A stretch of 64,000 nucleotides of DNA from an uncultured Bacteroidales bacterium. Its GTDB lineage: Bacteria; Bacteroidota; Bacteroidia; Bacteroidales; Paludibacteraceae. The notes beneath the pieces were generated by a model. It was not told the origin of the DNA, did no database searches, and saw only the letters and a program-made list of their open reading frames with translations. Below are positions 1 through 64,000 of the stretch, piece after piece; within the stretch, counting starts at the first letter, position 1, and each line of letters starts with the position of its first letter. The stretch covers positions 62,001-126,000 of the forward strand of contig CACWNR010000003.1 of assembly GCA_902762355.1 (NCBI GenBank), read 5' to 3'. Both the position numbers and the translations under genes were made by a program.

Positions 1-630
1 ATTATCGATGCCACCTGTCCGGTAGTGAAGAAGTTGCAGGATCGGATTCGCGCTTGTTATGAGCAGCATAAGAACGATGAATCCGTTCCGCCGCAGATTG
101 TTATATACGGCAAACCCGGCCATGCGGAAGTGATCGGTTTACAAGGCCAAACGAACAACACCGCCATCGTTATAGAGTCCGTTGATCAACTCGATCGCCT
201 CGATTTTACGCGTCCCATCTATCTCTTTTCGCAAACCACCAAATCTGTCGAAGGCTTCCACTCCCTCGTAGAGGCTATAAAATCTAAAATCTCCAATCTA
301 AAATATCCAATTGCGCTGGAAGCGCATGATACCATTTGCCGCAGCGTAGCGAATCGCGTGAAAGAACTCCAAGCCTTCGCTCGCGCCAATGATATCGTTC
401 TCTTTGTTGGTGGCACTAAATCCTCCAACGCAAAAGTGCTCTTTAATCATTGCAAAGAAGCAAATCCGAATACTTTCTTCATTTCCTCTCCCGACGAAGT
501 CGAAAATCTCAAATCAAAAATCATAAATCATAAATCAACAAATCCCGACACGAAGGTCGGGATCTGTGGTGCTACGAGCACGCCTTTATGGCTCATGGAA
601 GCCGTTAGCGAACGCTTGTCAGCTTCTTGA
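1..630 (+). CDS. ispH: 4-hydroxy-3-methylbut-2-enyl diphosphate reductase, 5'-truncated by window edge
   Basis: This is the C-terminal ~209 residues of IspH, the iron-sulfur enzyme of the last step of the non-mevalonate isoprenoid pathway, which makes IPP and DMAPP. The frame is open from base 1 and begins I-I-D-A-T-C-P-V-V-K, the family's conserved cysteine motif, so the true start lies outside the window. Near the end V-G-I-C-G-A-T-S-T-P matches the conserved third-cysteine/substrate-binding region (usually G-A-S-T-P), and a further cysteine is seen mid-protein (D-T-I-C-R-S-V). Two heptanucleotide arrays (278-312 and 504-538) lie in frame within the gene and encode lysine/serine/asparagine-rich loops. 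A hairpin (542-563) follows the second array. The 3' end overlaps the convergent malQ by 26 bp. Confidence 0.93.
   Translation: MIDATCPVVKKLQDRIRACYEQHKNDESVPPQIVIYGKPGHAEVIGLQGQTNNTAIVIESVDQLDRLDFTRPIYLFSQTTKSVEGFHSLVEAIKSKISNLKYPIALEAHDTICRSVANRVKELQAFARANDIVLFVGGTKSSNAKVLFNHCKEANPNTFFISSPDEVENLKSKIINHKSTNPDTKVGICGATSTPLWLMEAVSERLSAS
278..312. repeat. AATC-type heptamer array in ispH
   Basis: Five consecutive 7-mers: TAAAATC, TAAAATC, TCCAATC, TAAAATA, TCCAATT. They lie in frame inside ispH. Confidence 0.8.
504..538. repeat. AATC-type heptamer array in ispH (second)
   Basis: Five consecutive 7-mers: AAATCTC, AAATCAA, AAATCAT, AAATCAT, AAATCAA. They encode a low-complexity K/S/I/N stretch just before the C-terminal conserved motif of IspH. 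Confidence 0.82.
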
Positions 631-3271
631 TTTTCGCGTTCAGTTTATCACATTTCATCAAGTCTTCCAGACTCAAGTGCATTCTGTAGTTCCAGAAATG
701 GCGCGGGTTAGCCGGTACGTTGATACGATCGGCGAACTGGTCTTTGAGTCGTACATCGCCGTCGATAGCGAGCCAGTCTTGCAGCGGCAGGATGGTCCAC
801 ATAGCCGGGCTGTACATATGCTGGTTGATGATGAATTCTGCAATCTCCGGCGTCATCTCTTGCGGTGCATCGCCCCACCAACCCATCTGCTCGTTGTAGA
901 AGCGTTGGGTAACGGCGCGATCCTCTTCCCACCATGCGCGCAGCGGATTCATATCGTGCGTACCGGTCGTGCAAACACTCTGATACGGTGCATCAGCCGG
1001 GTGAGCGAACTTGACTGTCGGATCTTTCGGCATACGTTGGATCTCCAGACTCAGGATCTGCAACTCATGCATTACGTCAGGTACACAAGCCGGAACCATA
1101 CCGAGGTCCTCGCCGCAGCAGAGCATATGCGTTGCGCTAATCAAGGTCGGCAACTTGCGCATTGCTGAGTCGCGCCAGAACTGCGTATGACGACGGAAGA
1201 AATACTCATTATAGATACGCATCAGTACTTCTTTCTGATCGCTGTAGAGTTCGGTGAACGAGTGGCTCTGATAGATGGAGATACGTGGGTGCAACCATCC
1301 CGGACGACGTTGGTCTTCCACAAACAGCACTTCGCAGTGGAGGTAAATCAATCCGTTGCAGATGTTATGTACCGCCGCCTCACTCAGGCCGGAAGCCTTG
1401 AGTTGTTTCTCATCGCCGAGCAGACGATCTGCCCATTCCTGCACTTTGGCCTGGGTGTCGAACTCGGGTTTGAACCAGTAGATATATCCGTCATTGGTGT
1501 TAAGGGCATTGTTCTTTGCCCACTCCAGATCGAAGCCCAATACGTCACCTAAGAAATTCGAGCGGATATACGGTTTGGTCAGACGATCCCAATCGAGGCA
1601 TACTCCTTGTGCGCAAAGGTCGTCGTAGGAGTACGGGAGTGCAGGAACGAAATGGCCGCAGAGTCCCCAAACATCGGTTTTGCGCATTTGCCAAATACGG
1701 AAGAAACCGAGGATATGATCCACACGATACGCATCGAAATAATCCTGCATCTTCTGGAAACGTGCGCGCCACCAGCCGAAGTTATCCTCCGCCATCTTGT
1801 CCCAGTTATAGGTCGGGAAGCCCCAGTTCTGTCCGCTGATCGAGAAATCATCGGGCGGAGCACCGGCGCTGGCGTCGAGGTTGAACAGTTCCGGATAAAC
1901 GGCTGCATCGACTGAGTCGGGGCTGATGCCGATAGGTATATCGCCCTTCATGGCTACGCCGATCGAGTGCGCATAAGCCACAGCATCTGCGAGCTGTCTG
2001 TCAGCATGGAACTGGAGGAACTTATAGAAGTCTTTCGGTTGTTTGTCGCGTTTAGCAAGAAACTCAGCATACGGTTCCAGCCACGCAGCATTCTTTTTCT
2101 CGAACGCCTTGTATTCAGCACTGCTGAAGAGAGCCTCTTTGTCCTGCTTGTACAACGCCTTGAAGAACACCATCTTCTTGTCATACACGTTCTGATAGTC
2201 CGCGATCGTCAGCGCATTGAGTTCAGCTTTCTGTGCCTCGTATTTCTTCTGCTGCGCCGGCGTTAACTTACCCATCTTCTCGATATTGATGTATATCGGA
2301 TGGAGAGCAAAGACGGAGACAGCGTTGTACGGATACGAATCGAGGTTGTTATGACGCAGCGTCGTATCGTTGATCGGCAGGGTCTGAATCATCTGCTGAC
2401 CGGTAGCCGCAGCCCAATCGGCCATTTTCTTGAGGTCCTGGAACTCACCGATACCGAAGCCTTCGGCGCTACGCAGCGAGAAGACAGGCACGGCTACACC
2501 GGCTCCCTTCCAACGCGGTTGGGTACGACGGAAAGCACGGTCGTTCTGGTAGATTACACTACCCTTCTCTACGCCCCAGATCTGGCGGTTCTCACCCCAT
2601 TCGGTATCAACTACTGCACCGTTCTTAAGGTCATAGATCACGTATTTATATTCGACGATATCCTGCCCTTTGACATTGATATCTGCGCGCCAAACGGGGA
2701 AGTCGGCATCGTTCATGACGAGTTTGTTATCCGGGTTCCAATCACCCAACTCAGCGCAGTTACCGATAATCGCTACGCCCTGCGTCGGCTTGATCTGCGG
2801 CAGGTCGATAGAGAAACGGATATTGCCCTTCGGTGCTTTTGCCTTAGCAGGGTTCAGACGATGGAAGAGAGCCTTCACGAAAGCGGTGGTATAGAAACTG
2901 TCCTCGTACGTGCTGGCCTGCCATGCATCGCGAACGACAAGGTTCTTGTCGGCAGCCTTGAGTGTCAGCACGCGCGGTTCACCGGCCTCGTAGATATACT
3001 GTCCCTCGCCTACGCGGATGGCGTATTTATAATGAATAACACCTGTGAAATCGCTCACCGGCACATTAGCCTGCCAGAAATCAGTTCCCTGACAATTAAG
3101 CACCAACGGCGATTTCTCGGTCCATCCCAAAATCGACTCTTGCGTCTCGATCACGCAAAGACTCTGCCCATACTCGGCACGATAATGAATCTGAAAATGT
3201 GTTTTATTAGTATTCGGTTTTCGGGTGCAAAGATACACAAAATTTTGCATATATGCAAGAATTCTATTCAT
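605..3271 (-). CDS. malQ: 4-alpha-glucanotransferase (amylomaltase, GH77) with N-terminal starch-binding domains
   Basis: A GH77 disproportionating enzyme that transfers alpha-1,4-glucan segments in maltodextrin/glycogen metabolism. Within the 888-residue open frame, two CBM20-like starch-binding modules occupy about residues 26-120 and 150-250. The catalytic GH77 domain follows. It shows R-V-D-H at 516-519 (D518 expected nucleophile) and C-G-E-D-L-G at 719-724 (E721 expected acid/base). The upstream boundary is uncertain. The frame's first ATG (3271) and second (3250) both lie upstream of a strong Bacteroidota promoter (TATCTTTG at 3228-3235), so the mRNA probably begins near 3221. Translation would then start at a non-ATG codon just before the first CBM20 strand (around F-Q-I-H-Y, residue 26). 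It converges on ispH and may pair functionally with the pullulanase at 57.8-59.7 kb. Confidence 0.93.
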   Translation of the reverse strand: MNRILAYMQNFVYLCTRKPNTNKTHFQIHYRAEYGQSLCVIETQESILGWTEKSPLVLNCQGTDFWQANVPVSDFTGVIHYKYAIRVGEGQYIYEAGEPRVLTLKAADKNLVVRDAWQASTYEDSFYTTAFVKALFHRLNPAKAKAPKGNIRFSIDLPQIKPTQGVAIIGNCAELGDWNPDNKLVMNDADFPVWRADINVKGQDIVEYKYVIYDLKNGAVVDTEWGENRQIWGVEKGSVIYQNDRAFRRTQPRWKGAGVAVPVFSLRSAEGFGIGEFQDLKKMADWAAATGQQMIQTLPINDTTLRHNNLDSYPYNAVSVFALHPIYINIEKMGKLTPAQQKKYEAQKAELNALTIADYQNVYDKKMVFFKALYKQDKEALFSSAEYKAFEKKNAAWLEPYAEFLAKRDKQPKDFYKFLQFHADRQLADAVAYAHSIGVAMKGDIPIGISPDSVDAAVYPELFNLDASAGAPPDDFSISGQNWGFPTYNWDKMAEDNFGWWRARFQKMQDYFDAYRVDHILGFFRIWQMRKTDVWGLCGHFVPALPYSYDDLCAQGVCLDWDRLTKPYIRSNFLGDVLGFDLEWAKNNALNTNDGYIYWFKPEFDTQAKVQEWADRLLGDEKQLKASGLSEAAVHNICNGLIYLHCEVLFVEDQRRPGWLHPRISIYQSHSFTELYSDQKEVLMRIYNEYFFRRHTQFWRDSAMRKLPTLISATHMLCCGEDLGMVPACVPDVMHELQILSLEIQRMPKDPTVKFAHPADAPYQSVCTTGTHDMNPLRAWWEEDRAVTQRFYNEQMGWWGDAPQEMTPEIAEFIINQHMYSPAMWTILPLQDWLAIDGDVRLKDQFADRINVPANPRHFWNYRMHLSLEDLMKCDKLNAKIKKLTSVR
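3228..3258 (-). promoter_or_regulatory. Bacteroidota promoter for malQ
   Basis: On the minus strand: TTG (3258-3256), 20-nt spacer, TATCTTTG (3235-3228). It lies inside the extended malQ reading frame and so argues for a downstream start codon. Confidence 0.75.
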
Positions 3272-4145
3272 TTTTGCGCCAAAAAGGCCAAATTAGGCAC
3301 GGAAGTAATGTATTTATGATCCAGAGGAGCACTCCTGCGAGGGCTGCGTTCATCGATCCGAACACCACCATCGCCCATGCCCCTCGTACGCCAACTTCCG
3401 CAATCGGCACATTCGGCGTGATAGTCACCAGCAGATAATAAACGAAACAGCGTGCGCCCGTACCCCATAACCCGTAACCTGTAACCGCTCCAAGTGCGTA
3501 TAGCACGAGCGCCAACTGCACGCACCAGCACAGCAATCGCACGAGACTTTGGGCGAAGGAGATGAGAATGAGACGATGAGAGACGGTAGCCCATCGCCTC
3601 AACAACCTCGGCGCCATCACTAGCCCCACCGCCAAAAGAATCACCACCGCGACAACAGCAATCCACCATTCTCCTGACGGTGTCCCCGTCAAACGGGGAA
3701 ACCCTAGACGGAAGGGGCACCATTCACCATTAGCCATTATCGCGGGTACCCCCGCGATGATAATGGCAAAGGTCATCGTGGCACTCCCCACAGCCCCCAT
3801 CGAAAGCGTGTTTTTCCATTCGTTGCGCAAGAGGGCGCGTGCCGGGTATTCCCCGAGTCGCCAAGGAGTAATGACTCCCGCGAGTTTGGAGTAATACACC
3901 TGCCGATGCGCTTCTCGCCAAGACATAGGAACGAGCGTTCGCCAGCGCCACGCTTCGAGCGTCATATTCAGCGGCATCAGGGCTATGCAGAGGACAAGCG
4001 CACAAATTTGCAGACCATCCATCCCGCTGATAGCCGCCCAGAGGCCGGCATAATCGTCGTACGTGACCATTTTCCAGACCAACCAGCCGCAAGCCGCGAT
4101 TGCTACAACCCACTCAATGATATGATAAAGTGTCTTTTTGTCCAT
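3264..4145 (-). CDS. Flippase-like membrane protein (lysylphosphatidylglycerol synthase TM / UPF0104 family)
   Basis: A 293-aa polytopic inner-membrane protein with about seven to eight hydrophobic segments, spread from residue 10 to the C-terminus. A conserved cytoplasmic-side motif, roughly S-K-L-A-G-V-I-T-P-W-R-L-G-E-Y-P-A-R (residues ~86-103), matches the pattern of the lysylphosphatidylglycerol synthase TM-region family, whose members are thought to move or modify lipids. Substrate is unknown. The ATG at 4145 sits about 10 nt after a well-formed promoter shared back-to-back with the next gene. Heptamer arrays at 3465-3485 and 3719-3739 and a hairpin at 3739-3758 lie inside the gene. Its 3' end overlaps the extended malQ frame by 8 bp, but the true malQ start is probably further downstream. 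Confidence 0.8.
   Translation of the reverse strand: MDKKTLYHIIEWVVAIAACGWLVWKMVTYDDYAGLWAAISGMDGLQICALVLCIALMPLNMTLEAWRWRTLVPMSWREAHRQVYYSKLAGVITPWRLGEYPARALLRNEWKNTLSMGAVGSATMTFAIIIAGVPAIMANGEWCPFRLGFPRLTGTPSGEWWIAVVAVVILLAVGLVMAPRLLRRWATVSHRLILISFAQSLVRLLCWCVQLALVLYALGAVTGYGLWGTGARCFVYYLLVTITPNVPIAEVGVRGAWAMVVFGSMNAALAGVLLWIINTLLPCLIWPFWRKNE
3465..3485. repeat. GTAAC-type heptamer array
   Basis: Three 7-mers, CCATAAC/CCGTAAC/CTGTAAC. On the other strand this is the GGTTAC-type unit also seen at 55264 and 57796. It lies in frame inside the flippase-like gene. Confidence 0.7.
3719..3739. repeat. CCATT heptamer array
   Basis: Three 7-mers, ACCATTC/ACCATTA/GCCATTA, inside the flippase-like gene and next to the hairpin at 3739-3758. 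Confidence 0.65.
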
Positions 4146-4154
4146 AAAACGCTA

Positions 4155-4185
4155 CAAAATTACGACAAAAATTGCACATATGCAA
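4155..4185 (-). promoter_or_regulatory. Promoter of the flippase-like gene
   Basis: On the minus strand: TTG (4185-4183), 20-nt spacer, TAATTTTG (4162-4155). The -33 element lies in the inverted repeat TTGCACATATGCAA (4172-4185) shared with the opposing promoter. Confidence 0.8.
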
Positions 4186-4202
4186 ATTTATTTGTATTTT
4201 TG
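4172..4202 (+). promoter_or_regulatory. Promoter of the HhH/beta-barrel gene
   Basis: TTG (4172-4174), 20-nt spacer, TATTTTTG (4195-4202). It is divergent from the promoter at 4155-4185, and the two share one TTGCA...TGCAA inverted repeat. The GTG start of the gene is 4 nt past the -7 box, so the transcript should be almost leaderless. Confidence 0.8.
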
Positions 4203-4206
4203 TGCC

Positions 4207-6090
4207 GTGAAAAACATCATCGCCGTCATATTATTGGTTACAAATTTCTCCCTCGACGATATTATCGGCGACATCTATAATTATCTAACAGAATTCTCGG
4301 AAGTCGATTTTGAGCAACTGCAAACCGATCTCTATGCCCTTCATGACGCGCCCATCGACCTCAACAACACCTCGGATGAGGAACTCAGCCAACTCTATTT
4401 TCTCTCGCCGCAGCAGATTGATGACATCTTGCTTTATGCCAACAAACACCCGTTTGAATCGCTCTATGAATTGCGGATGATTCCGAGTCTGGAGGACTAT
4501 GAGATCCGCGATTTGCTGCCTTTCGTCCAAATCACCAATCAGCAATCACCCATCACCAATGAGATTTACGCGAAAGAGGTTTTCGCTAATGCTCACCACG
4601 AGATCACCGCGCGCGTTGATGCCCGGAATATAGAAGGCTTTGAGGGTTCAGACCCCGTTTATACGCAGGGTCGCTATCGTTTTGACTACCAGCGCAAGGT
4701 CACTTTCGGTGCCCAACTCCGCCGACCGGTAGGCGGCAAAGCGGAAGATCTGCAGTGGGGTGCGTATCTGCAGTTACGCGACATAGCGCCGCATCTGCAC
4801 ACGGTGGTGGGTGGTAATTTTCAGGCGAGTTTTGGTCAGGGACTGGTCATGGCGCCGGTTTTTCATTCCGGCAAATCGATGTACGTCACTTCGATCGGTC
4901 AGCAACGTGAGGCGCTGCGTTATTACGGTTCAGTCGATGGCGCAGGACTACACGGTGCGGGTACCACTCTTCGCTGGGAATGGGGCAAACAGACGCGTCT
5001 GGATGTCAGTGCACTCTACTCGTTCAACCATTATAACGACACCACTTGGCGACATGTCGTCGGCGCCAATCTGACGCTTCGTCACAAGAAACTTGAAGTC
5101 CAACTCTCGGGCATTGAGACCATCTATTCAGATAGTATTCATCCCTACCGAAACGCGAAGTACAACCGCCATTATTTCCGCGGCCGCAATCAAGCCGTTT
5201 TGGGTGCATCTTTCCGGTATAACTATGGTTGGTTTGATGTGTTTTGCGAAGTTGCAACCAATCAAAAATCAGAAATCACAAATTCTAAATGGGGTATCGG
5301 GCTTATTGCAGGAAGCAGGTTTTATCCGACTTCCGGAGTAAGCCTGATAGCCTTATACCGCTACTATTCGCCTTGGTTCGACAATCAACTCGGTTATGCC
5401 TTCTCCGAGACGTCGCGTATCAACGATGAGAACGGCGGCTACCTCGGTTTTGACATCACTCGCCTTCGCAACTGGCGCTTCCTCGGTTATGGTGATGTGT
5501 TCTATTTTGAAGGCTATAAATACGGCTTGGGCAACGACACTTGTACCCTCGGCTATGACGCCATGGCGGAGGTTCAATATCACCAATCACCAATGACCAA
5601 TCACCAATGGAGCCTTTCTCTCCGTGCCCGAGCACGCAAAAAAGGAGCAAGTACGTATTCCGTGAGAGCGAAACGCAACGGTTGGAGTCTAAGGACGATT
5701 GCCGATTTCAACCATTCACCAATCACCAATAACCAATCACCATTACCTTACGGAGTAAGTATCGCGCAGGACATTGCGTATGATTTCCAATCACCAATGT
5801 CCAATATCCAATGTCCAATAAGCTTAAAGCTTCGTCTTCAAGCCTTCGACGCCCGCGAATGGACCAACCGCATCTACCTCTACGAGCACGATGTGCTCTA
5901 CGCCTATTCTATCCCTGCCACGTATGGTCTGGGAGGGCGTTTCTACCTCTGCCTCCGTTGGCAGATCATTCCTCAGTTGGCGCTCTATTTCCGTGCTTCC
6001 GAAACCGTTTATGCACGAAAATGGGCAGCCGATCACGACCGCCCACAAACTCGTACAGATCTTCATCTGTTACTTCGAGCGAAGCTCTAA
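4207..6090 (+). CDS. Exported helix-hairpin-helix protein with predicted beta-barrel
   Basis: 627 aa from GTG at 4207, chosen because the promoter box ends at 4202 and the next residues form a short hydrophobic signal-like segment (V-K-N-I-I-A-V-I-L-L-V). Residues ~40-105 carry two ComEA-like helix-hairpin-helix motifs (V-D-L-N-N-T-S-D-E-E-L, then P-F-E-S-L-Y-E-L). The remaining ~500 residues alternate polar and aromatic residues, as in an outer-membrane barrel (e.g. R-Y-R-F-D-Y-Q-R-K-V). This layout is known in Bacteroidales proteins annotated as helix-hairpin-helix domain proteins of unknown function. Five heptamer arrays (4534, 5257, 5582, 5711, 5786) fall at spots expected to be loops between strands. 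The stop codon abuts the stop of the convergent Big_2 gene with no gap. Confidence 0.7.
   Translation: MKNIIAVILLVTNFSLDDIIGDIYNYLTEFSEVDFEQLQTDLYALHDAPIDLNNTSDEELSQLYFLSPQQIDDILLYANKHPFESLYELRMIPSLEDYEIRDLLPFVQITNQQSPITNEIYAKEVFANAHHEITARVDARNIEGFEGSDPVYTQGRYRFDYQRKVTFGAQLRRPVGGKAEDLQWGAYLQLRDIAPHLHTVVGGNFQASFGQGLVMAPVFHSGKSMYVTSIGQQREALRYYGSVDGAGLHGAGTTLRWEWGKQTRLDVSALYSFNHYNDTTWRHVVGANLTLRHKKLEVQLSGIETIYSDSIHPYRNAKYNRHYFRGRNQAVLGASFRYNYGWFDVFCEVATNQKSEITNSKWGIGLIAGSRFYPTSGVSLIALYRYYSPWFDNQLGYAFSETSRINDENGGYLGFDITRLRNWRFLGYGDVFYFEGYKYGLGNDTCTLGYDAMAEVQYHQSPMTNHQWSLSLRARARKKGASTYSVRAKRNGWSLRTIADFNHSPITNNQSPLPYGVSIAQDIAYDFQSPMSNIQCPISLKLRLQAFDAREWTNRIYLYEHDVLYAYSIPATYGLGGRFYLCLRWQIIPQLALYFRASETVYARKWAADHDRPQTRTDLHLLLRAKL
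4534..4561. repeat. CCAATC heptamer array 1 in HhH/barrel gene
   Basis: ACCAATC/AGCAATC/ACCCATC/ACCAATG. Encodes T-N-Q-Q-S-P-I-T-N-E. Confidence 0.8.
5257..5291. repeat. AATC heptamer array 2 in HhH/barrel gene
   Basis: ACCAATC/AAAAATC/AGAAATC/ACAAATT/CTAAATG, in frame. Confidence 0.75.
5582..5609. repeat. CCAATC heptamer array 3 in HhH/barrel gene
   Basis: ACCAATC/ACCAATG/ACCAATC/ACCAATG, a nearly perfect array. Encodes H-Q-S-P-M-T-N-H-Q-W. Confidence 0.85.
5711..5745. repeat. CCAATC heptamer array 4 in HhH/barrel gene
   Basis: ACCATTC/ACCAATC/ACCAATA/ACCAATC/ACCATTA. Encodes N-H-S-P-I-T-N-N-Q-S-P-L. Confidence 0.85.
5786..5820. repeat. CCAATC heptamer array 5 in HhH/barrel gene
   Basis: TCCAATC/ACCAATG/TCCAATA/TCCAATG/TCCAATA. 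Encodes Q-S-P-M-S-N-I-Q-C-P-I. Confidence 0.85.
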
Positions 6091-8658
6091 TCACTCAACC
6101 TTCGCACCCGTAACCGTGTACGTTTCCCCATTTCGGATAATCAGCACTTGTCCGTTACGCAGCACTTTCTCCGCCTTCACTTCCGCCTTTGCGTTCTCGA
6201 TGCCGGTCGGACTCGGCTCAACGTATTTGCGAACGTACGCATATACGTAAACTGCACCCGTCGTGGCATTCTTATAAGGCTTGATAGCCGCATTGTTGGA
6301 GTGGTATTTGAACATCGCATCGGTATTGCCTAAGTTACGAACGAAATAGCCGTTATTGCCGTCTGCAACAAACTCCCAGAACTTACAGTTTTGCGTGTTG
6401 GCATCTACGATATCGTTACCGCTGCTGGTCACTGCAATCGTCTTTCCGCCAACGATCGTCAGCGTGAAGCCCTCTTTGTTCTTCTCCGTACCCAGTACCA
6501 TGCGGCATGCGTTATCGGCATAAGCCTCGGTCTCTGTGACGGTAACATCCTCCAGCAGCACAGTCAGTTTCTTCTTGCCGTTGCTATCCGTTCCACGCGG
6601 ACCTGCAATGACCGGAACACTCTGCCGTGCCAGAATGATCGTATCTTTCTCTGCCAGTGTCGAAGCGTCAGTTACTTTGCTGAACATCTGAGCGGCTACT
6701 ACGTGAATAGTGATCTGCGCACTCTTATCAGAGATGGTTGCGGTGATAACGGCATCGCCTGCTGCTTCGCCATGAACCAGACCGGTCTCGCTGACGGTAG
6801 CTATCTCCGGGTTGCCGGATACATAACTGATCGTGTATTCCGAAGCAGCTTGTGCCGGATCTACAACCGGATTCAACTGCAGCGAGGAACCGATAGTCAG
6901 ATTAGCCTCAGCCGGCAACTCGATGCTATTCACCGTTACGGCCACCACATGTACCGTACAACTCTTCTCCACTTCACCGATGGTAGCGGTGATCACCGCG
7001 TCGCCAAGAGCCTGTGCCGTGATAACGCCGTTCTTATTCACTTTCGCAATCGTTGGAGCACTGCTGGCCCAGGTAGCGCTTGCACTCGCATAGTCCGGTA
7101 CAAATGCGGTTATCGTCAACGTCTCCTGTCCGCCGATATTCAGCGTCGTCTCGGTCTTCGACAACGTGAAATCAGTGATCGTCGGCGTGGTGATCGTCAG
7201 CGTGATGCTCGCGCTTACGCTCGGCACGCGTACCGATGTAGCCGTTACCTTTACGGTTCCGGATACATGATAAGCAGTCAACTTACCGTCTTGATCTATT
7301 TCGCCCTGATAGGAGTGATCTACGCTCCACGTCAGCGACTTGTCAACCGCATTGTTCGGCGTATAAACGACGTATTGCGACAGATCAATCGTCTGACCCT
7401 GGTCGATGGTCGTCGGAGCATTTTCGAAGGCGAGATTGGTCAACTTAACTGTTGCCGGAATCAGGTTGATGCTGATAGCTTTCGAGCCCTCCATCGGATC
7501 CAGTTTAATATCCTGCGTGAGGTAGGACAGATGCGCATCCAGTGCGCCGGTCTTATCGCTTGTTCCCAGATAGGTAATCGTTACCTTACCTGCATCGCGC
7601 GTTCCTTGATCAGCAACATCGAACAATGCAGCGTCTGTACCTTCGATTTCCCAAACGATATCATCCGTCAGATTCGCTGCGGTATAGTTGACAGTAACTG
7701 CTTTCAGCTCATCGTTCTCTACGTCGCCGAACGCAATGTCCTCAATATCCAGACTGCTCTGCAAATCCTGCGCAGCACCTGCTTTCTTATAAAGGGCGAT
7801 GTCTGCCTGGGTGTCCGCATTATATAGTTTGAAACGCGGAGCCTGCGTGTTGTATTGGAGAGGATAGCTGGATTGCTTCGGGATAATCTCGGCTACTCCG
7901 TTAGAGATAGATACGCTCCATAACGTTGTGCCGGAACCGATTTTCAATGAGGTACCATCCCCTCCCAGCATACCATTAGCGCTGGTGAATGTCCAGTAAC
8001 CGTCCGTTTTTCCTACGCGGAACATCTCAACAGTCTCTGCCGGAACGTTGGCATGTCCGTTATTGATGGTCACGCCTTCTGTGATAGCCTCCAGATAAGT
8101 GCTGTTCAGCGCACCGTTCACCGCGCCGGCATCTTCGTTTACAAACAGAATCGTATCACCAACGCTCAACCCACTGGTCGATTCGATACGCTCAAACGGA
8201 ATCGTCTGCGGAACATCCGCATCGCCTGTAACGACCAATGTAACGTTAATCGTCTTCTCTGCTACTTGCGCATAGTCCATATCCTCGGCGTACATGTGTA
8301 CTTGGCATGTATACGAACCCGCGTGGTCTGCATAGTAAGCCAGCGCGCAGTCATACGAATAGATGATGGGGTCGGAACTCTCGCCGCTACCCGTCCATAC
8401 GTAGGCTACGTTATTGCCATTCAGCGTAAAACTGCAGTTTTCTTCCGGTTGATTCAGAATCTCAATCGTAACTTGTGCATAGAGCGGCATGTCGTTTGTC
8501 CATGCTACTTGCATCGTGGTCTCTCCCTGTACAGAGGACTTACCTTTGATACTTTGCGAACCAAAGTCAATGTTGTTTGCAGGCGAAGTGAAACTTACGG
8601 CGTTTGCGCCGACACAGCACATCATCGCCAGTGCCAAAATAGTAAAAATTTTCTTCAT
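6091..8658 (-). CDS. Secreted multidomain protein with Big_2 (Ig-like group 2) repeats and sorting-like C-terminus
   Basis: 855 aa from ATG at 8658, chosen because it opens directly on a clear signal peptide (M-K-K-I-F-T-I-L-A-L-A-M-M-C-C-V-G-A-N-A); an in-frame ATG at 8691 would add 11 residues. The middle carries at least three bacterial Ig-like group 2 units, recognised by the recurring A-x-I-A-x-V-x-x-x-G-x-(V/I)-x-A/G-x-A-x-G-D-A-V-I-T-A-T pattern (e.g. T-I-A-K-V-N-K-N-G-V-I-T-A). Two copies of a ~120-residue module ending in A-L-Y-K-K or a related strand occur, one N-terminal and one C-terminal; a similar module is in A1 and A2. The C-terminus ends with V-L-R-N-G-Q-V-L-I-I-R-N-G-E-T-Y-T-V-T-G-A-K, like the short Bacteroidales sorting tail. 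Probably surface-exposed; ligand unknown. Confidence 0.78.
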   Translation of the reverse strand: MKKIFTILALAMMCCVGANAVSFTSPANNIDFGSQSIKGKSSVQGETTMQVAWTNDMPLYAQVTIEILNQPEENCSFTLNGNNVAYVWTGSGESSDPIIYSYDCALAYYADHAGSYTCQVHMYAEDMDYAQVAEKTINVTLVVTGDADVPQTIPFERIESTSGLSVGDTILFVNEDAGAVNGALNSTYLEAITEGVTINNGHANVPAETVEMFRVGKTDGYWTFTSANGMLGGDGTSLKIGSGTTLWSVSISNGVAEIIPKQSSYPLQYNTQAPRFKLYNADTQADIALYKKAGAAQDLQSSLDIEDIAFGDVENDELKAVTVNYTAANLTDDIVWEIEGTDAALFDVADQGTRDAGKVTITYLGTSDKTGALDAHLSYLTQDIKLDPMEGSKAISINLIPATVKLTNLAFENAPTTIDQGQTIDLSQYVVYTPNNAVDKSLTWSVDHSYQGEIDQDGKLTAYHVSGTVKVTATSVRVPSVSASITLTITTPTITDFTLSKTETTLNIGGQETLTITAFVPDYASASATWASSAPTIAKVNKNGVITAQALGDAVITATIGEVEKSCTVHVVAVTVNSIELPAEANLTIGSSLQLNPVVDPAQAASEYTISYVSGNPEIATVSETGLVHGEAAGDAVITATISDKSAQITIHVVAAQMFSKVTDASTLAEKDTIILARQSVPVIAGPRGTDSNGKKKLTVLLEDVTVTETEAYADNACRMVLGTEKNKEGFTLTIVGGKTIAVTSSGNDIVDANTQNCKFWEFVADGNNGYFVRNLGNTDAMFKYHSNNAAIKPYKNATTGAVYVYAYVRKYVEPSPTGIENAKAEVKAEKVLRNGQVLIIRNGETYTVTGAKVE

Positions 8659-8708
8659 GATAAATTGTATATTAGTTAAATGATTTTCCATTCATCCCAA
8701 ATAGCTCA

Positions 8709-8739
8709 CAAAATTACAACAAAAAAATGACATACGCAA
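8709..8739 (-). promoter_or_regulatory. Promoter of the Big_2 secreted protein
   Basis: On the minus strand: TTG (8739-8737), 20-nt spacer, TAATTTTG (8716-8709). This gives the gene its own promoter, separate from the A1-B1-C1 operon upstream. Confidence 0.78.
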
Positions 8740-8764
8740 ATTTGTATGCCATTTTTTTGCAAAT

Positions 8765-9145
8765 TTATCTCCTCTCTCCCGCGCGCTTTATATTAAGGAT
8801 CGCGCGCATAAGCGCATATACGCCCGCGAGGAGCATCAGCGGCCACACCGCATCGCCAACCGGGAATGGTTCACCCGGATTATCCGGATCCTCATCTTCT
8901 TCCGTAGTTCCACCGCCTCCGACATCTCGGCGTATCTTACCCGTACGTCCCGGTGAATAGGCTGCCGGTGCCTCTCCTGCCAACGTAGTTCCACTAACAG
9001 CTGCCTGCGGCAGCAAGGAACCCGAACCAACCATTGCCGAAGTGGACTTCATCTCAGCTTCTGGTAACTGGGCGGTACTCTGAGCTTTTACGCTCAGAAT
9101 ACTCACCAAACTCATCATGATCAATAAATATCTCAATGTCTTCAT
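8765..9145 (-). CDS. Small exported one-TM protein, module gene C1
   Basis: 126 aa from ATG at 9145, which follows the same leader (GAGTTAAAGATT-ATG) as B1; a longer frame opens at 9166. Residues 1-22 form a signal peptide (M-K-T-L-R-Y-L-L-I-M-M-S-L-V-S). Then comes a conserved stretch, A-Q-L-P-E-A-x-M-x-S-T-S-x-M-V-G, a proline/acidic linker (E-E-D-E-D-P-D-N-P-G), and a C-terminal block G-D-A-V-W-P-L-M-L-L-A-G-V-Y followed by a basic tail. It is a clear paralogue of C2 (44745-45122), and each follows a B-type surface protein. The tail order of motif, TM helix and basic residues resembles protein-sorting tails in general, but no matching peptidase is visible here. Family not recognised. Confidence 0.75.
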   Translation of the reverse strand: MKTLRYLLIMMSLVSILSVKAQSTAQLPEAEMKSTSAMVGSGSLLPQAAVSGTTLAGEAPAAYSPGRTGKIRRDVGGGGTTEEDEDPDNPGEPFPVGDAVWPLMLLAGVYALMRAILNIKRAGERR

Positions 9146-9187
9146 AATCTTTAACTCTTTAAACATTACACATCAAACATTAAACAT

Positions 9188-12100
9188 TTATTTCACTTTT
9201 TTACCCGTCGCATCGTAAATGATACCTTGGTGATAGATATAAACCTTATCATGATAGATGAACTTAAACGGTTTGTCGGAATTCAAGTCACCGCCTCCAT
9301 TAACTACGTCAATGTCCGTCGGAGTCGAGCGTTCACCTACGATCGCGTTAATAGCGAAGCGACCGTCTATTGTCCCTGCCTCCGCAACGAACGTATAGTC
9401 TTGCCCGATGAGGTTCGTCACTCTGCCATCCGCCGCGTAGTCTATCAGGTAAACGCCCTCCAACTCACCGGCTATACTTGCTTCGTGCAGCGAGAACGTA
9501 TATTCTCCGGATTGCGGTACACGAACATTCACCGGTATCCATTCCTTAGCCAGCATTTCGTTAATCGCCACATACGCCATATTCATTTCATTGTAGCGCA
9601 TATACGTACGAAGGGAATTTCCATCGCTCAGCAACTTCTCCAAGTCTGCATTGATCTCATATTCAGCAGTGTATTTCTCACTCACCAGAATACCCATCAT
9701 GTCTTCCGACTGCTCGTTGCTCAGCACGATATATGCCTGTTGTTCTGGAATGCTTTCCGGCTTTTCTTCCGTACGATAACTTGGAGCGGACGGCTTGCGG
9801 TTTGCCGTTCCAAACGTGATGGTTCCGGTTGCCGGTGCCTGAATCAGGAAGGCACTCGCCGGTGCTAACTTGGTTACGGCAGTAGGCTTTTGATCATACT
9901 CTTTGAAATCAACGTCTGGAATATTCATATAGGCCACGTTCGTCTCTCCCTCTGTATAGGTGATCGCTCCTTGATGCAACGACATGTACGGGTTCGCAAT
10001 TAAGTTCCATCCTTGTGCATAGACAGGTGTTGATCCTGTATCCCATGCCGTCACACTCACTTGGTCTTTGTGTGTGCCGCCTACTTCGCCCTGCTCACCC
10101 GCGGTTGTCCACGAGGCATTCGGGATGGTCAGCGGCATGCGGATGATAGAGAACGCCTTTCCTGTCGGACGTTTGGCGGTCATGGCATAGCCCTTCGATG
10201 GCTTCAGAGTTCCCGGCACAGCCGTACAACCGGCATCACCGTACGTTTTCCAGTTTGCGCCAATTCCTACACCTTCCTGTACATTCTTCGCACGACTCTC
10301 GCCATCATAGTACTTCAGACGGATGTTCGCACTTGGTCCTACACTCGGCTCTACGGAGCAATAACGGTAGGTAATACCGCTCAGCGTTACATCCCAAGGT
10401 ACTGCAATCGGATAGTACTGATCGTAGTCAATGTACCAGTCGGCGTACCAGACATCACTGACGGCATTTTTAGCCATACTTGCCGTGGTCGGAGTGATAT
10501 ACAGCCGTGCCACATCGTAGGCTTTCGCTCCCGCGCGGGTCCATCCGTTGCGCAGAACAAGCGTCTTCACTTTCAGCGTTCCGCTTCCTGCAGCACCTTT
10601 CGTAACGACAACCGTCGCTCCCGGATAAATTTCCAGATGGTTGATTAGAACATCATTGCTTGAGAAGTCTCCGGCATTGGCTGTCAGCGTTACACCCGGT
10701 AGTACGTGCACTTCTGCCGAACTCCAATCTCCATCTGTGGCGCCGTGTGAACTCAATGTAGAACTTGCTGCTACAATCTTCGGCACAACGATGTTACTTA
10801 CCGCCTTAACTGTCTCACCGTTCTTCCATTCCAGCGTCAGCAATGCGCCCTTGCTGGCAGCGGCGGCAAAGTCAATTACGTCGCCGAAGTTCACTGTGTA
10901 GTTGTAAATCGAAGCGCGGTTCTTGACGCTCGTCTGCGTCTGGCTGAGCGTTGTAGTGGCGCTGTTTGCACCGTTCAGATGCGCCACAACCGAAGTGGCA
11001 TCAATACCCGTTGCATCCACTTCTATCACACCGCCGTGCTGTCCCCATTCTACGAAGTATGCCTCCGTGAAGACTACATCACTCGCCGGTATCAGACGCA
11101 ACTCCTCTACACCGCTCTTGTAAAGTCCCCATACAAACGGACTGTTCTTGATACTCAGCGTATTGCTGTTGTTTGCACACGTGATAGAATATTTCGCGTC
11201 TTGCGGATTGGTAATGCTTGTATTTGTTTGTGTCAAAGACCACCACCAGCCTTCACTAAGGGGATTTGTAGCAATAGCAGTTCCGCTCCTACCAACTTTA
11301 GGACTATTGGACGCATCTTCAGAACCAGAGGTACCGAACAAAGGTGCCGGTTTCCCGCTTCCTTCGCTACTTTCTATACTCATCGTCAGACGAACGTATT
11401 GGCCGTTTCCTCCCGAGATATTAGACGCCACAGGTCCTTCCAAACCATAAATATTTGTGGCTGCTGTATAAGCAATACTTGGATTATTGATATTATCCAC
11501 AGCTATCTCCGAAGGAGCTGGTGTACCGGTCGATGCCATATTAGAAGGCAATGCATACCATTTATTATCCTTCTTACCTGCGATGACGTAACCCGCAGTC
11601 GGCAGGTGACGACCGATAATACTCTGTACCAAACTTGCCTGTTTCGGTTTTGCACCGCCTACGCTTACTGTTAGACCTGCCATCTGGTCCAAACCATCCG
11701 TTGTAGCACCAGCATCCGGCGTGTAGAAGATATAGGCATTCACGCTAATCGCACCACTGGCATCGGTGGAGATTGCGCCACCGTCTGCGGTCAGAACCTC
11801 AAACTTACTATCCAATCCCGGGAACGTCAATGCTGTGCTCGGTGTCAAACCACTACCGGTAATGGTAATGTAATCCTGCGAACGCACTTTCTGATTAGCC
11901 ATAGAGGTAATAAAGATCGGCGTGCTGGCCGTTACCAAATGCGGTGTCAGCGTCAGCTCCGAGCAACTGAATACCAAGTCGGAATATAACTTTGCACTAA
12001 CCGTCACGTCGTAATCAGGCATCGTGAACTGGTTGTTCGTCACCGTTAGGGTGTTGCTTGTATTTCCGGTCTCATAGACGTTCCAATCATTCCAAAAGTA

Positions 12101-13840
12101 TCCGGCATCCGGTTCTCCATGACTCAGCGTCACCGTCGAATTATATGCTACGGAAGTACTTGCTCCTTCTGCCAAACTTGGAGTTGTCGAACTGATGACT
12201 ACCTTATCCACACTTGCAATGCTCAGCGTCGGAGTAGCCGTTGTCCAACTGGCTACCAATGTCGCATCGCCATCCACATCCCATACATGTGCACTGTTTC
12301 CGTCTGCGTCATAGTACTGAACACTATTGTAATAATAGCCGTCAAACACTTTTCCTACAGCCGGAGGAGTATTAGGCATCGTTGCCGAAGGCATCGCCGA
12401 ACCATATTCTGCCGTCACGCTACCGTCACCGCCGCTACCGCCATTCTGATTCAGCGTAATGGTATAGGTATTCGCTGTCCATTTGGTATAGAACGTAGCA
12501 TCTCCGCCTTTTACCCATTGACTGCTTCCGTTTGTCCAGTTGGTTGCACTGACAGTAATACTTGCCTGCAATGCGCCGGCATCTGTGGCCACCTTCGTCA
12601 CACACTCGTCGGTCGTGTAATATCCCTCCACATGGTATCCCGTACGCGTTGGAGCAACAAGCTCTATGGTTGTTCCATTCTCCACTACAGTTGCTAAACC
12701 ATCCGCAGAACCTCCATCGAGGTTGTTTTTATCCAACACAATATCATATTCATTCAGCGTAGTAAACGACACTGCTGTACCATAACCGTATAGTGCGCCG
12801 TTATATGCAAAAGGTCGCACATAATAGGTGGTATTGGGGCTAAAGTTAGACACCGCTGTCTTGGATCCGAACGCGGTATTCAAATCAATATCAGCATTCC
12901 AGAATCCACTTGCCACCGGTGCATTGGCGCCGGTTCCTCCAACTACTACCGTAGCACTCGTTCCGATTATAAAGCCGTAGCGTGTAATAGTAGCGTTACC
13001 TTTGCTGGTTACCACACCGCCTGAGAAAGTAGCTCCACGAGCCGTTATGGCGCTCACCGCAAACTCTTTCCCGGACACATTCGTCGCAAGAGTCGGTGCA
13101 GCAGCATTTACCACCAACTCATAGAAATCTTCTACGGCACAGTAGGTGCCATTACTTGCCACTGCCACATTGATATAGGTAGAACCCGCCTTATTAATGG
13201 TTACCACACCGCTACTGTTCACACTCGCAATAGTAGGATCATCGCTGGTCCATGTAACCGTTCCGCCGCTATGATCTATGGTATAATCCTGGTATTTGCC
13301 TGCTGCTGTCCCGAAGTCTTTGGTAACAGTCGCATTGGCAAAACTGAGGGTTCGGTCCGTACAGGATTTATGAACTCTAATCGTTACCGGCACTTCATAG
13401 TAGATCGCCTCATAAGAACCTGCATCCTCATATCCCCAGACCCAGATGGAAGTGGTATAATCTCCCTCTTCAGTTATGTAATAATAGAACCCTATAGTAC
13501 CACTTGTGCTGGTGGACTGATAATAGCCTTCACCTACTTCGCTTGATGTCGTACCAAAACCGCAATCGAACCAAAAGGTCTCATTATCTGTATAAGGATC
13601 CAGATATACATTCAAGAACTTTCCACTTGGATCTGCTTCTACATTGAAGCTGGAAACAGTGAATGTAAAATAACCTTCTGCGTGGTCATCGTCCACATTA
13701 ATTGTTTTGGACGTGATGCTTCCGCTGATAGAAGCTGCTCCCCACGCGTGCACGCTCGTACCTATTAATAATACTACCGCGCATAAATATTTAAGATACG
13801 TTTTCATAATCGTATTATTTGCAATGATATTCGTTTTCAT
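9188..13840 (-). CDS. Giant surface protein with InlB-type repeats and sorting-like C-terminus, module gene B1
   Basis: 1550 aa from ATG at 13840, which has the leader GAGTTAAAGGTT-ATG; other in-frame ATGs at 13870 and 13807 are possible. A signal peptide follows (L-K-Y-L-C-A-V-V-L-L-I-G-T-S-V-H-A-W-G). Then come Ig-like/Big_2 units (e.g. T-I-A-S-V-N-S-S-G-V-V-T-I), a fibronectin-like segment (N-T-T-Y-Y-V-R-P-F) and two Listeria-Bacteroides repeats (Y-T-I-T-L-N-Q-N-G-G-S-G-G and a partner). The C-terminal half has Q-G-W-N-L-I-A-N-P-Y, common in Bacteroidota secreted proteins, and the protein ends F-I-Y-H-D-K-V-Y-I-Y-H-Q-G-I-I-Y-D-A-T-G-K-K-V-K, a likely type IX-like sorting/assembly tail. B2 is a full-length paralogue. 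It follows A1 by 64 nt and is followed by C1, so one operon is likely. Confidence 0.78.
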   Translation of the reverse strand: MKTNIIANNTIMKTYLKYLCAVVLLIGTSVHAWGAASISGSITSKTINVDDDHAEGYFTFTVSSFNVEADPSGKFLNVYLDPYTDNETFWFDCGFGTTSSEVGEGYYQSTSTSGTIGFYYYITEEGDYTTSIWVWGYEDAGSYEAIYYEVPVTIRVHKSCTDRTLSFANATVTKDFGTAAGKYQDYTIDHSGGTVTWTSDDPTIASVNSSGVVTINKAGSTYINVAVASNGTYCAVEDFYELVVNAAAPTLATNVSGKEFAVSAITARGATFSGGVVTSKGNATITRYGFIIGTSATVVVGGTGANAPVASGFWNADIDLNTAFGSKTAVSNFSPNTTYYVRPFAYNGALYGYGTAVSFTTLNEYDIVLDKNNLDGGSADGLATVVENGTTIELVAPTRTGYHVEGYYTTDECVTKVATDAGALQASITVSATNWTNGSSQWVKGGDATFYTKWTANTYTITLNQNGGSGGDGSVTAEYGSAMPSATMPNTPPAVGKVFDGYYYNSVQYYDADGNSAHVWDVDGDATLVASWTTATPTLSIASVDKVVISSTTPSLAEGASTSVAYNSTVTLSHGEPDAGYFWNDWNVYETGNTSNTLTVTNNQFTMPDYDVTVSAKLYSDLVFSCSELTLTPHLVTASTPIFITSMANQKVRSQDYITITGSGLTPSTALTFPGLDSKFEVLTADGGAISTDASGAISVNAYIFYTPDAGATTDGLDQMAGLTVSVGGAKPKQASLVQSIIGRHLPTAGYVIAGKKDNKWYALPSNMASTGTPAPSEIAVDNINNPSIAYTAATNIYGLEGPVASNISGGNGQYVRLTMSIESSEGSGKPAPLFGTSGSEDASNSPKVGRSGTAIATNPLSEGWWWSLTQTNTSITNPQDAKYSITCANNSNTLSIKNSPFVWGLYKSGVEELRLIPASDVVFTEAYFVEWGQHGGVIEVDATGIDATSVVAHLNGANSATTTLSQTQTSVKNRASIYNYTVNFGDVIDFAAAASKGALLTLEWKNGETVKAVSNIVVPKIVAASSTLSSHGATDGDWSSAEVHVLPGVTLTANAGDFSSNDVLINHLEIYPGATVVVTKGAAGSGTLKVKTLVLRNGWTRAGAKAYDVARLYITPTTASMAKNAVSDVWYADWYIDYDQYYPIAVPWDVTLSGITYRYCSVEPSVGPSANIRLKYYDGESRAKNVQEGVGIGANWKTYGDAGCTAVPGTLKPSKGYAMTAKRPTGKAFSIIRMPLTIPNASWTTAGEQGEVGGTHKDQVSVTAWDTGSTPVYAQGWNLIANPYMSLHQGAITYTEGETNVAYMNIPDVDFKEYDQKPTAVTKLAPASAFLIQAPATGTITFGTANRKPSAPSYRTEEKPESIPEQQAYIVLSNEQSEDMMGILVSEKYTAEYEINADLEKLLSDGNSLRTYMRYNEMNMAYVAINEMLAKEWIPVNVRVPQSGEYTFSLHEASIAGELEGVYLIDYAADGRVTNLIGQDYTFVAEAGTIDGRFAINAIVGERSTPTDIDVVNGGGDLNSDKPFKFIYHDKVYIYHQGIIYDATGKKVK

Positions 13841-13904
13841 AACCTTTAACTCTTTAATTCGTTCATTCATTAATTCTTTAATTCATTAAACATTAGAATG
13901 AATA

Positions 13905-16900
13905 TCATTCCACTTTACTCCAAACAGCGTAGAATGTCACGCCATCGAATGTCTGTACATTGATACTTGCGCCCGCAGCGATGTAGTACGCATGACCCTC
14001 ACCGTCATTGCCTGCACCGGTAATAGCCACCGTCGTCGGCGCAGCGCCTGTGCCGTTCAGATATTCTACCAATGCCGGCCAGTCTTCTCGTATCCAACCT
14101 ACCAAGTGCAAATGGTTCTCTTCGCACGGGTTCGCATTCGGCGTCGTCCAGTCGTCACTCGTCGGGGTGGTCTTCGTTGCACTCAACGCGTTACCCTCTA
14201 TCGTTGCTGCCACATCAGCAAATGCCTTGCCGTGTACCAAATCCACGAAATGCGTCAGCGGCAACGGCAGCACTTTGACGTTCACCGTCTTTGTCGGACC
14301 ATCCGCGTGGGTAAAGATCACTTCCGTAGTATTCTCTCCAGTCGTTGCTCTACCGCTGATGGTCGAGTAACCTGCATATGCCGATCCAACCCAGTTGATA
14401 TAGGCATTATCTTTGTTACGCGTGTATGTCTTCTTGCTGGCATCTACACCTGCCGGAGTATAAGCCACATCCAATCGTGCATTCTGTCCAACGTATAGGT
14501 TCAGCGGATCAGGAATTGCTCCGCCTCCGTCGTGCATCGTCCACGTCCAACTCGTCACAGTCATCAGGCTAAAGCTTGCCGTCACATCGTAAGCGCCGTT
14601 AGCCTCATCAGCGAAGGTCAGGGTGATGTTCTGCACTGCACTGCTGTTGTTGTCCAGCGAAATAGCCGGACTGACACTCTTCGTCGCTACTTTGCCACCA
14701 CCGGTTGCTACATCATACGAGTGTAACTGGTAGCCTGCCTCCGGAGTGATCGTCAGCGATACTTCCTTATCTCCGCCGCAAGTACCCACACTCGTCTTGC
14801 CGAATACAATCGTTCCGTGCTCCGGACTATTCTCACTCAGCGTCACCTTCGTTGCACAGCAACTCGTCGAATAAGCGGAGTGAGTGGTAATTGTACCCGT
14901 TCTCTTAATTTCAACATCCTTCACATATACACGGCTATTGGCCGTTCCGTCAAAATGAATTTCCGTACCGGAATGAACGCCCGTAACTGTAATCGTCTTT
15001 TCTGTCCAGTTTGCACCATCTGTTGTAGAAACGGATGTCGGACTGAAGGAGGTTGTAACATCTTCAAATGCTGATGAAACAGCTAATGCTCCGCTACCGT
15101 CCGAGCCATATTTTTTAATCTTAAATTTGATCTCCCATGTGCCGGACATCTCCATTCCGGAGACATCCAATGTCATTGAACCGGCATTTTTACCGGATGA
15201 GAAACGAATGGACCCACTACCTCCATAGACAGTGGAAAGGTCCGTCCAACCAGAACGCGATGTTACCTCATCTGTTCCCGTTACATTGAAATCATCCGTA
15301 AATATTGTTTCCGTTCCGGAACTACTGCTCTCCGTATCCCATACAGCATGGAACTCTTTATCCTCATCTACCGTTCCTGCTGCCGGTTTCATCAAGTCAG
15401 CAGGCGCGTCGTCGGTCTCATCATCAATCGGATCTTCAGTCCAACCGACAAACACCTTACTACTACAAGTTGTCGGTGGCGCAATCGGCTCAACCGGTGC
15501 AGTACCTTGTCCAGCAACGGCATCTTCCATATTCTCGTCGTCTGCGCGCCAGATCTCCCCAACCGAAATACCTTCTTTAAAGAACTCAATATGATGACGT
15601 GTAGCCCATTTTGCATACAACGTAACATTGCCATGCGAACCAAGCGGAATTTCAGTTACTTGATCCGACCAAACGCCATCATCAGTATACCAACCGTCAA
15701 AACGGTCATGTCCCTTAGTCGGGTCTTGCAGTGTGATGGTTGCTGTCGTCACATTGTACGTAGCAGGGTTGCTGCCGCTATTGGTTCCACCGTATAATTC
15801 GTACGTAATACTATATGGCACCGGGGTCCATTGTGCGGTAAGCGTGAAGTCTGCATCAATAGCGGCAGCAGAAATCGTTGCACTTGCTGCATAAACCTCA
15901 TCGTCCGCGCTACACAACCATCCTGCAAACGTATAGTAGTCACGCGTCGGCTCTGTTCCACAAACAGTGAAGTCCTCTGTCTTATCCGTCGTAGTATTCG
16001 TACAACTCGTCGATCCTCCATTCGCATTATACGTCACTTTTACTATATTCGCATCACACTCGGTAACGTAGTTCGTCAAGCTAACCGATGCTACTTTTAC
16101 AGATACATTATCAATACGACGGTTGGATGTTTGTGTGAATGACAAGTTAAATGATGTTACGCCGGAACCCACCGTAATGGTATTGGTATAGGGGTTACTG
16201 CCTGATTTGGTACCGATTGATACATTATCCGTTGAAGTGCTTACTGTCAACGTACCGTTTGTTCTATATTCCAGTGTCAATGTAGCCGCACCGCCTGTCG
16301 GGATACCGGAGATAGTCCAATTTTCGTTAGCTTTTATGAGCAACTCCGGCGCAGTACCTCCGGCATTATTTTCATTCGTACGCACATATGTACCTGTTCC
16401 ATCCGTATATGTTATTGTTGCTCCGCCATAAACGGTCTTACCAGAGTGGTCGCCTTGGGCACTTGGTCTGGCATCGGATGGACTTGGTGTACCGCTACCA
16501 GAAGAACTTGTTGCACCTGTCCAATCCTCACTCCACATCACCGTATTTACGGCTGCACCTCCGCTTTCTGCAAACACCGCATAGAAAGTCGTCGTTTCGG
16601 CTGTTATATTCGGGAAGTCACCTGCGGCAGTATAGAGTGCGCTGCCATAATAAGAAGCATTGTCTTTGGCTGTTGTTCCATTGTTATGCGCAGCGTCTGT
16701 CCAAGCGATAAAGGTACTTGCACATACCAAGCCACTCGGAGCCGTCGGCACGGTGCTTATCGTTCCGTTATAGGCAACGGTCGTTGTCGGGCTACCCGTA
16801 TTATAACTGTCATTGCCGTTCACACTCCATTTAACCACGCGCGGCTTGTAGAACACAGCATTGACAACTACGTTCGCCGTCGGGCTGCTCAATGTCGTGC

Positions 16901-19900
16901 TGGCGCTACTTGTGCTTGCCGCAGTAGCACCCGTTACATCCCATTGCTTGAATGCATATTTGGTAGAACCTACTCCGGCGGCAAGAGCCTTGGTGCCTAC
17001 CGTCCAAGTGGCAGTCACGTCGGCAACGTCAATAGCATCGCCATCTTCATTCACTTTATTCACCGTCACACTATAGACATCAATCGTCGTCGTGGCTGTC
17101 TTCTCGATGCCTGCTTCTGTATAAGTAGCCGTAACCGTCTGACCTGTTCCTGCACTTAGCGCACCTAACGGTGTCCATGTGGTACTTGCCGTCACGGCTT
17201 TTGTACTACCGTCACCCATCGTTGCAGTCACCACTGCACCGGTACTGCTGAAACTCTCGCCTGCAAAATATTTACGGGTTGTCGGCTGCGTCGTGATAGC
17301 GATACTCTTCAGTTTGGCGGTCGCCGATGCTGTAATCACGATATTGCCGGTAATAACTGCAGAGAACGTAAACGCGCCCGTACTATTATTATAGGTGTAA
17401 TCCGTTCCGACTGTCAGCGGCGTACCACCCATCGTCACAGCAATACTGCTCGGCAGGAAGAAGTTCGTCGCATCTACCGTAAACGTACTGTTCAACGCAG
17501 TTGTCGTGCTACCCGTGTATGTGAACGATGCCGGCAACCCCGCATTGGCTACATTCGTAAACGTCTTGGTAATCGTATAGACATTCGCTGTCCATTTCGC
17601 GTACAGCGTCATCGTCTCGTTCACCACATCGCTTGCAAAAGTCCAAGCGTTCGTGCATGCCGGCTCTTTGAACCAACCGCCGAAGGTATAACCTGTCGCA
17701 CTCGGTGCACTCGGAGCACTAATCTTGCTTCCTGCAGCCACGTTCTCCAAGTCTGAAATAGCAAGACCGTGACCCTGCAAATCGAAATGCACGGTACCTT
17801 TCACAAACGTCTTACTCATTTCCAGCGAGTGGTCGGTTACGTCCAAAGTAGCTGTAATATTATACGTCGAACCCACATGCATGCCGTCCAACGTAGCATT
17901 ATCATTATTACCCGTATTACCAATCCAACCATTGTAATTCGTCTTTGCCTTAAATTCTTGCGACTCACCTGCCGCATTCGCAGGCGCGTAATTATTATAG
18001 GTAGCCGTCCATACACCTGCTCCTTGGTCGCTGAACGATGCCAACGAACTTGCCCACTCGTCACCACTCGGATCTCCGTGCAGGTCTATCGTCACGCCCG
18101 AACCGTTCCAACGAATATAGTCTCCGTCAGAACTATCGTCATGCTTACCGGTAGAACGGATAGTGTTGCTTCCGTTTGCATCTGAATACGAGCAACCACC
18201 ATTCTTATTCCACCAATCGGAGCAGTTGGCTGCAAAACGCTGTATATCCAAATAAGGCAGATCGCCTGTGGCAGGTACAACCGTTGCAAACAGTTTCTTG
18301 CCTGCATCTCCACCGGTTGCATCAAACAACCAATAGGTCGATTGTGCGGTTTCACTTCCTCCTGCTGTATGGAACCATGCCTTCACACAACCGCCTCCCG
18401 TCCAAGCACTCGTACTTTCTGCTTGAATGAAGATGGTCTTCCCGTTCGGGAAATAGGATGCATTGGAAACAGTGATAGTAGCCACTGCGGACTCAACGGT
18501 ACAACCGCCTTGACTATTACCTACAATACATTTGAATTTTATCGTACCCGCCGAGGCTGTAGTAAGACTTGCACCCGAATAAGTAGCGAGATTGTTTGTA
18601 CCGGCTGCATTGCTCCAACTGTCTCCATTATCGGTACTTACTTTCCATAGATATGTCAGCGTTCCCGAAGCCAGTGTCGCAGATACAGATAAGGCATCCG
18701 GGCTGTCTCCTACATAATAACTCGCATCTGCCGGATCTCCTGCTACAACCGGCGGCACACATGTCGGAGTGATAGTAATGCTTACATTTCCCGTTACACT
18801 ACTTATTGACAATGCACCTGTACTGCTGTTCCATGATTTGCTTGCGTTCGTAACCACAATTTCAGCTGGTAACGCATAACCGGTAGCAGCTGTAATAGTA
18901 ATAGAACTAAATCCGCTGGCACAGGTCGTTGCCGGTATTGCTGACAACGATGCCGCCGTCACATTCGTCACTCCTGTTTTGGTTACGGTGTAACTGCTCG
19001 TCGTAAACGTCACATGACTTGCACCTGTCTGATCGGCAACGCCGTCGCAATAACCACCACCACTAGAAACGGTCGAAAGTTTAACATAATACTCCGTACA
19101 AGGATCCAAACCGGTGATGGCTTGCGAAGTCGCAGAAGCGGAAATATTATCAATTGTTGCAACAAGCGAGTTGTCCGACTCCTTATATACTTTTAATATA
19201 TTTTTACTGATACCGGTGGTGGCACCCGTCCAACCCCAGTTCGCCGTCGCCCCTGTTGTACCTACACTGGTAAAACTAAACGACCCATTTATTGACGCAA
19301 GTTCTGTACAGCAAGTTGCAGTGGTAGAATAATAGGTTGTTCCGCCTCCGGAAGTCGTCCAAGTTATACTGATACTGGCTATGCGCGTAGCACTAGAATT
19401 CATTCTGATGCCCACATATTCATAATCTGCAGCAAAATTATAAGTAGTTTGGTAATTAGAACTGCTGGTATACGTAATAGAACCGACATTGGTGCCGTAC
19501 GTAGATGAGTTGTACAAATCAGCAGCGGTACTATAAGCAGTTGATTTTCCGTATACATTGATTGTTCTGCTATCAGTTGCAGAGGAGGACCATTCAATAA
19601 CAACTGATTTGACTGTACCGCCCGATGTCGTACTAACTATACCTGCCGGACTTGTTCCACGTAATTGAATATCCGACCCATTTTTAGCCGATTGACCTGC
19701 ATAAACAGCATCTGAAGAAGAACCTGCCACATCTTCAAAAGCCACATAAGACGTTTCTGTAGCTTCCAAATCTGCCGCAGTAATCACATCTGTTACAGTA
19801 CTGCTCCCACCTCCTCCTTCTGTATGGCTATATACCGCATAATACGGACCGGCGCCATCTACCTCGGTAACAAGCGTCATAGCTGTCGAAACATTCTGTG

Positions 19901-20939
19901 CAGCGCGTTGGGTTTTACTCCAGCCGACAAAAGTCCATGCAGAGCAGCCCCCTTGATCTCCGGAACCGTCAATATCATCCAATGCCGTTCCTTCAACGAC
20001 ATTATTGATAGTAGATATCACTCCGTTACGATTAAGTGTTACATTACAAGTCCACTTGGCATACAAATCGGCATTGGCACTAAGCGATGCTCCTGCGGAT
20101 GCCGCAGAAGTTAATGCAGCATCGGTGTACCAACCTCCAAAGGTAAAGCCTGTTTTAGCAGGTGTTGGTAACGGATTTGGCAAAGCGCTTTGTCCAGATG
20201 CATTACTCGGGCAACCAGACGTCGCACCATTACAGTGATATGTAATGCTATAACCAGAAGCCGCTTTTTTATAGATATACAAAGACTCACTTCCGCTACC
20301 ACTATAACAGTTAAAAATAGGAGTTCCGTTATTGTAATTGTACTTCATATACTTTCTCGTATACGTACCTTTAGCAACAGGTTTTGCGAGCCCAGAGGAG
20401 AATGTAATAGCCCATTTGCCATTATTTCCAGGACTTGCAACAACTCCTAAACGGTTATTACTCGAAGATGTTGCCGCAAGCATACCAGCTGTGCCCGCGT
20501 AATTATCCGTAGAGAAAGTCCAACCATTCGTATTATCACCTCCCAGTGTGAAGGTCATTACGTCAGAATTAGCAGCAACGGAGACTTTTTCTGAGGAGAC
20601 TGTTACTGCAACAGTAGCACGATTGTCACTTTTTGAAGTCCTTGCGATAGCATATGCCGTGCCATTAGATTTTGAACTAACGATAATGTAATGAGAGCCA
20701 GACACCAAACCACTTGTACTCGTTATTAATTCATAAGTACCAGCCTCGATAGCTCCCCACGCATTCCCAACTCCGACAGTCAGAATGAGTACTAAAACGG
20801 ACACGAGTTTCAGCATTGTGGAACGACGGTGGAACGACGGTGAGCCGACGGTCAACCGACAGTCATGTCTTACGTCACTACTCTGTAGGTTTCCCCACGC
20901 CCCCCACAGAGCCTTCAAATAAGTAATTAAGTTTTTCAT
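13905..20939 (-). CDS. Giant secreted repeat protein (2344 aa), module gene A1
   Basis: The largest gene in the window. ATG at 20939 is preferred because its leader is AT-rich, as is typical of the phylum. The hydrophobic signal core (L-V-S-V-L-V-L-I-L-T-V-G-V-G-N-A-W-G) only comes at residues ~45-62, so the n-region is unusually long; a start at 20816 would give a normal one. The N-terminal module ends in S-L-Y-I-Y-K-K. Many Listeria-Bacteroides repeats follow (Y-N-A-N-G-G, F-x-G-W-Y/W, L-Y-A-K-W), with Ig-like and fibronectin-like domains between. The last ~120 residues (H-F-V-D-L-V-H-G ... H-L-H-L-V-G-W ... F-Y-A-V-W) match the end of A2. No sorting tail is present. Likely an adhesin or matrix component working with B1 and C1. 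An 11-mer tandem repeat lies in its 5' end. Confidence 0.75.
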   Translation of the reverse strand: MKNLITYLKALWGAWGNLQSSDVRHDCRLTVGSPSFHRRSTMLKLVSVLVLILTVGVGNAWGAIEAGTYELITSTSGLVSGSHYIIVSSKSNGTAYAIARTSKSDNRATVAVTVSSEKVSVAANSDVMTFTLGGDNTNGWTFSTDNYAGTAGMLAATSSSNNRLGVVASPGNNGKWAITFSSGLAKPVAKGTYTRKYMKYNYNNGTPIFNCYSGSGSESLYIYKKAASGYSITYHCNGATSGCPSNASGQSALPNPLPTPAKTGFTFGGWYTDAALTSAASAGASLSANADLYAKWTCNVTLNRNGVISTINNVVEGTALDDIDGSGDQGGCSAWTFVGWSKTQRAAQNVSTAMTLVTEVDGAGPYYAVYSHTEGGGGSSTVTDVITAADLEATETSYVAFEDVAGSSSDAVYAGQSAKNGSDIQLRGTSPAGIVSTTSGGTVKSVVIEWSSSATDSRTINVYGKSTAYSTAADLYNSSTYGTNVGSITYTSSSNYQTTYNFAADYEYVGIRMNSSATRIASISITWTTSGGGTTYYSTTATCCTELASINGSFSFTSVGTTGATANWGWTGATTGISKNILKVYKESDNSLVATIDNISASATSQAITGLDPCTEYYVKLSTVSSGGGYCDGVADQTGASHVTFTTSSYTVTKTGVTNVTAASLSAIPATTCASGFSSITITAATGYALPAEIVVTNASKSWNSSTGALSISSVTGNVSITITPTCVPPVVAGDPADASYYVGDSPDALSVSATLASGTLTYLWKVSTDNGDSWSNAAGTNNLATYSGASLTTASAGTIKFKCIVGNSQGGCTVESAVATITVSNASYFPNGKTIFIQAESTSAWTGGGCVKAWFHTAGGSETAQSTYWLFDATGGDAGKKLFATVVPATGDLPYLDIQRFAANCSDWWNKNGGCSYSDANGSNTIRSTGKHDDSSDGDYIRWNGSGVTIDLHGDPSGDEWASSLASFSDQGAGVWTATYNNYAPANAAGESQEFKAKTNYNGWIGNTGNNDNATLDGMHVGSTYNITATLDVTDHSLEMSKTFVKGTVHFDLQGHGLAISDLENVAAGSKISAPSAPSATGYTFGGWFKEPACTNAWTFASDVVNETMTLYAKWTANVYTITKTFTNVANAGLPASFTYTGSTTTALNSTFTVDATNFFLPSSIAVTMGGTPLTVGTDYTYNNSTGAFTFSAVITGNIVITASATAKLKSIAITTQPTTRKYFAGESFSSTGAVVTATMGDGSTKAVTASTTWTPLGALSAGTGQTVTATYTEAGIEKTATTTIDVYSVTVNKVNEDGDAIDVADVTATWTVGTKALAAGVGSTKYAFKQWDVTGATAASTSSASTTLSSPTANVVVNAVFYKPRVVKWSVNGNDSYNTGSPTTTVAYNGTISTVPTAPSGLVCASTFIAWTDAAHNNGTTAKDNASYYGSALYTAAGDFPNITAETTTFYAVFAESGGAAVNTVMWSEDWTGATSSSGSGTPSPSDARPSAQGDHSGKTVYGGATITYTDGTGTYVRTNENNAGGTAPELLIKANENWTISGIPTGGAATLTLEYRTNGTLTVSTSTDNVSIGTKSGSNPYTNTITVGSGVTSFNLSFTQTSNRRIDNVSVKVASVSLTNYVTECDANIVKVTYNANGGSTSCTNTTTDKTEDFTVCGTEPTRDYYTFAGWLCSADDEVYAASATISAAAIDADFTLTAQWTPVPYSITYELYGGTNSGSNPATYNVTTATITLQDPTKGHDRFDGWYTDDGVWSDQVTEIPLGSHGNVTLYAKWATRHHIEFFKEGISVGEIWRADDENMEDAVAGQGTAPVEPIAPPTTCSSKVFVGWTEDPIDDETDDAPADLMKPAAGTVDEDKEFHAVWDTESSSSGTETIFTDDFNVTGTDEVTSRSGWTDLSTVYGGSGSIRFSSGKNAGSMTLDVSGMEMSGTWEIKFKIKKYGSDGSGALAVSSAFEDVTTSFSPTSVSTTDGANWTEKTITVTGVHSGTEIHFDGTANSRVYVKDVEIKRTGTITTHSAYSTSCCATKVTLSENSPEHGTIVFGKTSVGTCGGDKEVSLTITPEAGYQLHSYDVATGGGKVATKSVSPAISLDNNSSAVQNITLTFADEANGAYDVTASFSLMTVTSWTWTMHDGGGAIPDPLNLYVGQNARLDVAYTPAGVDASKKTYTRNKDNAYINWVGSAYAGYSTISGRATTGENTTEVIFTHADGPTKTVNVKVLPLPLTHFVDLVHGKAFADVAATIEGNALSATKTTPTSDDWTTPNANPCEENHLHLVGWIREDWPALVEYLNGTGAAPTTVAITGAGNDGEGHAYYIAAGASINVQTFDGVTFYAVWSKVE
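20818..20861. repeat. 11-mer tandem repeat in the 5' end of A1
   Basis: Four 11-mers: GTGGAACGACG twice, then GTGAGCCGACG and GTCAACCGACA. They lie just upstream of the sequence for the hydrophobic signal core (second possible start 20816). Confidence 0.8.
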
Positions 20940-21018
20940 ATTATTTTGATTTTTATACTATTTACACCTTAATTTATTCTCGCACGTGCGTGTATGTACG
21001 CTTGCACACGTTCAATAA

Positions 21019-23580
21019 TTATTTATTGTCTGCATAATTGTGAAATGCCATTTGTTGAGCATTCTTTCGTATTTCACCAATATATCGTAGTATGGTTGGT
21101 TCATTATACTTACGTTTGTTATTTTCATCAAATGATTTCTCTAATGCTAATGCGATAAGAGAATATTCCTCATAAATCGATGTATGAAATACTCCACGAT
21201 CGTCTGTGTTGATGGATGACTTTATCAACGGATATGATGGATCACTATTCACTTTGTCAATAGGATAGAAACTCGTTAACAATGGATGTTGGTCATATCT
21301 ATCAATATATCCTATCTTTAAATTCGAGGTTGGGCAGCACTCTATAGTTATTTTCTTTTGTGAAATCTCATATTGCATCTTTTCCTGCATATCTTCAACA
21401 ACGGCAGAAATTTCTTTGAGTTTCCAAACATGTTGCTTTAATTGCATGCCGTTTTTAATAATCTCATTTTCGAAGAAATAAGCTCCATACAAATCTTTTG
21501 CAACTTGATTGTCTGTGGCATTTTGCACAATCGGTTTTCTCGAATTAGCTGTTGCATCCCAAAGGCTCATCCATGCGTAGTCATTGGAACTATTAATATA
21601 TTCAGGGTCATTACCACGCAACAACATACTTTGCCAATAGTTGTTCGTATCCCACGCTGCAATCTTGTTGTAACCAATCGCATTATATAATGTCTTTGCG
21701 ATTTTTTCGATTAAATAGTCTTCAAAAGCATGACTCATGGTAACTCCTAAAGCCCTTCCTCGTACGTACAACCAAATACACTCATCCAGTAAATTCTGTA
21801 AAGGGATCACGGACGTATAGTGGCGTCGCTTATAATACTCCTTTACATTGATGCCTAATGCCATTGCGTGACCAATGCGGCTCTGCTCATTCAAGTCAAG
21901 GAATAATATCGCCTCTTCAATAGCTCTTAATCCGTCTGGTATGTCAAGAAAATCTTCGCCTGCGTGATAGGACTTACAAGAAATACCTTTTATTGCTGCA
22001 TACCGATAAACATGTCCAAATACTTCCGGGCGGCAGAATATTTCTCTACTTGCAGCATCTATACCAACAACATATTTTTTGTCTTTCTCCCGTATTACAT
22101 CGAATATTAGTTTCTTGATCTGATTGCGATATTTTGTATCACGCGTTCCATCTTTTATAGTACCGACTTTATTAAATGGTGTCGGGAATGGGGTCTCATA
22201 TTTGCCATTCTTGATAAAATGCACTACTACACCAAATTGCTTTTTATCCTTTTTTATCGTATCATCCGCATTACATCGTGGTAACGCAAACATGGACTTT
22301 TCATATTCGTATTTCTCTTTTACAATGTTTTTCGGCGTAACGCGTGGCTCAAGAATGTCGTTATCTGAACGAGTTGATGTGTATTCAACAATGTTTGCAA
22401 AATATCTATTAATGGGAGACCATTCTGGTATAAACAAATCCTTCCTGTCTTGGTACTCCTCAAAATTCTCAAAACCTTTAATTGGATTAATCTGTACAAA
22501 TTCGCGACGAATCTTGCTCTTCAGTAATAAGTACAAATAAAAGTACGGCGCTGTAGATACACATTTGGGATCGTGGCTGTAATATCCATAGAAGAACCTA
22601 TACAACAGTTGACGCTCTCCTTGATAAACTATATTAACTATTTCTCGTTGTTTATCGCTCAATAGCAATTCGCATATTTCTTCTGAGGGCAACAAGCAAT
22701 AATCAATATGTCTTCTATTATTAGTCGGCAAAGACGAAAGTGAAGCATTGGTTACCGCAGCCTGTAAATCTAGTGCAAAACTATCAGCAAACCAAGGATC
22801 AGTTAAAATTTTATTTACCTTACAACAATAATTGTGTTCTATACATTCTTCCTCACTAAAGTTCGCATATTGTGGTTTGAGCAACAGACAGTAAAAGACA
22901 AATCGCAGGTATGCAGCCGCAACACATTGTTGCTTAAGTGTACTAGGATACTCAGTATTGGAAGAAAGTAAATCCATCTCTTGTGAACGTTTGAGATTCT
23001 CCATTTTCTTCCTCATCTGAATATTATTCGTAAGACTTATCCAATTGAGATTGAACACATCTGCGGTTGCATAGTAATGAGCGTGAACATCTGCCAATCC
23101 TTCGTCCAATACAGCATTAAGTGCTGCATTGTTATGTGGCAATATGTCTGGCCAATTCAATCGACTACGCATCGGTTGGTGTCTATTCAAATCATAATTT
23201 GCCACAAAAGCAGTAGTCAATATGTCTTCACCTATATACAATGCGGTATCTTTCCATCGGAATAGTTGTTGGAAATTCACTACGGGAAGGTCATTCTCCG
23301 AAGTGAGAACTTTCTCTGCAACCTTTTGAATAATATCAAACGGATGATATACAGAAGGCAAAGTGCTAACATCTTTTACCCAATCGCCACCGGTTTGAAT
23401 GCGCAACAAGTTGGCTTCTGTATATGTGTACTCCTGTTTTGACCATTGCACAAGCTGAGGCAGGATGTCAAGAAATACATCCTGTTGTAAATTGTTTTTA
23501 TTTTTATCCAGTTGGGCAACTAAAGTATCCACCGGATAATCATAAAACAACGCTTTTACTATGCCACGATCGAGATCCAT
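21019..23580 (-). CDS. rdrB: RADAR adenosine deaminase RdrB
   Basis: 853 aa. It carries the complete catalytic set of a metal-dependent adenosine deaminase: D-V-H-A-H at 164-168 (metal-binding H-x-H), Y-H-A-G-E-D at 538-543 (metal His, catalytic Glu), R-I-G-H-A at 568-572, and N-T-D-D at 791-794. The ~370-residue insert between the first and second motifs and the overall size fit RdrB of RADAR anti-phage systems rather than purine-salvage Add (~340 aa). In characterised RADAR, RdrB assembles with the ATPase RdrA and, on phage infection, deaminates adenosine in RNA and/or (d)ATP to inosine forms. The gene starts 3 nt after the rdrA stop, consistent with translational coupling. No motif residue is missing, so it is probably active. 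It ends 79 nt before A1 on the same strand. Confidence 0.88.
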   Translation of the reverse strand: MDLDRGIVKALFYDYPVDTLVAQLDKNKNNLQQDVFLDILPQLVQWSKQEYTYTEANLLRIQTGGDWVKDVSTLPSVYHPFDIIQKVAEKVLTSENDLPVVNFQQLFRWKDTALYIGEDILTTAFVANYDLNRHQPMRSRLNWPDILPHNNAALNAVLDEGLADVHAHYYATADVFNLNWISLTNNIQMRKKMENLKRSQEMDLLSSNTEYPSTLKQQCVAAAYLRFVFYCLLLKPQYANFSEEECIEHNYCCKVNKILTDPWFADSFALDLQAAVTNASLSSLPTNNRRHIDYCLLPSEEICELLLSDKQREIVNIVYQGERQLLYRFFYGYYSHDPKCVSTAPYFYLYLLLKSKIRREFVQINPIKGFENFEEYQDRKDLFIPEWSPINRYFANIVEYTSTRSDNDILEPRVTPKNIVKEKYEYEKSMFALPRCNADDTIKKDKKQFGVVVHFIKNGKYETPFPTPFNKVGTIKDGTRDTKYRNQIKKLIFDVIREKDKKYVVGIDAASREIFCRPEVFGHVYRYAAIKGISCKSYHAGEDFLDIPDGLRAIEEAILFLDLNEQSRIGHAMALGINVKEYYKRRHYTSVIPLQNLLDECIWLYVRGRALGVTMSHAFEDYLIEKIAKTLYNAIGYNKIAAWDTNNYWQSMLLRGNDPEYINSSNDYAWMSLWDATANSRKPIVQNATDNQVAKDLYGAYFFENEIIKNGMQLKQHVWKLKEISAVVEDMQEKMQYEISQKKITIECCPTSNLKIGYIDRYDQHPLLTSFYPIDKVNSDPSYPLIKSSINTDDRGVFHTSIYEEYSLIALALEKSFDENNKRKYNEPTILRYIGEIRKNAQQMAFHNYADNK

Positions 23581-23583
23581 TTA

Positions 23584-26415
23584 TTATTTTGAAATACACA
23601 TTTTTAATGCTTCCACAATATCATTCATCATCTTCATGACATCCGCTCTCTTATATTGAGTACCATGCAAGAATAGTTTATTTAGTTCAGGCAGGAACTG
23701 CGCATTAAGCATAAATGTCTTCATCATAGTATCATTAATAATCTTAACGATTTGTTCTCCTCTTTTAGGGAAACGTCTTCCTTTTAGACCAGACAGAACG
23801 GCATTCCTTATTTTATCATTACTTATATCCGCAATATCTACTGAAGACATGTAAGGCTTTTCACCAGTTAAAGAACTAGTAAGGTAGTCAATAGTCGTCT
23901 CTATGTCCTTTCCATTATCCTCTAACGCCTGTGATAATATATCTAAGAATTGAAATGTAACAGTTGGAGTAGATGGCTCTTCTATAAGTTTATTATCATC
24001 AAAACGCAACCGAGGATATAGTTTGATATTCAATTCTCTGATGTCATCATACGCAAAATGAATTTTCTCAAACATAGATCCTACTTTATGTGTATCTTTC
24101 TGACGTAATAATTCTTCGAAAATTGCCCATTGAATATCAATTACTCTAATAATTGCATCTGATATTAATCCATGCATCTCAAAATCCTCATATTCACCTT
24201 TCCTTATGTTATATTTCATTTGGTATAATAAAGAATTCTCGTCATCTAAAGCCAGTTCATATAATGAGGTTCCCCGTTGCATTATTTCATCGAAACGCCC
24301 ATATGCATACTTAATGTTACATACAGAATAGAATGGGGCCAAAAAATCAAAAATAGCCACGCTAGCTGATTTACTTAATACCCCAAAATGTTGAGGCACT
24401 TGTGCAAATCTATTGTAACCTTTATCTTCCTCCTTTTCTTGACTAGTAGCCGTTCTCACTAAGCACAGTGCAAGATATTCGCACATTTGGAAGGCATTAA
24501 TGAAATTAGGATTACGCTCCTCTTCAACTTTTAATAGTTCTTTATCAACAGCTTTGATTAAATTTTGGACTTTGTTAAAATTGATAGGCTTCCTATCTTG
24601 TTTCCCCGGTAATAACATTCCTTGAGGATATGAGAAATACGATCCGTTAACTAAACGCTGCAATCGATTAACATGATTATACAAACGATCTGCTTTATGA
24701 ATGTAAATCTTTGATAAATCATTGTTTTGCGGGTATAGTGTATCTTCGCTTTTTGATATTTCGTTATAGCATGCATACAAGCGCATAGAGTATACCGTTT
24801 TGATAAAGAATATCAAATTATGCATATTTTCATCAACTGTAATTGTGCTAATTAGCCACAACACAAACATTACGTCTCCTAACGATATATTTGTTGAGTT
24901 ATTTACTCTATTTGTAATATCGGCATACAACTTCACGCAGTTCATTTGGATCTCGACCTCACTTACTTCATCTGTTTTTGAAGTATTTGGCTCTGGGGTA
25001 ACGAATAGGAAGTCTCTACCCCTACGTGAAGCACTATCTTTAGGGACGATCTCTATCTTTGCGTCTTTTAGGCGCTGCGCAATATGTTCAATTACAAAAG
25101 CATTAAAAGAGGTTAAGTCTACATATTCTGATAATTGACCTGCAAATTTATAATCTACTTCCGGCAACCTCATTGCCCATGAGTTAAAGAAATAATCTTT
25201 AAAAACATCACGTCCTATTTCATTGTCACCATTTTTATCCCTGTAATCAGGAAGGGATTCCAACGTGCTTATCAAGTGGCATAATTCTCGCAAATTTCTT
25301 GGAACTATAGGAGATATATGCTGCTCATTATAGAAAACGTAACCCGTTTTTTGAAATATCAATTGTACAACTCTTTCTTTTACAGTTAAATCTTCTAAGC
25401 CATTTTCATTAGAAGAATCGATAATTTTTATTCGTTGTTCGCAAACATCTTCTATTGCCGGCATTGGCACACGATTACTGCGTGGTAACAACTTTGAGGT
25501 GTATTTGCGCGCTATTTCCTGACAATAATCCCATTTAAGATCAGTGTCTTTTACTTCTTTTTTGTGAGCTGTCGCTATCACATCAATTAATTGTTCTTCT
25601 TTTACTGAAACAAGAACAATACAATATGGGTTAATCAGATATTTGCGGAGCATTTCGGCCATGGTATAGCCTTCTGTAATGTTTAAATCCAAGTCATCAA
25701 TGCAAATAAGTAAACATTCCTTCCCTACAAATCTCAAATAACACTTAAATAATTTTTGCAGCTCTGTTTTTAATTGCAGACCAGCTGCCAAGTCACTCAT
25801 ATCTTCTATAGTGTCGTAGACAGTGTTATCCTTCTTTGGCGCCATAACGGAGATGCACTTTCTTACTCGCTGCAGTTGCTCCATTAAATTACGATGTGCG
25901 CAAGTATTTGAACAATCACTCTCACATCCTCGCTTGATTTTATCTTGCGCCTTTAGACTTATTCGTCCTAATAACAACTCCAACAAATTGTGTTTATCAT
26001 CGAAGAACGATGGATCAATCACATCAAGCCATTCAATCTTGTCCGGAGATAACATAGTATCATTGTTATTCTTATCTTTAGGAAAAGCAAGAACTTCTTT
26101 GGCTTCTGTCTGTGCGTCTTTATCTGTCAGCATCGTCGCAAATGAAGCCATACAAGAGGATTTACCCTCACCACGATCTCCACAGAAAGCAATTATATTA
26201 GATATCTTGTTGTCAATCCAGATATCATTCTCGACTCCATTGTTATTATCGAGTTTTTTTATCTGATTATATTGTTGAGCCCAAAGACGATTAAAGATGT
26301 CTATAGCCTGCTGATACTGATTCAGCATAATGGAATTTTCAAAATGGTCTCTTTCTACAACAATACCATTCTCCTCTCCTTTGCGAAATATGATAGGCTT
26401 TGCATTCATAATCAT
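23584..26415 (-). CDS. rdrA: RADAR ATPase RdrA
   Basis: 943 aa P-loop ATPase. Walker A is G-D-R-G-E-G-K-S-S at 79-87; Walker B is L-L-I-C-I-D-D-L-D-L-N at 235-245. A cysteine/histidine patch (C-E-S-D-C-S-N-T-C-A-H, ~164-174) lies between them and could bind metal. The long alpha-helical C-terminal half has no further motif I recognise. Size, P-loop layout and the immediately following deaminase identify it as RdrA, the ring-forming ATPase that recruits RdrB. ATG at 26415 follows GAGGGTAA; a second ATG two codons later is possible. The upstream 40 nt (26416-26455) is an element repeated at 26858 and 28682. No close promoter is seen; the nearest good minus-strand promoter is at 27517, implying a ~1.1-kb leader. 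Confidence 0.85.
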   Translation of the reverse strand: MIMNAKPIIFRKGEENGIVVERDHFENSIMLNQYQQAIDIFNRLWAQQYNQIKKLDNNNGVENDIWIDNKISNIIAFCGDRGEGKSSCMASFATMLTDKDAQTEAKEVLAFPKDKNNNDTMLSPDKIEWLDVIDPSFFDDKHNLLELLLGRISLKAQDKIKRGCESDCSNTCAHRNLMEQLQRVRKCISVMAPKKDNTVYDTIEDMSDLAAGLQLKTELQKLFKCYLRFVGKECLLICIDDLDLNITEGYTMAEMLRKYLINPYCIVLVSVKEEQLIDVIATAHKKEVKDTDLKWDYCQEIARKYTSKLLPRSNRVPMPAIEDVCEQRIKIIDSSNENGLEDLTVKERVVQLIFQKTGYVFYNEQHISPIVPRNLRELCHLISTLESLPDYRDKNGDNEIGRDVFKDYFFNSWAMRLPEVDYKFAGQLSEYVDLTSFNAFVIEHIAQRLKDAKIEIVPKDSASRRGRDFLFVTPEPNTSKTDEVSEVEIQMNCVKLYADITNRVNNSTNISLGDVMFVLWLISTITVDENMHNLIFFIKTVYSMRLYACYNEISKSEDTLYPQNNDLSKIYIHKADRLYNHVNRLQRLVNGSYFSYPQGMLLPGKQDRKPINFNKVQNLIKAVDKELLKVEEERNPNFINAFQMCEYLALCLVRTATSQEKEEDKGYNRFAQVPQHFGVLSKSASVAIFDFLAPFYSVCNIKYAYGRFDEIMQRGTSLYELALDDENSLLYQMKYNIRKGEYEDFEMHGLISDAIIRVIDIQWAIFEELLRQKDTHKVGSMFEKIHFAYDDIRELNIKLYPRLRFDDNKLIEEPSTPTVTFQFLDILSQALEDNGKDIETTIDYLTSSLTGEKPYMSSVDIADISNDKIRNAVLSGLKGRRFPKRGEQIVKIINDTMMKTFMLNAQFLPELNKLFLHGTQYKRADVMKMMNDIVEALKMCISK

Positions 26416-26455
26416 TTACCCTCATTCGTGTCGGGCGCAACTATTATTTTGTATT
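26416..26455 (-). promoter_or_regulatory. Leader element copy 1, directly upstream of rdrA
   Basis: Read on the minus strand: AATAC, A-rich spacer, TAATAGTTGC, then CCCGACACGAATGAGGG, TAA and the rdrA ATG. Copies 2 and 3 lie at 26858-26910 (minus) and 28682-28728 (plus). Confidence 0.7.
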
Positions 26456-26487
26456 ATGATCTTTCAGTTTTATTTTTGCCGTGACAA

Positions 26488-26840
26488 AGTGACAAAGTTT
26501 ACTTAGTCCTTTTTACTCACTTTACCCTGTACCCCAAGCTTGTATTGTACTTGTATCCTACTTGTATTGTCGCCTACTTTTACTTGGTCCTTTTCTCTTC
26601 CGGTTTTGGTATAATCGGTTTTTGTCCTTATTATGTCCTACTTTTATGCAGGTTATTACCTGTTCAGAATTTTTACTTGTTCCCTTTTTGCTTAACTTGT
26701 TCCTTTTTTTATTCAACTTGTTCCCTTTCGGACTAAGCTTGTTCCTTTTTTATCCTCAAAGGGAACAACCCTCACATCTACCTTGTGTCTTTTTTATCTA
26801 CCTTGTGTCTTTTTTACCCAAAACCTCTTTCAAAAAAGAC
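26488..26840 (-). repeat. ACAAG-type degenerate repeat array, minus orientation
   Basis: Minus-strand units such as GGACTAAGT, ATACAAG, GGAACAAG and AGACACAAGGT, each preceded by a run of A, spaced roughly 14-22 nt. Related arrays are at 27665, 28385 and 33113 on the plus strand. Confidence 0.65.
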
Positions 26841-26857
26841 ACAACCCCTGTTTCCAT

Positions 26858-26910
26858 TCCCCTCATCCGTGTCGGGTGCAACTATTATATATTTTTGGTA
26901 TTTTTATTCA
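26858..26910 (-). repeat. Leader element copy 2 (orphan)
   Basis: Minus strand reads AATACC, A/T spacer, TAATAGTTGC, ACCCGACACGGATGAGGGG. It is almost identical to copy 3 (28682-28728) in inverted orientation, but no long gene follows. Confidence 0.75.
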
Positions 26911-27516
26911 TTTTTGAGATGATTGATTGGACTCTCTGGAGTCGATGGTTGGTTCGATAAGTCATGTTAAATTTATTTATAAATGCCTCTATTGGACCAC
27001 CATCTCTGTACGCGGTACACTAAGCAATCATCATTTTTCTTTTCTTCTGCCATATTTTTTTGCACTCTCCACGTGCGCACTTTTAAATATTTGTTTGACT
27101 CTTTTTACTTAGTCCCTTTCACCCCCGGCTTGGTACTTTTTTAAGTTAGCTTGGTGCTTTTTTGAGATCAACCGTTCTATATCCTCACACCCTGCTGTCC
27201 ACTTTTCGGTGCTTCCTCACCGAACTCTTCTTTCTCACTTTGTCTCTTGTCCCGACATTCCATGTCGGTCATTGTTTTTTGCATGAGATTTTTGAGATTT
27301 TTGAGACTTTTGGTCATAATCCATTTATTATCAGCCTTCTACAAAGTCTCATCAAAGTTTCAAAGTCTCAAAGTCTCATCGTATCCAGCTATGTCCACAA
27401 AACCGATCCCTTTTATGAGGCAAGTATGTACGAATGCCTGTTATTATTGTGTCCATCTTCATTAATAATTTTATGTTCTAAATTGCACTTATGTATTTAA
27501 TATACATATTTCGGCG

Positions 27517-27547
27517 CAAAGATACTGCTTTTTTTTGATATATGCAA
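27517..27547 (-). promoter_or_regulatory. Strong Bacteroidota promoter pointing at rdrA, with no adjacent gene
   Basis: Minus strand: TTG (27547-27545), 20-nt spacer, TATCTTTG (27524-27517). The first gene downstream is rdrA, about 1.1 kb away, so the promoter may drive a long structured leader or a separate RNA. Confidence 0.65.
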
Positions 27548-27869
27548 ATAAAATTGCAGGAATTTACATAATGCTAACCGAATTATCGAAAATTACACAT
27601 TTTGCACAGAATTTGTCAATTTTTACACATTTTGCCGTTCCACATAAAGGATCGGTTATTTTGACAAAAGCAAAAAGGAATCAGTAAAAAGGACCAAGCA
27701 AAATATGCTCCGGAAGGAGAAAAGAAATAGTGCTACTCGTAGGCACTCAAAAACATACGAAGACGAACATTGACATATTGGATTACCGAAAATCGCACAG
27801 ATATGTGTCACACAGCCTTGTGTCACACAACTTTGTGTTAATTTTATTTGCATATATCATTTTTTTGTT

Positions 27870-28148
27870 GTAGATGATCTTATCAATGAGAACAGCGCAT
27901 TGTTTATTCAACAAACAGAGCACTTGACGCCTTATCAGCTGAATTTCCTGAACGCAATGTTGAATGGCATACAATCTGACTTTGCCAAAGAGGCCACAAG
28001 AGGCCAATATCAATTGGGTTCTTATAGCAATATCGCTCGAGTAAAGACAGCGCTTATTGAGAAAGAACTGATTGACACCGAAAAGGGAAAGATAGTTTTT
28101 GCAGATCCGGTGTTCCCTCTGTGGCTACAAAGGAACATTAAGGCATAA
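27870..28148 (+). pseudogene. C-terminal remnant of an AAA ATPase (archaeal-type/DUF234-like)
   Basis: An open frame encodes D-D-L-I-N-E-N-S-A-L-F-I-Q-Q ... L-T-P-Y-Q-L-N-F-L ... L-G-S-Y-S-N-I-A-R-V-K-T-A-L ... K-G-K-I-V-F-A-D-P-V-F-P-L-W-L-Q-R-N. This is the winged-helix end found at the C-terminus of Bacteroidales AAA ATPases like the intact 46883-48049 gene. The P-loop part is absent. Upstream, a TTGCATATATC -33-like block is followed directly by the fragment, without a TAnnTTTG box. A TTG at 27900 could start an 82-residue peptide, but decay by internal deletion is more likely. It sits inside a small cassette bounded by complementary motifs (27778-27787 and 28175-28184). Confidence 0.65.
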
Positions 28149-28168
28149 CATTATACTCACACACTCTT

Positions 28169-28204
28169 ACAAGCGGTAATCCAAACAAGCGGGTTGCCGC
28201 TTGT
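28169..28204 (+). terminator. Hairpin after the ATPase remnant
   Basis: ACAAGCGGTAA (28169-28179) pairs with TTGCCGCTTGT (28194-28204). No strong T-run follows. Its left arm and loop contain GGTAATCCAA, the complement of 27778-27787. Confidence 0.6.
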
Positions 28205-28384
28205 TATATATATCTATATATAAATAAGGAAAAGGCGCAGGAAAAAATCTCTGCAAAAGAGCGAAGTGAAAAAAGGCGACATTTAAATGTCGGGGAATGG
28301 AAAGAAAGAATTAACGATGTCGGATAAGATCCGACGGAATGGACAAAATAGATAAAGTGCGCACGGAAGAGTGCAAAAAGAAAC

Positions 28385-28560
28385 AGAGGTTGTGTCTTTT
28401 TTGAGGAAAAGTTGGAGAAAAAAAAGATACAAGCTATAAAAAAAGACACAAGGTGAAAGGGAGGGTTGTTCCCTTTTTGGGCGAAAAAGGAACAAGTCGA
28501 GTAAAAAAGGGAACAAGCTTAGTCCGAAAAGGAATAAGTATAAGAGGGATAGGAACCCTA
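28385..28560 (+). repeat. ACAAG-type degenerate repeat array, plus orientation
   Basis: Units include AGATACAAG, AGACACAAGG, GGAACAAG (twice) and GGAATAAG, each preceded by poly-A. The section AGAGGTTGTGTCTTTTTTGA to GGGTTGTTCCCTTT is an inverted, diverged copy of 26690-26830. Confidence 0.65.
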
Positions 28561-28681
28561 CAGAGACGTCATCATCTCGGTCGGCATAGGCTCCCCGCCT
28601 GCCTTCCCTTTTCAAAGGCAAAAGCCGATTGCCTTCTCCAGGTCGCGAGATGGTCGTGGAAATGAATGCTAAATGAGTAAT

Positions 28682-28728
28682 AATACCAAAAATATATAAT
28701 AGTTGCACCCGACACGGATGAGGGTAAA
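28682..28728 (+). promoter_or_regulatory. Leader element copy 3, upstream of the membrane-protein operon
   Basis: AATACC, A/T spacer, TAATAGTTGC, ACCCGACACGGATGAGGG, TAAA. The GAGGG is followed 9 nt later by the ATG at 28734. It matches the rdrA leader (copy 1). Confidence 0.7.
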
Positions 28729-28733
28729 AAGAT

Positions 28734-28859
28734 ATGGCAGAAAACAACACTCCGATGCGTTCTCATGGAGAAACGAAAACATTTAGTAATGATAACGTTA
28801 ACGAGAACCATCGTTCAACGAATAGCCCCATCCAGAACACAATTGGACCGGAAGACTGA
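28734..28859 (+). CDS. 41-aa leader ORF before the membrane-protein operon
   Basis: ATG at 28734, 9 nt after the GAGGG of leader element copy 3. The product is hydrophilic: M-A-E-N-N-T-P-M-R-S-H-G-E-T-K-T-F-S, then an Asn-rich stretch ending I-G-P-E-D. It stops 25 nt before the ATG of the membrane protein. It may be a translated leader peptide, the first small protein of the operon, or a decayed gene start. No family recognised. The overlapping frame from 28765 (extra 40 residues of the next gene) is considered less likely. Confidence 0.45.
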   Translation: MAENNTPMRSHGETKTFSNDNVNENHRSTNSPIQNTIGPED

Positions 28860-28884
28860 GAATAAATTAAAATACCGAAAGGAT

Positions 28885-29934
28885 ATGAAAATTAAATTAA
28901 ATAAATGTAAATTTGCATTAGGCATGCTTTTATGGTTTATGATAGCCATAATAGTATGTGTATTAATAGGCGCTATATGCTATTTCTGCTATTATAAACC
29001 GTCGTTTACGGATGCTGAGCAAATGTCATTTTGGCAGTTTATTATCCAACCTCGCGAGCACCAAGCTTTCTTTTGGGGGATATTTAGTAGTGTACTTGGT
29101 GTGGTGTTTACCTTTTATTCTATCCGTCCTATATTTTCTATGAGTGAAGTGTTGGCGCGAGATAATAATGGAAGGCTACGTTTTCAAATTACCAATAAGT
29201 TGTGGTTTGCTGATTTATCAAATGTATCAATAGAAATGTATTATGTTCGCCACGAAGACAAGAATAATGACGAGCGTTATATTCCTATTGTCCTCCGAGA
29301 GGATAATGTTTCAATTATACGAAGTCGGTTAGATGGGCAGCAAGCTTGCAATTATATTGGGTTTACAGAGGCTGGGTTCCTTTGGGATAGCAGGTATGAT
29401 GTTATACGTTTCCGTGTGATTGCCACTCATTCGATTACTGGAGTTGTTCGTGTAATTGAAAAAGAATACACGCAAAAAAACATAGGAAGAGGTGTATTCC
29501 GTGATGGGAAGTTCGTTGCATATGAATCACTATACCCGACAACAAGTTGCAAGACCTGGCACGATGACATCAAAAAACGCTGCCATGCCATATGGGAAGT
29601 AAACGAAAATGTATTGCCAATCCTGCAATCTAGTAAGACTTTATTCCCGATTTCTCCTGAAGCATACAATGCTGCAAAGCAAGAACTTGAAAAGCTTCAA
29701 AATGACCCAATTAAGAAGGCATATTTCCCTTGTTTAGTTCAGAATGCTGATACCCTTGCGAGTATGTTAGAGAAGATTAATGAGTTGAAAGCGTTAAACA
29801 TTACCAATCTCAATCCAGACAACAAAAAGAAACGTGACGATATAGTCAATAAATTAAATGGATATTTGGTGTTTCTTACGCAAGAGATGGATGAAGATGT
29901 GTGGAACTTCTATAAGAATGATAATAGGGGCTGA
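28885..29934 (+). CDS. Two-TM membrane protein with cytosolic beta-rich domain (unknown)
   Basis: 349 aa from ATG at 28885; an upstream TTG-extended frame would only add a charged segment. TM1 spans ~11-36 and TM2 ~61-82. A beta-rich domain follows (~95-215) ending in the motif R-F-R-V-I-A-T-H-S-I-T-G-V-V (176-189) ... I-G-R-G-V-F-R-D-G-K-F-V (200-211). The last ~130 residues are helical and charged. The same domain and motif occur in the protein at 30491-31519, so the two are paralogues. The fold order (two TM helices, then a beta-sandwich with Y-I-P-I-V-L) vaguely recalls inward-rectifier channel C-domains; this is a guess. First long gene of the operon that shares the rdrA leader element. 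Confidence 0.65.
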   Translation: MKIKLNKCKFALGMLLWFMIAIIVCVLIGAICYFCYYKPSFTDAEQMSFWQFIIQPREHQAFFWGIFSSVLGVVFTFYSIRPIFSMSEVLARDNNGRLRFQITNKLWFADLSNVSIEMYYVRHEDKNNDERYIPIVLREDNVSIIRSRLDGQQACNYIGFTEAGFLWDSRYDVIRFRVIATHSITGVVRVIEKEYTQKNIGRGVFRDGKFVAYESLYPTTSCKTWHDDIKKRCHAIWEVNENVLPILQSSKTLFPISPEAYNAAKQELEKLQNDPIKKAYFPCLVQNADTLASMLEKINELKALNITNLNPDNKKKRDDIVNKLNGYLVFLTQEMDEDVWNFYKNDNRG

Positions 29935-29985
29935 TAAATACCCCTCCATGCAAAATATGATTTGAACCTTGAAAGGAACAGCATT

Positions 29986-30378
29986 ATGTTAACAGAAAAA
30001 GATAAAACCAATTTATTCAATGAAAAGAAGTTTTGCGTAGTACGGTTTTTCTACAAGCGAAAAATCATGAAAGGCCTTGATACTCTCATTAACCAAGCCG
30101 ATGAGATTTTAAAGAAGTTCCCAGAAGTTGACTTTAATAATGCTATTGAAACGGCATATCTATTAGGAAGTCGGTTGTTATTTGAGGAGCAGAAGTGGAA
30201 TCTCACGGTCGAAACCTATTTGGCGGAAATTTTTCATAGTTCCATCTCTGACCTTCAAAAGGAGCTAAATAGGGTAATCGCTCCAGATGCTATTTCGGAA
30301 TACGCGAAATCACGGTGGCGCATAGTAGCGAAGCGAAAGATTTTAATTGTGTTTCATGATGATTTGAAGAAAATATAA
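29986..30378 (+). CDS. Small hypothetical protein
   Basis: 130 aa from ATG at 29986, preceded by GAAAGGAAC. Mostly helical and charged, with no signal peptide or TM segment: M-L-T-E-K-D-K-T-N-L-F ... M-K-G-L-D-T-L-I-N-Q-A-D-E-I-L-K-K. An internal ATG at 30067 could give a ~103-aa form. It lies between the two paralogous membrane proteins, 51 nt after the first and 112 nt before the second. Function not recognised. Confidence 0.55.
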   Translation: MLTEKDKTNLFNEKKFCVVRFFYKRKIMKGLDTLINQADEILKKFPEVDFNNAIETAYLLGSRLLFEEQKWNLTVETYLAEIFHSSISDLQKELNRVIAPDAISEYAKSRWRIVAKRKILIVFHDDLKKI

Positions 30379-30490
30379 AATCCTGATAAATGATATAGTA
30401 GTCACAATGTACAGCTCTATGAATGTAAGGTCACAAATAATAGGGATGGAATAAACAGAGATAGAATAGGTATATATAATTAATAGTAAT

Positions 30491-31519
30491 ATGAAAAACT
30501 TTTTAAATCTTAAATGGCTTGTATTGTCTTTAGTGATGGTTTCCTTCGCAGTAGGAAACATCGCTGCAGACGTATCGCACGTAGAAACAGATAATACTTT
30601 TGTGCAAGCGGATAGTGCTGCTGTTGCTCAAGATTCAGCACAAAGTACAACCACTTGGGGCGTTAAGTTAGATAAGGTAATGGATCATCATCGTTTCTTG
30701 TTTAACATTATCACAAGCGCGTTGGCGGCCATCATTGTGTTGTTCTTTGTGTTTATTCTTCTACGCCCTCATATACACGTAAAGCCCATAGTTGCGATAC
30801 AAGAAAATCATAAATGGCAATTTTTGATAAAGAATTATGGGTTCTTCCCGTGCACAAATGTCCGTATACAAATCTCAAAAGTGGAATTTGACAAGAATGC
30901 AGATGAAACAGAACATGTTATTACGTTAGAAGATGGCAGCGATGTCTTTTTTGAGATCCGCGGTATTTTGCAGAGAGAGAACGATAATGAGTTGTTAATT
31001 AGTACAAAGGAGAGGAATGATTTGCCTCCCATGGTGCGTATTACCGTATTGGCGGAGCACTCTGTTTCGGGCATATCAACGGCATACAGTCATAATTTTA
31101 CCATGGCAGATATCCAAAGAGGAAGATACGAGCGTGGAGAGTTTGTCCCATTTAATAGCAGTTTCCCTTGCGTATTGATGAGAAAAAACAGTATGCGCTT
31201 AAAATGGATTCGCCGAACAATATTTGGAGTAATAGTTATCGCTACCTTACTTCTCTGCTTCTTAACAAATTTTGTTTGGTGGCAGATCGTAGTAGCGTGT
31301 TCTCTTATGATGGTCACTTTCGGCATGGTAATTCTCATATGGCAATTAGGTGTGCATAGTAGGGTTGGTGCTCATTCTTCCAGAGATCTTATCAAGTCCA
31401 TTCGGGCAATAATGATTATGCGTTCCGATTGCAAACCTAATTCGCTACAAGCACGCGCAGAAGATGCTGATTTTGAAGAGACTCCGAATCCGAAATCCAG
31501 AACACGAGTGAGGAAATAG
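30491..31519 (+). CDS. Membrane protein with signal peptide and the same beta-rich domain
   Basis: 342 aa. A hydrophobic N-terminus at 1-26 (possible signal peptide ending A-A-D), an acidic/Ala linker, TM ~68-91, then R-P-H-I-H-V and the beta-rich domain (~95-225). This has F-L-I-K-N-Y-G-F-F-P-C-T-N-V-R-I and the motif R-I-T-V-L-A-E-H-S-V-S-G-I (183-195) ... I-Q-R-G-R-Y-E-R-G-E-F-V (208-219). Both segments align with the 28885 protein. Two further TM helices follow (~242-262 and 264-285), and the C-terminal tail is basic. Together the pair could form a membrane-bound complex. Some RADAR loci carry an extra membrane protein, but I do not recognise this one as a known type. Confidence 0.65.
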   Translation: MKNFLNLKWLVLSLVMVSFAVGNIAADVSHVETDNTFVQADSAAVAQDSAQSTTTWGVKLDKVMDHHRFLFNIITSALAAIIVLFFVFILLRPHIHVKPIVAIQENHKWQFLIKNYGFFPCTNVRIQISKVEFDKNADETEHVITLEDGSDVFFEIRGILQRENDNELLISTKERNDLPPMVRITVLAEHSVSGISTAYSHNFTMADIQRGRYERGEFVPFNSSFPCVLMRKNSMRLKWIRRTIFGVIVIATLLLCFLTNFVWWQIVVACSLMMVTFGMVILIWQLGVHSRVGAHSSRDLIKSIRAIMIMRSDCKPNSLQARAEDADFEETPNPKSRTRVRK

Positions 31520-31585
31520 GTTCCTTATCTAGCGCACATATATACGCGAACAATAAAACGAATATAATATAAAAATCAAAATATT

Positions 31586-32062
31586 ATGAAACTGATAATT
31601 GCAAATAGAGGCGGGCATGATATTGGCAAAACAACGAGTATTAGAAATGCATTTAATGTATTGCAGGCGAAATACCCTATGACCACAACTGTGTATGAGC
31701 CTGTCGGAGTCTCCTCTTTCCCGATAGCAGGTGGAGAAGTTAAAGCTACTATAAAAATCGGAACTACGCTCGTTGGTATTGAGACACAAGGTGATCCTGG
31801 AAGTCGCATGCAACAATCAGTGGCAGATTTTATTGCTTGGGAATGTGAGATTATATTGGTAGCTTGTCGAAATCAAGGTGACACGATAAACACTATTACA
31901 AATTTAGAGAGTAATCATGGATATACGGTGCTTTGGTTGCAGAATGGCAAATGTACAGATACTGCATGTTGGCAAAAGTTAGAGGAAAAGTATGGGAATT
32001 GGATTGCCGACATTATTGAAAAATGCGCATTGACGAGAACGTTAAGTCCAACATATTTGTAA
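31586..32062 (+). CDS. Small P-loop NTPase of unknown role
   Basis: 158 aa. The P-loop is near the N-terminus (G-G-H-D-I-G-K-T-T-S, ~9-18), and a possible Walker B-like strand is at T-L-V-G-I-E-T-Q-G-D-P-G-S-R (~60-73). No membrane segment. It is the last gene of the four-gene plus-strand run beginning at 28885 and is followed by a hairpin at 32073-32096. It could be a kinase- or ParA-like regulator of the membrane proteins; that is inference. Confidence 0.6.
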   Translation: MKLIIANRGGHDIGKTTSIRNAFNVLQAKYPMTTTVYEPVGVSSFPIAGGEVKATIKIGTTLVGIETQGDPGSRMQQSVADFIAWECEIILVACRNQGDTINTITNLESNHGYTVLWLQNGKCTDTACWQKLEEKYGNWIADIIEKCALTRTLSPTYL

Positions 32063-32072
32063 ATATCACGGT

Positions 32073-32096
32073 CAAGGGATATTGGGTTATCCCTTG
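32073..32096 (+). terminator. Hairpin after the P-loop NTPase gene
   Basis: CAAGGGATA (32073-32081), loop TTGGGT, TATCCCTTG (32088-32096). No T-run, so possibly a Rho-independent-like or mRNA-protecting hairpin. Confidence 0.55.
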
Positions 32097-32289
32097 GTCA
32101 CTATGGTTCACGTGCGCACGCGGGCGTACCTTAAATAACAAGTAAATAATATAAAATACAATGAAAATATAGTGTTCGATCCTAACACTTAAAACTTTGG
32201 ATAATTGATCTTTGACATAGTGGAATTACCAAAAATGCAAGAAATAATCGTGCAAAAACTAAGAATCAGAACGATTTTTGCTTAAAAAC

Positions 32290-32320
32290 TTGCATATATC
32301 AATTTTTTGTAGTAATTTTG
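32290..32320 (+). promoter_or_regulatory. Promoter of the small-protein/DUF6169-like cassette
   Basis: TTG (32290-32292), 20-nt spacer, TAATTTTG (32313-32320). The first ATG after the expected start is 32356, which fixes the start of the small gene. Confidence 0.78.
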
Positions 32321-32355
32321 CAGCGCAAAATCAGAAACAACAAAATTTTGAGAAT

Positions 32356-32475
32356 ATGGAAGCAGTAATGTATCGTACTGCGGAAGAAAAACGTTCAGCT
32401 CGCAATCGCCTCATCGCAATCAAAACGGCAGTAGAGGAGCAGATGCGTCAACGAATGACAAAAATGGAGTGGTAA
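32356..32475 (+). CDS. 39-aa basic helical protein
   Basis: ATG at 32356, the first after the promoter; the longer frame from 32278 runs through the promoter and is rejected. Sequence M-E-A-V-M-Y-R-T-A-E-E-K-R-S-A-R-N-R-L-I then a second amphipathic helix ending K-M-E-W. The following gene starts one nucleotide after its stop, suggesting translational coupling. A short basic helix beside a larger acidic-neutral protein could be an antitoxin-like or adaptor peptide; no family recognised. Confidence 0.55.
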   Translation: MEAVMYRTAEEKRSARNRLIAIKTAVEEQMRQRMTKMEW

Positions 32476-32476
32476 C

Positions 32477-32959
32477 GTGAACTTCTTGTCCGCAGAGGAA
32501 ATAAACCAAACATCGCCCTACAAGGTTACGCAGGTTGATGAGATGTCCGTCCGGTTTTGTACGCAAAATGGTGTACACTATTGGGTGGGACTTGTTAATG
32601 ATATCTTTATCCTTACGGAGAATGGATACTATCTGTACTTGGTTAACGAGTCAGAAACAGCAGGAGAGGATCCGCTCGTCTATCAGACAGTCATAGCAAT
32701 TATTGCTAATTTCTTCTCACACTCTGCTATAGATGCGATGTTGTATATTTGTTCTCCTTCCGATAGCAAACAAGCCGCCCGTGCACGACTTTTTAAGCTG
32801 TGGTTCAATAAGACAGAAGGGGCGGAGAACTTTACATTAAATACATATTCTAATATTGAAGAGAATGTAGAGTATTTCTATGGCATCATTTTGCGCAAGG
32901 ACAATCCTTATCACGATAAAATGATAGACATATTCTTGGATTTCTTCTCAGACAAATAG
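32477..32959 (+). CDS. DUF6169-like hypothetical protein
   Basis: 160 aa from GTG at 32477, one nucleotide after the previous stop. Sequence features: Y-K-V-T-Q-V-D-E-M-S-V-R-F-C-T beta start, G-Y-Y-L-Y-L-V-N, then helices I-A-N-F-F-S-H-S-A-I-D-A-M-L-Y-I-C-S-P-S-D-S-K and a C-terminal H-D-K-M-I-D-I-F-L-D-F-F. The pattern recalls the Bacteroidota family DUF6169, whose function is unknown to me; the match is from memory. The gene sits with its 39-aa partner in a cassette bounded by TAGTGGAATTACC and its complement. Confidence 0.6.
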   Translation: MNFLSAEEINQTSPYKVTQVDEMSVRFCTQNGVHYWVGLVNDIFILTENGYYLYLVNESETAGEDPLVYQTVIAIIANFFSHSAIDAMLYICSPSDSKQAARARLFKLWFNKTEGAENFTLNTYSNIEENVEYFYGIILRKDNPYHDKMIDIFLDFFSDK

Positions 32960-32983
32960 GTTTAGGGAAGTATATTTCAACAC

Positions 32984-33022
32984 AAACGGTAATTCCACTA
33001 TCAAACGGAGTTGCCGTTTTTT
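32984..33022 (+). terminator. Terminator of the DUF6169-like cassette
   Basis: AAACGGTAA (32984-32992) pairs with TTGCCGTTT (33011-33019), with T-run to 33022. The loop contains the rest of GGTAATTCCACTA, complementary to 32218-32230. Confidence 0.7.
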
Positions 33023-33506
33023 GTTGCTATAGTTCCATTGGGTTGGGGCTATGGCGCGAAGCTTGAGATATCAAGCAAACGATCTTTGAAATACTGATAT
33101 AATAACTAAATAGACAAAAAAGGACCAAGTGGAGTTTGTCAAATAACCGTGCCCTTGTGGCTAAGAAGATTGTCAACTTTGCCAAGTTTGTCATGCAGGT
33201 TTCTAAAACAGCTTGTTCCCTTTGATGGGAAAAAGGAACAAGTTAAACAAAAAAAGGAACAAGTGAAAAGGACTAAGTAAAATGAAAAAAGGACTAAGTA
33301 AACAATACAAGCACAATACAAGCACAATACAAGCTGGAGTGAAAAGGACTAAGTAAAATGGTAAAAAAAGAGAGTAAAAATGCAGGTTTTTGAAGGAAAT
33401 GGCAAAAATGGGCGTGTTCAAAATCACGGGATATATACAGAGTATATATAAGGTGGTGGAGGATACGATCAAAGTACGGTAAAATTACGATGTAGTTACA
33501 ATGCGG
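33023..33506. other. Gene-free spacer with repeat array
   Basis: No credible gene. Most of it (33113-33370) is the plus-oriented ACAAG-type array; the remainder is A-rich with TATATACAGAGTATATATA near 33432. Confidence 0.6.
33113..33370 (+). repeat. ACAAG-type degenerate repeat array
   Basis: Units include GGACCAAGT, GGAACAAGT (twice), GGACTAAGTA (three times) and AATACAAGC (three times), mostly preceded by A-runs. The array is oriented toward the truncated secreted gene. Confidence 0.7.
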
Positions 33507-34439
33507 CTAAACAGGCTCTACAAAAGGGTTTACGGGCTCATAAAAGGGCTGCTCAAAAAAAACGAACGAATAATTTGAGCAACCTGCAGAGGGGGTATCA
33601 AACGACGTTCCGGCAACCCAAGCAGACTTGTTTGTGTTGGAGCATTTTGAACGCACCCACCAATAGTAAGTAGTGCCTGAAGTGAGACTTTCCAGATCGA
33701 CGTACTTAGTTGTAACAGTAGTTGTTGGTGTCTGACTTGTTCCGGGCGTAGAACTGCTTGTACTGCAATATACTTCGTACGAGTCTGTGTCATCATCGTC
33801 TGTCCAACTCAAATGTGCTGTTGTGGATGTAATGGTTCCATTTGTAAGCGATGTTGCTACAGGACAACCAGTTAACTTAATATCATCAATACGGGAAGTA
33901 TTTGAGCCAGTATTTGTGAATCTGACTGCAAAATTAGCTGCTTGTGCCGACGATACATTATAAGTTACAGTTGTAGAACACCAACCACTAGTTGTATTAG
34001 AGGCTAAGATATTAGAACTCCAGCTTGAACCGCCATCACTACTTACTTCACAAGTAAAAGTTCTTGCGTTACCACCTGCGCGATTGTTGAAATAATTAAA
34101 AGAAAGAACAATATTTGAGTAAGCTCTAATGTCTCCAAATGTAAATACCAGAGTCGCTCCAGAAGTGCCACAATACGCATTACACGAAGCGGAGCTTCCG
34201 CTTATTCCACAAACGTCCGATGTTGTTTTACTGACTTTCCAAGATGTGGTGGTTGTGATAGAAGATGTAGCACTTTCGTTCCACCCAGAATAACTACTCC
34301 AAGAGGTATTGTTTCCGGAAGTTCCAAAAGTTTCGTTATAGAAAACTTTGGCATCTCCCCACGCAGTTCCTATGGAAAGCGAGAAGAGAAGGATGATGGT
34401 TACCAGCCATCGGGTTTTGGTGAAAAAGTTTTTAATCAT
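33507..34439 (-). CDS. Truncated secreted protein related to the A-type surface proteins
   Basis: 310 aa. Signal peptide 1-28 (L-V-T-I-I-L-L-F-S-L-S-I-G-T-A-W-G). A jelly-roll-like module follows (F-Y-N-E-T-F-G-T-S-G ... I-D-D-I-K-L-T-G-C), then a fibronectin type III domain (A-H-L-S-W-T-D-D-D-D-T-D-S-Y-E-V-Y ... G-T-T-Y-Y-W-W-V-R-S). It reaches G-C-S-N-Y-S-F, which in A2 introduces the next domain, but here breaks into a short repeat-derived tail, E-Q-P-F-Y-E-P-V-N-P-F-V-E-P-V. Probably the 5' part of an A-type gene whose 3' end was lost and replaced. Divergent from A2 with a 223-nt gap. Whether it is still exported and functional cannot be told. Confidence 0.65.
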   Translation of the reverse strand: MIKNFFTKTRWLVTIILLFSLSIGTAWGDAKVFYNETFGTSGNNTSWSSYSGWNESATSSITTTTSWKVSKTTSDVCGISGSSASCNAYCGTSGATLVFTFGDIRAYSNIVLSFNYFNNRAGGNARTFTCEVSSDGGSSWSSNILASNTTSGWCSTTVTYNVSSAQAANFAVRFTNTGSNTSRIDDIKLTGCPVATSLTNGTITSTTAHLSWTDDDDTDSYEVYCSTSSSTPGTSQTPTTTVTTKYVDLESLTSGTTYYWWVRSKCSNTNKSAWVAGTSFDTPSAGCSNYSFVFFEQPFYEPVNPFVEPV

Positions 34440-34499
34440 AATATGTAGTTGTTTATATTCGTCAGATCAATAAATACCATGCGGTTAGAGGACTCACCG

Positions 34500-34515
34500 C
34501 TCGCCAAATGGCGAG
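34500..34515. other. Hairpin in the divergent A2 intergenic region
   Basis: CTCGCC-AAAT-GGCGAG, inside a wider GGACT...AGTCC pair (34490-34525), followed by CCTAA/TTAGG. Another hairpin TCCGC-TTT-GCGGA (~34598-34610) falls in the expected A2 5' leader. Confidence 0.5.
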
Positions 34516-34578
34516 AAGCAAGTCCTAACAAATTAGGAAATATGTTTAATGCTTTATGCATTGTTATAAATTAAATAT

Positions 34579-34586
34579 TATCTTTG
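34579..34586 (+). promoter_or_regulatory. Possible -7 box for the A2-B2-C2 operon
   Basis: TATCTTTG about 77 nt before the A2 ATG. A TTG at 34561-34563 is only 15 nt away, so the -33 match is poor. Confidence 0.45.
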
Positions 34587-34662
34587 ATCGGTGTTGTCCG
34601 CTTTGCGGATGACGCCTACTTTGGTGTGCTTATATTTGAAATAAACTAAAATATCAAAACAT

Positions 34663-37600
34663 ATGAAAACTAAAAATTTACTTAATTTGGTAGGACATGA
34701 GGCCTACGAACAAACGAGAAGGGGTCGAAATGGTCTCGATTCGTTAGTCTCTCGATTCTCTGTCGCCAGTCTGATATGCATATGTATGCTGACTGTCGGA
34801 GTGGGGAATGTTTGGGGAGCGGAAGCTGCATACAAAACAGCAAAATTTGGAAGTGCTGCCACTACTTGCACGAATGCCAATAGTTATTCTAATAGTTGGA
34901 CTAGTACCTATTCCGGATTTACCGTTACTGTAAACAATGGTAATAACAGCAACTGTAGTTGGAATCATGTGAGATTTGGCAGCAAAAGTGCAGCATCGAC
35001 AGGCACTATTGTAACCGGCGCTATTGATAAAAAAGTATCCATAGTATCAATTAACTTGAATGCAGTCAATACAACATACACAACCAGTATCAAATTATAC
35101 ACGTCTACCAATGGTTCCACTTGGACTGAAAGGGGAAGTTTTTCAAAAAGTGAAGGAACTCAATCTGTTACCATCCCAACTGCTAATAGAGCGACAGGTC
35201 TATATTATAAAGTGGAAATTGTTTGTAGTAAGAGTACTAACTCAGTAGGAAATGGATTTGTACAGATTAGTCAGGTAGACTATAAGGTAGAAACATTCAC
35301 TATGTCATATAATGCTAATGGAGGGACAGGCTCTTTGTCTGATGCCAACAGTCCGTATTTCAATGGTTCTACAGTAACTATAAAAGATAATAGTTTTAGC
35401 CGTGATGGTTATACTTTTGACCACTGGGATACGAAGTCAGATGATAGTGGTACAGACTACGCCCCTGCTGCCACTTTTTCCATTTCTGCCAATACAACTT
35501 TATATGCACAATGGGTTGCAGATGGATGTTCCAATTATTCGTTCCATTATGGTGCCACACGTGGAACGAAAAGCATCACAGATCAGACGGTTGAATGCTT
35601 TTCACGTGTAGGTTCTACTGATGAGTATCAAGTGACCGGTTTTACAATACCAGCAACATCTCAATCTTATTTCGTAGGATATACAAATTATTGGTATGAT
35701 GATGGAATGGGAACTGGTTCTTGTTCTCCCAATAAACCAGGATCAAGTCTAAACTATTTCTATTATCTGCCAATTACTCACCTTCAAGCAGGTTGCGATG
35801 GAAAAACGGGTGCAGGCTTGCCACATGCTTATGAGGGTGCATATGGTACAATACGCATATATCAAAACTCCTGCGATGCAAACCTATATGCTGGTTTTAA
35901 ACCGCAAGGTTATCAGATGCGAGTTGGAAGTGGTGACGATTGGGAGAATGTAGAACTTACTGTTGATCCGTCTGACGAAACTGTTTGGACATCAGCAGTA
36001 ATGGATGTAGATGCCACAATGAAAGAAAAGAAATATTATGTCAATATATGGACGGGTTCTGCATACAGCTCTTCAGATGATGGTGTTAGTATTAACAACT
36101 GGACTAATGGTGATAATAAAATCACAAGCATGCGCCACAAGACTAATAGTGGTGACAACTGGGCAGATGGCGTGGCAGCAGGTTCACGTGGTTTCTTCCG
36201 TACATGGGTAAACAACTGTGCAAACAATGGATATATGCACTTTGTGCCGACCCACCGCATTATTTATCACGCAAATTATCCGGTTGGCGATAGTCCGGCG
36301 GATACATATTCGGCAGATGTGTCGGTAGAAGAAACAAAGAGTGACATAGCCCTTAATGATGCTCCTAGTGCGCCGGGCGGTTACACCTTTGCCGGATGGT
36401 ATGATGCAGCCAGTGGTGGTACTAAAAAGACGGGGAATCAGACCATTTCTGCCGGTGCGAGTGCAGATCCTGAATATTATGCGCACTGGTATGGAATTAC
36501 ACTGGTAGTTAAAGACGAAGATGGTACAACACTATCCGGCGACGGAAAGCCGACACTAACACGGAGTGGGCTCTCGTTAACAGCAACAACGGCCGGGAAG
36601 TATGTATTCAAAGATATCCAGATTACCAGTGGTACGGGTACGTTGAGTTCAACGAGTTCAACGACACCGACCATAACGGCTATTAGTTCGGATATAACTG
36701 TGACGGCTACGTTCTATAAGCCGATTGCGGTGACCAAAGGAACGAACATCGGTGCAGCAACATTTACGTTGTCGGCAACAGAAGTAGCACGAGGCGGAAA
36801 TGTAACTATCACATGTGCCGCTGATGCTTCGCACAAAGGGAATCCGACTATTACAGCCACGAGTGGCAACTATAGCACTATTTCTGTAGCTTCTGCGACG
36901 AGCGCGAGTGTTAACGGGATTACCGGTCCTGTAACGATTAACATTAGTTATACCGCGAAAGAGACAGCGACAGTGAAGTTACACGTTGCAGGAAGTACAA
37001 GTACTATATCCGGCACTCGCTATGAGGGAGATAGTTATACCTTGCCAAGTGAAGCGGCAGAATGTCCCGACATGGGATTGTATGGATGGTATAATACCAG
37101 TTACTATCATGCATCAACAGCTCCTTCAGGGGCGGGTTCCCACAGTCCGGGAGCGTCCGTGACACTCTCAGCGGGAGATAATGATTTCTATGCGGTGTAT
37201 GCGACGATAGGTGATTTAGCAGATACTTACACGAAAATTACAACAGCAGGAGAATTGACAACGGGAGATTATTTAATAGTTTATGAAGGATATAGTTACA
37301 ACTGGGTAATGCAAAACGCATACCAATCCAATGAATCAACTATGGAAGATGATGACTATGCCCTAGGAACCCAAATATCGTGTACAGATGCCACCTGTAT
37401 ATGGCGGATTACAAAATCAACAACTACAATTACTATTTGTAGTACTGACAACAGCAAGTATTTCGGTTTCACTAGCAACCACGTAGCATTGATGAATGCT
37501 TCTCAGGATCTATCTTACGAAGTATCGGGAGGGAAATGGGCAATTTATGCGGGTAGTGATTACCTTGATTATGTTACATATTTCCAAAGAGGCGCAAGTA

Positions 37601-39516
37601 AAGTATATGATGTTTCCCTATACAAACGCGATCAGTCAATATCCGGGCCGTACACGACTACACCGAGTTGTACGACGCATAGTTTGAGTACTGCTGTTAC
37701 TCCGGTAAGTACAGGAACTGCAGTTGCAGGAAAGACTGTAATCGGAGAAGGTAAGACGACGACTGTAACCGCTACACCAAATGAGCATTATACCTTTAGC
37801 TACTGGACAATCAGCGGCACAGGTTCGACGATGAGTAATACTTCTGACGGGAAGAGTACTGACAACCCTGTGACGGTGACTATGGGAACAGAGGATGCAA
37901 CTATCACGGCGCACTTTACGGAGAAGCCGAAGTGTACGGTTGTCTTTAAGAATAACGGAACTCAACTTAGTTCGACTACTTACTGGCAAGGAGAAAACCC
38001 TGTCGCTCCGGCATTGACAGATGGAACTAGTCATGATGCCTGTGACGAGACAAGTGATACGCACTATGGTTGGACACAAACGGCTTGGCAGAATACTTTG
38101 GAGCAGGCAGCAATTGACGCAAAGACTGCTGCCGACGTAAAGGTTTATGCGAAAGATGCCACACTTCCTGCTATTACTGCAGGAGATGATGGTACCACTA
38201 TTACCTATCATGCGGTTTGGGCAGAAGGCTCCGGAGGAACAACTACTATTTCCATTGATGGAAGTGGACTGCAAGCGGTTGTATCAAGTATATCTAGTGG
38301 CTATCAGAGCAAAGACTTCACAGTGGGAGGCTATACTTTCAATGCAAGTGCAGTAACGAAATGTACAGATACCGGAACTGCCCAGTATTGGTTCCAATTA
38401 AAGAAAAATAATGATGCGATTACTATTCCTACATTGCCGGGTAAAATTACTAACATTAGTTCAACAGCAATTAGAACGGCAACTTCAGGAAGCGTCAGCA
38501 CGGGAGTATACTTTAATAGTAGCGCAACAACATCTGCTGCCATAGCATCAGAAACACTTAGCGGTGCGACCTCGTTCTCATTAGATGTAACAGGTAACAA
38601 CACAAGCGGTTATTTCTTGGTTGGCGCTGCTACATGTATCAATCAATTGTCAGTTACCTATAGTACCGCATCTTACTCAAAGTACTTAACTACCTGTTGT
38701 GAGTACATTGTGGATGCACCGACGGTAACCGGAACGCCGACGAAGAACAGCATCACATTGAATTGGACGAATGTGACCGGTGCGACAGGATATACAGTAA
38801 CCAGCTCCGGAGGAACGCCGGGTGACGTGTCATCCGATGGAACGGCACGATCGTGCGTTATAACCGGTTTGTCGCCCAACACCAATTACACATGGTCGGT
38901 TGTAGCTACTTACACTACTCCATACTGCTTAGCGAATACTGCTAATGGGAATACTACAACATCGCAAGTGTACGCGGTATCGTACAATAAGAACGGTGGT
39001 ACAATTGCTAATCTTCCGTCGGGCGGTACATATGCCGCAGGCGAAGAAGTGACGGTAGCAGCAAAGCCAGATGGCACAGTTTCTAAAGGCGGCTATACCT
39101 TTACCGGTTGGAACACAGCCAATGACGGCAGTGGAGAACACTATAATGCAGATGGATCTACGAGTTTTACTATGCCATCTGAAGCTGTAGTTCTTTATGC
39201 GGAATGGACCGCGAAGAAGAATTACTTCATAGACAGGATGCACGGTAACTGGGATGGAGAACATACCGAACCTACCACCGGATATAATTGTTATTTGCGC
39301 GAAGGAGCGGGCTACACGGTTCCGGATCTAAGCGACAATGATACCGGAAGTAATAGTTGTGTTTCTGGTCATGCACATTTTGTAGGTTGGGTTGCTTCCG
39401 GAATGATAGATACCCAAGGTGGGTTGAAGAGCGGATACACCATTATCAAAGGTGGAACATCCGGAACAGCAGGAACAGATGGAACTATTTATTATGCAGT
39501 TTGGGCTGAGGAATAA
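34663..39516 (+). CDS. Giant secreted repeat protein (1617 aa), module gene A2
   Basis: ATG at 34663 after an A-rich leader. The signal core (L-I-C-I-C-M-L-T-V-G-V-G-N-V-W-G) ends only at residue ~52, so the n-region is extended as in A1; no alternative ATG precedes the core. Domains: a jelly-roll-like N-module, Listeria-Bacteroides repeats (Y-N-A-N-G-G-T-G ... L-Y-A-Q-W; Y-N-K-N-G-G-T ... L-Y-A-E-W), a G-C-S-N-Y-S-F-started module, a module ending V-S-L-Y-K-R like that of A1, and a fibronectin-like domain. The C-terminal ~100 residues (Y-F-I-D-R-M-H-G ... C ... H-A-H-F-V-G-W ... Y-Y-A-V-W-A-E-E) match A1. No sorting tail. B2 begins 18 nt later. Confidence 0.75.
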   Translation: MKTKNLLNLVGHEAYEQTRRGRNGLDSLVSRFSVASLICICMLTVGVGNVWGAEAAYKTAKFGSAATTCTNANSYSNSWTSTYSGFTVTVNNGNNSNCSWNHVRFGSKSAASTGTIVTGAIDKKVSIVSINLNAVNTTYTTSIKLYTSTNGSTWTERGSFSKSEGTQSVTIPTANRATGLYYKVEIVCSKSTNSVGNGFVQISQVDYKVETFTMSYNANGGTGSLSDANSPYFNGSTVTIKDNSFSRDGYTFDHWDTKSDDSGTDYAPAATFSISANTTLYAQWVADGCSNYSFHYGATRGTKSITDQTVECFSRVGSTDEYQVTGFTIPATSQSYFVGYTNYWYDDGMGTGSCSPNKPGSSLNYFYYLPITHLQAGCDGKTGAGLPHAYEGAYGTIRIYQNSCDANLYAGFKPQGYQMRVGSGDDWENVELTVDPSDETVWTSAVMDVDATMKEKKYYVNIWTGSAYSSSDDGVSINNWTNGDNKITSMRHKTNSGDNWADGVAAGSRGFFRTWVNNCANNGYMHFVPTHRIIYHANYPVGDSPADTYSADVSVEETKSDIALNDAPSAPGGYTFAGWYDAASGGTKKTGNQTISAGASADPEYYAHWYGITLVVKDEDGTTLSGDGKPTLTRSGLSLTATTAGKYVFKDIQITSGTGTLSSTSSTTPTITAISSDITVTATFYKPIAVTKGTNIGAATFTLSATEVARGGNVTITCAADASHKGNPTITATSGNYSTISVASATSASVNGITGPVTINISYTAKETATVKLHVAGSTSTISGTRYEGDSYTLPSEAAECPDMGLYGWYNTSYYHASTAPSGAGSHSPGASVTLSAGDNDFYAVYATIGDLADTYTKITTAGELTTGDYLIVYEGYSYNWVMQNAYQSNESTMEDDDYALGTQISCTDATCIWRITKSTTTITICSTDNSKYFGFTSNHVALMNASQDLSYEVSGGKWAIYAGSDYLDYVTYFQRGASKVYDVSLYKRDQSISGPYTTTPSCTTHSLSTAVTPVSTGTAVAGKTVIGEGKTTTVTATPNEHYTFSYWTISGTGSTMSNTSDGKSTDNPVTVTMGTEDATITAHFTEKPKCTVVFKNNGTQLSSTTYWQGENPVAPALTDGTSHDACDETSDTHYGWTQTAWQNTLEQAAIDAKTAADVKVYAKDATLPAITAGDDGTTITYHAVWAEGSGGTTTISIDGSGLQAVVSSISSGYQSKDFTVGGYTFNASAVTKCTDTGTAQYWFQLKKNNDAITIPTLPGKITNISSTAIRTATSGSVSTGVYFNSSATTSAAIASETLSGATSFSLDVTGNNTSGYFLVGAATCINQLSVTYSTASYSKYLTTCCEYIVDAPTVTGTPTKNSITLNWTNVTGATGYTVTSSGGTPGDVSSDGTARSCVITGLSPNTNYTWSVVATYTTPYCLANTANGNTTTSQVYAVSYNKNGGTIANLPSGGTYAAGEEVTVAAKPDGTVSKGGYTFTGWNTANDGSGEHYNADGSTSFTMPSEAVVLYAEWTAKKNYFIDRMHGNWDGEHTEPTTGYNCYLREGAGYTVPDLSDNDTGSNSCVSGHAHFVGWVASGMIDTQGGLKSGYTIIKGGTSGTAGTDGTIYYAVWAEE

Positions 39517-39534
39517 CAGAAAGGAATAACAAAT

Positions 39535-42500
39535 ATGAAAAATGGTTTAACAAAGAAAAATAACAGAGTTATGAAAAACTATACGAAATATATTTGCTTG
39601 TTCCTGATGTTATTCGGAATGAGTTTCAGCCAGAAGGCATGGGGTTGGACTATCACCTTGCACTACGGGATAGGAGGATATACAACTTCATCTCAAACTG
39701 GAGGCGTGGCATTACCTTCTTATAGCGATGTGGGAAGTTGGGAGTCATATGGACTTTGGATGAAAAGCCCATACAATTCATCTTCATATCCGTCGTATTC
39801 AGAGTATTATGGTTATGGTGATACAAATTTTGCAGAAGCGGATGGAGATTTATATGCCTTATACTACTATAATGGAACATATTCGACTACTCCAGCAGGA
39901 ACTTCTCGCACGATTAGTTTCTCTGTTGGTTATGGATCTGCTCCGTCTAATCTCACAGGAAGTAGTATTACACTCCCATCGATTCCAGATGTTTGTAGTG
40001 AAGCCAGTGAAGCCGGTTGGTTACCATATGGTTGGGCAACTGCCGCTGTGGCCAACAACTCCAGTAGTGCAAGCATAGTAGGAGTTCCAGGAGATACGTA
40101 TTATCCGGACGCGAATCGTACACTTTATGCAGTGTATCTTCAACCGGGAACAACTTTATCATCCTCGACTAGCTTTACTCAATTAGAAAGTGGAGGTACA
40201 GATGTTAGTCCATCTGATAGATATATGCCTACAGACGGCTATGTATTGATAACTCAAGTGAATGGAGGTCCTACCTCTATATCTAATTCCATAAGCGGCA
40301 ACTATATTAATGTTGTAGCAGATGCAACCAAACCTACCCTTTCTGGTAGTACAATGACTAACTCTGATGCTACTTGCGTATGGGAGGTGGATATGCCTAC
40401 AGATGGAGAATTTACTTTTAGAAATATAGCGACAAAACAGTATTTAGCCCTAAACTCATCTGGCAACGGAGCATTAATCGGTAGTGTGACAGATTTTGCT
40501 ATTTGGACGGTTGCAAGTACTTCTAAGCTGGGATTTTATCTAACCAATAAAGGAAAGAGTGGCTATTATTTGAATCACACTTCAGGTTCGGGTTGGAAAG
40601 GCGCATCTTCAAGAAATGGAACGACGGATAATATATATCTATGGCGAGCTGTTTCGGCCACGACCGTAACGAAATACCAGAGTTCATTGCCGCTATGTGG
40701 ATACCAAGTGACATATAATGGAAATGGTAAAAACGGAGGAGGTAATCCTCCTACAGATAATACTGTGTATACATCCGGTGCAACAGTAACTGTGTTAGGA
40801 AATTCAAATTCCATGACCAAGACGGGTTATACGTTTAGTGGTTGGAATACATCACCTGATGGAAACGGAACAGACCGTGCTGCTAGTTCAACATTCTCCA
40901 TCACTTCTGATGTGACTCTGTATGCTAAATGGGTAGCAAAAGAATACACTGTTAATTTAAACAAAGATGGCGGTAGTGGAGGTTCCACAAGTGTAACTGC
41001 CACATATGATGCAGCGATGCCTTCTGCCGGCTCCGCTCCAACGTTCAGTGGTTATGATTTCGGTGGATATTATGCAGAAGTAGGCGGCGGTGGTACACAA
41101 TATTATAATTCTACACCTGCGAGTGCGCACTTGTGGAATGTAGATGTGAATCCATCAACGATCTACGCGAAATGGACTCAAGAGGTAACATTGGATAAAA
41201 ATGGCGGTGCAGCTGACAAATCCGTTACGGTTACTTATCATGGAGCAGGTACCAGTTCCTTTACGGCAGTTACTCGGGACGGTTATGATTGTACAGGTTA
41301 CTGGGATGCGACGAGTGGAGGAAATAAAGTAATCACCGATGCCGGTGCGTTGGTAAGTTATAGCGCGGCTGTTGAAGATTATATTAACTCGTCCGGTAAA
41401 TGGTGTCACTCCGGCGCCACGACGCTCTATGCGCAATGGTCCGCAAAGACTTACACGGTGACGTTAAATCAAGGTGATGGTACCGGTGGATCAACAGGCG
41501 TGACTGCAACATATGGTTCGGATATGCCTTCAGCCACCATGCCAACAGCTCCAACCGGTTATACCTTCGCAGGATATTACTATGGCGAAACGATATATTA
41601 CAATGCAGACGGAAGTAGCGCACGCGCATGGGATATTGCAGAGGAAACGACCCTCATCGCTCGCTATACTATTAACACTCCGACATTGACAGTTGCTAGC
41701 GTGGATGATGTAACCATCACTGCCACACCAAGCGGAGGTGATGCAATTGGAGAGACCGGCTCTGCAACAGTAAACTATAACACTTCTGTTGAGTTGACTT
41801 ATACCAGTCTGACGAGTAATTATTACTTTGAGGGATGGGATGTATATGAGACCGGTAATAGCGGTAATAAGGTAACTGTTTCGAATAATAGTTTCACCAT
41901 GCCAAACTATCATGTGACTGTGAGCGCTATCGTTCGGCCAAATACGAAGATGAAAGCTTGGTGTCCAGTAATTACTTTGGAGTGGACGGACGGTTCGACG
42001 CCGATATTGGTAACATCAGTTGGCGGGCAGAGTGTTAAAGCCGTACGCACATTACACTTGACGGTTACCGGAGCGCCTTCCAATGCTTCGAGAGTAGAAA
42101 TTAGTGGCGACGACCTAGAATTCTATGATGGAACCACATTGATTAATAATTCGACGAACAAATTAACTTGTACTGATAATGCACTGGACAAGACCATCAC
42201 AGTTGCTTATGCTCCAAGTGCATATGTGGATGAAAGTTGGGCCAATCCTACAATCACGGTAGAATGCTATACAGCGGCATCCGAGGGAACTGTGGCAGCA
42301 GACATCGAAGTAGAAGATTTAGTGAATGCTCGTTGTTTGCCGGATAATGGCACCAGTAGCGGACAAGGCTTTGTTGTGGCAGAAAAAGTTGGTGACGAGT
42401 GGTTTGCTTTACCCGCAGCGATGAGTGTCGGTGCGCAAGATGGCTTACCGATTACCGTAGATGATGACGAAGATCCGACAAAAGCGACGCAAGCTCCAAC

Positions 42501-44748
42501 TTCTGCAAGATACAACTTATATAACGTATACAAGAGTATAGGTTCTAACGACCGTCATAAAGAGTATGGTACTTATGCATACTTGGCTGGTAGCGGTTCA
42601 AAGGCTTTGAAGGCGGCACCAAGCGGAGTAAACCTCTCTTTGGGAGTAAATGTAACCCCGGGAACCTATAGTGGAGGTGCGGCTGAACCTGCCAATATTG
42701 AGTGGTTGTTGTCCACGACGGATAAAAAGAACTACACTATTACCAATAACGGACGTAGCGCTCAACTAAAATACTATACCACGCATGATAAGTTTGGTAT
42801 GTATGCATATAGTAGTCAAGTAATAACGGAGTTCCGATTATTGCCGGCAACATTCTATGAAGAAGCACCGATGCAAGTAATAGAATGGAAAGCGAATAGT
42901 GTAGTAGTCATGTACACCGGTTCGGAAACGACCGCAACGACGAAGGTGGGTAATAATGATCCAAGCAGTTCACAGACCTTAGCCAACAATAAGTTGACAC
43001 ATGGTATCTATGAACTGACGACCGATCAGGCATTGACAAGTAATGATGGTGCTGATCTGCAGATCTCGTTCGGCGACGGAAGCACCAGAAAGATAGTGGA
43101 GGTGCCGATTATCATTACCGGTAACAGCACAGCAACCGACGGTCATGCCGCGCAAGATGTAGTGATTTGCGACGGCGGTAAATTGACAGCAGCAACAACT
43201 AGTTATGATTACTATAACATCTATGTCTATGGTGGTGGTAAATTGGACATCCCAACCGGTACATCTCTTAGTGTAAACAATATTATTCTGCGTGCAGGTG
43301 GATTATCGACGAGCGGTATTGGTTCTTCGCCTTCAGCTACCTATCAGTATGTATATCCGCAGGTAGGATTAATCGGAACATTGACAAGTGCAGAGGCGAA
43401 TATCCAATATGAATACATTACGGATTACGATCATTGGTATCATTTCTGTCTCCCGTTTGATGGAACGCTAAGCACTATTCATTATCCGATGGAGTACTAC
43501 GGCGACAACGTTACAGAAGACAATACCGGTAGTTGGATTGTAAAACGCTATGCAGGTGAGATTCGCGCAACAGGAAACTACAACGCATGGGTTGATATTG
43601 AGACTGAGAGTGCAACCGCTGTTACTGCCGGTCACGGATATATCTTCTGGGGCGCTCCGAAGAAGATTTCCGTAGGCGGTGCGGCGAAAGTACGCCAGAA
43701 ATGGGGAATCCAGCGAATCGCTATGCCGATTGCTAACTTTAGTACAGCAGCAAGCGCTGAAGCAGCTGACAAAACTGTTAGCAGTTTAAGTTCCTATAGT
43801 GGAGTAAGCGGAAACAGCGGCAAGAACAATGACCAAGGATGGAACTTGATAGGTAACCCATATATGGTGAACCTGACAGGTTTGAATAGTTCAAGTATAC
43901 AAGTTGGTCAATTAGTTCATACTGATACAGATCCTTGGGATGGCAAATGGGTATGGGATAATACTGATCCGGAAGCGGGTGGTTTGCGGTATGTAACAAT
44001 ACCTGACAATCACTTCGACAATTATGAGGCGAAGACGATGGCTTGGTTTACTGCCGAAAATCCGATGAAGGCAGGACGCACCTTCTTCGTTCAGATAGCA
44101 GGGGCAAATACCAGTGTATCATTTGCAGCCGCTAAGCGTGCATCACTGATTCCTGCATGGAAATTAGCCCAAGAGACAACTGTTGATGTTGAGATAGGCA
44201 TCGTAATGAGTAACGAAACGATGGAAGATGAAGTGAACTTCTGGATCAAGGACGGTAAAACAGAGGCATATGAATACAATGCAGACTACCCGAAGACGCC
44301 AAACAACACGAACTTCAACATCTACGGAGTACATGAGCACGGAGATCTAAGTTGGATTGCGGTTAGTCCGGAGATCGCGGAAGGCTCCATGCCGATTGGT
44401 TATCAGGTACCTAGTGGAGGTGAGTTTACGATGAGCCTGAGCGAGACGTATGTTTCGGACAAGATCGACCATGTGTTCGTTACCGACCACGAGATGAGTC
44501 CTGAGATCACAACAGACTTGATGGACGATGATTATAACTTCATTGTTTATCAGGCTGAGACGAACAAGACTCGCTTCACGGTAAGCATCGTTCTAAAAGA
44601 TGAAGCTCAGACACCGACCGATATCGATGATGTCCGAGGAGATCCGGATAAACCTACGAAGTTTATATATCACGACAAGATATATATCTTGCGTGGCGGA
44701 CAGATCTATGATGCAACCGGTAAGCAAGTGAAAGGAGGCCTGAAATGA
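39535..44748 (+). CDS. Giant surface protein with InlB-type repeats and sorting-like C-terminus, module gene B2
   Basis: 1737 aa from ATG at 39535, preceded by AGAAAGGAA; ATG at 39571 is an alternative. Signal peptide ends F-S-Q-K-A-W-G. Several Listeria-Bacteroides repeats follow (Y-N-G-N-G-K-N-G-G ... L-Y-A-K-W; L-N-K-D-G-G-S-G-G; L-D-K-N-G-G-A; L-N-Q-G-D-G-T-G-G). The C-terminal half parallels B1 segment by segment: F-V-V-A-E-K-V-G-D-E-W-F-A-L-P, W-Y-H-F-C-L-P-F-D-G-T, Q-G-W-N-L-I-G-N-P-Y, and the final F-I-Y-H-D-K-I-Y-I-L-R-G-G-Q-I-Y-D-A-T-G-K-Q-V-K. This marks a probable sorting or assembly tail on a cell-surface product. Its stop overlaps the C2 start (ATGA), implying translational coupling. 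Confidence 0.78.
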   Translation: MKNGLTKKNNRVMKNYTKYICLFLMLFGMSFSQKAWGWTITLHYGIGGYTTSSQTGGVALPSYSDVGSWESYGLWMKSPYNSSSYPSYSEYYGYGDTNFAEADGDLYALYYYNGTYSTTPAGTSRTISFSVGYGSAPSNLTGSSITLPSIPDVCSEASEAGWLPYGWATAAVANNSSSASIVGVPGDTYYPDANRTLYAVYLQPGTTLSSSTSFTQLESGGTDVSPSDRYMPTDGYVLITQVNGGPTSISNSISGNYINVVADATKPTLSGSTMTNSDATCVWEVDMPTDGEFTFRNIATKQYLALNSSGNGALIGSVTDFAIWTVASTSKLGFYLTNKGKSGYYLNHTSGSGWKGASSRNGTTDNIYLWRAVSATTVTKYQSSLPLCGYQVTYNGNGKNGGGNPPTDNTVYTSGATVTVLGNSNSMTKTGYTFSGWNTSPDGNGTDRAASSTFSITSDVTLYAKWVAKEYTVNLNKDGGSGGSTSVTATYDAAMPSAGSAPTFSGYDFGGYYAEVGGGGTQYYNSTPASAHLWNVDVNPSTIYAKWTQEVTLDKNGGAADKSVTVTYHGAGTSSFTAVTRDGYDCTGYWDATSGGNKVITDAGALVSYSAAVEDYINSSGKWCHSGATTLYAQWSAKTYTVTLNQGDGTGGSTGVTATYGSDMPSATMPTAPTGYTFAGYYYGETIYYNADGSSARAWDIAEETTLIARYTINTPTLTVASVDDVTITATPSGGDAIGETGSATVNYNTSVELTYTSLTSNYYFEGWDVYETGNSGNKVTVSNNSFTMPNYHVTVSAIVRPNTKMKAWCPVITLEWTDGSTPILVTSVGGQSVKAVRTLHLTVTGAPSNASRVEISGDDLEFYDGTTLINNSTNKLTCTDNALDKTITVAYAPSAYVDESWANPTITVECYTAASEGTVAADIEVEDLVNARCLPDNGTSSGQGFVVAEKVGDEWFALPAAMSVGAQDGLPITVDDDEDPTKATQAPTSARYNLYNVYKSIGSNDRHKEYGTYAYLAGSGSKALKAAPSGVNLSLGVNVTPGTYSGGAAEPANIEWLLSTTDKKNYTITNNGRSAQLKYYTTHDKFGMYAYSSQVITEFRLLPATFYEEAPMQVIEWKANSVVVMYTGSETTATTKVGNNDPSSSQTLANNKLTHGIYELTTDQALTSNDGADLQISFGDGSTRKIVEVPIIITGNSTATDGHAAQDVVICDGGKLTAATTSYDYYNIYVYGGGKLDIPTGTSLSVNNIILRAGGLSTSGIGSSPSATYQYVYPQVGLIGTLTSAEANIQYEYITDYDHWYHFCLPFDGTLSTIHYPMEYYGDNVTEDNTGSWIVKRYAGEIRATGNYNAWVDIETESATAVTAGHGYIFWGAPKKISVGGAAKVRQKWGIQRIAMPIANFSTAASAEAADKTVSSLSSYSGVSGNSGKNNDQGWNLIGNPYMVNLTGLNSSSIQVGQLVHTDTDPWDGKWVWDNTDPEAGGLRYVTIPDNHFDNYEAKTMAWFTAENPMKAGRTFFVQIAGANTSVSFAAAKRASLIPAWKLAQETTVDVEIGIVMSNETMEDEVNFWIKDGKTEAYEYNADYPKTPNNTNFNIYGVHEHGDLSWIAVSPEIAEGSMPIGYQVPSGGEFTMSLSETYVSDKIDHVFVTDHEMSPEITTDLMDDDYNFIVYQAETNKTRFTVSIVLKDEAQTPTDIDDVRGDPDKPTKFIYHDKIYILRGGQIYDATGKQVKGGLK

Positions 44749-45122
44749 AAGCGATGAGATATTTATTGATCGTAATGAGTTTGGTGAGTGTTCTGAGCGT
44801 AACAGCTCAGGGCACCGCCCAGTTGCCGGAGGCGAAGATGCAATCGACATCGGTGATGGTTGGGACGGGGTCTTCCCTGCCGCAAGCAGCTGCGACCGGT
44901 GTGTATGTGACCGGTTCAACCCCTGCCTCTTATTCGCCAGCCGGTCGCCCCGGACATATACGAAAGGGTGCCAGCGAAGAAGATGAAAAAGATCCGGATA
45001 CGCCGCCGGCAGATCCGCACGGACCTATGGAAGACCCCATAGGGGATGCGGTGTGGCCGCTGATGCTCCTCGCGGGGTTATACCTTATAATACGCGTAGT
45101 GCGGGCACGCAAGCGCGCGTGA
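44745..45122 (+). CDS. Small exported one-TM protein, module gene C2
   Basis: 125 aa, ATG overlapping the B2 stop by 4 nt. Signal peptide 1-22 (Y-L-L-I-V-M-S-L-V-S-V-L-S-V-T-A). A conserved A-Q-L-P-E-A-K-M-Q-S-T-S-V-M-V-G block follows, then a linker rich in acidic residues and proline, and a C-terminal I-G-D-A-V-W-P-L-M-L-L-A-G-L-Y plus basic tail. It is paralogous to C1 along its whole length. The pairing of a B protein with a C protein in both modules suggests that C anchors, caps or helps export B; this is inference. Confidence 0.75.
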   Translation: MKAMRYLLIVMSLVSVLSVTAQGTAQLPEAKMQSTSVMVGTGSSLPQAAATGVYVTGSTPASYSPAGRPGHIRKGASEEDEKDPDTPPADPHGPMEDPIGDAVWPLMLLAGLYLIIRVVRARKRA

Positions 45123-45187
45123 GAAAGGAGATAAAGAAAAATTATAAAGAAAATATATTTATTCCTCGTGGTGTAGAGATGAGAGAG

Positions 45188-45213
45188 ACAGGGCATGGAA
45201 GTGCCCTGTTTTT
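45188..45213 (+). terminator. Terminator copy T1 (after C2)
   Basis: ACAGGGCA (45188-45195), loop TGGAAG, TGCCCTGT (45202-45209), T-run. Near-identical copies are T2 (46733) and T3 (48102). Confidence 0.88.
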
Positions 45214-45285
45214 GTACAGTAAAACTCTTAGAAAAGTTAAATTCGTCGAAAAATGAACTTTTCAAAGTCTTTTTTTAAAATAAAT

Positions 45286-45316
45286 TTGCACTATTCAAAG
45301 TTTTTTTGTACCTTTG
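45286..45316 (+). promoter_or_regulatory. Promoter of ATPase gene 1
   Basis: TTG (45286-45288), 20-nt spacer, TACCTTTG (45309-45316); ATG follows at 45342. Confidence 0.82.
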
Positions 45317-45341
45317 CTGCGAATTTTAAAAACTAACCGCT

Positions 45342-46547
45342 ATGGACTATTCGGAATTCGAACAACTGTACGTTATTAGCAATCGCAAGATTAACGAGGT
45401 TGACACCTCATTCCATCGTTATCTCTACGACCAGATTAACTGGGACAACCGTATTATCGGCATCAAAGGTAACGGCGGTGTCGGTAAAACAACCTTGGTG
45501 TTGCAGCATATCAAGGAGTCTTTTCCTGATCGCGACAAAGTACTATACGTGCGCTTGGACAACATGTGGTTTAAGACGCATGACTTGATGGATCTGGTGG
45601 AATACCACTATACGCACGGGGGTACGCATATCTTTTTAGATGAGGTGCATCACTTGCGCGGTTGGGCGGGTTACATCAAGAGCATGTATGATGATTATAA
45701 TGATTTACATGTCGTTTATACGGGTTCTTCGATGTTAGAGATTGCTATGCGTGAAGTGGATCTTGGTCGCCGACAGCGCGTCTATACGCTCAATGGTATG
45801 TCTTTCCGCGAGTTCCTCAATTTCGAAGGATATAAAGTGGGCGAAGCGCTAACGTTGGATCAAGTACTGACAAATCATACACAATTGGCATCCGATATCT
45901 GCCGCGGAAAGAAAATCTTACCACTTTTTGACCAATACCTGCAACATGGTTGTTATCCGTTCTACCGTGAAGAAGGTGATAGTTTCTTTGAGCGATTACA
46001 CGCCGTTGTATTGCACGTGTTAGAGAACGACCTGCCGCAAGTAGAAGAGATCTCTTACACTACTATTGAGAAGATCAAGCGGATGTTAATGATTCTCGCA
46101 GAGCGTGTTCCACTAATGCCGAAGATGGCAGAACTCTATCGAGAGTTAGAGACAAATCGCGACAATGGCCTGCGGATGTTGTCCTTACTGCACAGAGCCG
46201 GTTTGCTGGCACTCTATTCACATGAAGTAATCAATCTGAATAGTCTTAATAAGCCCGATAAGATATACCTTAACAACTCGAACTTGATGTACTGCTTGAG
46301 TCCCCATATTGATAAAGGAACACTACGTGAGACCTTCTTCTACGATCAGTTAAGGTGTGTTTCGGAGGTGTTACTTCCCAAGAAAGGCGATTTTATGGTT
46401 GATCGAAAATATCTGTTTGAAGTCGGGGGGAAGGGTAAGAATTTCGATCAGATTAAAGATGAGCCAAATTCTTTTTTAGCTATTGATGAGATAGAGACCG
46501 GGCAATTTAATCGCATTCCTCTTTGGATATTTGGTTTCTTGTACTGA
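45342..46547 (+). CDS. AAA ATPase with C-terminal DUF4143-type domain
   Basis: 401 aa. Walker A G-I-K-G-N-G-G-V-G-K-T-T (~residues 39-50); Walker B T-H-I-F-L-D-E-V-H-H-L (~94-104); a sensor-like Y-T-G-S-S-M-L-E. The C-terminal part (L-F-Y-D-Q-L-R-C-V-S-E style, then V-D-R-K-Y-L-F-E-V-G-G-K) fits the nuclease-like DUF4143 half of the AAA_14/DUF4143 family, common and expanded in Bacteroidales, with no firmly established role. Own promoter at 45286 and bounded by terminators T1 and T2, so it is a self-contained transcription unit. Confidence 0.82.
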   Translation: MDYSEFEQLYVISNRKINEVDTSFHRYLYDQINWDNRIIGIKGNGGVGKTTLVLQHIKESFPDRDKVLYVRLDNMWFKTHDLMDLVEYHYTHGGTHIFLDEVHHLRGWAGYIKSMYDDYNDLHVVYTGSSMLEIAMREVDLGRRQRVYTLNGMSFREFLNFEGYKVGEALTLDQVLTNHTQLASDICRGKKILPLFDQYLQHGCYPFYREEGDSFFERLHAVVLHVLENDLPQVEEISYTTIEKIKRMLMILAERVPLMPKMAELYRELETNRDNGLRMLSLLHRAGLLALYSHEVINLNSLNKPDKIYLNNSNLMYCLSPHIDKGTLRETFFYDQLRCVSEVLLPKKGDFMVDRKYLFEVGGKGKNFDQIKDEPNSFLAIDEIETGQFNRIPLWIFGFLY

Positions 46548-46700
46548 TGGTACACCTGCGCGTACCTTATAATTCGCATGTATATAAATAAAGTACGCAT
46601 GCGCGCGAGGGCGTGAGAGTGGTAAATAAAACTAAATAAAAACGCTGCGCGCGATAAAAGGATATAAATCGAAAATTAAGAAAATATTTTTCATTCTCGA

Positions 46701-46728
46701 GTGTACAGTGTAAGGTGTACAGTGTAAG
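46701..46728. repeat. GTGTA heptamer array
   Basis: GTGTACA/GTGTAAG/GTGTACA/GTGTAAG, i.e. a perfect 14-nt duplication made of two heptamers, directly before terminator T2. Confidence 0.88.
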
Positions 46729-46732
46729 AGAA

Positions 46733-46758
46733 ACAGGGCATGGAAGTGCCCTGTTTTT
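46733..46758 (+). terminator. Terminator copy T2
   Basis: ACAGGGCA (46733-46740), loop TGGAAG, TGCCCTGT (46747-46754), T-run. The sequence after it (GTAGAAATGAGTTGTAAAA) is the same as after T3. Confidence 0.88.
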
Positions 46759-46832
46759 TGTAGAAATGAGTTGTAAAAATCAAACAAAATTGTAATTATT
46801 CAAAATAAATTATTGAATTTGAATAATTTAAT

Positions 46833-46863
46833 TTGCATAATTCAAAAAAATGTTGTACCTTTG
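46833..46863 (+). promoter_or_regulatory. Promoter of ATPase gene 2
   Basis: TTG (46833-46835), 20-nt spacer, TACCTTTG (46856-46863). It rules out an upstream start at 46850 and supports the ATG at 46883. Confidence 0.82.
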
Positions 46864-46882
46864 CGGCAAAATTTCAAACATT

Positions 46883-48049
46883 ATGGAAAAAATTACAAAT
46901 CCATTTATTATTCGTGGAGCTATACCAGAGGCATATTTCTGCGATCGGGAGAAAGAGACAGAGCGATTAGTGCGCTATTTAACCAATGGGGAGAATGTAG
47001 TGCTACATGCACCACGTCGTATTGGGAAAAGTAAACTGATCGAGCATTGTTTTGACCAGGAAGCCATCAAGGGAAAGTACTATACTATTTTTGTGGACAT
47101 ATTACAAACGGGTAATTTGCAAGAGTTTACCTATGAGTTCGGGAAAGCCGTTTTTGAAGCCACTGCGTCTTTGGGCAATAAGATGCTGAAACAATTTGCA
47201 CAAACAGTCCAATCGTTACACTCAGAATATACCATTGATCCCTTTACCGGCTTTCCGAAATTCAGCATGTCTATAGGTCATATTGAAAATGCGATATATA
47301 CGATAGAAGAAGTATTCCGTTTTCTGGAGCAAGCCGATAAACCATGTATTGTGGCCATAGATGAATTTCAGCGCATAGCCGAGTATCCGGAAAAGAATGT
47401 TGAGGCGATTCTCCGGACACATATTCAACGGATGCGGAACTGCGAGTTTGTCTTTGCAGGCTCCGATCGGCATTTGTTGGGTCAGATGTTTCAGGATTAT
47501 AATCGTCCTTTTTATGAGAGTGCAGCTGTGATTACTTTGGAAAAGATAGAGCAGAGTAAGTACAACACATTCGTTACGACACATTTTGAAGAATTTGATA
47601 AACATATTTCTCCGGAGGATGTAGAACGCATATATGCTTTGTTTGATGGCAATACATATGCAATGCAAAAAACATTGAATACGGCCTTCTCTTTAACGGC
47701 GAAAACAGAAAGATGTACATTAGACACAATTCGGCAGGCAATTGATGAAATCATCGAAGAGAATGACTTTACCTATCGCACCCACTTAATGTCTATCGGA
47801 CTCTCCCAGAAAGAGGCACTCTATGCTATCGCCCGAAGCGGCAAAGCCATGCAGATAACAAGTGCGGCTTTTGTGGGTAAGTATCGTTTGGGTTCTTCAA
47901 GTTCAGTACAATCGGCTGTCCGAAAATTAAAGGCTGATGGATGGATAGCTGAGTACATCAATCAAGATAATCAAAAGTATTATCAATTAAACGATTATTT
48001 CTTAATGCTGTGGATACAAAAGAATTACGGACAAGGATATGAAGTATGA
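46883..48049 (+). CDS. AAA ATPase (archaeal ATPase family, winged-helix C-terminus)
   Basis: 388 aa from ATG at 46883, the first ATG after the promoter. Walker A A-P-R-R-I-G-K-S-K-L (~residues 45-54); Walker B C-I-V-A-I-D-E-F-Q-R-I (~155-165); arginine-containing sensor region F-A-G-S-D-R-H. The C-terminal winged-helix (L-G-S-S-S-S-V-Q-S-A-V-R-K-L ... Y-Y-Q-L-N-D-Y-F-L-M-L-W-I) matches in style the remnant at 27870-28148. Members of this STAND-like family are abundant in Bacteroidales and poorly characterised. Own promoter, bounded by terminators T2 and T3. Confidence 0.82.
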   Translation: MEKITNPFIIRGAIPEAYFCDREKETERLVRYLTNGENVVLHAPRRIGKSKLIEHCFDQEAIKGKYYTIFVDILQTGNLQEFTYEFGKAVFEATASLGNKMLKQFAQTVQSLHSEYTIDPFTGFPKFSMSIGHIENAIYTIEEVFRFLEQADKPCIVAIDEFQRIAEYPEKNVEAILRTHIQRMRNCEFVFAGSDRHLLGQMFQDYNRPFYESAAVITLEKIEQSKYNTFVTTHFEEFDKHISPEDVERIYALFDGNTYAMQKTLNTAFSLTAKTERCTLDTIRQAIDEIIEENDFTYRTHLMSIGLSQKEALYAIARSGKAMQITSAAFVGKYRLGSSSSVQSAVRKLKADGWIAEYINQDNQKYYQLNDYFLMLWIQKNYGQGYEV

Positions 48050-48101
48050 TTTTTGAGTCCTGAGCGCGTACATTGTAATACGCGTTGCGCGGAGGAGAGA
48101 G

Positions 48102-48127
48102 ACAGGGCATGGAAGTGTCCTGTTTTT
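48102..48127 (+). terminator. Terminator copy T3
   Basis: ACAGGGCA (48102-48109) pairs with TGTCCTGT (48116-48123) with one G-U pair, then a T-run. Third copy of T1/T2. Confidence 0.85.
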
Positions 48128-48201
48128 TGTAGAAATGAGTTGTAAAAGTTATGTAAATCCGGAGTTGAACTCCGAAATTGCATAAAATATTGTTAAAAAA
48201 T

Positions 48202-48232
48202 TTGGTGGATTCAAATAAAAGTTGTAAATTTG
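48202..48232 (+). promoter_or_regulatory. Promoter of pnp
   Basis: TTG (48202-48204), 20-nt spacer, TAAATTTG (48225-48232), giving a ~70-nt leader to the ATG at 48310. Confidence 0.8.
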
Positions 48233-48309
48233 CACGATTTTTTGTGAGCGTATTAGACACTAATTATATATAACGGTTGCAAACGGCAACCAAAATTGAC
48301 GAAAAAAAG

Positions 48310-50574
48310 ATGAATATTGTTACCAAAGAGATTGCTCTCCCCGATGGACGAGTGATCAAACTGGAGACAGGTAAGTTAGCGAAACAAGCTGATGGCGCTG
48401 TGATGGCGACTCTCGGCAACACGATGATCCTCGCTACTGTCTGCTCCGCCAAAGATGCAGTGCCGGGAACGGATTTCATGCCCCTCACTGTAGAGTACAA
48501 AGAGAAATTTGCGTCCGCAGGACGTTTCCCGGGTGGTTTCACCCGCCGCGAAGGCAAGGCATCAGACTATGAGATTCTGATTGCACGTGCACGTCTGATC
48601 GACCGCGCCCTTCGTCCCCTCTTCCCTTCTAACTATCACGCAGAGACTTTTGTAAACGTAACCATGTATTCGGCCGACGGCATTGATATGCCGGAGTCGA
48701 TTGCCGGTTTGGCTGCAGGTGCTGCTTTGGCTTGCTCGGATATCCCGTTCGAGGGTCCGGTAAGTGAAGTACGCGTTGCACGCGTAGATGGTAAGATGGT
48801 GATCAACCCGACCTTCGAGCAATGCGAGCACGCTGACCTGGAGTTGATGGTTGCCGCTACGTACGACAACATCATGATGGTGGAAGGTGAGATGAAAGAA
48901 GTGCCGGAGAGCGTTATGCTGGAGGCTATCAAAGCTGCGCACGAGGCTATCAAACCGCAGTGCTTGGCTATCGACGAGATGATGAAGGCTTATGGTAAGG
49001 AAACGAAACGCGAGTACTGCCATGAGGTGAATGATGAGGAGTTGAAGCAGGCTGTACACGACTATAGCTATGCACGTGCTTATGCACAGGCTACGAGTGC
49101 GGACACCGACAAACATCACCGCGAGGAGATGTTCAGCCAGATCCGCGAGGACTTCAAGGCTGAGAAAGCAGAGTATATGGCTCAGCGCGCAGAGGCGTTA
49201 GGCATCGATATTGATGAGGTAGCGGCGCTGGTTGATCGTTACTACCACGATGTAGAGAAAGAGGCAATGCGTCGCGCTGTGCTCGATGAGGGCAAGCGTC
49301 TGGATGGTCGTAAGACGACGGAGATCCGTCCGATCTGGTGCGAGGTAGGTTATCTGCCCGGCCCTCACGGAAGTTCGATCTTCACACGTGGTGAGACTCA
49401 ATCGCTCAGTACCGTTACGCTCGGTACCAGCCGCGATGATAAAATCATTGACGAGGCGTTGATTCAAGGTACGGATAAGTTCCTGCTGCACTATAACTTC
49501 CCGCCGTTCTCGACGGGTGAGGCAAAGGCACAACGCGGTGTAGGCCGTCGTGAGATTGGTCACGGTAACCTCGCTTGCCGCGCGCTGAAGAACATGATTC
49601 CGGAAGATTTCCCGTACACCGTACGTGTAGTAAGCGATATCTTGGAGTCCAACGGCTCGAGCTCTATGGCCACCGTTTGTGCCGGCACGCTGGCATTGAT
49701 GGACGCTGGTGTTCCGATGAAGAAGCCGGTGAGCGGTATCGCGATGGGTCTGATCTCGGAGAACCAAGGTAAGAACTACGCCATCCTGAGCGATATCCTC
49801 GGCGACGAGGATCACCTGGGTGACATGGACTTCAAGACCACCGGTACGAAAGATGGTCTGACGGCTTGCCAGATGGATATCAAGGTAGATGGTCTCTCGT
49901 ACGAAATATTAGAGAACGCGCTCGCACAGGCGCACGAGGCACGTATGTATATCCTCGGTAAGATCTTAGAGTGCATGCCGGAACCGCGTGCAGACCTCAA
50001 GCCGCACGCTCCGCGTATCGTAAGCTTCTATATCCCGAAAGATATGATTGGTGCTGTGATTGGCCCGGGCGGTAAGATCATCCAAGGTATCCAAGCTGAG
50101 ACCGGTGCCGTTATCTCGATCGACGAAGACGAGAAGGGCGGTAAGGTAGAAGTAGCAAGCAACAACGGCGAATCGATGCAGGCTGCTATCGCGAAGATCA
50201 AAGCGATCGTTGCCCTGCCGGAAGTAGGCGAGGAGTATGACTCGGTGGTTAAGAGTCTGATGCCGTACGGTTGCTTCGTTGAGTTCATGCCGGGTAAGGA
50301 AGGTCTGCTGCACATCAGCGAGATCGACTGGAAGCGCTACGAGACGATGGAAGAGACCGGAATCAAGGAAGGCGATCATATCCGCATCAAACTGCTGGAG
50401 ATCGATCCGAAGACCGGTAAGTTCCGTCTGAGTGCTAAGGCGCTGAAGGAGAAACCGGAAGGATACGTAGAGCCGGAGAAGCGTGAGCGTCCGCGTCGCG
50501 AAGACCGTGACGGTGCTAAGCTCGACCGCGGGCCGAGACCCGAGCGCCGTGGTCCAAGACCCGAGCGGCACTAA
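48310..50574 (+). CDS. pnp: Polyribonucleotide nucleotidyltransferase (PNPase)
   Basis: 754 aa from ATG at 48310; the in-frame TTG at 48277 is a poorer start. The enzyme degrades mRNA 3'-to-5' with phosphate and is part of bacterial RNA turnover. Order of domains: first RNase PH domain ([18 protein letters not shown] style), helical linker, second RNase PH domain ([24 protein letters not shown]), KH domain ([12 protein letters not shown] at ~584-595), S1 domain (G-C-F-V-E-F ... G-L-L-H-I-S-E-I), and a basic R/E/P-rich tail. Complete and ordinary. Confidence 0.97.
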
Positions 50575-50607
50575 AATAATCGACCAAGCATGGTCGATGC
50601 AAAAGAA

Positions 50608-50637
50608 ACATCCTCGAGCGATCGGGGATGTTTTTTT
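50608..50637 (+). terminator. Terminator of pnp
   Basis: ACATCC-T-CGA pairs with TCG-G-GGATGT followed by seven T. The minus-strand tamB-like gene ends at 50636, so the hairpin sits between converging genes. Confidence 0.8.
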
Positions 50638-53600
50638 AGAAGTCTTTCTTCCAGAGGAAGCCGACGCCTTGGATGGTGGAGGCTTGGCGGAGGGAGTATT
50701 TGTCCACCGTGTGGGTATAGCCTTTGATGCGCCATTGACCGTCTTCGGTCAGGAGCACTTCGACATCGAGATCGCCGAAGAAAGGTTGATTGGATATATC
50801 GTTATACCGATAGCCCACGTTGCCGTTGATAACCAATCGATCAACCGGTTGGAGTTGGAACTGCGCCTCGTACTCCTGACTGCGGTTAGAGCCATCACCG
50901 TCCGTACGAATAGCAACACCGAGGGTCAACATATCCGTCAGTTTGGAGAGCCATGCATTGATCTGGCTGGTAACAGTGGAGGACAAGAGCGAGTAGGTCG
51001 AGTTGAGCGTTGCATATTGCGTGTTCGCCATGTAATCGGGCGTAAAGAAACGTCCGAAGACAAGGAGGTAGATGACCTGACGCATCAGCATCTCGTCCGT
51101 ATTGATGACCTGGCGCACCTGTTGCTGGATGTTCTGATCGGACATCGGGAACTCGAGCGAGAAAGAGAGCAGGGGGCTATTGAGTAGGCCGCTCAGGTGC
51201 AGGCACGTCAATACAGGTATGTTCGAGCGCGTGGTAGCCAACTGATCCACATCTTCGCCAAAGAGATCGCGCAGATTCGCCGTCACTTTGTACTTAGCCG
51301 TGACATCGAGTTGCGGGTTCGTGGCATCGCCGGAGAAGACAATCGTCGATCCTTCGCCTACCGTAAACTCCTTGCGGATCATGTTTGCCACAGTGTAAGA
51401 GAGCGTACCTTGGTCGATATCGTAGGTTCCGAGCAGGGACACATCGCCGGTCTGGGTCTCATAGGTCAGACTCAAAGCACCGTTTCCGCGCGCCTGGATC
51501 ACATCGCCGTTCCGCTCGCCGAGAACGAGTTGGAAGAGCAGTTGCGGGTTCACCTCGATATTGAGTTTGAGCAGACAGCGACCGGCACGCGCGAAAGTGG
51601 TATCGGCTTGTATCGTGGTCTGGATATCAATGTTATCCAGATCGGTCTCTCCTACGGTATCTGCTTGCGCCAGTTCGGGGTGCTCCACAAAATGCACGAA
51701 GGACGATTCGTAGGCATTGGACACGTTGTCTATACTCAGACGGAACCGACTGTTGCGCGAGGTTCGGGCATCAGCTACCACGACGATGTCATCGTCCGAA
51801 CCCGTCACATCGACATGTCCGGTGGCATAGACAGAGCCTTGAATCATCTCACCTTTCTTGTTGTTATCAAAGACAAGGGCATCATGGGCATCGACATGCA
51901 GATCGAGGTCGAAAGTCTTGAACTGATCGTGGTTGATACGACCGTACACCTCTATAGGGTTGCCCTCGACATCGGTCAAGTGGACGTTGGGGAAGATGAT
52001 GGCGGTGGTATCCATGACGATGGTATCTTCGGCTATCGTATAACGCGCACCTGTCCACGGGAGCGTGAGCGAGGCGTTCTGCGCGGCGCAGTTGAGCAGC
52101 ACATACACGAGTCCTTTGCGGCCACCTACCACTACTCTACCCGTTCCGTTGCCATCGAGGTCATGGAGGACGGAACTTGTCCAGTGGTTGATGAAAGCGA
52201 GCGGCACGGAGTCGGTCGTCATGTCGAGTTCCCAAACACCCGAGCCATCGAAGAGGGCCTTACCGTACAGATCTACGACTGTACGATTGGAGATTGGAGA
52301 TTGGTCATTGGTGATTGGTCGATAGACATTGGCATGGAAAGCGAGAGAGTCTTTGATATGCAAGTCCACTTCGGCTTCACCGAAATAGCAGTTGTTCAGT
52401 CCCATCGAATCGATGTGGATTTGCGTTTCCACCTGCAAGCGTTTGAAGATCGATGATATATTCGCACGGCCAGTGAGCAGACCATTGAACATAATGGTTT
52501 GTTGGGGTAAGATGAAGGGCACGACGTACGAGGCATCTATCTTCTGCAAATCGACCGCCAGCGTGTCTGTGGCGCGGCGGGAAGCGAGGCCGTTAGCGTA
52601 TATATGCTGTCCGGCGCCCTCGAAAGCGAAATTCTCTATGGCCACCGTCGTATCCGCGGCACAATAGGTGACACGGCTCTCGCCGAGCGTATAAACGGAG
52701 TCACGCAGCAAGAGGGTGCCCGGCATGAAATGCATGTCGATAAGCGGTTTGTGGTTGTATTGCGAGAAATGGGTGATGAACTGTATATCTCCGCCGTAAC
52801 TACCCGCACGCTGCGCAGCCAAACGCGCCAGACGACGACTCTCGTACTGGTCAGCCTCGTACAGTTGGGCTTGTTTATGCACAGAAAGAGCAGTGAGGAG
52901 CGTGTCTCGGAAAGCCACCGAGGTGAGTTTGGTGTACATCTCCATCGCCTCAGCCGACATAGAGAACGCCAGCCCGGAGAGCGAGTCTTCGTTCTGGAGC
53001 GTGACAAGCAGGTCATGTACCGGTGTATCTTTGAGACGAATACCGGGCGCGAAGAAACGGAAGTTAACCAATGGTTTCTCTGCCGGAGACACTTTCAAAT
53101 CAGCCGTCAGTTTGGGATGGTCACTGAGCGTGATGAAGGATTTGAAGAGTCGCTGCACGTCACGTAACCGATCGCCATCGGCACGCAGTGAGAGATTAAC
53201 CGGTTCCCAAGCACGTTTGGGTTCAGCCACCGCCGTCGGCAGGTAATAATGCATCAAGGCCTGCAAGGCAGGTACTATATCGCCGTAACGGAAATGGCCG
53301 TCCGCCTGCGCACGGAGGTAGTCCGTATTGAGGGTGATCGCCTTGCTGCCATCGGGGTCTGCCGAAACGAGGAGCATCAGTTGTTTCATCAGCACAGAGT
53401 CACGCGAGGTGGCCATAAAGAGCGAGTCGAGGGTCAGGTAACCGCTCATCTGGTCGGCTTGGACACCACTCATATCCACGGTTAGCGAGAAGCTCGTCTT
53501 GAGTTTGTCGCCGATGAACTCATTGCCCAGAGGCGCCGAGTCGAAATGCCGGCAGAGGAGGTTACAGTTGATCTCAGGATTCTTATCGTGCAAGTCCACC

Positions 53601-55108
53601 ACGCCATCGAAGGACATATCGAAATGCGGGTCGTGGATAGCGCACTGACCATGATAATGCTTCGGCGCATAGTGGCCGTCCATATTCAGGTCGTTGTAGG
53701 TATAGCCGTTGTAGGTCAGGTCGCGTACGTGCGCTTGGATGTCGCCATGTACTTCGCCGTCGTCGATCTTGCCCTGCGAACTCACATCGAGCGTGATCGC
53801 GCCTAACTTAGCCTGATCGAGCATGCGTCCGAGACGGAAGTTACGGGCTACCACCTGTGCATCATAGACCATGTGATCGAACGCCGAGTCCGAACGGAGC
53901 GTACCATCGGTCGTGATGGCACCCAGAGCTGTACGGAACGCACCATGCAGCGTCAAGTCATGCAGATGTCCCTCTGCCCAACCGCGGTAATGCAGGTCGC
54001 CGAGGCGATGCACCGCTTGCGGCAGACGAACCGGTCGGCCGTAGAGTTGGGACATGAAATCCTGCAAACGTGCAGCATTGGTATGGAAGTCCGTCAGGTT
54101 AGCCCGCAGGTAAGGATTCGACAGATCGGGTAGTCCCACGGCCGCTATGTCGCCTTGGAGGAAAGTCTGGTTGTTATAGCGCATTTCGAGGTTATCGAAC
54201 GCCAGCGAGTCGAGCGTACCGCTTAGTCCGCCGGAGAGCCCTACCGGACGCTTGAGGTGTGCCACACGGGGAATGAACAGCGCCACATCGGCAGGCACCA
54301 CTTCTGCCTCGTTGAAACGCAGGGCGAACGATATCTCGTGCGCCGACTTGGACAGATAGAGTGTATCGCCGGCGGGGAAACGAACGGTGATACCACTCAA
54401 GTCCATGCGGGACTGCGGCAGTTGTGCCCGAAGGGTCGGGACACTGAGCAGTGTATCGGTGAGGATGACATGCGCCTTCATATCTTCGACAATGAAAGGC
54501 GATGTATGATGTTTGATTTTTGTTTTTTGATTTTCGATTTGCATCGCCAATTCGGAGATCTCGGCATCGAGGGTGGTCTCTGTTAGTTCGTGCAAGTCCA
54601 TCGAAGCGTGCGAGAGGAAGAGGTTGTAGTCTTCGTAACGCAGACGGATGGAGTCGAGTTGGACATCCTTGACGGCAATGAGGCTCTTGAGGGGTTGACT
54701 CTCTTTTTTCTCGGACTTGAAAGCATCAGCCAGGAATTGATAGTTCCACGTGCTGTCCGGAAGGCGGTGAATGTCCGCCACAACGTTTTGGAGCCGCACA
54801 TGCGAGAAGCGAATCTCGTTGTGCTGCAACGCAAGCGGACTGAAATGCGCGTACAGTTCGCCCACAAAGGCAAGGGTGTCGCCCTGTTGGTCTTCGAGGT
54901 ATATATCGCGGAAGGCGAGACGTGCGGGGAAGCGGTATTCTACCCTGCCTACGCGGGCTTCCGTACCTAGCGCGCGCGACAGCTCTTTGGTAGCCAACTG
55001 CACGGCAGCCGTCTCCACCTCATCACTCATCAGCGCACCGATGAGCACCGCGCTCACCAGCAAGAGACTGACGAGGATCACACCTACTATGTACAGAAAT
55101 CGCTTCAC
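50636..55108 (-). CDS. TamB/DUF490-type translocation and assembly module protein
   Basis: 1490 aa with a single N-terminal membrane anchor (L-Y-I-V-G-V-I-L-V-S-L-L-L-V-S-A-V). A long beta-rich AsmA/TamB-like body follows, with repeated short strands of the D-L-x-G/A-x-A type, and a C-terminal DUF490-like domain (L-T-Y-E-T-Q-T-G-D-V-S-L-L-G-T-Y-D-I ... F-S-L-E-F-P-M-S-D). TamB-family proteins span the periplasm and help lipid or outer-membrane-protein transport. The size is typical for Bacteroidota. Two heptamer arrays (52285-52319 and 54508-54542) are in frame, encoding T-N-D-Q-S-P-I-S-N and Q-I-E-N-Q-K-T-K-I-K stretches. Own promoter at 55129. Confidence 0.85.
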   Translation of the reverse strand: MKRFLYIVGVILVSLLLVSAVLIGALMSDEVETAAVQLATKELSRALGTEARVGRVEYRFPARLAFRDIYLEDQQGDTLAFVGELYAHFSPLALQHNEIRFSHVRLQNVVADIHRLPDSTWNYQFLADAFKSEKKESQPLKSLIAVKDVQLDSIRLRYEDYNLFLSHASMDLHELTETTLDAEISELAMQIENQKTKIKHHTSPFIVEDMKAHVILTDTLLSVPTLRAQLPQSRMDLSGITVRFPAGDTLYLSKSAHEISFALRFNEAEVVPADVALFIPRVAHLKRPVGLSGGLSGTLDSLAFDNLEMRYNNQTFLQGDIAAVGLPDLSNPYLRANLTDFHTNAARLQDFMSQLYGRPVRLPQAVHRLGDLHYRGWAEGHLHDLTLHGAFRTALGAITTDGTLRSDSAFDHMVYDAQVVARNFRLGRMLDQAKLGAITLDVSSQGKIDDGEVHGDIQAHVRDLTYNGYTYNDLNMDGHYAPKHYHGQCAIHDPHFDMSFDGVVDLHDKNPEINCNLLCRHFDSAPLGNEFIGDKLKTSFSLTVDMSGVQADQMSGYLTLDSLFMATSRDSVLMKQLMLLVSADPDGSKAITLNTDYLRAQADGHFRYGDIVPALQALMHYYLPTAVAEPKRAWEPVNLSLRADGDRLRDVQRLFKSFITLSDHPKLTADLKVSPAEKPLVNFRFFAPGIRLKDTPVHDLLVTLQNEDSLSGLAFSMSAEAMEMYTKLTSVAFRDTLLTALSVHKQAQLYEADQYESRRLARLAAQRAGSYGGDIQFITHFSQYNHKPLIDMHFMPGTLLLRDSVYTLGESRVTYCAADTTVAIENFAFEGAGQHIYANGLASRRATDTLAVDLQKIDASYVVPFILPQQTIMFNGLLTGRANISSIFKRLQVETQIHIDSMGLNNCYFGEAEVDLHIKDSLAFHANVYRPITNDQSPISNRTVVDLYGKALFDGSGVWELDMTTDSVPLAFINHWTSSVLHDLDGNGTGRVVVGGRKGLVYVLLNCAAQNASLTLPWTGARYTIAEDTIVMDTTAIIFPNVHLTDVEGNPIEVYGRINHDQFKTFDLDLHVDAHDALVFDNNKKGEMIQGSVYATGHVDVTGSDDDIVVVADARTSRNSRFRLSIDNVSNAYESSFVHFVEHPELAQADTVGETDLDNIDIQTTIQADTTFARAGRCLLKLNIEVNPQLLFQLVLGERNGDVIQARGNGALSLTYETQTGDVSLLGTYDIDQGTLSYTVANMIRKEFTVGEGSTIVFSGDATNPQLDVTAKYKVTANLRDLFGEDVDQLATTRSNIPVLTCLHLSGLLNSPLLSFSLEFPMSDQNIQQQVRQVINTDEMLMRQVIYLLVFGRFFTPDYMANTQYATLNSTYSLLSSTVTSQINAWLSKLTDMLTLGVAIRTDGDGSNRSQEYEAQFQLQPVDRLVINGNVGYRYNDISNQPFFGDLDVEVLLTEDGQWRIKGYTHTVDKYSLRQASTIQGVGFLWKKDF
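52285..52319. repeat. GATTGG heptamer array in the tamB-like gene
   Basis: GATTGGA/GATTGGA/GATTGGT/CATTGGT/GATTGGT, the complement of the CCAATC arrays in the HhH/barrel gene. Confidence 0.85.
54508..54542. repeat. GATTT heptamer array in the tamB-like gene
   Basis: GATGTTT/GATTTTT/GTTTTTT/GATTTTC/GATTTGC, the complement of the AAATC arrays in ispH. Confidence 0.75.
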
Positions 55109-55128
55109 ACACGTGCATTTTTAGCGTG

Positions 55129-55159
55129 CAAAGGTACGAAAATATTTTCGTACCCGCAA
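55129..55159 (-). promoter_or_regulatory. Promoter of the tamB-like gene
   Basis: Minus strand: TTG (55159-55157), 20-nt spacer, TACCTTTG (55136-55129). The spacer and box contain the near-perfect palindrome GGTACGAAAATATTTTCGTACC arms (GGTACG / CGTACC), which could be an operator. Confidence 0.78.
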
Positions 55160-55196
55160 ATAAAATCATTATTTTTGCATTTTTTTGCTAAAAAAT

Positions 55197-55227
55197 TTGG
55201 TCAATTCAAAATTTTGTAGTACTTTTG
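55197..55227 (+). promoter_or_regulatory. Promoter of rplS
   Basis: TTG (55197-55199), 20-nt spacer, TACTTTTG (55220-55227). The leader to the ATG is ~125 nt and contains a heptamer array. Confidence 0.82.
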
Positions 55228-55263
55228 CAGTCCGTTTTGAGCCTCTGGCGATTGCATTAGATG

Positions 55264-55291
55264 GGTTACGGGTTACCGGTTACCGGTTACG
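55264..55291. repeat. GGTTAC heptamer array in the rplS leader
   Basis: GGTTACG/GGTTACC/GGTTACC/GGTTACG. The central pair GGTTACC-GGTTACC also forms GGTAACC-like dyads. Confidence 0.85.
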
Positions 55292-55356
55292 GGACTCACT
55301 CGAATAGTAGTAAATGCTCCAAACGTTAGTAAGGATCCATATAAAAAGGAAACGAA

Positions 55357-55710
55357 ATGGATTTATTGAAAGTAGCTGAGCAAGCATTTGCCGGCGAGAA
55401 GAAAGAATTCCCTGCATTCAAGGCAGGTGATCAAATTACGGTAGGCTACCGTATTAAAGAAGGTAACAAAGAGCGTGTACAGGAGTTCCGCGGTGATGTA
55501 ATTTGCATCCATGGTAGCGGCGATAAGAAGCGCTTCACAGTTCGTAAGATGAGCGGCAACGTTGGTGTAGAGCGTATCTTCCCGATGGACAGCCCCTTCA
55601 TCGAGAGCATTACAATCAACAAGTACGGTAAAGTACGTCGTGCTAAATTGTATTACCTCCGCGAGCGTACGGGTAAGAAAGCCCGCATTCAAGAAAGACG
55701 AGTTAAATAA
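55357..55710 (+). CDS. rplS: 50S ribosomal protein L19
   Basis: 117 aa, full length for L19, which lies at the 30S-50S interface. Conserved features: F-K-A-G-D-Q-I-T-V-G-Y-R-I-K-E-G-N-K-E-R-V-Q style core, F-T-V-R-K-M-S-G-N-V-G-V-E-R-I-F-P and the C-terminal R-R-A-K-L-Y-Y-L-R-E-R-T-G-K. ATG at 55357 follows AAAAGGAAACGAA. Terminator directly after. Confidence 0.97.
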   Translation: MDLLKVAEQAFAGEKKEFPAFKAGDQITVGYRIKEGNKERVQEFRGDVICIHGSGDKKRFTVRKMSGNVGVERIFPMDSPFIESITINKYGKVRRAKLYYLRERTGKKARIQERRVK

Positions 55711-55715
55711 CTCGA

Positions 55716-55743
55716 AGGGGAACTTACGGGTTCCCCTTTTTTC
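55716..55743 (+). terminator. Terminator of rplS
   Basis: GGGGAAC pairs with GTTCCCC, then six T. Confidence 0.9.
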
Positions 55744-55772
55744 TAGGTAGTCCTAGGTTGACCTAGGTAGAC
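55743..55772. repeat. 10-mer tandem repeat abutting the uvrB start
   Basis: CTAGGTAGTC/CTAGGTTGAC/CTAGGTAGAC; the start codon region CTATG follows at once. The array fills the whole ribosome-binding region of uvrB. Confidence 0.82.
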
Positions 55773-55774
55773 CT

Positions 55775-57793
55775 ATGTTTCAATTAGAGAGTCCATATAA
55801 ACCGACAGGAGACCAGCCGGAGGCGATCAAGGCGCTGGTGGAGGGAGTGAAAGCCGGCGCAGAGGCGCAGGTGTTGCTCGGCGTGACCGGAAGCGGAAAG
55901 ACGTTTACAGTGGCGAACGTGATCCAGCAACTGAACCGCCCCACCCTCATCATGAGTCATAACAAGACGCTTGCGGCGCAGTTGTACTCGGAGATGAAGG
56001 CGTTCTTCCCGCATAACGCGGTGGAGTATTTCGTGAGCTACTACGATTACTACCAGCCGGAGGCTTATATCCCGAGTACGGATACGTATATCGACAAAGA
56101 CCTGAGCATCAACGAGGAGATTGATCGGTTACGACTGAGTGCGGTGGCCGCGCTGCTGAGCGGACGAAAGGACGTCATCATTGTCAGTTCAGTCAGTTGT
56201 ATCTACGGTTTGGGTAGCCCGCAGGACTTCACGGCGAATGTAGTAGAGTTGAAGCGGGGCGAGCAAATACCGATGGACACCCTCTTGAAACAACTCGTGG
56301 GCGCGCAGTACGTGCGTAATGATATTGAACTCGCGCGCGGGCGTTTCCGAGTCAAGGGCGATACCATCGATATCGCATTGGCGTACGCGGACTATCTGGT
56401 ACGCGTAGAGTTTTTCGGCAATGAGATCGATGCGATCTTAACGGTGGATCCGATCAGCGGGCAGGTGCTAGAGGAGTTTGAGCATTATAATTTAAGCCCG
56501 GCAACGATCTTCCTGACAAGCTCCGAACGGATTGCTGCCGCGAAGGAACAGATAAAGGCCGATCTGGACAAACAAATCGAGTATTTCATATCGATTGGTG
56601 AAGAGTTATACGCGAAGCGTATCGAGGAGCGCGTGAAATACGATCTGGAGATGCTGGATGAGTTGGGATATTGTACGGGCGTGGAGAATTACAGCCGCTA
56701 TTTCGACGGACGTGAACCCGGAACACCACCCTATTGTCTGCTCGATTATTTCCCGAAGGACATGTTGCTTGTTATTGACGAGAGTCACGTGACCGTACCG
56801 CAGATAAGGGGTATGTACGGTGGGGACAAGGCAAGAAAGGACAATTTGGTGACGTACGGCTTCCGATTACCGGCAGCACGGGATAATAGGCCGTTGAAGT
56901 TCGATGAGTTCGAGCAGAAAACAGGTCAAACCATTTATGTGTCGGCGACTCCGGACGAGTATGAGTTGGAGCGGAGCGAAGGCATTGTGATTGACCAGTT
57001 GATTCGTCCGACAGGACTGTTGGATCCGGAGATTGAAGTACGGCCGACCGAGCATCAAGTGGATGACTTGATGGACGAGATCAAGTTTAGGATTCATAGG
57101 AATGAGCGGTGTCTGGTGACAACGCTGACGAAGCGGATGGCAGAGGAATTGGATGAGTATCTACGCAAGTACCGAATCAAGAGTGCCTATATCCACTCGG
57201 ATATAGATACCATCGAACGCGTGAAGATCATGGAGGATCTGCGCAAAGGCGAGTACGATGTGTTGGTGGGTGTCAACCTGCTGCGAGAAGGACTCGACCT
57301 ACCGGAAGTGAGTCTTGTAGCTATACTGGATGCTGACAAGACAGGCTTCTTGCGGGATCAGCGGAGTCTGACGCAGACGGTAGGTCGCGCGGCACGACAT
57401 GTGCACGGTAAAGCGGTGTTGTACGGCGATAAGATCACTCCGGCCATGCAGGCAACCATCAACGAGACCAACCGCCGCAGGGCGATTCAGATGAAGTACA
57501 ACGAGGAGCACGGGATTATTCCGACGCCGATCAAGAAAGAGATTAACACGTCGGCACTCGCGGGTCTGTATAAGGATCCGGAGGAGGAAAAACGCAAACT
57601 GACGGAGAGCATCAAAGCCGGTTGGAAGAACGCCGAATGGCAGAAGATGGATGCCAAGCGATTGGAGAAAGCCATTGACGAGAAACGCAAACAGATGCTC
57701 GCTGCAGCAAAAGCGACGGATTTTGAAACCGCCGCTTTCCTACGAGACGAAATGCTCGAGATGCAAAATAGGTTACAAGCGATGAATGGGTGA
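55775..57793 (+). CDS. uvrB: Excinuclease ABC subunit B
   Basis: 672 aa, full-length UvrB, the damage-verifying helicase-like subunit of nucleotide excision repair. Seen: N-terminal Y-K-P-T-G-D-Q-P-E-A, Walker A G-V-T-G-S-G-K-T (~38-45), beta-hairpin F-V-S-Y-Y-D-Y-Y-Q-P-E-A-Y, Walker B-type L-L-V-I-D-E-S-H, helicase motif VI region Q-T-V-G-R-A-A-R, and the C-terminal UVR domain (T-D-F-E-T-A-A-F-L-R-D-E-M). No promoter of the usual type is clear between the rplS terminator and the start; a 10-mer tandem repeat lies there instead. Confidence 0.97.
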   Translation: MFQLESPYKPTGDQPEAIKALVEGVKAGAEAQVLLGVTGSGKTFTVANVIQQLNRPTLIMSHNKTLAAQLYSEMKAFFPHNAVEYFVSYYDYYQPEAYIPSTDTYIDKDLSINEEIDRLRLSAVAALLSGRKDVIIVSSVSCIYGLGSPQDFTANVVELKRGEQIPMDTLLKQLVGAQYVRNDIELARGRFRVKGDTIDIALAYADYLVRVEFFGNEIDAILTVDPISGQVLEEFEHYNLSPATIFLTSSERIAAAKEQIKADLDKQIEYFISIGEELYAKRIEERVKYDLEMLDELGYCTGVENYSRYFDGREPGTPPYCLLDYFPKDMLLVIDESHVTVPQIRGMYGGDKARKDNLVTYGFRLPAARDNRPLKFDEFEQKTGQTIYVSATPDEYELERSEGIVIDQLIRPTGLLDPEIEVRPTEHQVDDLMDEIKFRIHRNERCLVTTLTKRMAEELDEYLRKYRIKSAYIHSDIDTIERVKIMEDLRKGEYDVLVGVNLLREGLDLPEVSLVAILDADKTGFLRDQRSLTQTVGRAARHVHGKAVLYGDKITPAMQATINETNRRRAIQMKYNEEHGIIPTPIKKEINTSALAGLYKDPEEEKRKLTESIKAGWKNAEWQKMDAKRLEKAIDEKRKQMLAAAKATDFETAAFLRDEMLEMQNRLQAMNG

Positions 57794-57795
57794 GG

Positions 57796-57816
57796 GGTTA
57801 CCGGTTACGGGTTACT
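57796..57816. repeat. GGTTAC heptamer array after uvrB
   Basis: GGTTACC/GGTTACG/GGTTACT between the convergent uvrB and pullulanase genes; same unit as 55264. Confidence 0.8.
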
Positions 57817-59689
57817 TCTCTGCTAAGATGGTTGCCGAATAGGGTGCTACGAGTGCTTGGGACTCGTGCAAATCGGAGAGTCCTTCTACATTGGCTTCGC
57901 CATTGAAAGCAAGCAGGGTATATTCGCCTTCCGGTATTTCCACTTGGGCCGCTTTCTCACTACCATTCAGCACGACGATAAGCGATTTCGCGGTATCGAT
58001 ACCTTCGAGTTCTTTGATGCGATAGACGATGACTTGGTCATTGTCGGCATCCAAAAATTCTACATGTTCTTGTACAGCCTCAGCTGAACCCAGACGGAAA
58101 CCTTTGTGGGCATGACGAATAGCGATCATGGCCTGGTAGTAGTCATGCAGGTCGGCGTATTTGTCTAGATTCTCCCAAGGAATCGTATTGATCGAATCGG
58201 GGCTTTGGTAACTATTATCAATGCCTTGTTTAGTGCGATAGAGTTCCTCGCCGCCGTAGATAAAGGACATGCCCTGTGAAACAAGTACTGCCGTTTGGGC
58301 AAGTTTATTCATGCGGAGTTGCGTCTCTTCGGTCTCTTCGGGTGCAGAAACGGCTATACGATCACGGAGACAGTAGTTGTCGTGGCAAGTGATATAGGAA
58401 ACGTGCTGCATGGGTTCGCCGCTCCATTCGGGGCAGGCAATGAGTCCGCGCATAACATCTTTGACTCCTGCCGGATTGCCGGAAGCGAAGCCACGTTCGT
58501 GATCAAACGGCGAACCAATGAGGGCATTGCGGATATCATCGCTGAAGGCGCCCACGCGCGGCATTTTATACGTCCATTGTTTCATAGCGAGTGAGTCGTA
58601 GGGATAAGCCGGAGACATCGCTGCCCAGCCTTCACCGTAGGTGAGGATCGTGGGGTCTATCTCGTCCAATGCGGCACGGATCTGGCGCATGGTCTCCTGA
58701 TCGTGGATACCCATGAGGTCGAAACGGAAACCGTCGATGTGGTACTCACGTGCCCAGTAACAAACGGACTCGACCATAAACTTCCGGTACATCTCGTGGT
58801 CAGAAGCCGTCTCGTTGCCGCAGCCCGAACCGTTGGCATAGGAGCCATCCTCATTGAGGCGGTAGAAGTATTTGGGAACCACGCGTCCGAGTGCGCAGCC
58901 CATGACATCGTAGGTGTGGTTATAGACTACATCCATGATGACGCGGATACCGGCTTTGTGAAGCGCCTGAATCATGGCTTTCGCTTCGCGAATACGGCAA
59001 GCGGGATCGTAGGGGTCGGTCGAATAACCGCCGTCCGGCGCGTTGTAGTTCACCGGATCGTAACCCCAGTTATAGCGATTCTGGTCGAGGGTGGTCTCGT
59101 CAATGGAGCCGTAGTCGAACATCGGCAGGATCTGGAGGTGGGTAATGCCGAGTTCGCGCAGGTAATTGAGCGGTGCTTCTTCGGTGAGACCGATGAACTT
59201 GCCTTTGTTGGTTACACCGGAAAGGGGTGACATCGTGAAGTCACGAAGATGAGTCTCATAAACGACGATGTCCGTCATGTCGGGCATCGCAGGACGGATG
59301 TCAGCGTCCCAGCCTTCGGGGTTGGTTGCATTGAGATCAAGGATAGCAGCACGTTGGCCGTTAACCGAAACGGCTTTGGCGAAAATACCCGGTGCTTCCG
59401 GTGCCCACTCGCCGTTCTGAAAAGAGCGAACGGTGTAGAACTTACCTGCCAGGTCTCCCTTGACAGAAGCTGTCCAGAAATCGTTCTCACCTTTGGTAAG
59501 CGCAACGGTCTCAAACTCCGCTGCATCTGCGGCTTCATAGAGATGAATCTCCATCTGTTCGGCTACGTTCGACCAGAAGGCAAATTGCGTTTTTGCGGGA
59601 CTATAGAGGCATTCGTCCTCCATTTTTGGTTGCTTGACAGAGCAAGCGACTAATGCTACAGAAAGCATAAGGATAATGGATTTTTTCAT
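57812..59689 (-). CDS. pulA: Type I pullulanase-like lipoprotein (GH13)
   Basis: 625 aa. Lipoprotein signal with lipobox V-A-L-V-A-C (Cys16), so probably membrane-anchored and surface or periplasmic. An N-terminal CBM48-like region (W-S-N-V-A-E-Q-M-E-I-H-L-Y) precedes the GH13 barrel. Pullulanase signature Y-N-W-G-Y-D-P-V-N-Y-N, V-V-Y-N-H-T, nucleophile motif D-G-F-R-F-D-L-M-G, acid/base T-Y-G-E-G-W and S-Y-I-T-C-H-D-N are all present. It cleaves alpha-1,6 branches of pullulan, starch or glycogen. It lies 19 nt after trpB2 on the same strand, so the two are probably co-transcribed from the trpB2 promoter. Confidence 0.9.
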   Translation of the reverse strand: MKKSIILMLSVALVACSVKQPKMEDECLYSPAKTQFAFWSNVAEQMEIHLYEAADAAEFETVALTKGENDFWTASVKGDLAGKFYTVRSFQNGEWAPEAPGIFAKAVSVNGQRAAILDLNATNPEGWDADIRPAMPDMTDIVVYETHLRDFTMSPLSGVTNKGKFIGLTEEAPLNYLRELGITHLQILPMFDYGSIDETTLDQNRYNWGYDPVNYNAPDGGYSTDPYDPACRIREAKAMIQALHKAGIRVIMDVVYNHTYDVMGCALGRVVPKYFYRLNEDGSYANGSGCGNETASDHEMYRKFMVESVCYWAREYHIDGFRFDLMGIHDQETMRQIRAALDEIDPTILTYGEGWAAMSPAYPYDSLAMKQWTYKMPRVGAFSDDIRNALIGSPFDHERGFASGNPAGVKDVMRGLIACPEWSGEPMQHVSYITCHDNYCLRDRIAVSAPEETEETQLRMNKLAQTAVLVSQGMSFIYGGEELYRTKQGIDNSYQSPDSINTIPWENLDKYADLHDYYQAMIAIRHAHKGFRLGSAEAVQEHVEFLDADNDQVIVYRIKELEGIDTAKSLIVVLNGSEKAAQVEIPEGEYTLLAFNGEANVEGLSDLHESQALVAPYSATILAEK

Positions 59690-59708
59690 ATATCAGACTG
59701 TTGGTTAA

Positions 59709-61031
59709 TTAGTTGTTCGGAACATAATTGATCAGATCGCCGTTGAGGAAACTGTCATAGGCAGTCATGTCGATGAGTCCGTGTCCGCTGAGGTTGAAGA
59801 GGATGACTTTGGGTTCACCGGTCTCGATGCAACGCTTGGCTTCGCGGATGGTTGCCGCGATCGCGTGACAACTCTCCGGTGCGGGGATGATGCCTTCGGT
59901 GCGTGCAAAGAGCAGACCGGCATCGAAAGACTCCAGTTGGGGAATGTCCATGCCACGCATGTAGCCGTCCTTGAGCAGTTGGCTGACGATGGTTCCGGCG
60001 CCGTGGTAGCGCAGGCCACCGGCGTGGATATTAGCGGGTTTGAAGTCATGTCCGAGGGTGTACATCGGAAGCAGCGGGGTGTAGCCGGCCGCATCACCGA
60101 AGTCGTACTCGAACTTACCTTTGGTTAGTTTGGGGCACGAAGCGGGTTCAGCAGCGATGAAGTCGATCTTCTTGTCGCCACGCAGTTGATGGCGCATGAA
60201 GGGGAAGGCGAGTCCACCGAAGTTACTTCCGCCACCGAAGCAGGCGATGATCGTATCGGGATACTCACCGGCTTTCTCCATCTGTTTCTCTGCCTCGAGG
60301 CCGATAACGGTCTGATGCAGCGAGACGTGGTTCATGACGGAGCCGAGTGTGTATTTGCAGTTGGGGGTAGTCGTTGCCAGTTCGACGGCCTCTGAGATAG
60401 CGGTACCGAGTGAACCGGGGTGGTTGGGATCGGCGGTGATGATATCCTTTCCGGCGCGTGTGGACATAGACGGAGAGCCGGTGACCGTCGCACCGAAGGT
60501 GCGCATGATCGAACTACGGTAGGGTTTCTGCTGCATGGATATCTTCACCTGATAGACGGCGCACTCGAGGCCAAAGGTCTTGGCGGCATAACTGAGTGCT
60601 GCGCCCCACTGTCCGGCACCGGTCTCAGTGGTGACGTTGGTGACTCCTTCCTGTTTGCAGTAGTAGCATTGCGGAATGGCGGAGTTGAGTTTATGCGAGC
60701 CCAGCGGGTTGACACTCTCGTTCTTGAAGTATATATGCGCGGGCGTACCTAATGCTTGTTCTAACGCGTAGGCGCGCACGAGAGGGGTAGAACGGTAGTA
60801 CCGATAGCGACGCTGTACCTCTTCGGGGATATCTATCCAAGCGTGCTCGGTATCGAGTTCTTGTTTGGCGCACTCGTTGGCGAAGATGTGAGACAAGTCG
60901 TCGGCTGTAAGCGGCTGACGGGTCTTCGGATCCAAGAGAGGTAAGGGTTTGTTGACCATCTCTGCCTGGATATTGTACCATTGACGAGGCAGTTCGTCCT
61001 CCGTCAAAAAATATCGTTTTTGCTCTTTCAT
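59709..61031 (-). CDS. Tryptophan synthase beta-like protein, TrpB2 type
   Basis: 440 aa from ATG at 61031; the longer frame begins at a TTG five codons upstream. A PLP enzyme: the Schiff-base lysine is K114 in G-S-H-K-L-N-S; T-E-T-G-A-G-Q-W-G and the phosphate-binding F-G-G-G-S-N are also intact. N-terminal features (extended ~80 residues before R-S-T-P-L) and length mark the TrpB2 branch, which converts indole plus serine to tryptophan, often without a TrpA partner. No trpA is near. Own promoter divergent from rpsF. Confidence 0.92.
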   Translation of the reverse strand: MKEQKRYFLTEDELPRQWYNIQAEMVNKPLPLLDPKTRQPLTADDLSHIFANECAKQELDTEHAWIDIPEEVQRRYRYYRSTPLVRAYALEQALGTPAHIYFKNESVNPLGSHKLNSAIPQCYYCKQEGVTNVTTETGAGQWGAALSYAAKTFGLECAVYQVKISMQQKPYRSSIMRTFGATVTGSPSMSTRAGKDIITADPNHPGSLGTAISEAVELATTTPNCKYTLGSVMNHVSLHQTVIGLEAEKQMEKAGEYPDTIIACFGGGSNFGGLAFPFMRHQLRGDKKIDFIAAEPASCPKLTKGKFEYDFGDAAGYTPLLPMYTLGHDFKPANIHAGGLRYHGAGTIVSQLLKDGYMRGMDIPQLESFDAGLLFARTEGIIPAPESCHAIAATIREAKRCIETGEPKVILFNLSGHGLIDMTAYDSFLNGDLINYVPNN

Positions 61032-61056
61032 AATTACATTTTTCAAAAAAACGCTG

Positions 61057-61086
61057 CAAATTTACAAAAATATTTGCACATATCAA
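61057..61086 (-). promoter_or_regulatory. Promoter of trpB2 (and probably pulA)
   Basis: Minus strand: TTG (61086-61084), 19-nt spacer, TAAATTTG (61064-61057). It overlaps the -33 side of the divergent rpsF promoter. Confidence 0.72.
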
Positions 61087-61104
61087 AAAAAAAGTGTAAT
61101 TTTG
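61074..61104 (+). promoter_or_regulatory. Promoter of the rpsF-rpsR-rplI operon
   Basis: TTG (61074-61076), 20-nt spacer, TAATTTTG (61097-61104). Confidence 0.82.
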
Positions 61105-61180
61105 CACGCTTTTTTCGCGCAGGGTGCGCGTACATAAGCAGAAATAGTATTAACAAATTATTAAACTAAAGTTTACTACA

Positions 61181-61540
61181 ATGGTAAATCATTATGAAAC
61201 AGCCTTCGTATTGACTCCCGTTTTGTCTGAACCGCAGACGAAGGAGGCTGTAGAGAAATTCGAGAATCTTCTCATGCAGAATGGCGGTACCATTTTGAAC
61301 CGTGAGGAGTGGGGCTTGAAGCAACTCGCTTACCCTATCCAAGGTAAAAATTCAGGTTTCTACTTCATTCTTCAGTTTGATGCAGAGCCTGCAGTAATCG
61401 CTACCCTCGAGACCGAGTTCCGTCGTGACGAGCGCATCATCCGCTTCCTGACAACGCGTCTTGACAAGTACGCATTCGAGTACGCTGAGAAGCGTCGTAA
61501 CAAAGGTAAAGTTCAACCTAAAGCAGAAGAGGAGGCTTAA
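61181..61540 (+). CDS. rpsF: 30S ribosomal protein S6
   Basis: 119 aa, full length. N-terminal [12 protein letters not shown] and the core [18 protein letters not shown] are characteristic. First gene of the conserved rpsF-rpsR-rplI operon; stop and rpsR ATG are 2 nt apart. Confidence 0.97.
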
Positions 61541-61542
61541 TC

Positions 61543-61809
61543 ATGGCACAGAATGACGAAATTCGCTATCTGACTCCGCAAGGTTCGGATCAGAAGAAGA
61601 AAAAGTACTGCCGTTTCAAGAAGAGCGGAATCAAGTACATCGATTACAAAGATCCTGAGTTTTTGAAGAAGTTCCTGAACGAGCAAGGTAAGATCCTTCC
61701 GCGTCGTATCACCGGTACTTCGTTGAAGTTCCAACGCAAAGTTGCTCAGGCCGTTAAGAAAGCACGCCACTTGGCATTGCTGCCTTACGTAACGGATATG
61801 ATGAAGTAA
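61543..61809 (+). CDS. rpsR: 30S ribosomal protein S18
   Basis: 88 aa, full length. [13 protein letters not shown] and the C-terminal [16 protein letters not shown] are typical S18. S18 binds S6 in the 30S platform. Second gene of the operon. Confidence 0.97.
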
Positions 61810-61838
61810 TTAACCCATTAAAGTAGAAAGGAAAGAAC

Positions 61839-62282
61839 ATGGAAGTAATTCTTATTCAAGACCTGGCTAATCTGGGTTTCAAGAACGACATCGTTAAAGT
61901 ACGTGACGGCTACGGACGCAACTACCTGTTGCCGCAGAAGATTGCTATCATCGCTAACGAGAGCAACAAGAAGCAGTTGGCAGAGAACCTGAAACAACAG
62001 GCTCACAAGGCAGCTAAGATTCTGGCAGACGCACAGGCACTGGAGGCTAAACTCGCAGAGACCGTAATCGAGGTTAAAGTAAAAGCTAACGAGGACGGAA
62101 AGATCTTCGGTACAGTAACCACCCAAAACATCGCTGACGCTTTGGCAGCTAACGAGATCAAAATCGACAAGAAGGTGATCACTATCGCTGAGCCGATCAA
62201 GGAGTTGGGTGAGCACACCGCACAGGCTCGTCTGCATCGTGAGGTAAAAGCTGACATCAAGTTGAATGTTGTAGCTGAGTAA
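61839..62282 (+). CDS. rplI: 50S ribosomal protein L9
   Basis: 147 aa with the two L9 lobes: N-terminal M-E-V-I-L-I-Q-D-L-A-N-L-G ... V-R-D-G-Y-G-R-N-Y-L-L-P, a long connecting helix, and a C-terminal domain (F-G-T-V-T-T-Q-N-I). ATG follows AAAGGAAAGAAC. Third gene of the operon. Confidence 0.97.
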   Translation: MEVILIQDLANLGFKNDIVKVRDGYGRNYLLPQKIAIIANESNKKQLAENLKQQAHKAAKILADAQALEAKLAETVIEVKVKANEDGKIFGTVTTQNIADALAANEIKIDKKVITIAEPIKELGEHTAQARLHREVKADIKLNVVAE

Positions 62283-62315
62283 TTGTTTAACAGATTAAAA
62301 AAGGAGAAAAATCTT

Positions 62316-62570
62316 ATGAAACAAGGAATTCATCCTGATAACTACCGCGTAGTAGTTTTCAAAGATATGTCTGACGGTACTCAGTTCTTCAGCCGCTCTA
62401 CAGCAGCTACCAAGGACACGATCGAAATCGACGGCGTTAAGTATCCGCTTATCAAGTTGGAGATCTCGAACACGAGTCACCCGTTCTACACCGGTAAGTC
62501 CAAACTCGTGGACACCGCAGGTCGTGTGGACAAGTTCATGTCTCGCTACGGCAACCGCAACCGCAAGTAA
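62316..62570 (+). CDS. rpmE2: 50S ribosomal protein L31 type B
   Basis: 84 aa from ATG at 62316, preceded by AAAAAGGAGAAAAATCTT; the frame open from 62283 begins right at the rplI stop and is rejected as the start. Starts [15 protein letters not shown] and lacks the zinc-binding cysteines, as expected for the type B form. Co-transcribed with rplI; terminator follows. Confidence 0.95.
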
Positions 62571-62581
62571 TGCGAAGCAAA

Positions 62582-62616
62582 ATAAGAGCGGACGAGTGTG
62601 TCCGCTCTTATTTTAT
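62582..62616 (+). terminator. Terminator of the rpsF operon
   Basis: ATAAGAGCGGAC, loop GAGTGT, GTCCGCTCTTAT, then T-rich sequence. Confidence 0.88.
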
Positions 62617-62620
62617 TTAT

Positions 62621-62648
62621 GATTTTAGATTTATGATTTAAGATTTTT
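62621..62648. repeat. GATTT heptamer array upstream of the PnuC-like gene
   Basis: GATTTTA/GATTTAT/GATTTAA/GATTTTT directly before the ATG at 62655, occupying its ribosome-binding region. Same class as 54508. Confidence 0.8.
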
Positions 62649-62654
62649 GATATT

Positions 62655-63422
62655 ATGAAAAACGCACAACTTTGGAAGGCTTTAGGCCGCAACTTACTTC
62701 TCTCGATTGGCATGTTCGCATGCATCTTCTTACTTCTTTGGATTGCCGAGCTCTTCATTTTTGAGCCGGGCACGCTGCTCAAATGGCACGATGCCGCATG
62801 GTGCGTCGGTATTCCGGCAAGTATCATCGGCGTGAGTTACATCTTGACCATCCGCGACCCGCAGAACTACACTGGTTTCTTTGCAGGAATCGTGATGTCG
62901 GCGTTGTTAGGTGTTCAATTCACGCTCCAGAAGAGTTACGACAGTACATTCCTTTATTTCTTTGTGTTTATTCCGTTCCAGATGATGAGTATCTATAAAT
63001 GGAGTCGCAATAAAGATGACGGAGGAGCAAGCTTTGAGCCGAAGTTCCTGGATATCCCGCGTTTCTGGTTATCGATCTTCATCGGTCTGGCGGTAACGGC
63101 AGGGGATTACTTTATTCAGACGGTTGTCTTCCAACATAACGGATTCGGGGAGAATATAGCGGTGAAGTTGTGTAACGGTTTGATGATTTCATCCTCGTTC
63201 CTGGCGAACTACTGGTTGATCTATCGCAAGAATGATTCTTGGTTGTACTGGTTCATCTACAGCGTAGCCGGTATTGTGCTATTCATCGTTCTGGGAAATA
63301 TCTTCTCGCTGGTACTATTCTGCTTCTTCCTGGTGATCAACTCGATGGCCGGTATTGCATGGATCAAGAACACGAAACCGGAGAATCTATACTGGGCAGC
63401 GCCGTTTTTAGGTAAGAAATGA
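62655..63422 (+). CDS. PnuC-like nicotinamide riboside transporter
   Basis: 255 aa with about seven TM helices. P-F-Q-M-M-S-I-Y-K-W-S-R-N after TM4, and N-Y-W-L-I-Y-R-K-N-D-S-W-L-Y-W-F-I-Y in a late helix, fit the W/N-rich vitamin-binding helices of PnuC, a facilitator of nicotinamide riboside (NAD precursor) uptake. No riboswitch is visible in the short upstream gap, which is a heptamer array. Its stop overlaps the next ATG (ATGA). A thiamine-type Pnu transporter is the main alternative. Confidence 0.75.
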   Translation: MKNAQLWKALGRNLLLSIGMFACIFLLLWIAELFIFEPGTLLKWHDAAWCVGIPASIIGVSYILTIRDPQNYTGFFAGIVMSALLGVQFTLQKSYDSTFLYFFVFIPFQMMSIYKWSRNKDDGGASFEPKFLDIPRFWLSIFIGLAVTAGDYFIQTVVFQHNGFGENIAVKLCNGLMISSSFLANYWLIYRKNDSWLYWFIYSVAGIVLFIVLGNIFSLVLFCFFLVINSMAGIAWIKNTKPENLYWAAPFLGKK

Positions 63423-64000
63423 TTCGAAAAAAAGATACAATATTGCGCGTAGCGGAGCCTACGCAATTAATGGACTTCCTGATCGCGAAGATGGGAGGTA
63501 TGGCACGTTCGTCGGTCAAGCAGTTGCTTGGCCAACGTCGTGTTAAAGTGGGTAACGCCGTACAGACACGGCATGATTTTGCGCTGAAAGTCGGCGATGT
63601 AGTGACGGTGAGTTCGGGTCGTGGCAACAGTCAGTTGACGCACCCGAAGTTGAAGATCGTCTATGAGGACGATGATTTGATTGTGGTCAATAAGCAACCG
63701 GGACTGCTGACCGTAGCGGCTACACCGGGTAGCAGCGAGACCACCGCATACTCTATCCTGCGCGCGTACGTTAAGAAACAGAACGCGCGCGCGGGCATCT
63801 ATGTAGTGCATCGTCTGGATCGGGAGACGAGCGGTTTGTTGGTTTTTGCCCGTTCGGAAGAGTTACAGCATTACATGCGTGAGTACTGGCGTGAGTTGGT
63901 TCAGGAGCGCACGTATATCGCATTGGCGGAGGGTACTTTGAATCCACGCGAAGGCAAGATCACGACGTGGCTGACGGAGGACAAGCGCAATGCGGTGGTG
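63419..64000 (+). CDS. RluA-family 23S rRNA pseudouridine synthase, 3'-truncated by window edge
   Basis: The first 194 residues. An S4-type RNA-binding domain is at the N-terminus (S-S-V-K-Q-L-L-G-Q-R-R-V-K-V-G), then the catalytic domain with I-V-V-N-K-Q-P-G-L-L and the motif V-H-R-L-D-R-E-T-S-G-L-L-V-F (catalytic Asp in H-R-L-D). This is the RluC/RluD type that modifies uridines in 23S rRNA. ATG at 63419 overlaps the previous stop by 4 nt. It continues beyond the window. Confidence 0.92.
   Translation, partial: MIRKKDTILRVAEPTQLMDFLIAKMGGMARSSVKQLLGQRRVKVGNAVQTRHDFALKVGDVVTVSSGRGNSQLTHPKLKIVYEDDDLIVVNKQPGLLTVAATPGSSETTAYSILRAYVKKQNARAGIYVVHRLDRETSGLLVFARSEELQHYMREYWRELVQERTYIALAEGTLNPREGKITTWLTEDKRNAVV

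Follow-up and report, generated by a model that had tools for sequence, protein, structure and literature searches.

In the window (the whole 64,000-nucleotide stretch of DNA from an uncultured Bacteroidales bacterium that we analyzed), a 32-base element stands in front of the RADAR gene rdrA and again in front of a divergent operon. We will call it E. From the sequence comparisons described below, we propose that E is a portable RNA leader hairpin that acts on translation initiation via a conserved host factor, and we give this reading a probability of about 60%. What we observe is the position of E before genes, its spacing from the start codon, the co-variation of its stem, its spread, its occurrence before genes of any family, and, in island copies, a change of homology at E.

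Element E and its neighborhood in the window

The first-pass annotation had reported three near-identical leader copies in the window, and all three were confirmed by both a pattern search and a covariance model. The model scored them at 48.7 bits or higher (all three were among the 29 rows used to build it), and the runner-up in the window reached 10.4 bits (E-value of 0.54). A model-independent pattern search of the whole genome returned exactly these three places and no further one. The genome has one more copy, with greater divergence (37.5 bits), on a different contig (G000:C1:19410-19441), and the frame behind it encodes 1,419 amino acids, with an N-terminus that resembles a BspA-type secreted protein. 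With four copies in total, E is not a high-copy repeat of this genome. The features of the region are:

21019-23580, minus strand: rdrB, with an adenosine deaminase domain (PADLOC RdrB, 1.1e-21; Pfam A_deaminase, 4.8e-13)
23584-26409, minus strand: rdrA, with its probable start set by the spacing rule (the listed open reading frame starts at 26415; PADLOC RdrA, 3.7e-17)
26415-26446, minus strand: E copy 1 (53.3 bits), the leader of rdrA, with stem CCC/GGG and, nine bases on from the GGG, the ATG at 26409
26447-26855, no strand assigned: repeat-rich spacer of 409 bases from E copy 1 to copy 2, missing between E and rdrA in genome G208
26856-26887, minus strand: E copy 2 (48.7 bits), an orphan without a gene of its own; together with copy 3, it makes up a 57-nt inverted repeat
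27493-27560, minus strand: likely promoter of the rdrA arm, with -33 TTTG and -7 TATCTTTG (27524) at the known spacing (by match to the consensus only, as given in PMC7366714)
28697-28728, plus strand: E copy 3 (50.7 bits), the leader of the plus-strand operon, with the ATG at 28734 nine bases on from the GGG
28734-28859, plus strand: 41-amino-acid open reading frame behind E copy 3
28885-29934, plus strand: membrane protein 1 (349 amino acids by translation), with relatives in loci L066, L061, and L271
29962-30378, plus strand: 138-amino-acid protein with a homolog in the RADAR island of G208
30491-31519, plus strand: membrane protein 2 (342 amino acids)
31586-32062, plus strand: small protein whose N-terminus looks P-loop-like by eye (GGHDIGKTT); no Pfam match

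In the window, E reads TAATAGTTGC(G/A)CCCGACACG(A/G)ATGAGGG, and the inverted repeat formed by copies 2 and 3 (26857-26913 and 28671-28727) is 95% identical. The element does stand before rdrA, as first annotated, but the ATG nine bases past the GGG is Met3 of the listed frame, not the start at 26415. A copy also precedes the plus-strand operon; it is not directly before the membrane gene, however, since the 41-amino-acid frame comes first. The further copy that had been placed at 26858-26910 corresponds to E copy 2, which has no gene of its own and lies 409 bases from copy 1.

Searching the whole window against Rfam gave no match at the gathering score. For 26380-28800, nothing fell on E up to an E-value of 5, and two chance eukaryotic matches lay away from it. 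No tRNA or known RNA was found in the window at the thresholds used. At 27900-28148 there is an 82-amino-acid open reading frame that by eye looks like the tail of an ATPase gene and has no Pfam match. Two very large secreted-type proteins (13905-20939 and 34663-39516) flank the island, and similar large genes flank several related islands.

The predicted hairpin and its distance from the start codon

Across genomes, the consensus of E is TAAWA GTTGYG CMC GACACR, followed by 4-7 bases and GKG. Our alignment has 53 rows, without L034 and L032, and the consensus is from 52 rows, without L016 as well. The covariance model was built from the 29 rows that have a five-base variable loop. Our counts are based on 254 copies: 86 from the genus, 120 from other genome records (other Bacteroidales), and 48 from viral records. 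The genus copies exclude L001-L008, which repeat later loci, and L055 and L056, which are weak matches outside the genus.

The two arms of the stem co-vary. They read CCC/GGG in 185 of the 254 copies, CAC/GTG in 60, CCC/GTG in 7, CAC/GGG in 1, and TCC/GGG in 1, and the search patterns had admitted all four combinations of the middle stem positions. If we consider only the 183 copies with an ATG at 8-9 nt, the arms are CCC/GGG in 130, CAC/GTG in 51, and TCC/GGG and CCC/GTG in one each. Three of the eight mixed-stem copies are from outside Bacteroidota, and three are viral matches that lack the AT-rich lead or the ATG; the remaining ones are L016, which has no GKG at the usual place, and L026, which is a true exception. 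The CAC/GTG allele accounts for 36 of 48 viral copies, versus 12 of the 86 genus copies and 12 of the 120 copies from other genome records. A fourth stem pair is possible in 57 of the 60 CAC/GTG copies, whose stem is weaker, versus 87 of the 185 CCC/GGG copies; the copies of E are related to each other, so p-values on the stem and fourth-pair counts would not be fair ones. In an alignment of 105 model hits, which leans towards structure, 98.7% of the cells pair, as compared to 4.7-74.8% once one arm was slid. In having compensatory stem changes upstream of genes, E looks like a cis-acting structured RNA leader.

The core stem has 3-4 pairs, and numerous compensatory changes are seen at just one of them. 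Folding single copies against shuffled sequences gave no clear margin (z of -1.17 and -0.60 for window copies; -2.67 for the best of six). Because the pattern that collected most of the copies fixes the core, variation in the core is under-sampled. There is a hint that a four-base loop replaces the long loop in a few island copies. A GNRA tetraloop pattern matched 7 places in 6 of 178 genomes (6 of them with a matching stem, and none in the reversed control), and a looser NNNN pattern matched 23 places in 19 genomes, with mixed loops (1 in the reversed control). Several of the NNNN places are probably chance matches in coding sequence.

An ATG frame follows E in 212 of the 254 copies (42 have none nearby), and in 183 of these 212 the ATG lies 8-9 nt past the stem. 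A GTG start at these distances was found once. A is common at position -3 of E leaders.

We also examined what lies upstream of E. The -7 motif TAnnTTTG was found upstream of 28 of the 120 copies from other Bacteroidales, versus 4.3 with shuffled sequences, and 22 of these 28 motifs fall into the bins 21-60 nt before E. The enrichment is small elsewhere (7 of 86 versus 2.5 in the genus; 4 of 48 versus 1.2 in viral records). In 55 of 212 copies, a co-directional upstream frame stops at most 50 nt from E, and in 31 of 212 at most 20 nt from it (raw counts, with no shuffled control). Given the -7 motifs upstream and the closely preceding frames, E most likely sits in the message, not in the promoter. 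If so, the hairpin would adjoin the 30S subunit at the start site. PMC6847099 describes Bacteroidetes mRNAs as lacking Shine-Dalgarno sequences and as having A-rich starts, and it reports that structure close to the start codon mostly hinders initiation. Since such structure mostly hinders initiation, a hairpin at a fixed distance is less likely to be accidental than to serve as a handle or an operator.

Of the promoter-like sites in the window that point to rdrA, the best one is at 27524, ~1.1 kb upstream of the gene, as judged by matching the Bacteroidetes consensus that PMC7366714 gives and that we used to score -7 and -33 motifs. A perfect 20-nt inverted repeat (27536-27555 and 27840-27859) includes the -33 region of this site. 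Also, 41-42 bases at 27509-27549, which contain the site, match three porcine microviruses at 92.9% (by BLAST).

Distribution, gene families, and exchange of partners

By pattern search, 35 of 101 genomes carry E. With the covariance model, we found E in 118 of 178 genomes of the genus (at most 9 per genome) and, when genomes were drawn evenly from the order, in 23 of 295; each of these three counts includes the window's own genome. A draw from the phylum gave 4 of 296, which are its own genome and three weak ones (E-values of 3.7e-5 to 6.3e-4). Scanning one genome per species with the pattern gave at least 117 stretches, and among the matches listed, 113 of 117 are from Bacteroidota and four are from Rhizobium, Nitrospira, Salinibaculum, and Paracoccus. 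In IMG/VR, 60 stretches match the pattern, some of which are GC-rich and look like chance matches. When 38 virus records were searched whole, each had one match at E-values up to 0.01. One BLAST search of phage and plasmid records gave only the three porcine microviruses at 27509-27549, two gave no match, and another gave only 18-base chance matches in 38 Acinetobacter phages; with a query of just 50 bases, such searches do not show that E is absent from these records.

The proteins encoded behind E belong to diverse families. Among 88 host proteins scanned (of 110), the most common Pfam family was LRR_5, with 3 members. LRR_5 had 15 members among 51 scanned proteins (of 61) from the genus, and no Pfam family recurred among 37 scanned viral proteins (of 39). 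Because the downstream families are unrelated, E is not tied to one protein family. The genus set includes rdrA as well as the families RhuM, AIPR, and GmrSD, whose names point to defence.

The window does contain a RADAR locus, with an RdrA-like ATPase beside an RdrB-like adenosine deaminase. The first-pass annotation had proposed that the element suggests shared control of rdrA and the membrane operon, and that the operon may belong to the defence unit. Both rdrA and the divergent operon do have this leader in front of them, but a leader in common is not evidence that they are one unit. We found rdrA in 9 of 178 genomes of the genus, and when we sought E in the fetched stretches (as the core with up to 3 substitutions), just two of the nine rdrA loci had it before rdrA: the window and locus L060 of G208. 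Also, E is found ahead of many genes that are unrelated to each other, both across the order and in viral contigs, which the annotation had itself named as grounds for giving up the idea. A RADAR-specific leader is rejected by this distribution, with E in 118 of 178 genomes, rdrA in 9, and both at 2 of 9 loci.

The membrane operon fared no better as a RADAR component. Relatives of membrane proteins 1 and 2 are found in E-bearing stretches of G206 (L061), G114 (L066), and G040 (L271), and rdrA was not found in these three genomes, which are drafts and may miss genes. (The E beside the membrane gene in L061 is a weak match, at 18.1 bits.) As far as a few loci in draft genomes can indicate, the operon is not a RADAR accessory. 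In G208, E precedes rdrA, and the divergent operon includes a homolog of the 138-amino-acid protein (38% identity over 128 amino acids). The same operon encodes a membrane protein of putAbiC (L060 12612-13649, 4e-15), a family of putative abortive infection proteins. This related operon opposite rdrA favors the annotation's reading, but two loci fit linkage or a shared type of island alike. A leader that is common to rdrA and the divergent operon does make shared post-transcriptional control plausible. The most economical view is that the window holds a defence island whose two arms diverge and acquire different modules.

To describe the exchange of genes at E, we used 49 hand-picked island-type copies from 18 sources, with 60 bases before and 96 after E and with family score thresholds that we set ourselves. 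All ten downstream families with at least two members have at least two upstream families, and the converse is true of each of the ten upstream families. If two copies have the same downstream family, their upstream identities are 0.55-0.68 (versus a background of 0.51-0.66), and if they have the same upstream family, their downstream identities are 0.51-0.53 (versus 0.51-0.55). Because homology switches at E on both sides in these copies, E appears to be also a joint where genes change partners. For instance, the window and G208 share an upstream stretch (94.6% identity over 203 bp) that is followed by E in both. Past that first E, the window has 409 bp of repeats and the second E, and G208 has rdrA directly. 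The sequences point to exchange, which may have come about by site-specific or by general recombination.

The junction of upstream stretch, E, and rdrA has the same orientation in the window and in G208. The promoter block of the window (27233-27699, with the -7 motif at 27524 on the minus strand) is reversed in G208 (L060 10231-10725), which is another species. Inversion of the promoter between the two arms is possible. In loci with E on both strands, the copies face outward (8 of 8). A serine recombinase motif is present in 4 of the 18 loci, and the window's island lacks it; the Resolvase match in L061 is at 1.9e-34. A Resolvase-type serine recombinase lies between outward-facing copies of E at L061 7794-8405, L062 7432-8040, and L064 1349-1957, and the motif is also found in L020.

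Alternative explanations, proposed mechanism, and significance

E might be primarily a DNA joint, either a site-specific one or a stretch for general recombination, whose place before the ATG is a by-product. The two-way shuffling of families in the 49 island copies, with identity at background exactly beyond E, would fit this, as would the outward-facing copies and the recombinase motif in some loci. But single copies far from arrays, and those in virus records (one per record in all 38), keep the spacing of 8-9 nt; compensatory stem changes and a variable loop length are not expected of a core site; and the window's island has no recombinase motif. We consider this account unlikely. Direct pairing with 16S rRNA, by which GUUGCGC and CCGACAC would recruit the 30S subunit via two nearby stretches, seems less likely still. 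Every base of the 14-nt core can form a Watson-Crick pair with GTGTCGG or GCGCAAC, which are 17 nt apart in the 16S gene of G063, and 2 of 1,500 shuffled cores equal the real core against the same 4,529-nt locus. However, 189 of 1,500 shuffles do equally well if G-U pairs are allowed, and one pair is lost in CAC/GTG copies and in those that have A at position 11. Also, the idea was formed after the sequence was seen, and it was tested on G063 alone (of 31 genomes, 1 yielded a 16S sequence; the window's own genome did not).

A role of E as a promoter, or as an operator in the DNA that a transcription factor or another sigma factor would recognize, is very unlikely. E is strongly conserved and near genes, and its AT-rich lead TAAWAGTTG is somewhat like TAnnTTTG, but the spacing differs by one base: E contains TAAWAGTTGY, not the TAnnTTTG of Bacteroidetes sigma-ABfr promoters. 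The 30 nt upstream of the core, beyond the AT-rich position -5, carry at most 0.53 bit per position (212 copies), and the arms co-vary across loops that differ in length by 1-3 bases. The -7 motifs upstream of E and the closely preceding frames also disfavor a promoter. Finally, it is highly improbable that E is private to RADAR, as the leader of an extended system with the membrane operon as one of its parts. E is on both arms here, and the rdrA of G208 lies behind E with a related divergent operon, but seven of the nine rdrA loci in the genus lack E, E stands before unrelated genes in far more genomes than have rdrA, and genes related to those for the membrane proteins are present in genomes where we detected no rdrA.

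Returning to E as a portable leader hairpin, we propose that the hairpin forms in the mRNA and that a 30S-bound component or an RNA-binding protein would read the loop GACACR and the flank GUUGYG. E might thereby help accessory genes, such as those for defence, surface proteins, or phage functions, to be translated without a Shine-Dalgarno sequence; alternatively, the host may gate accessory genes through E. In the window, rdrA and the membrane operon would be connected through E only in that each has this kind of leader. Genes of the island would have been exchanged behind E, and rdrA and the membrane operon would not be one RADAR system.

A more elaborate version of this proposal is doubtful: E could be a plug-in translation handle that is common to Bacteroidales and phages (CCC/GGG being the common chromosomal allele and CAC/GTG the viral one) and that now joins the cassettes of a leader-based system. 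In it, genes for defence, toxins, and surface proteins would replace one another behind promoters that stay in place, to either side of a central switch region. If captured genes carry the same handle, then the handle would have become the cassette joint.

E resembles integron cassettes and invertible promoters in that genes change partners at a short shared sequence. Inverted copies flank a region with a likely promoter, and some islands have a serine recombinase motif. The core of the integron attachment site is GTTRRRY. In contrast, E has GTTGYGC, without a GTTRRRY core, and it also occurs as single copies outside of arrays.

Among start-proximal sequences, the SAS/ESAS elements of Cluster K mycobacteriophages are described in PMC3203893 as 13 bp long, with a Shine-Dalgarno core and 11-19 copies per phage. 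There, the authors report little support for an RNA hairpin, and they give the function as unknown, with a role in translation suspected. Like SAS in that description (PMC3203893), E is short, conserved, a few bases from the start, in one orientation, in front of varied gene families, and preferentially before ATG. Unlike SAS as presented there, E is 32 bp with co-varying arms, has another sequence, occurs once per virus record searched, and is also found in bacterial genomes. As a conserved structured RNA near genes, E is similar to the structured cis-regulatory leaders of Bacteroidales that appear in Weinberg et al. 2010 (PMC2864571) and Rfam 15; unlike those leaders, E is far smaller, is not bound to one gene family, and has no Rfam match in the window. 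E occupies the same place in the message as the A-rich, Shine-Dalgarno-free starts of Bacteroidetes described in PMC6847099, and A at -3 is common, but structure is mostly unfavorable at those starts, whereas E keeps a hairpin at a fixed distance.

We found no paper for five core strings of E, and the literature on start-proximal leaders held no description that we recognized as E (neither search covered bioRxiv). As judged from sequence, E appears to be a cis-acting, start-proximal RNA leader, and it is unusual in that many unrelated genes have it, in bacterial genomes as well as in viral contigs.

It is an open question how translation begins in Bacteroidota without Shine-Dalgarno pairing, and another is how genes that pass from one species to the next come to be expressed there. 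E is a defined 32-nt part with natural compensatory alleles, which makes it testable with reporters. It also carries a caution, which is that a shared leader is not evidence for one defence system. E suggests better start sites, as for rdrA here, and it marks points of gene exchange in islands.
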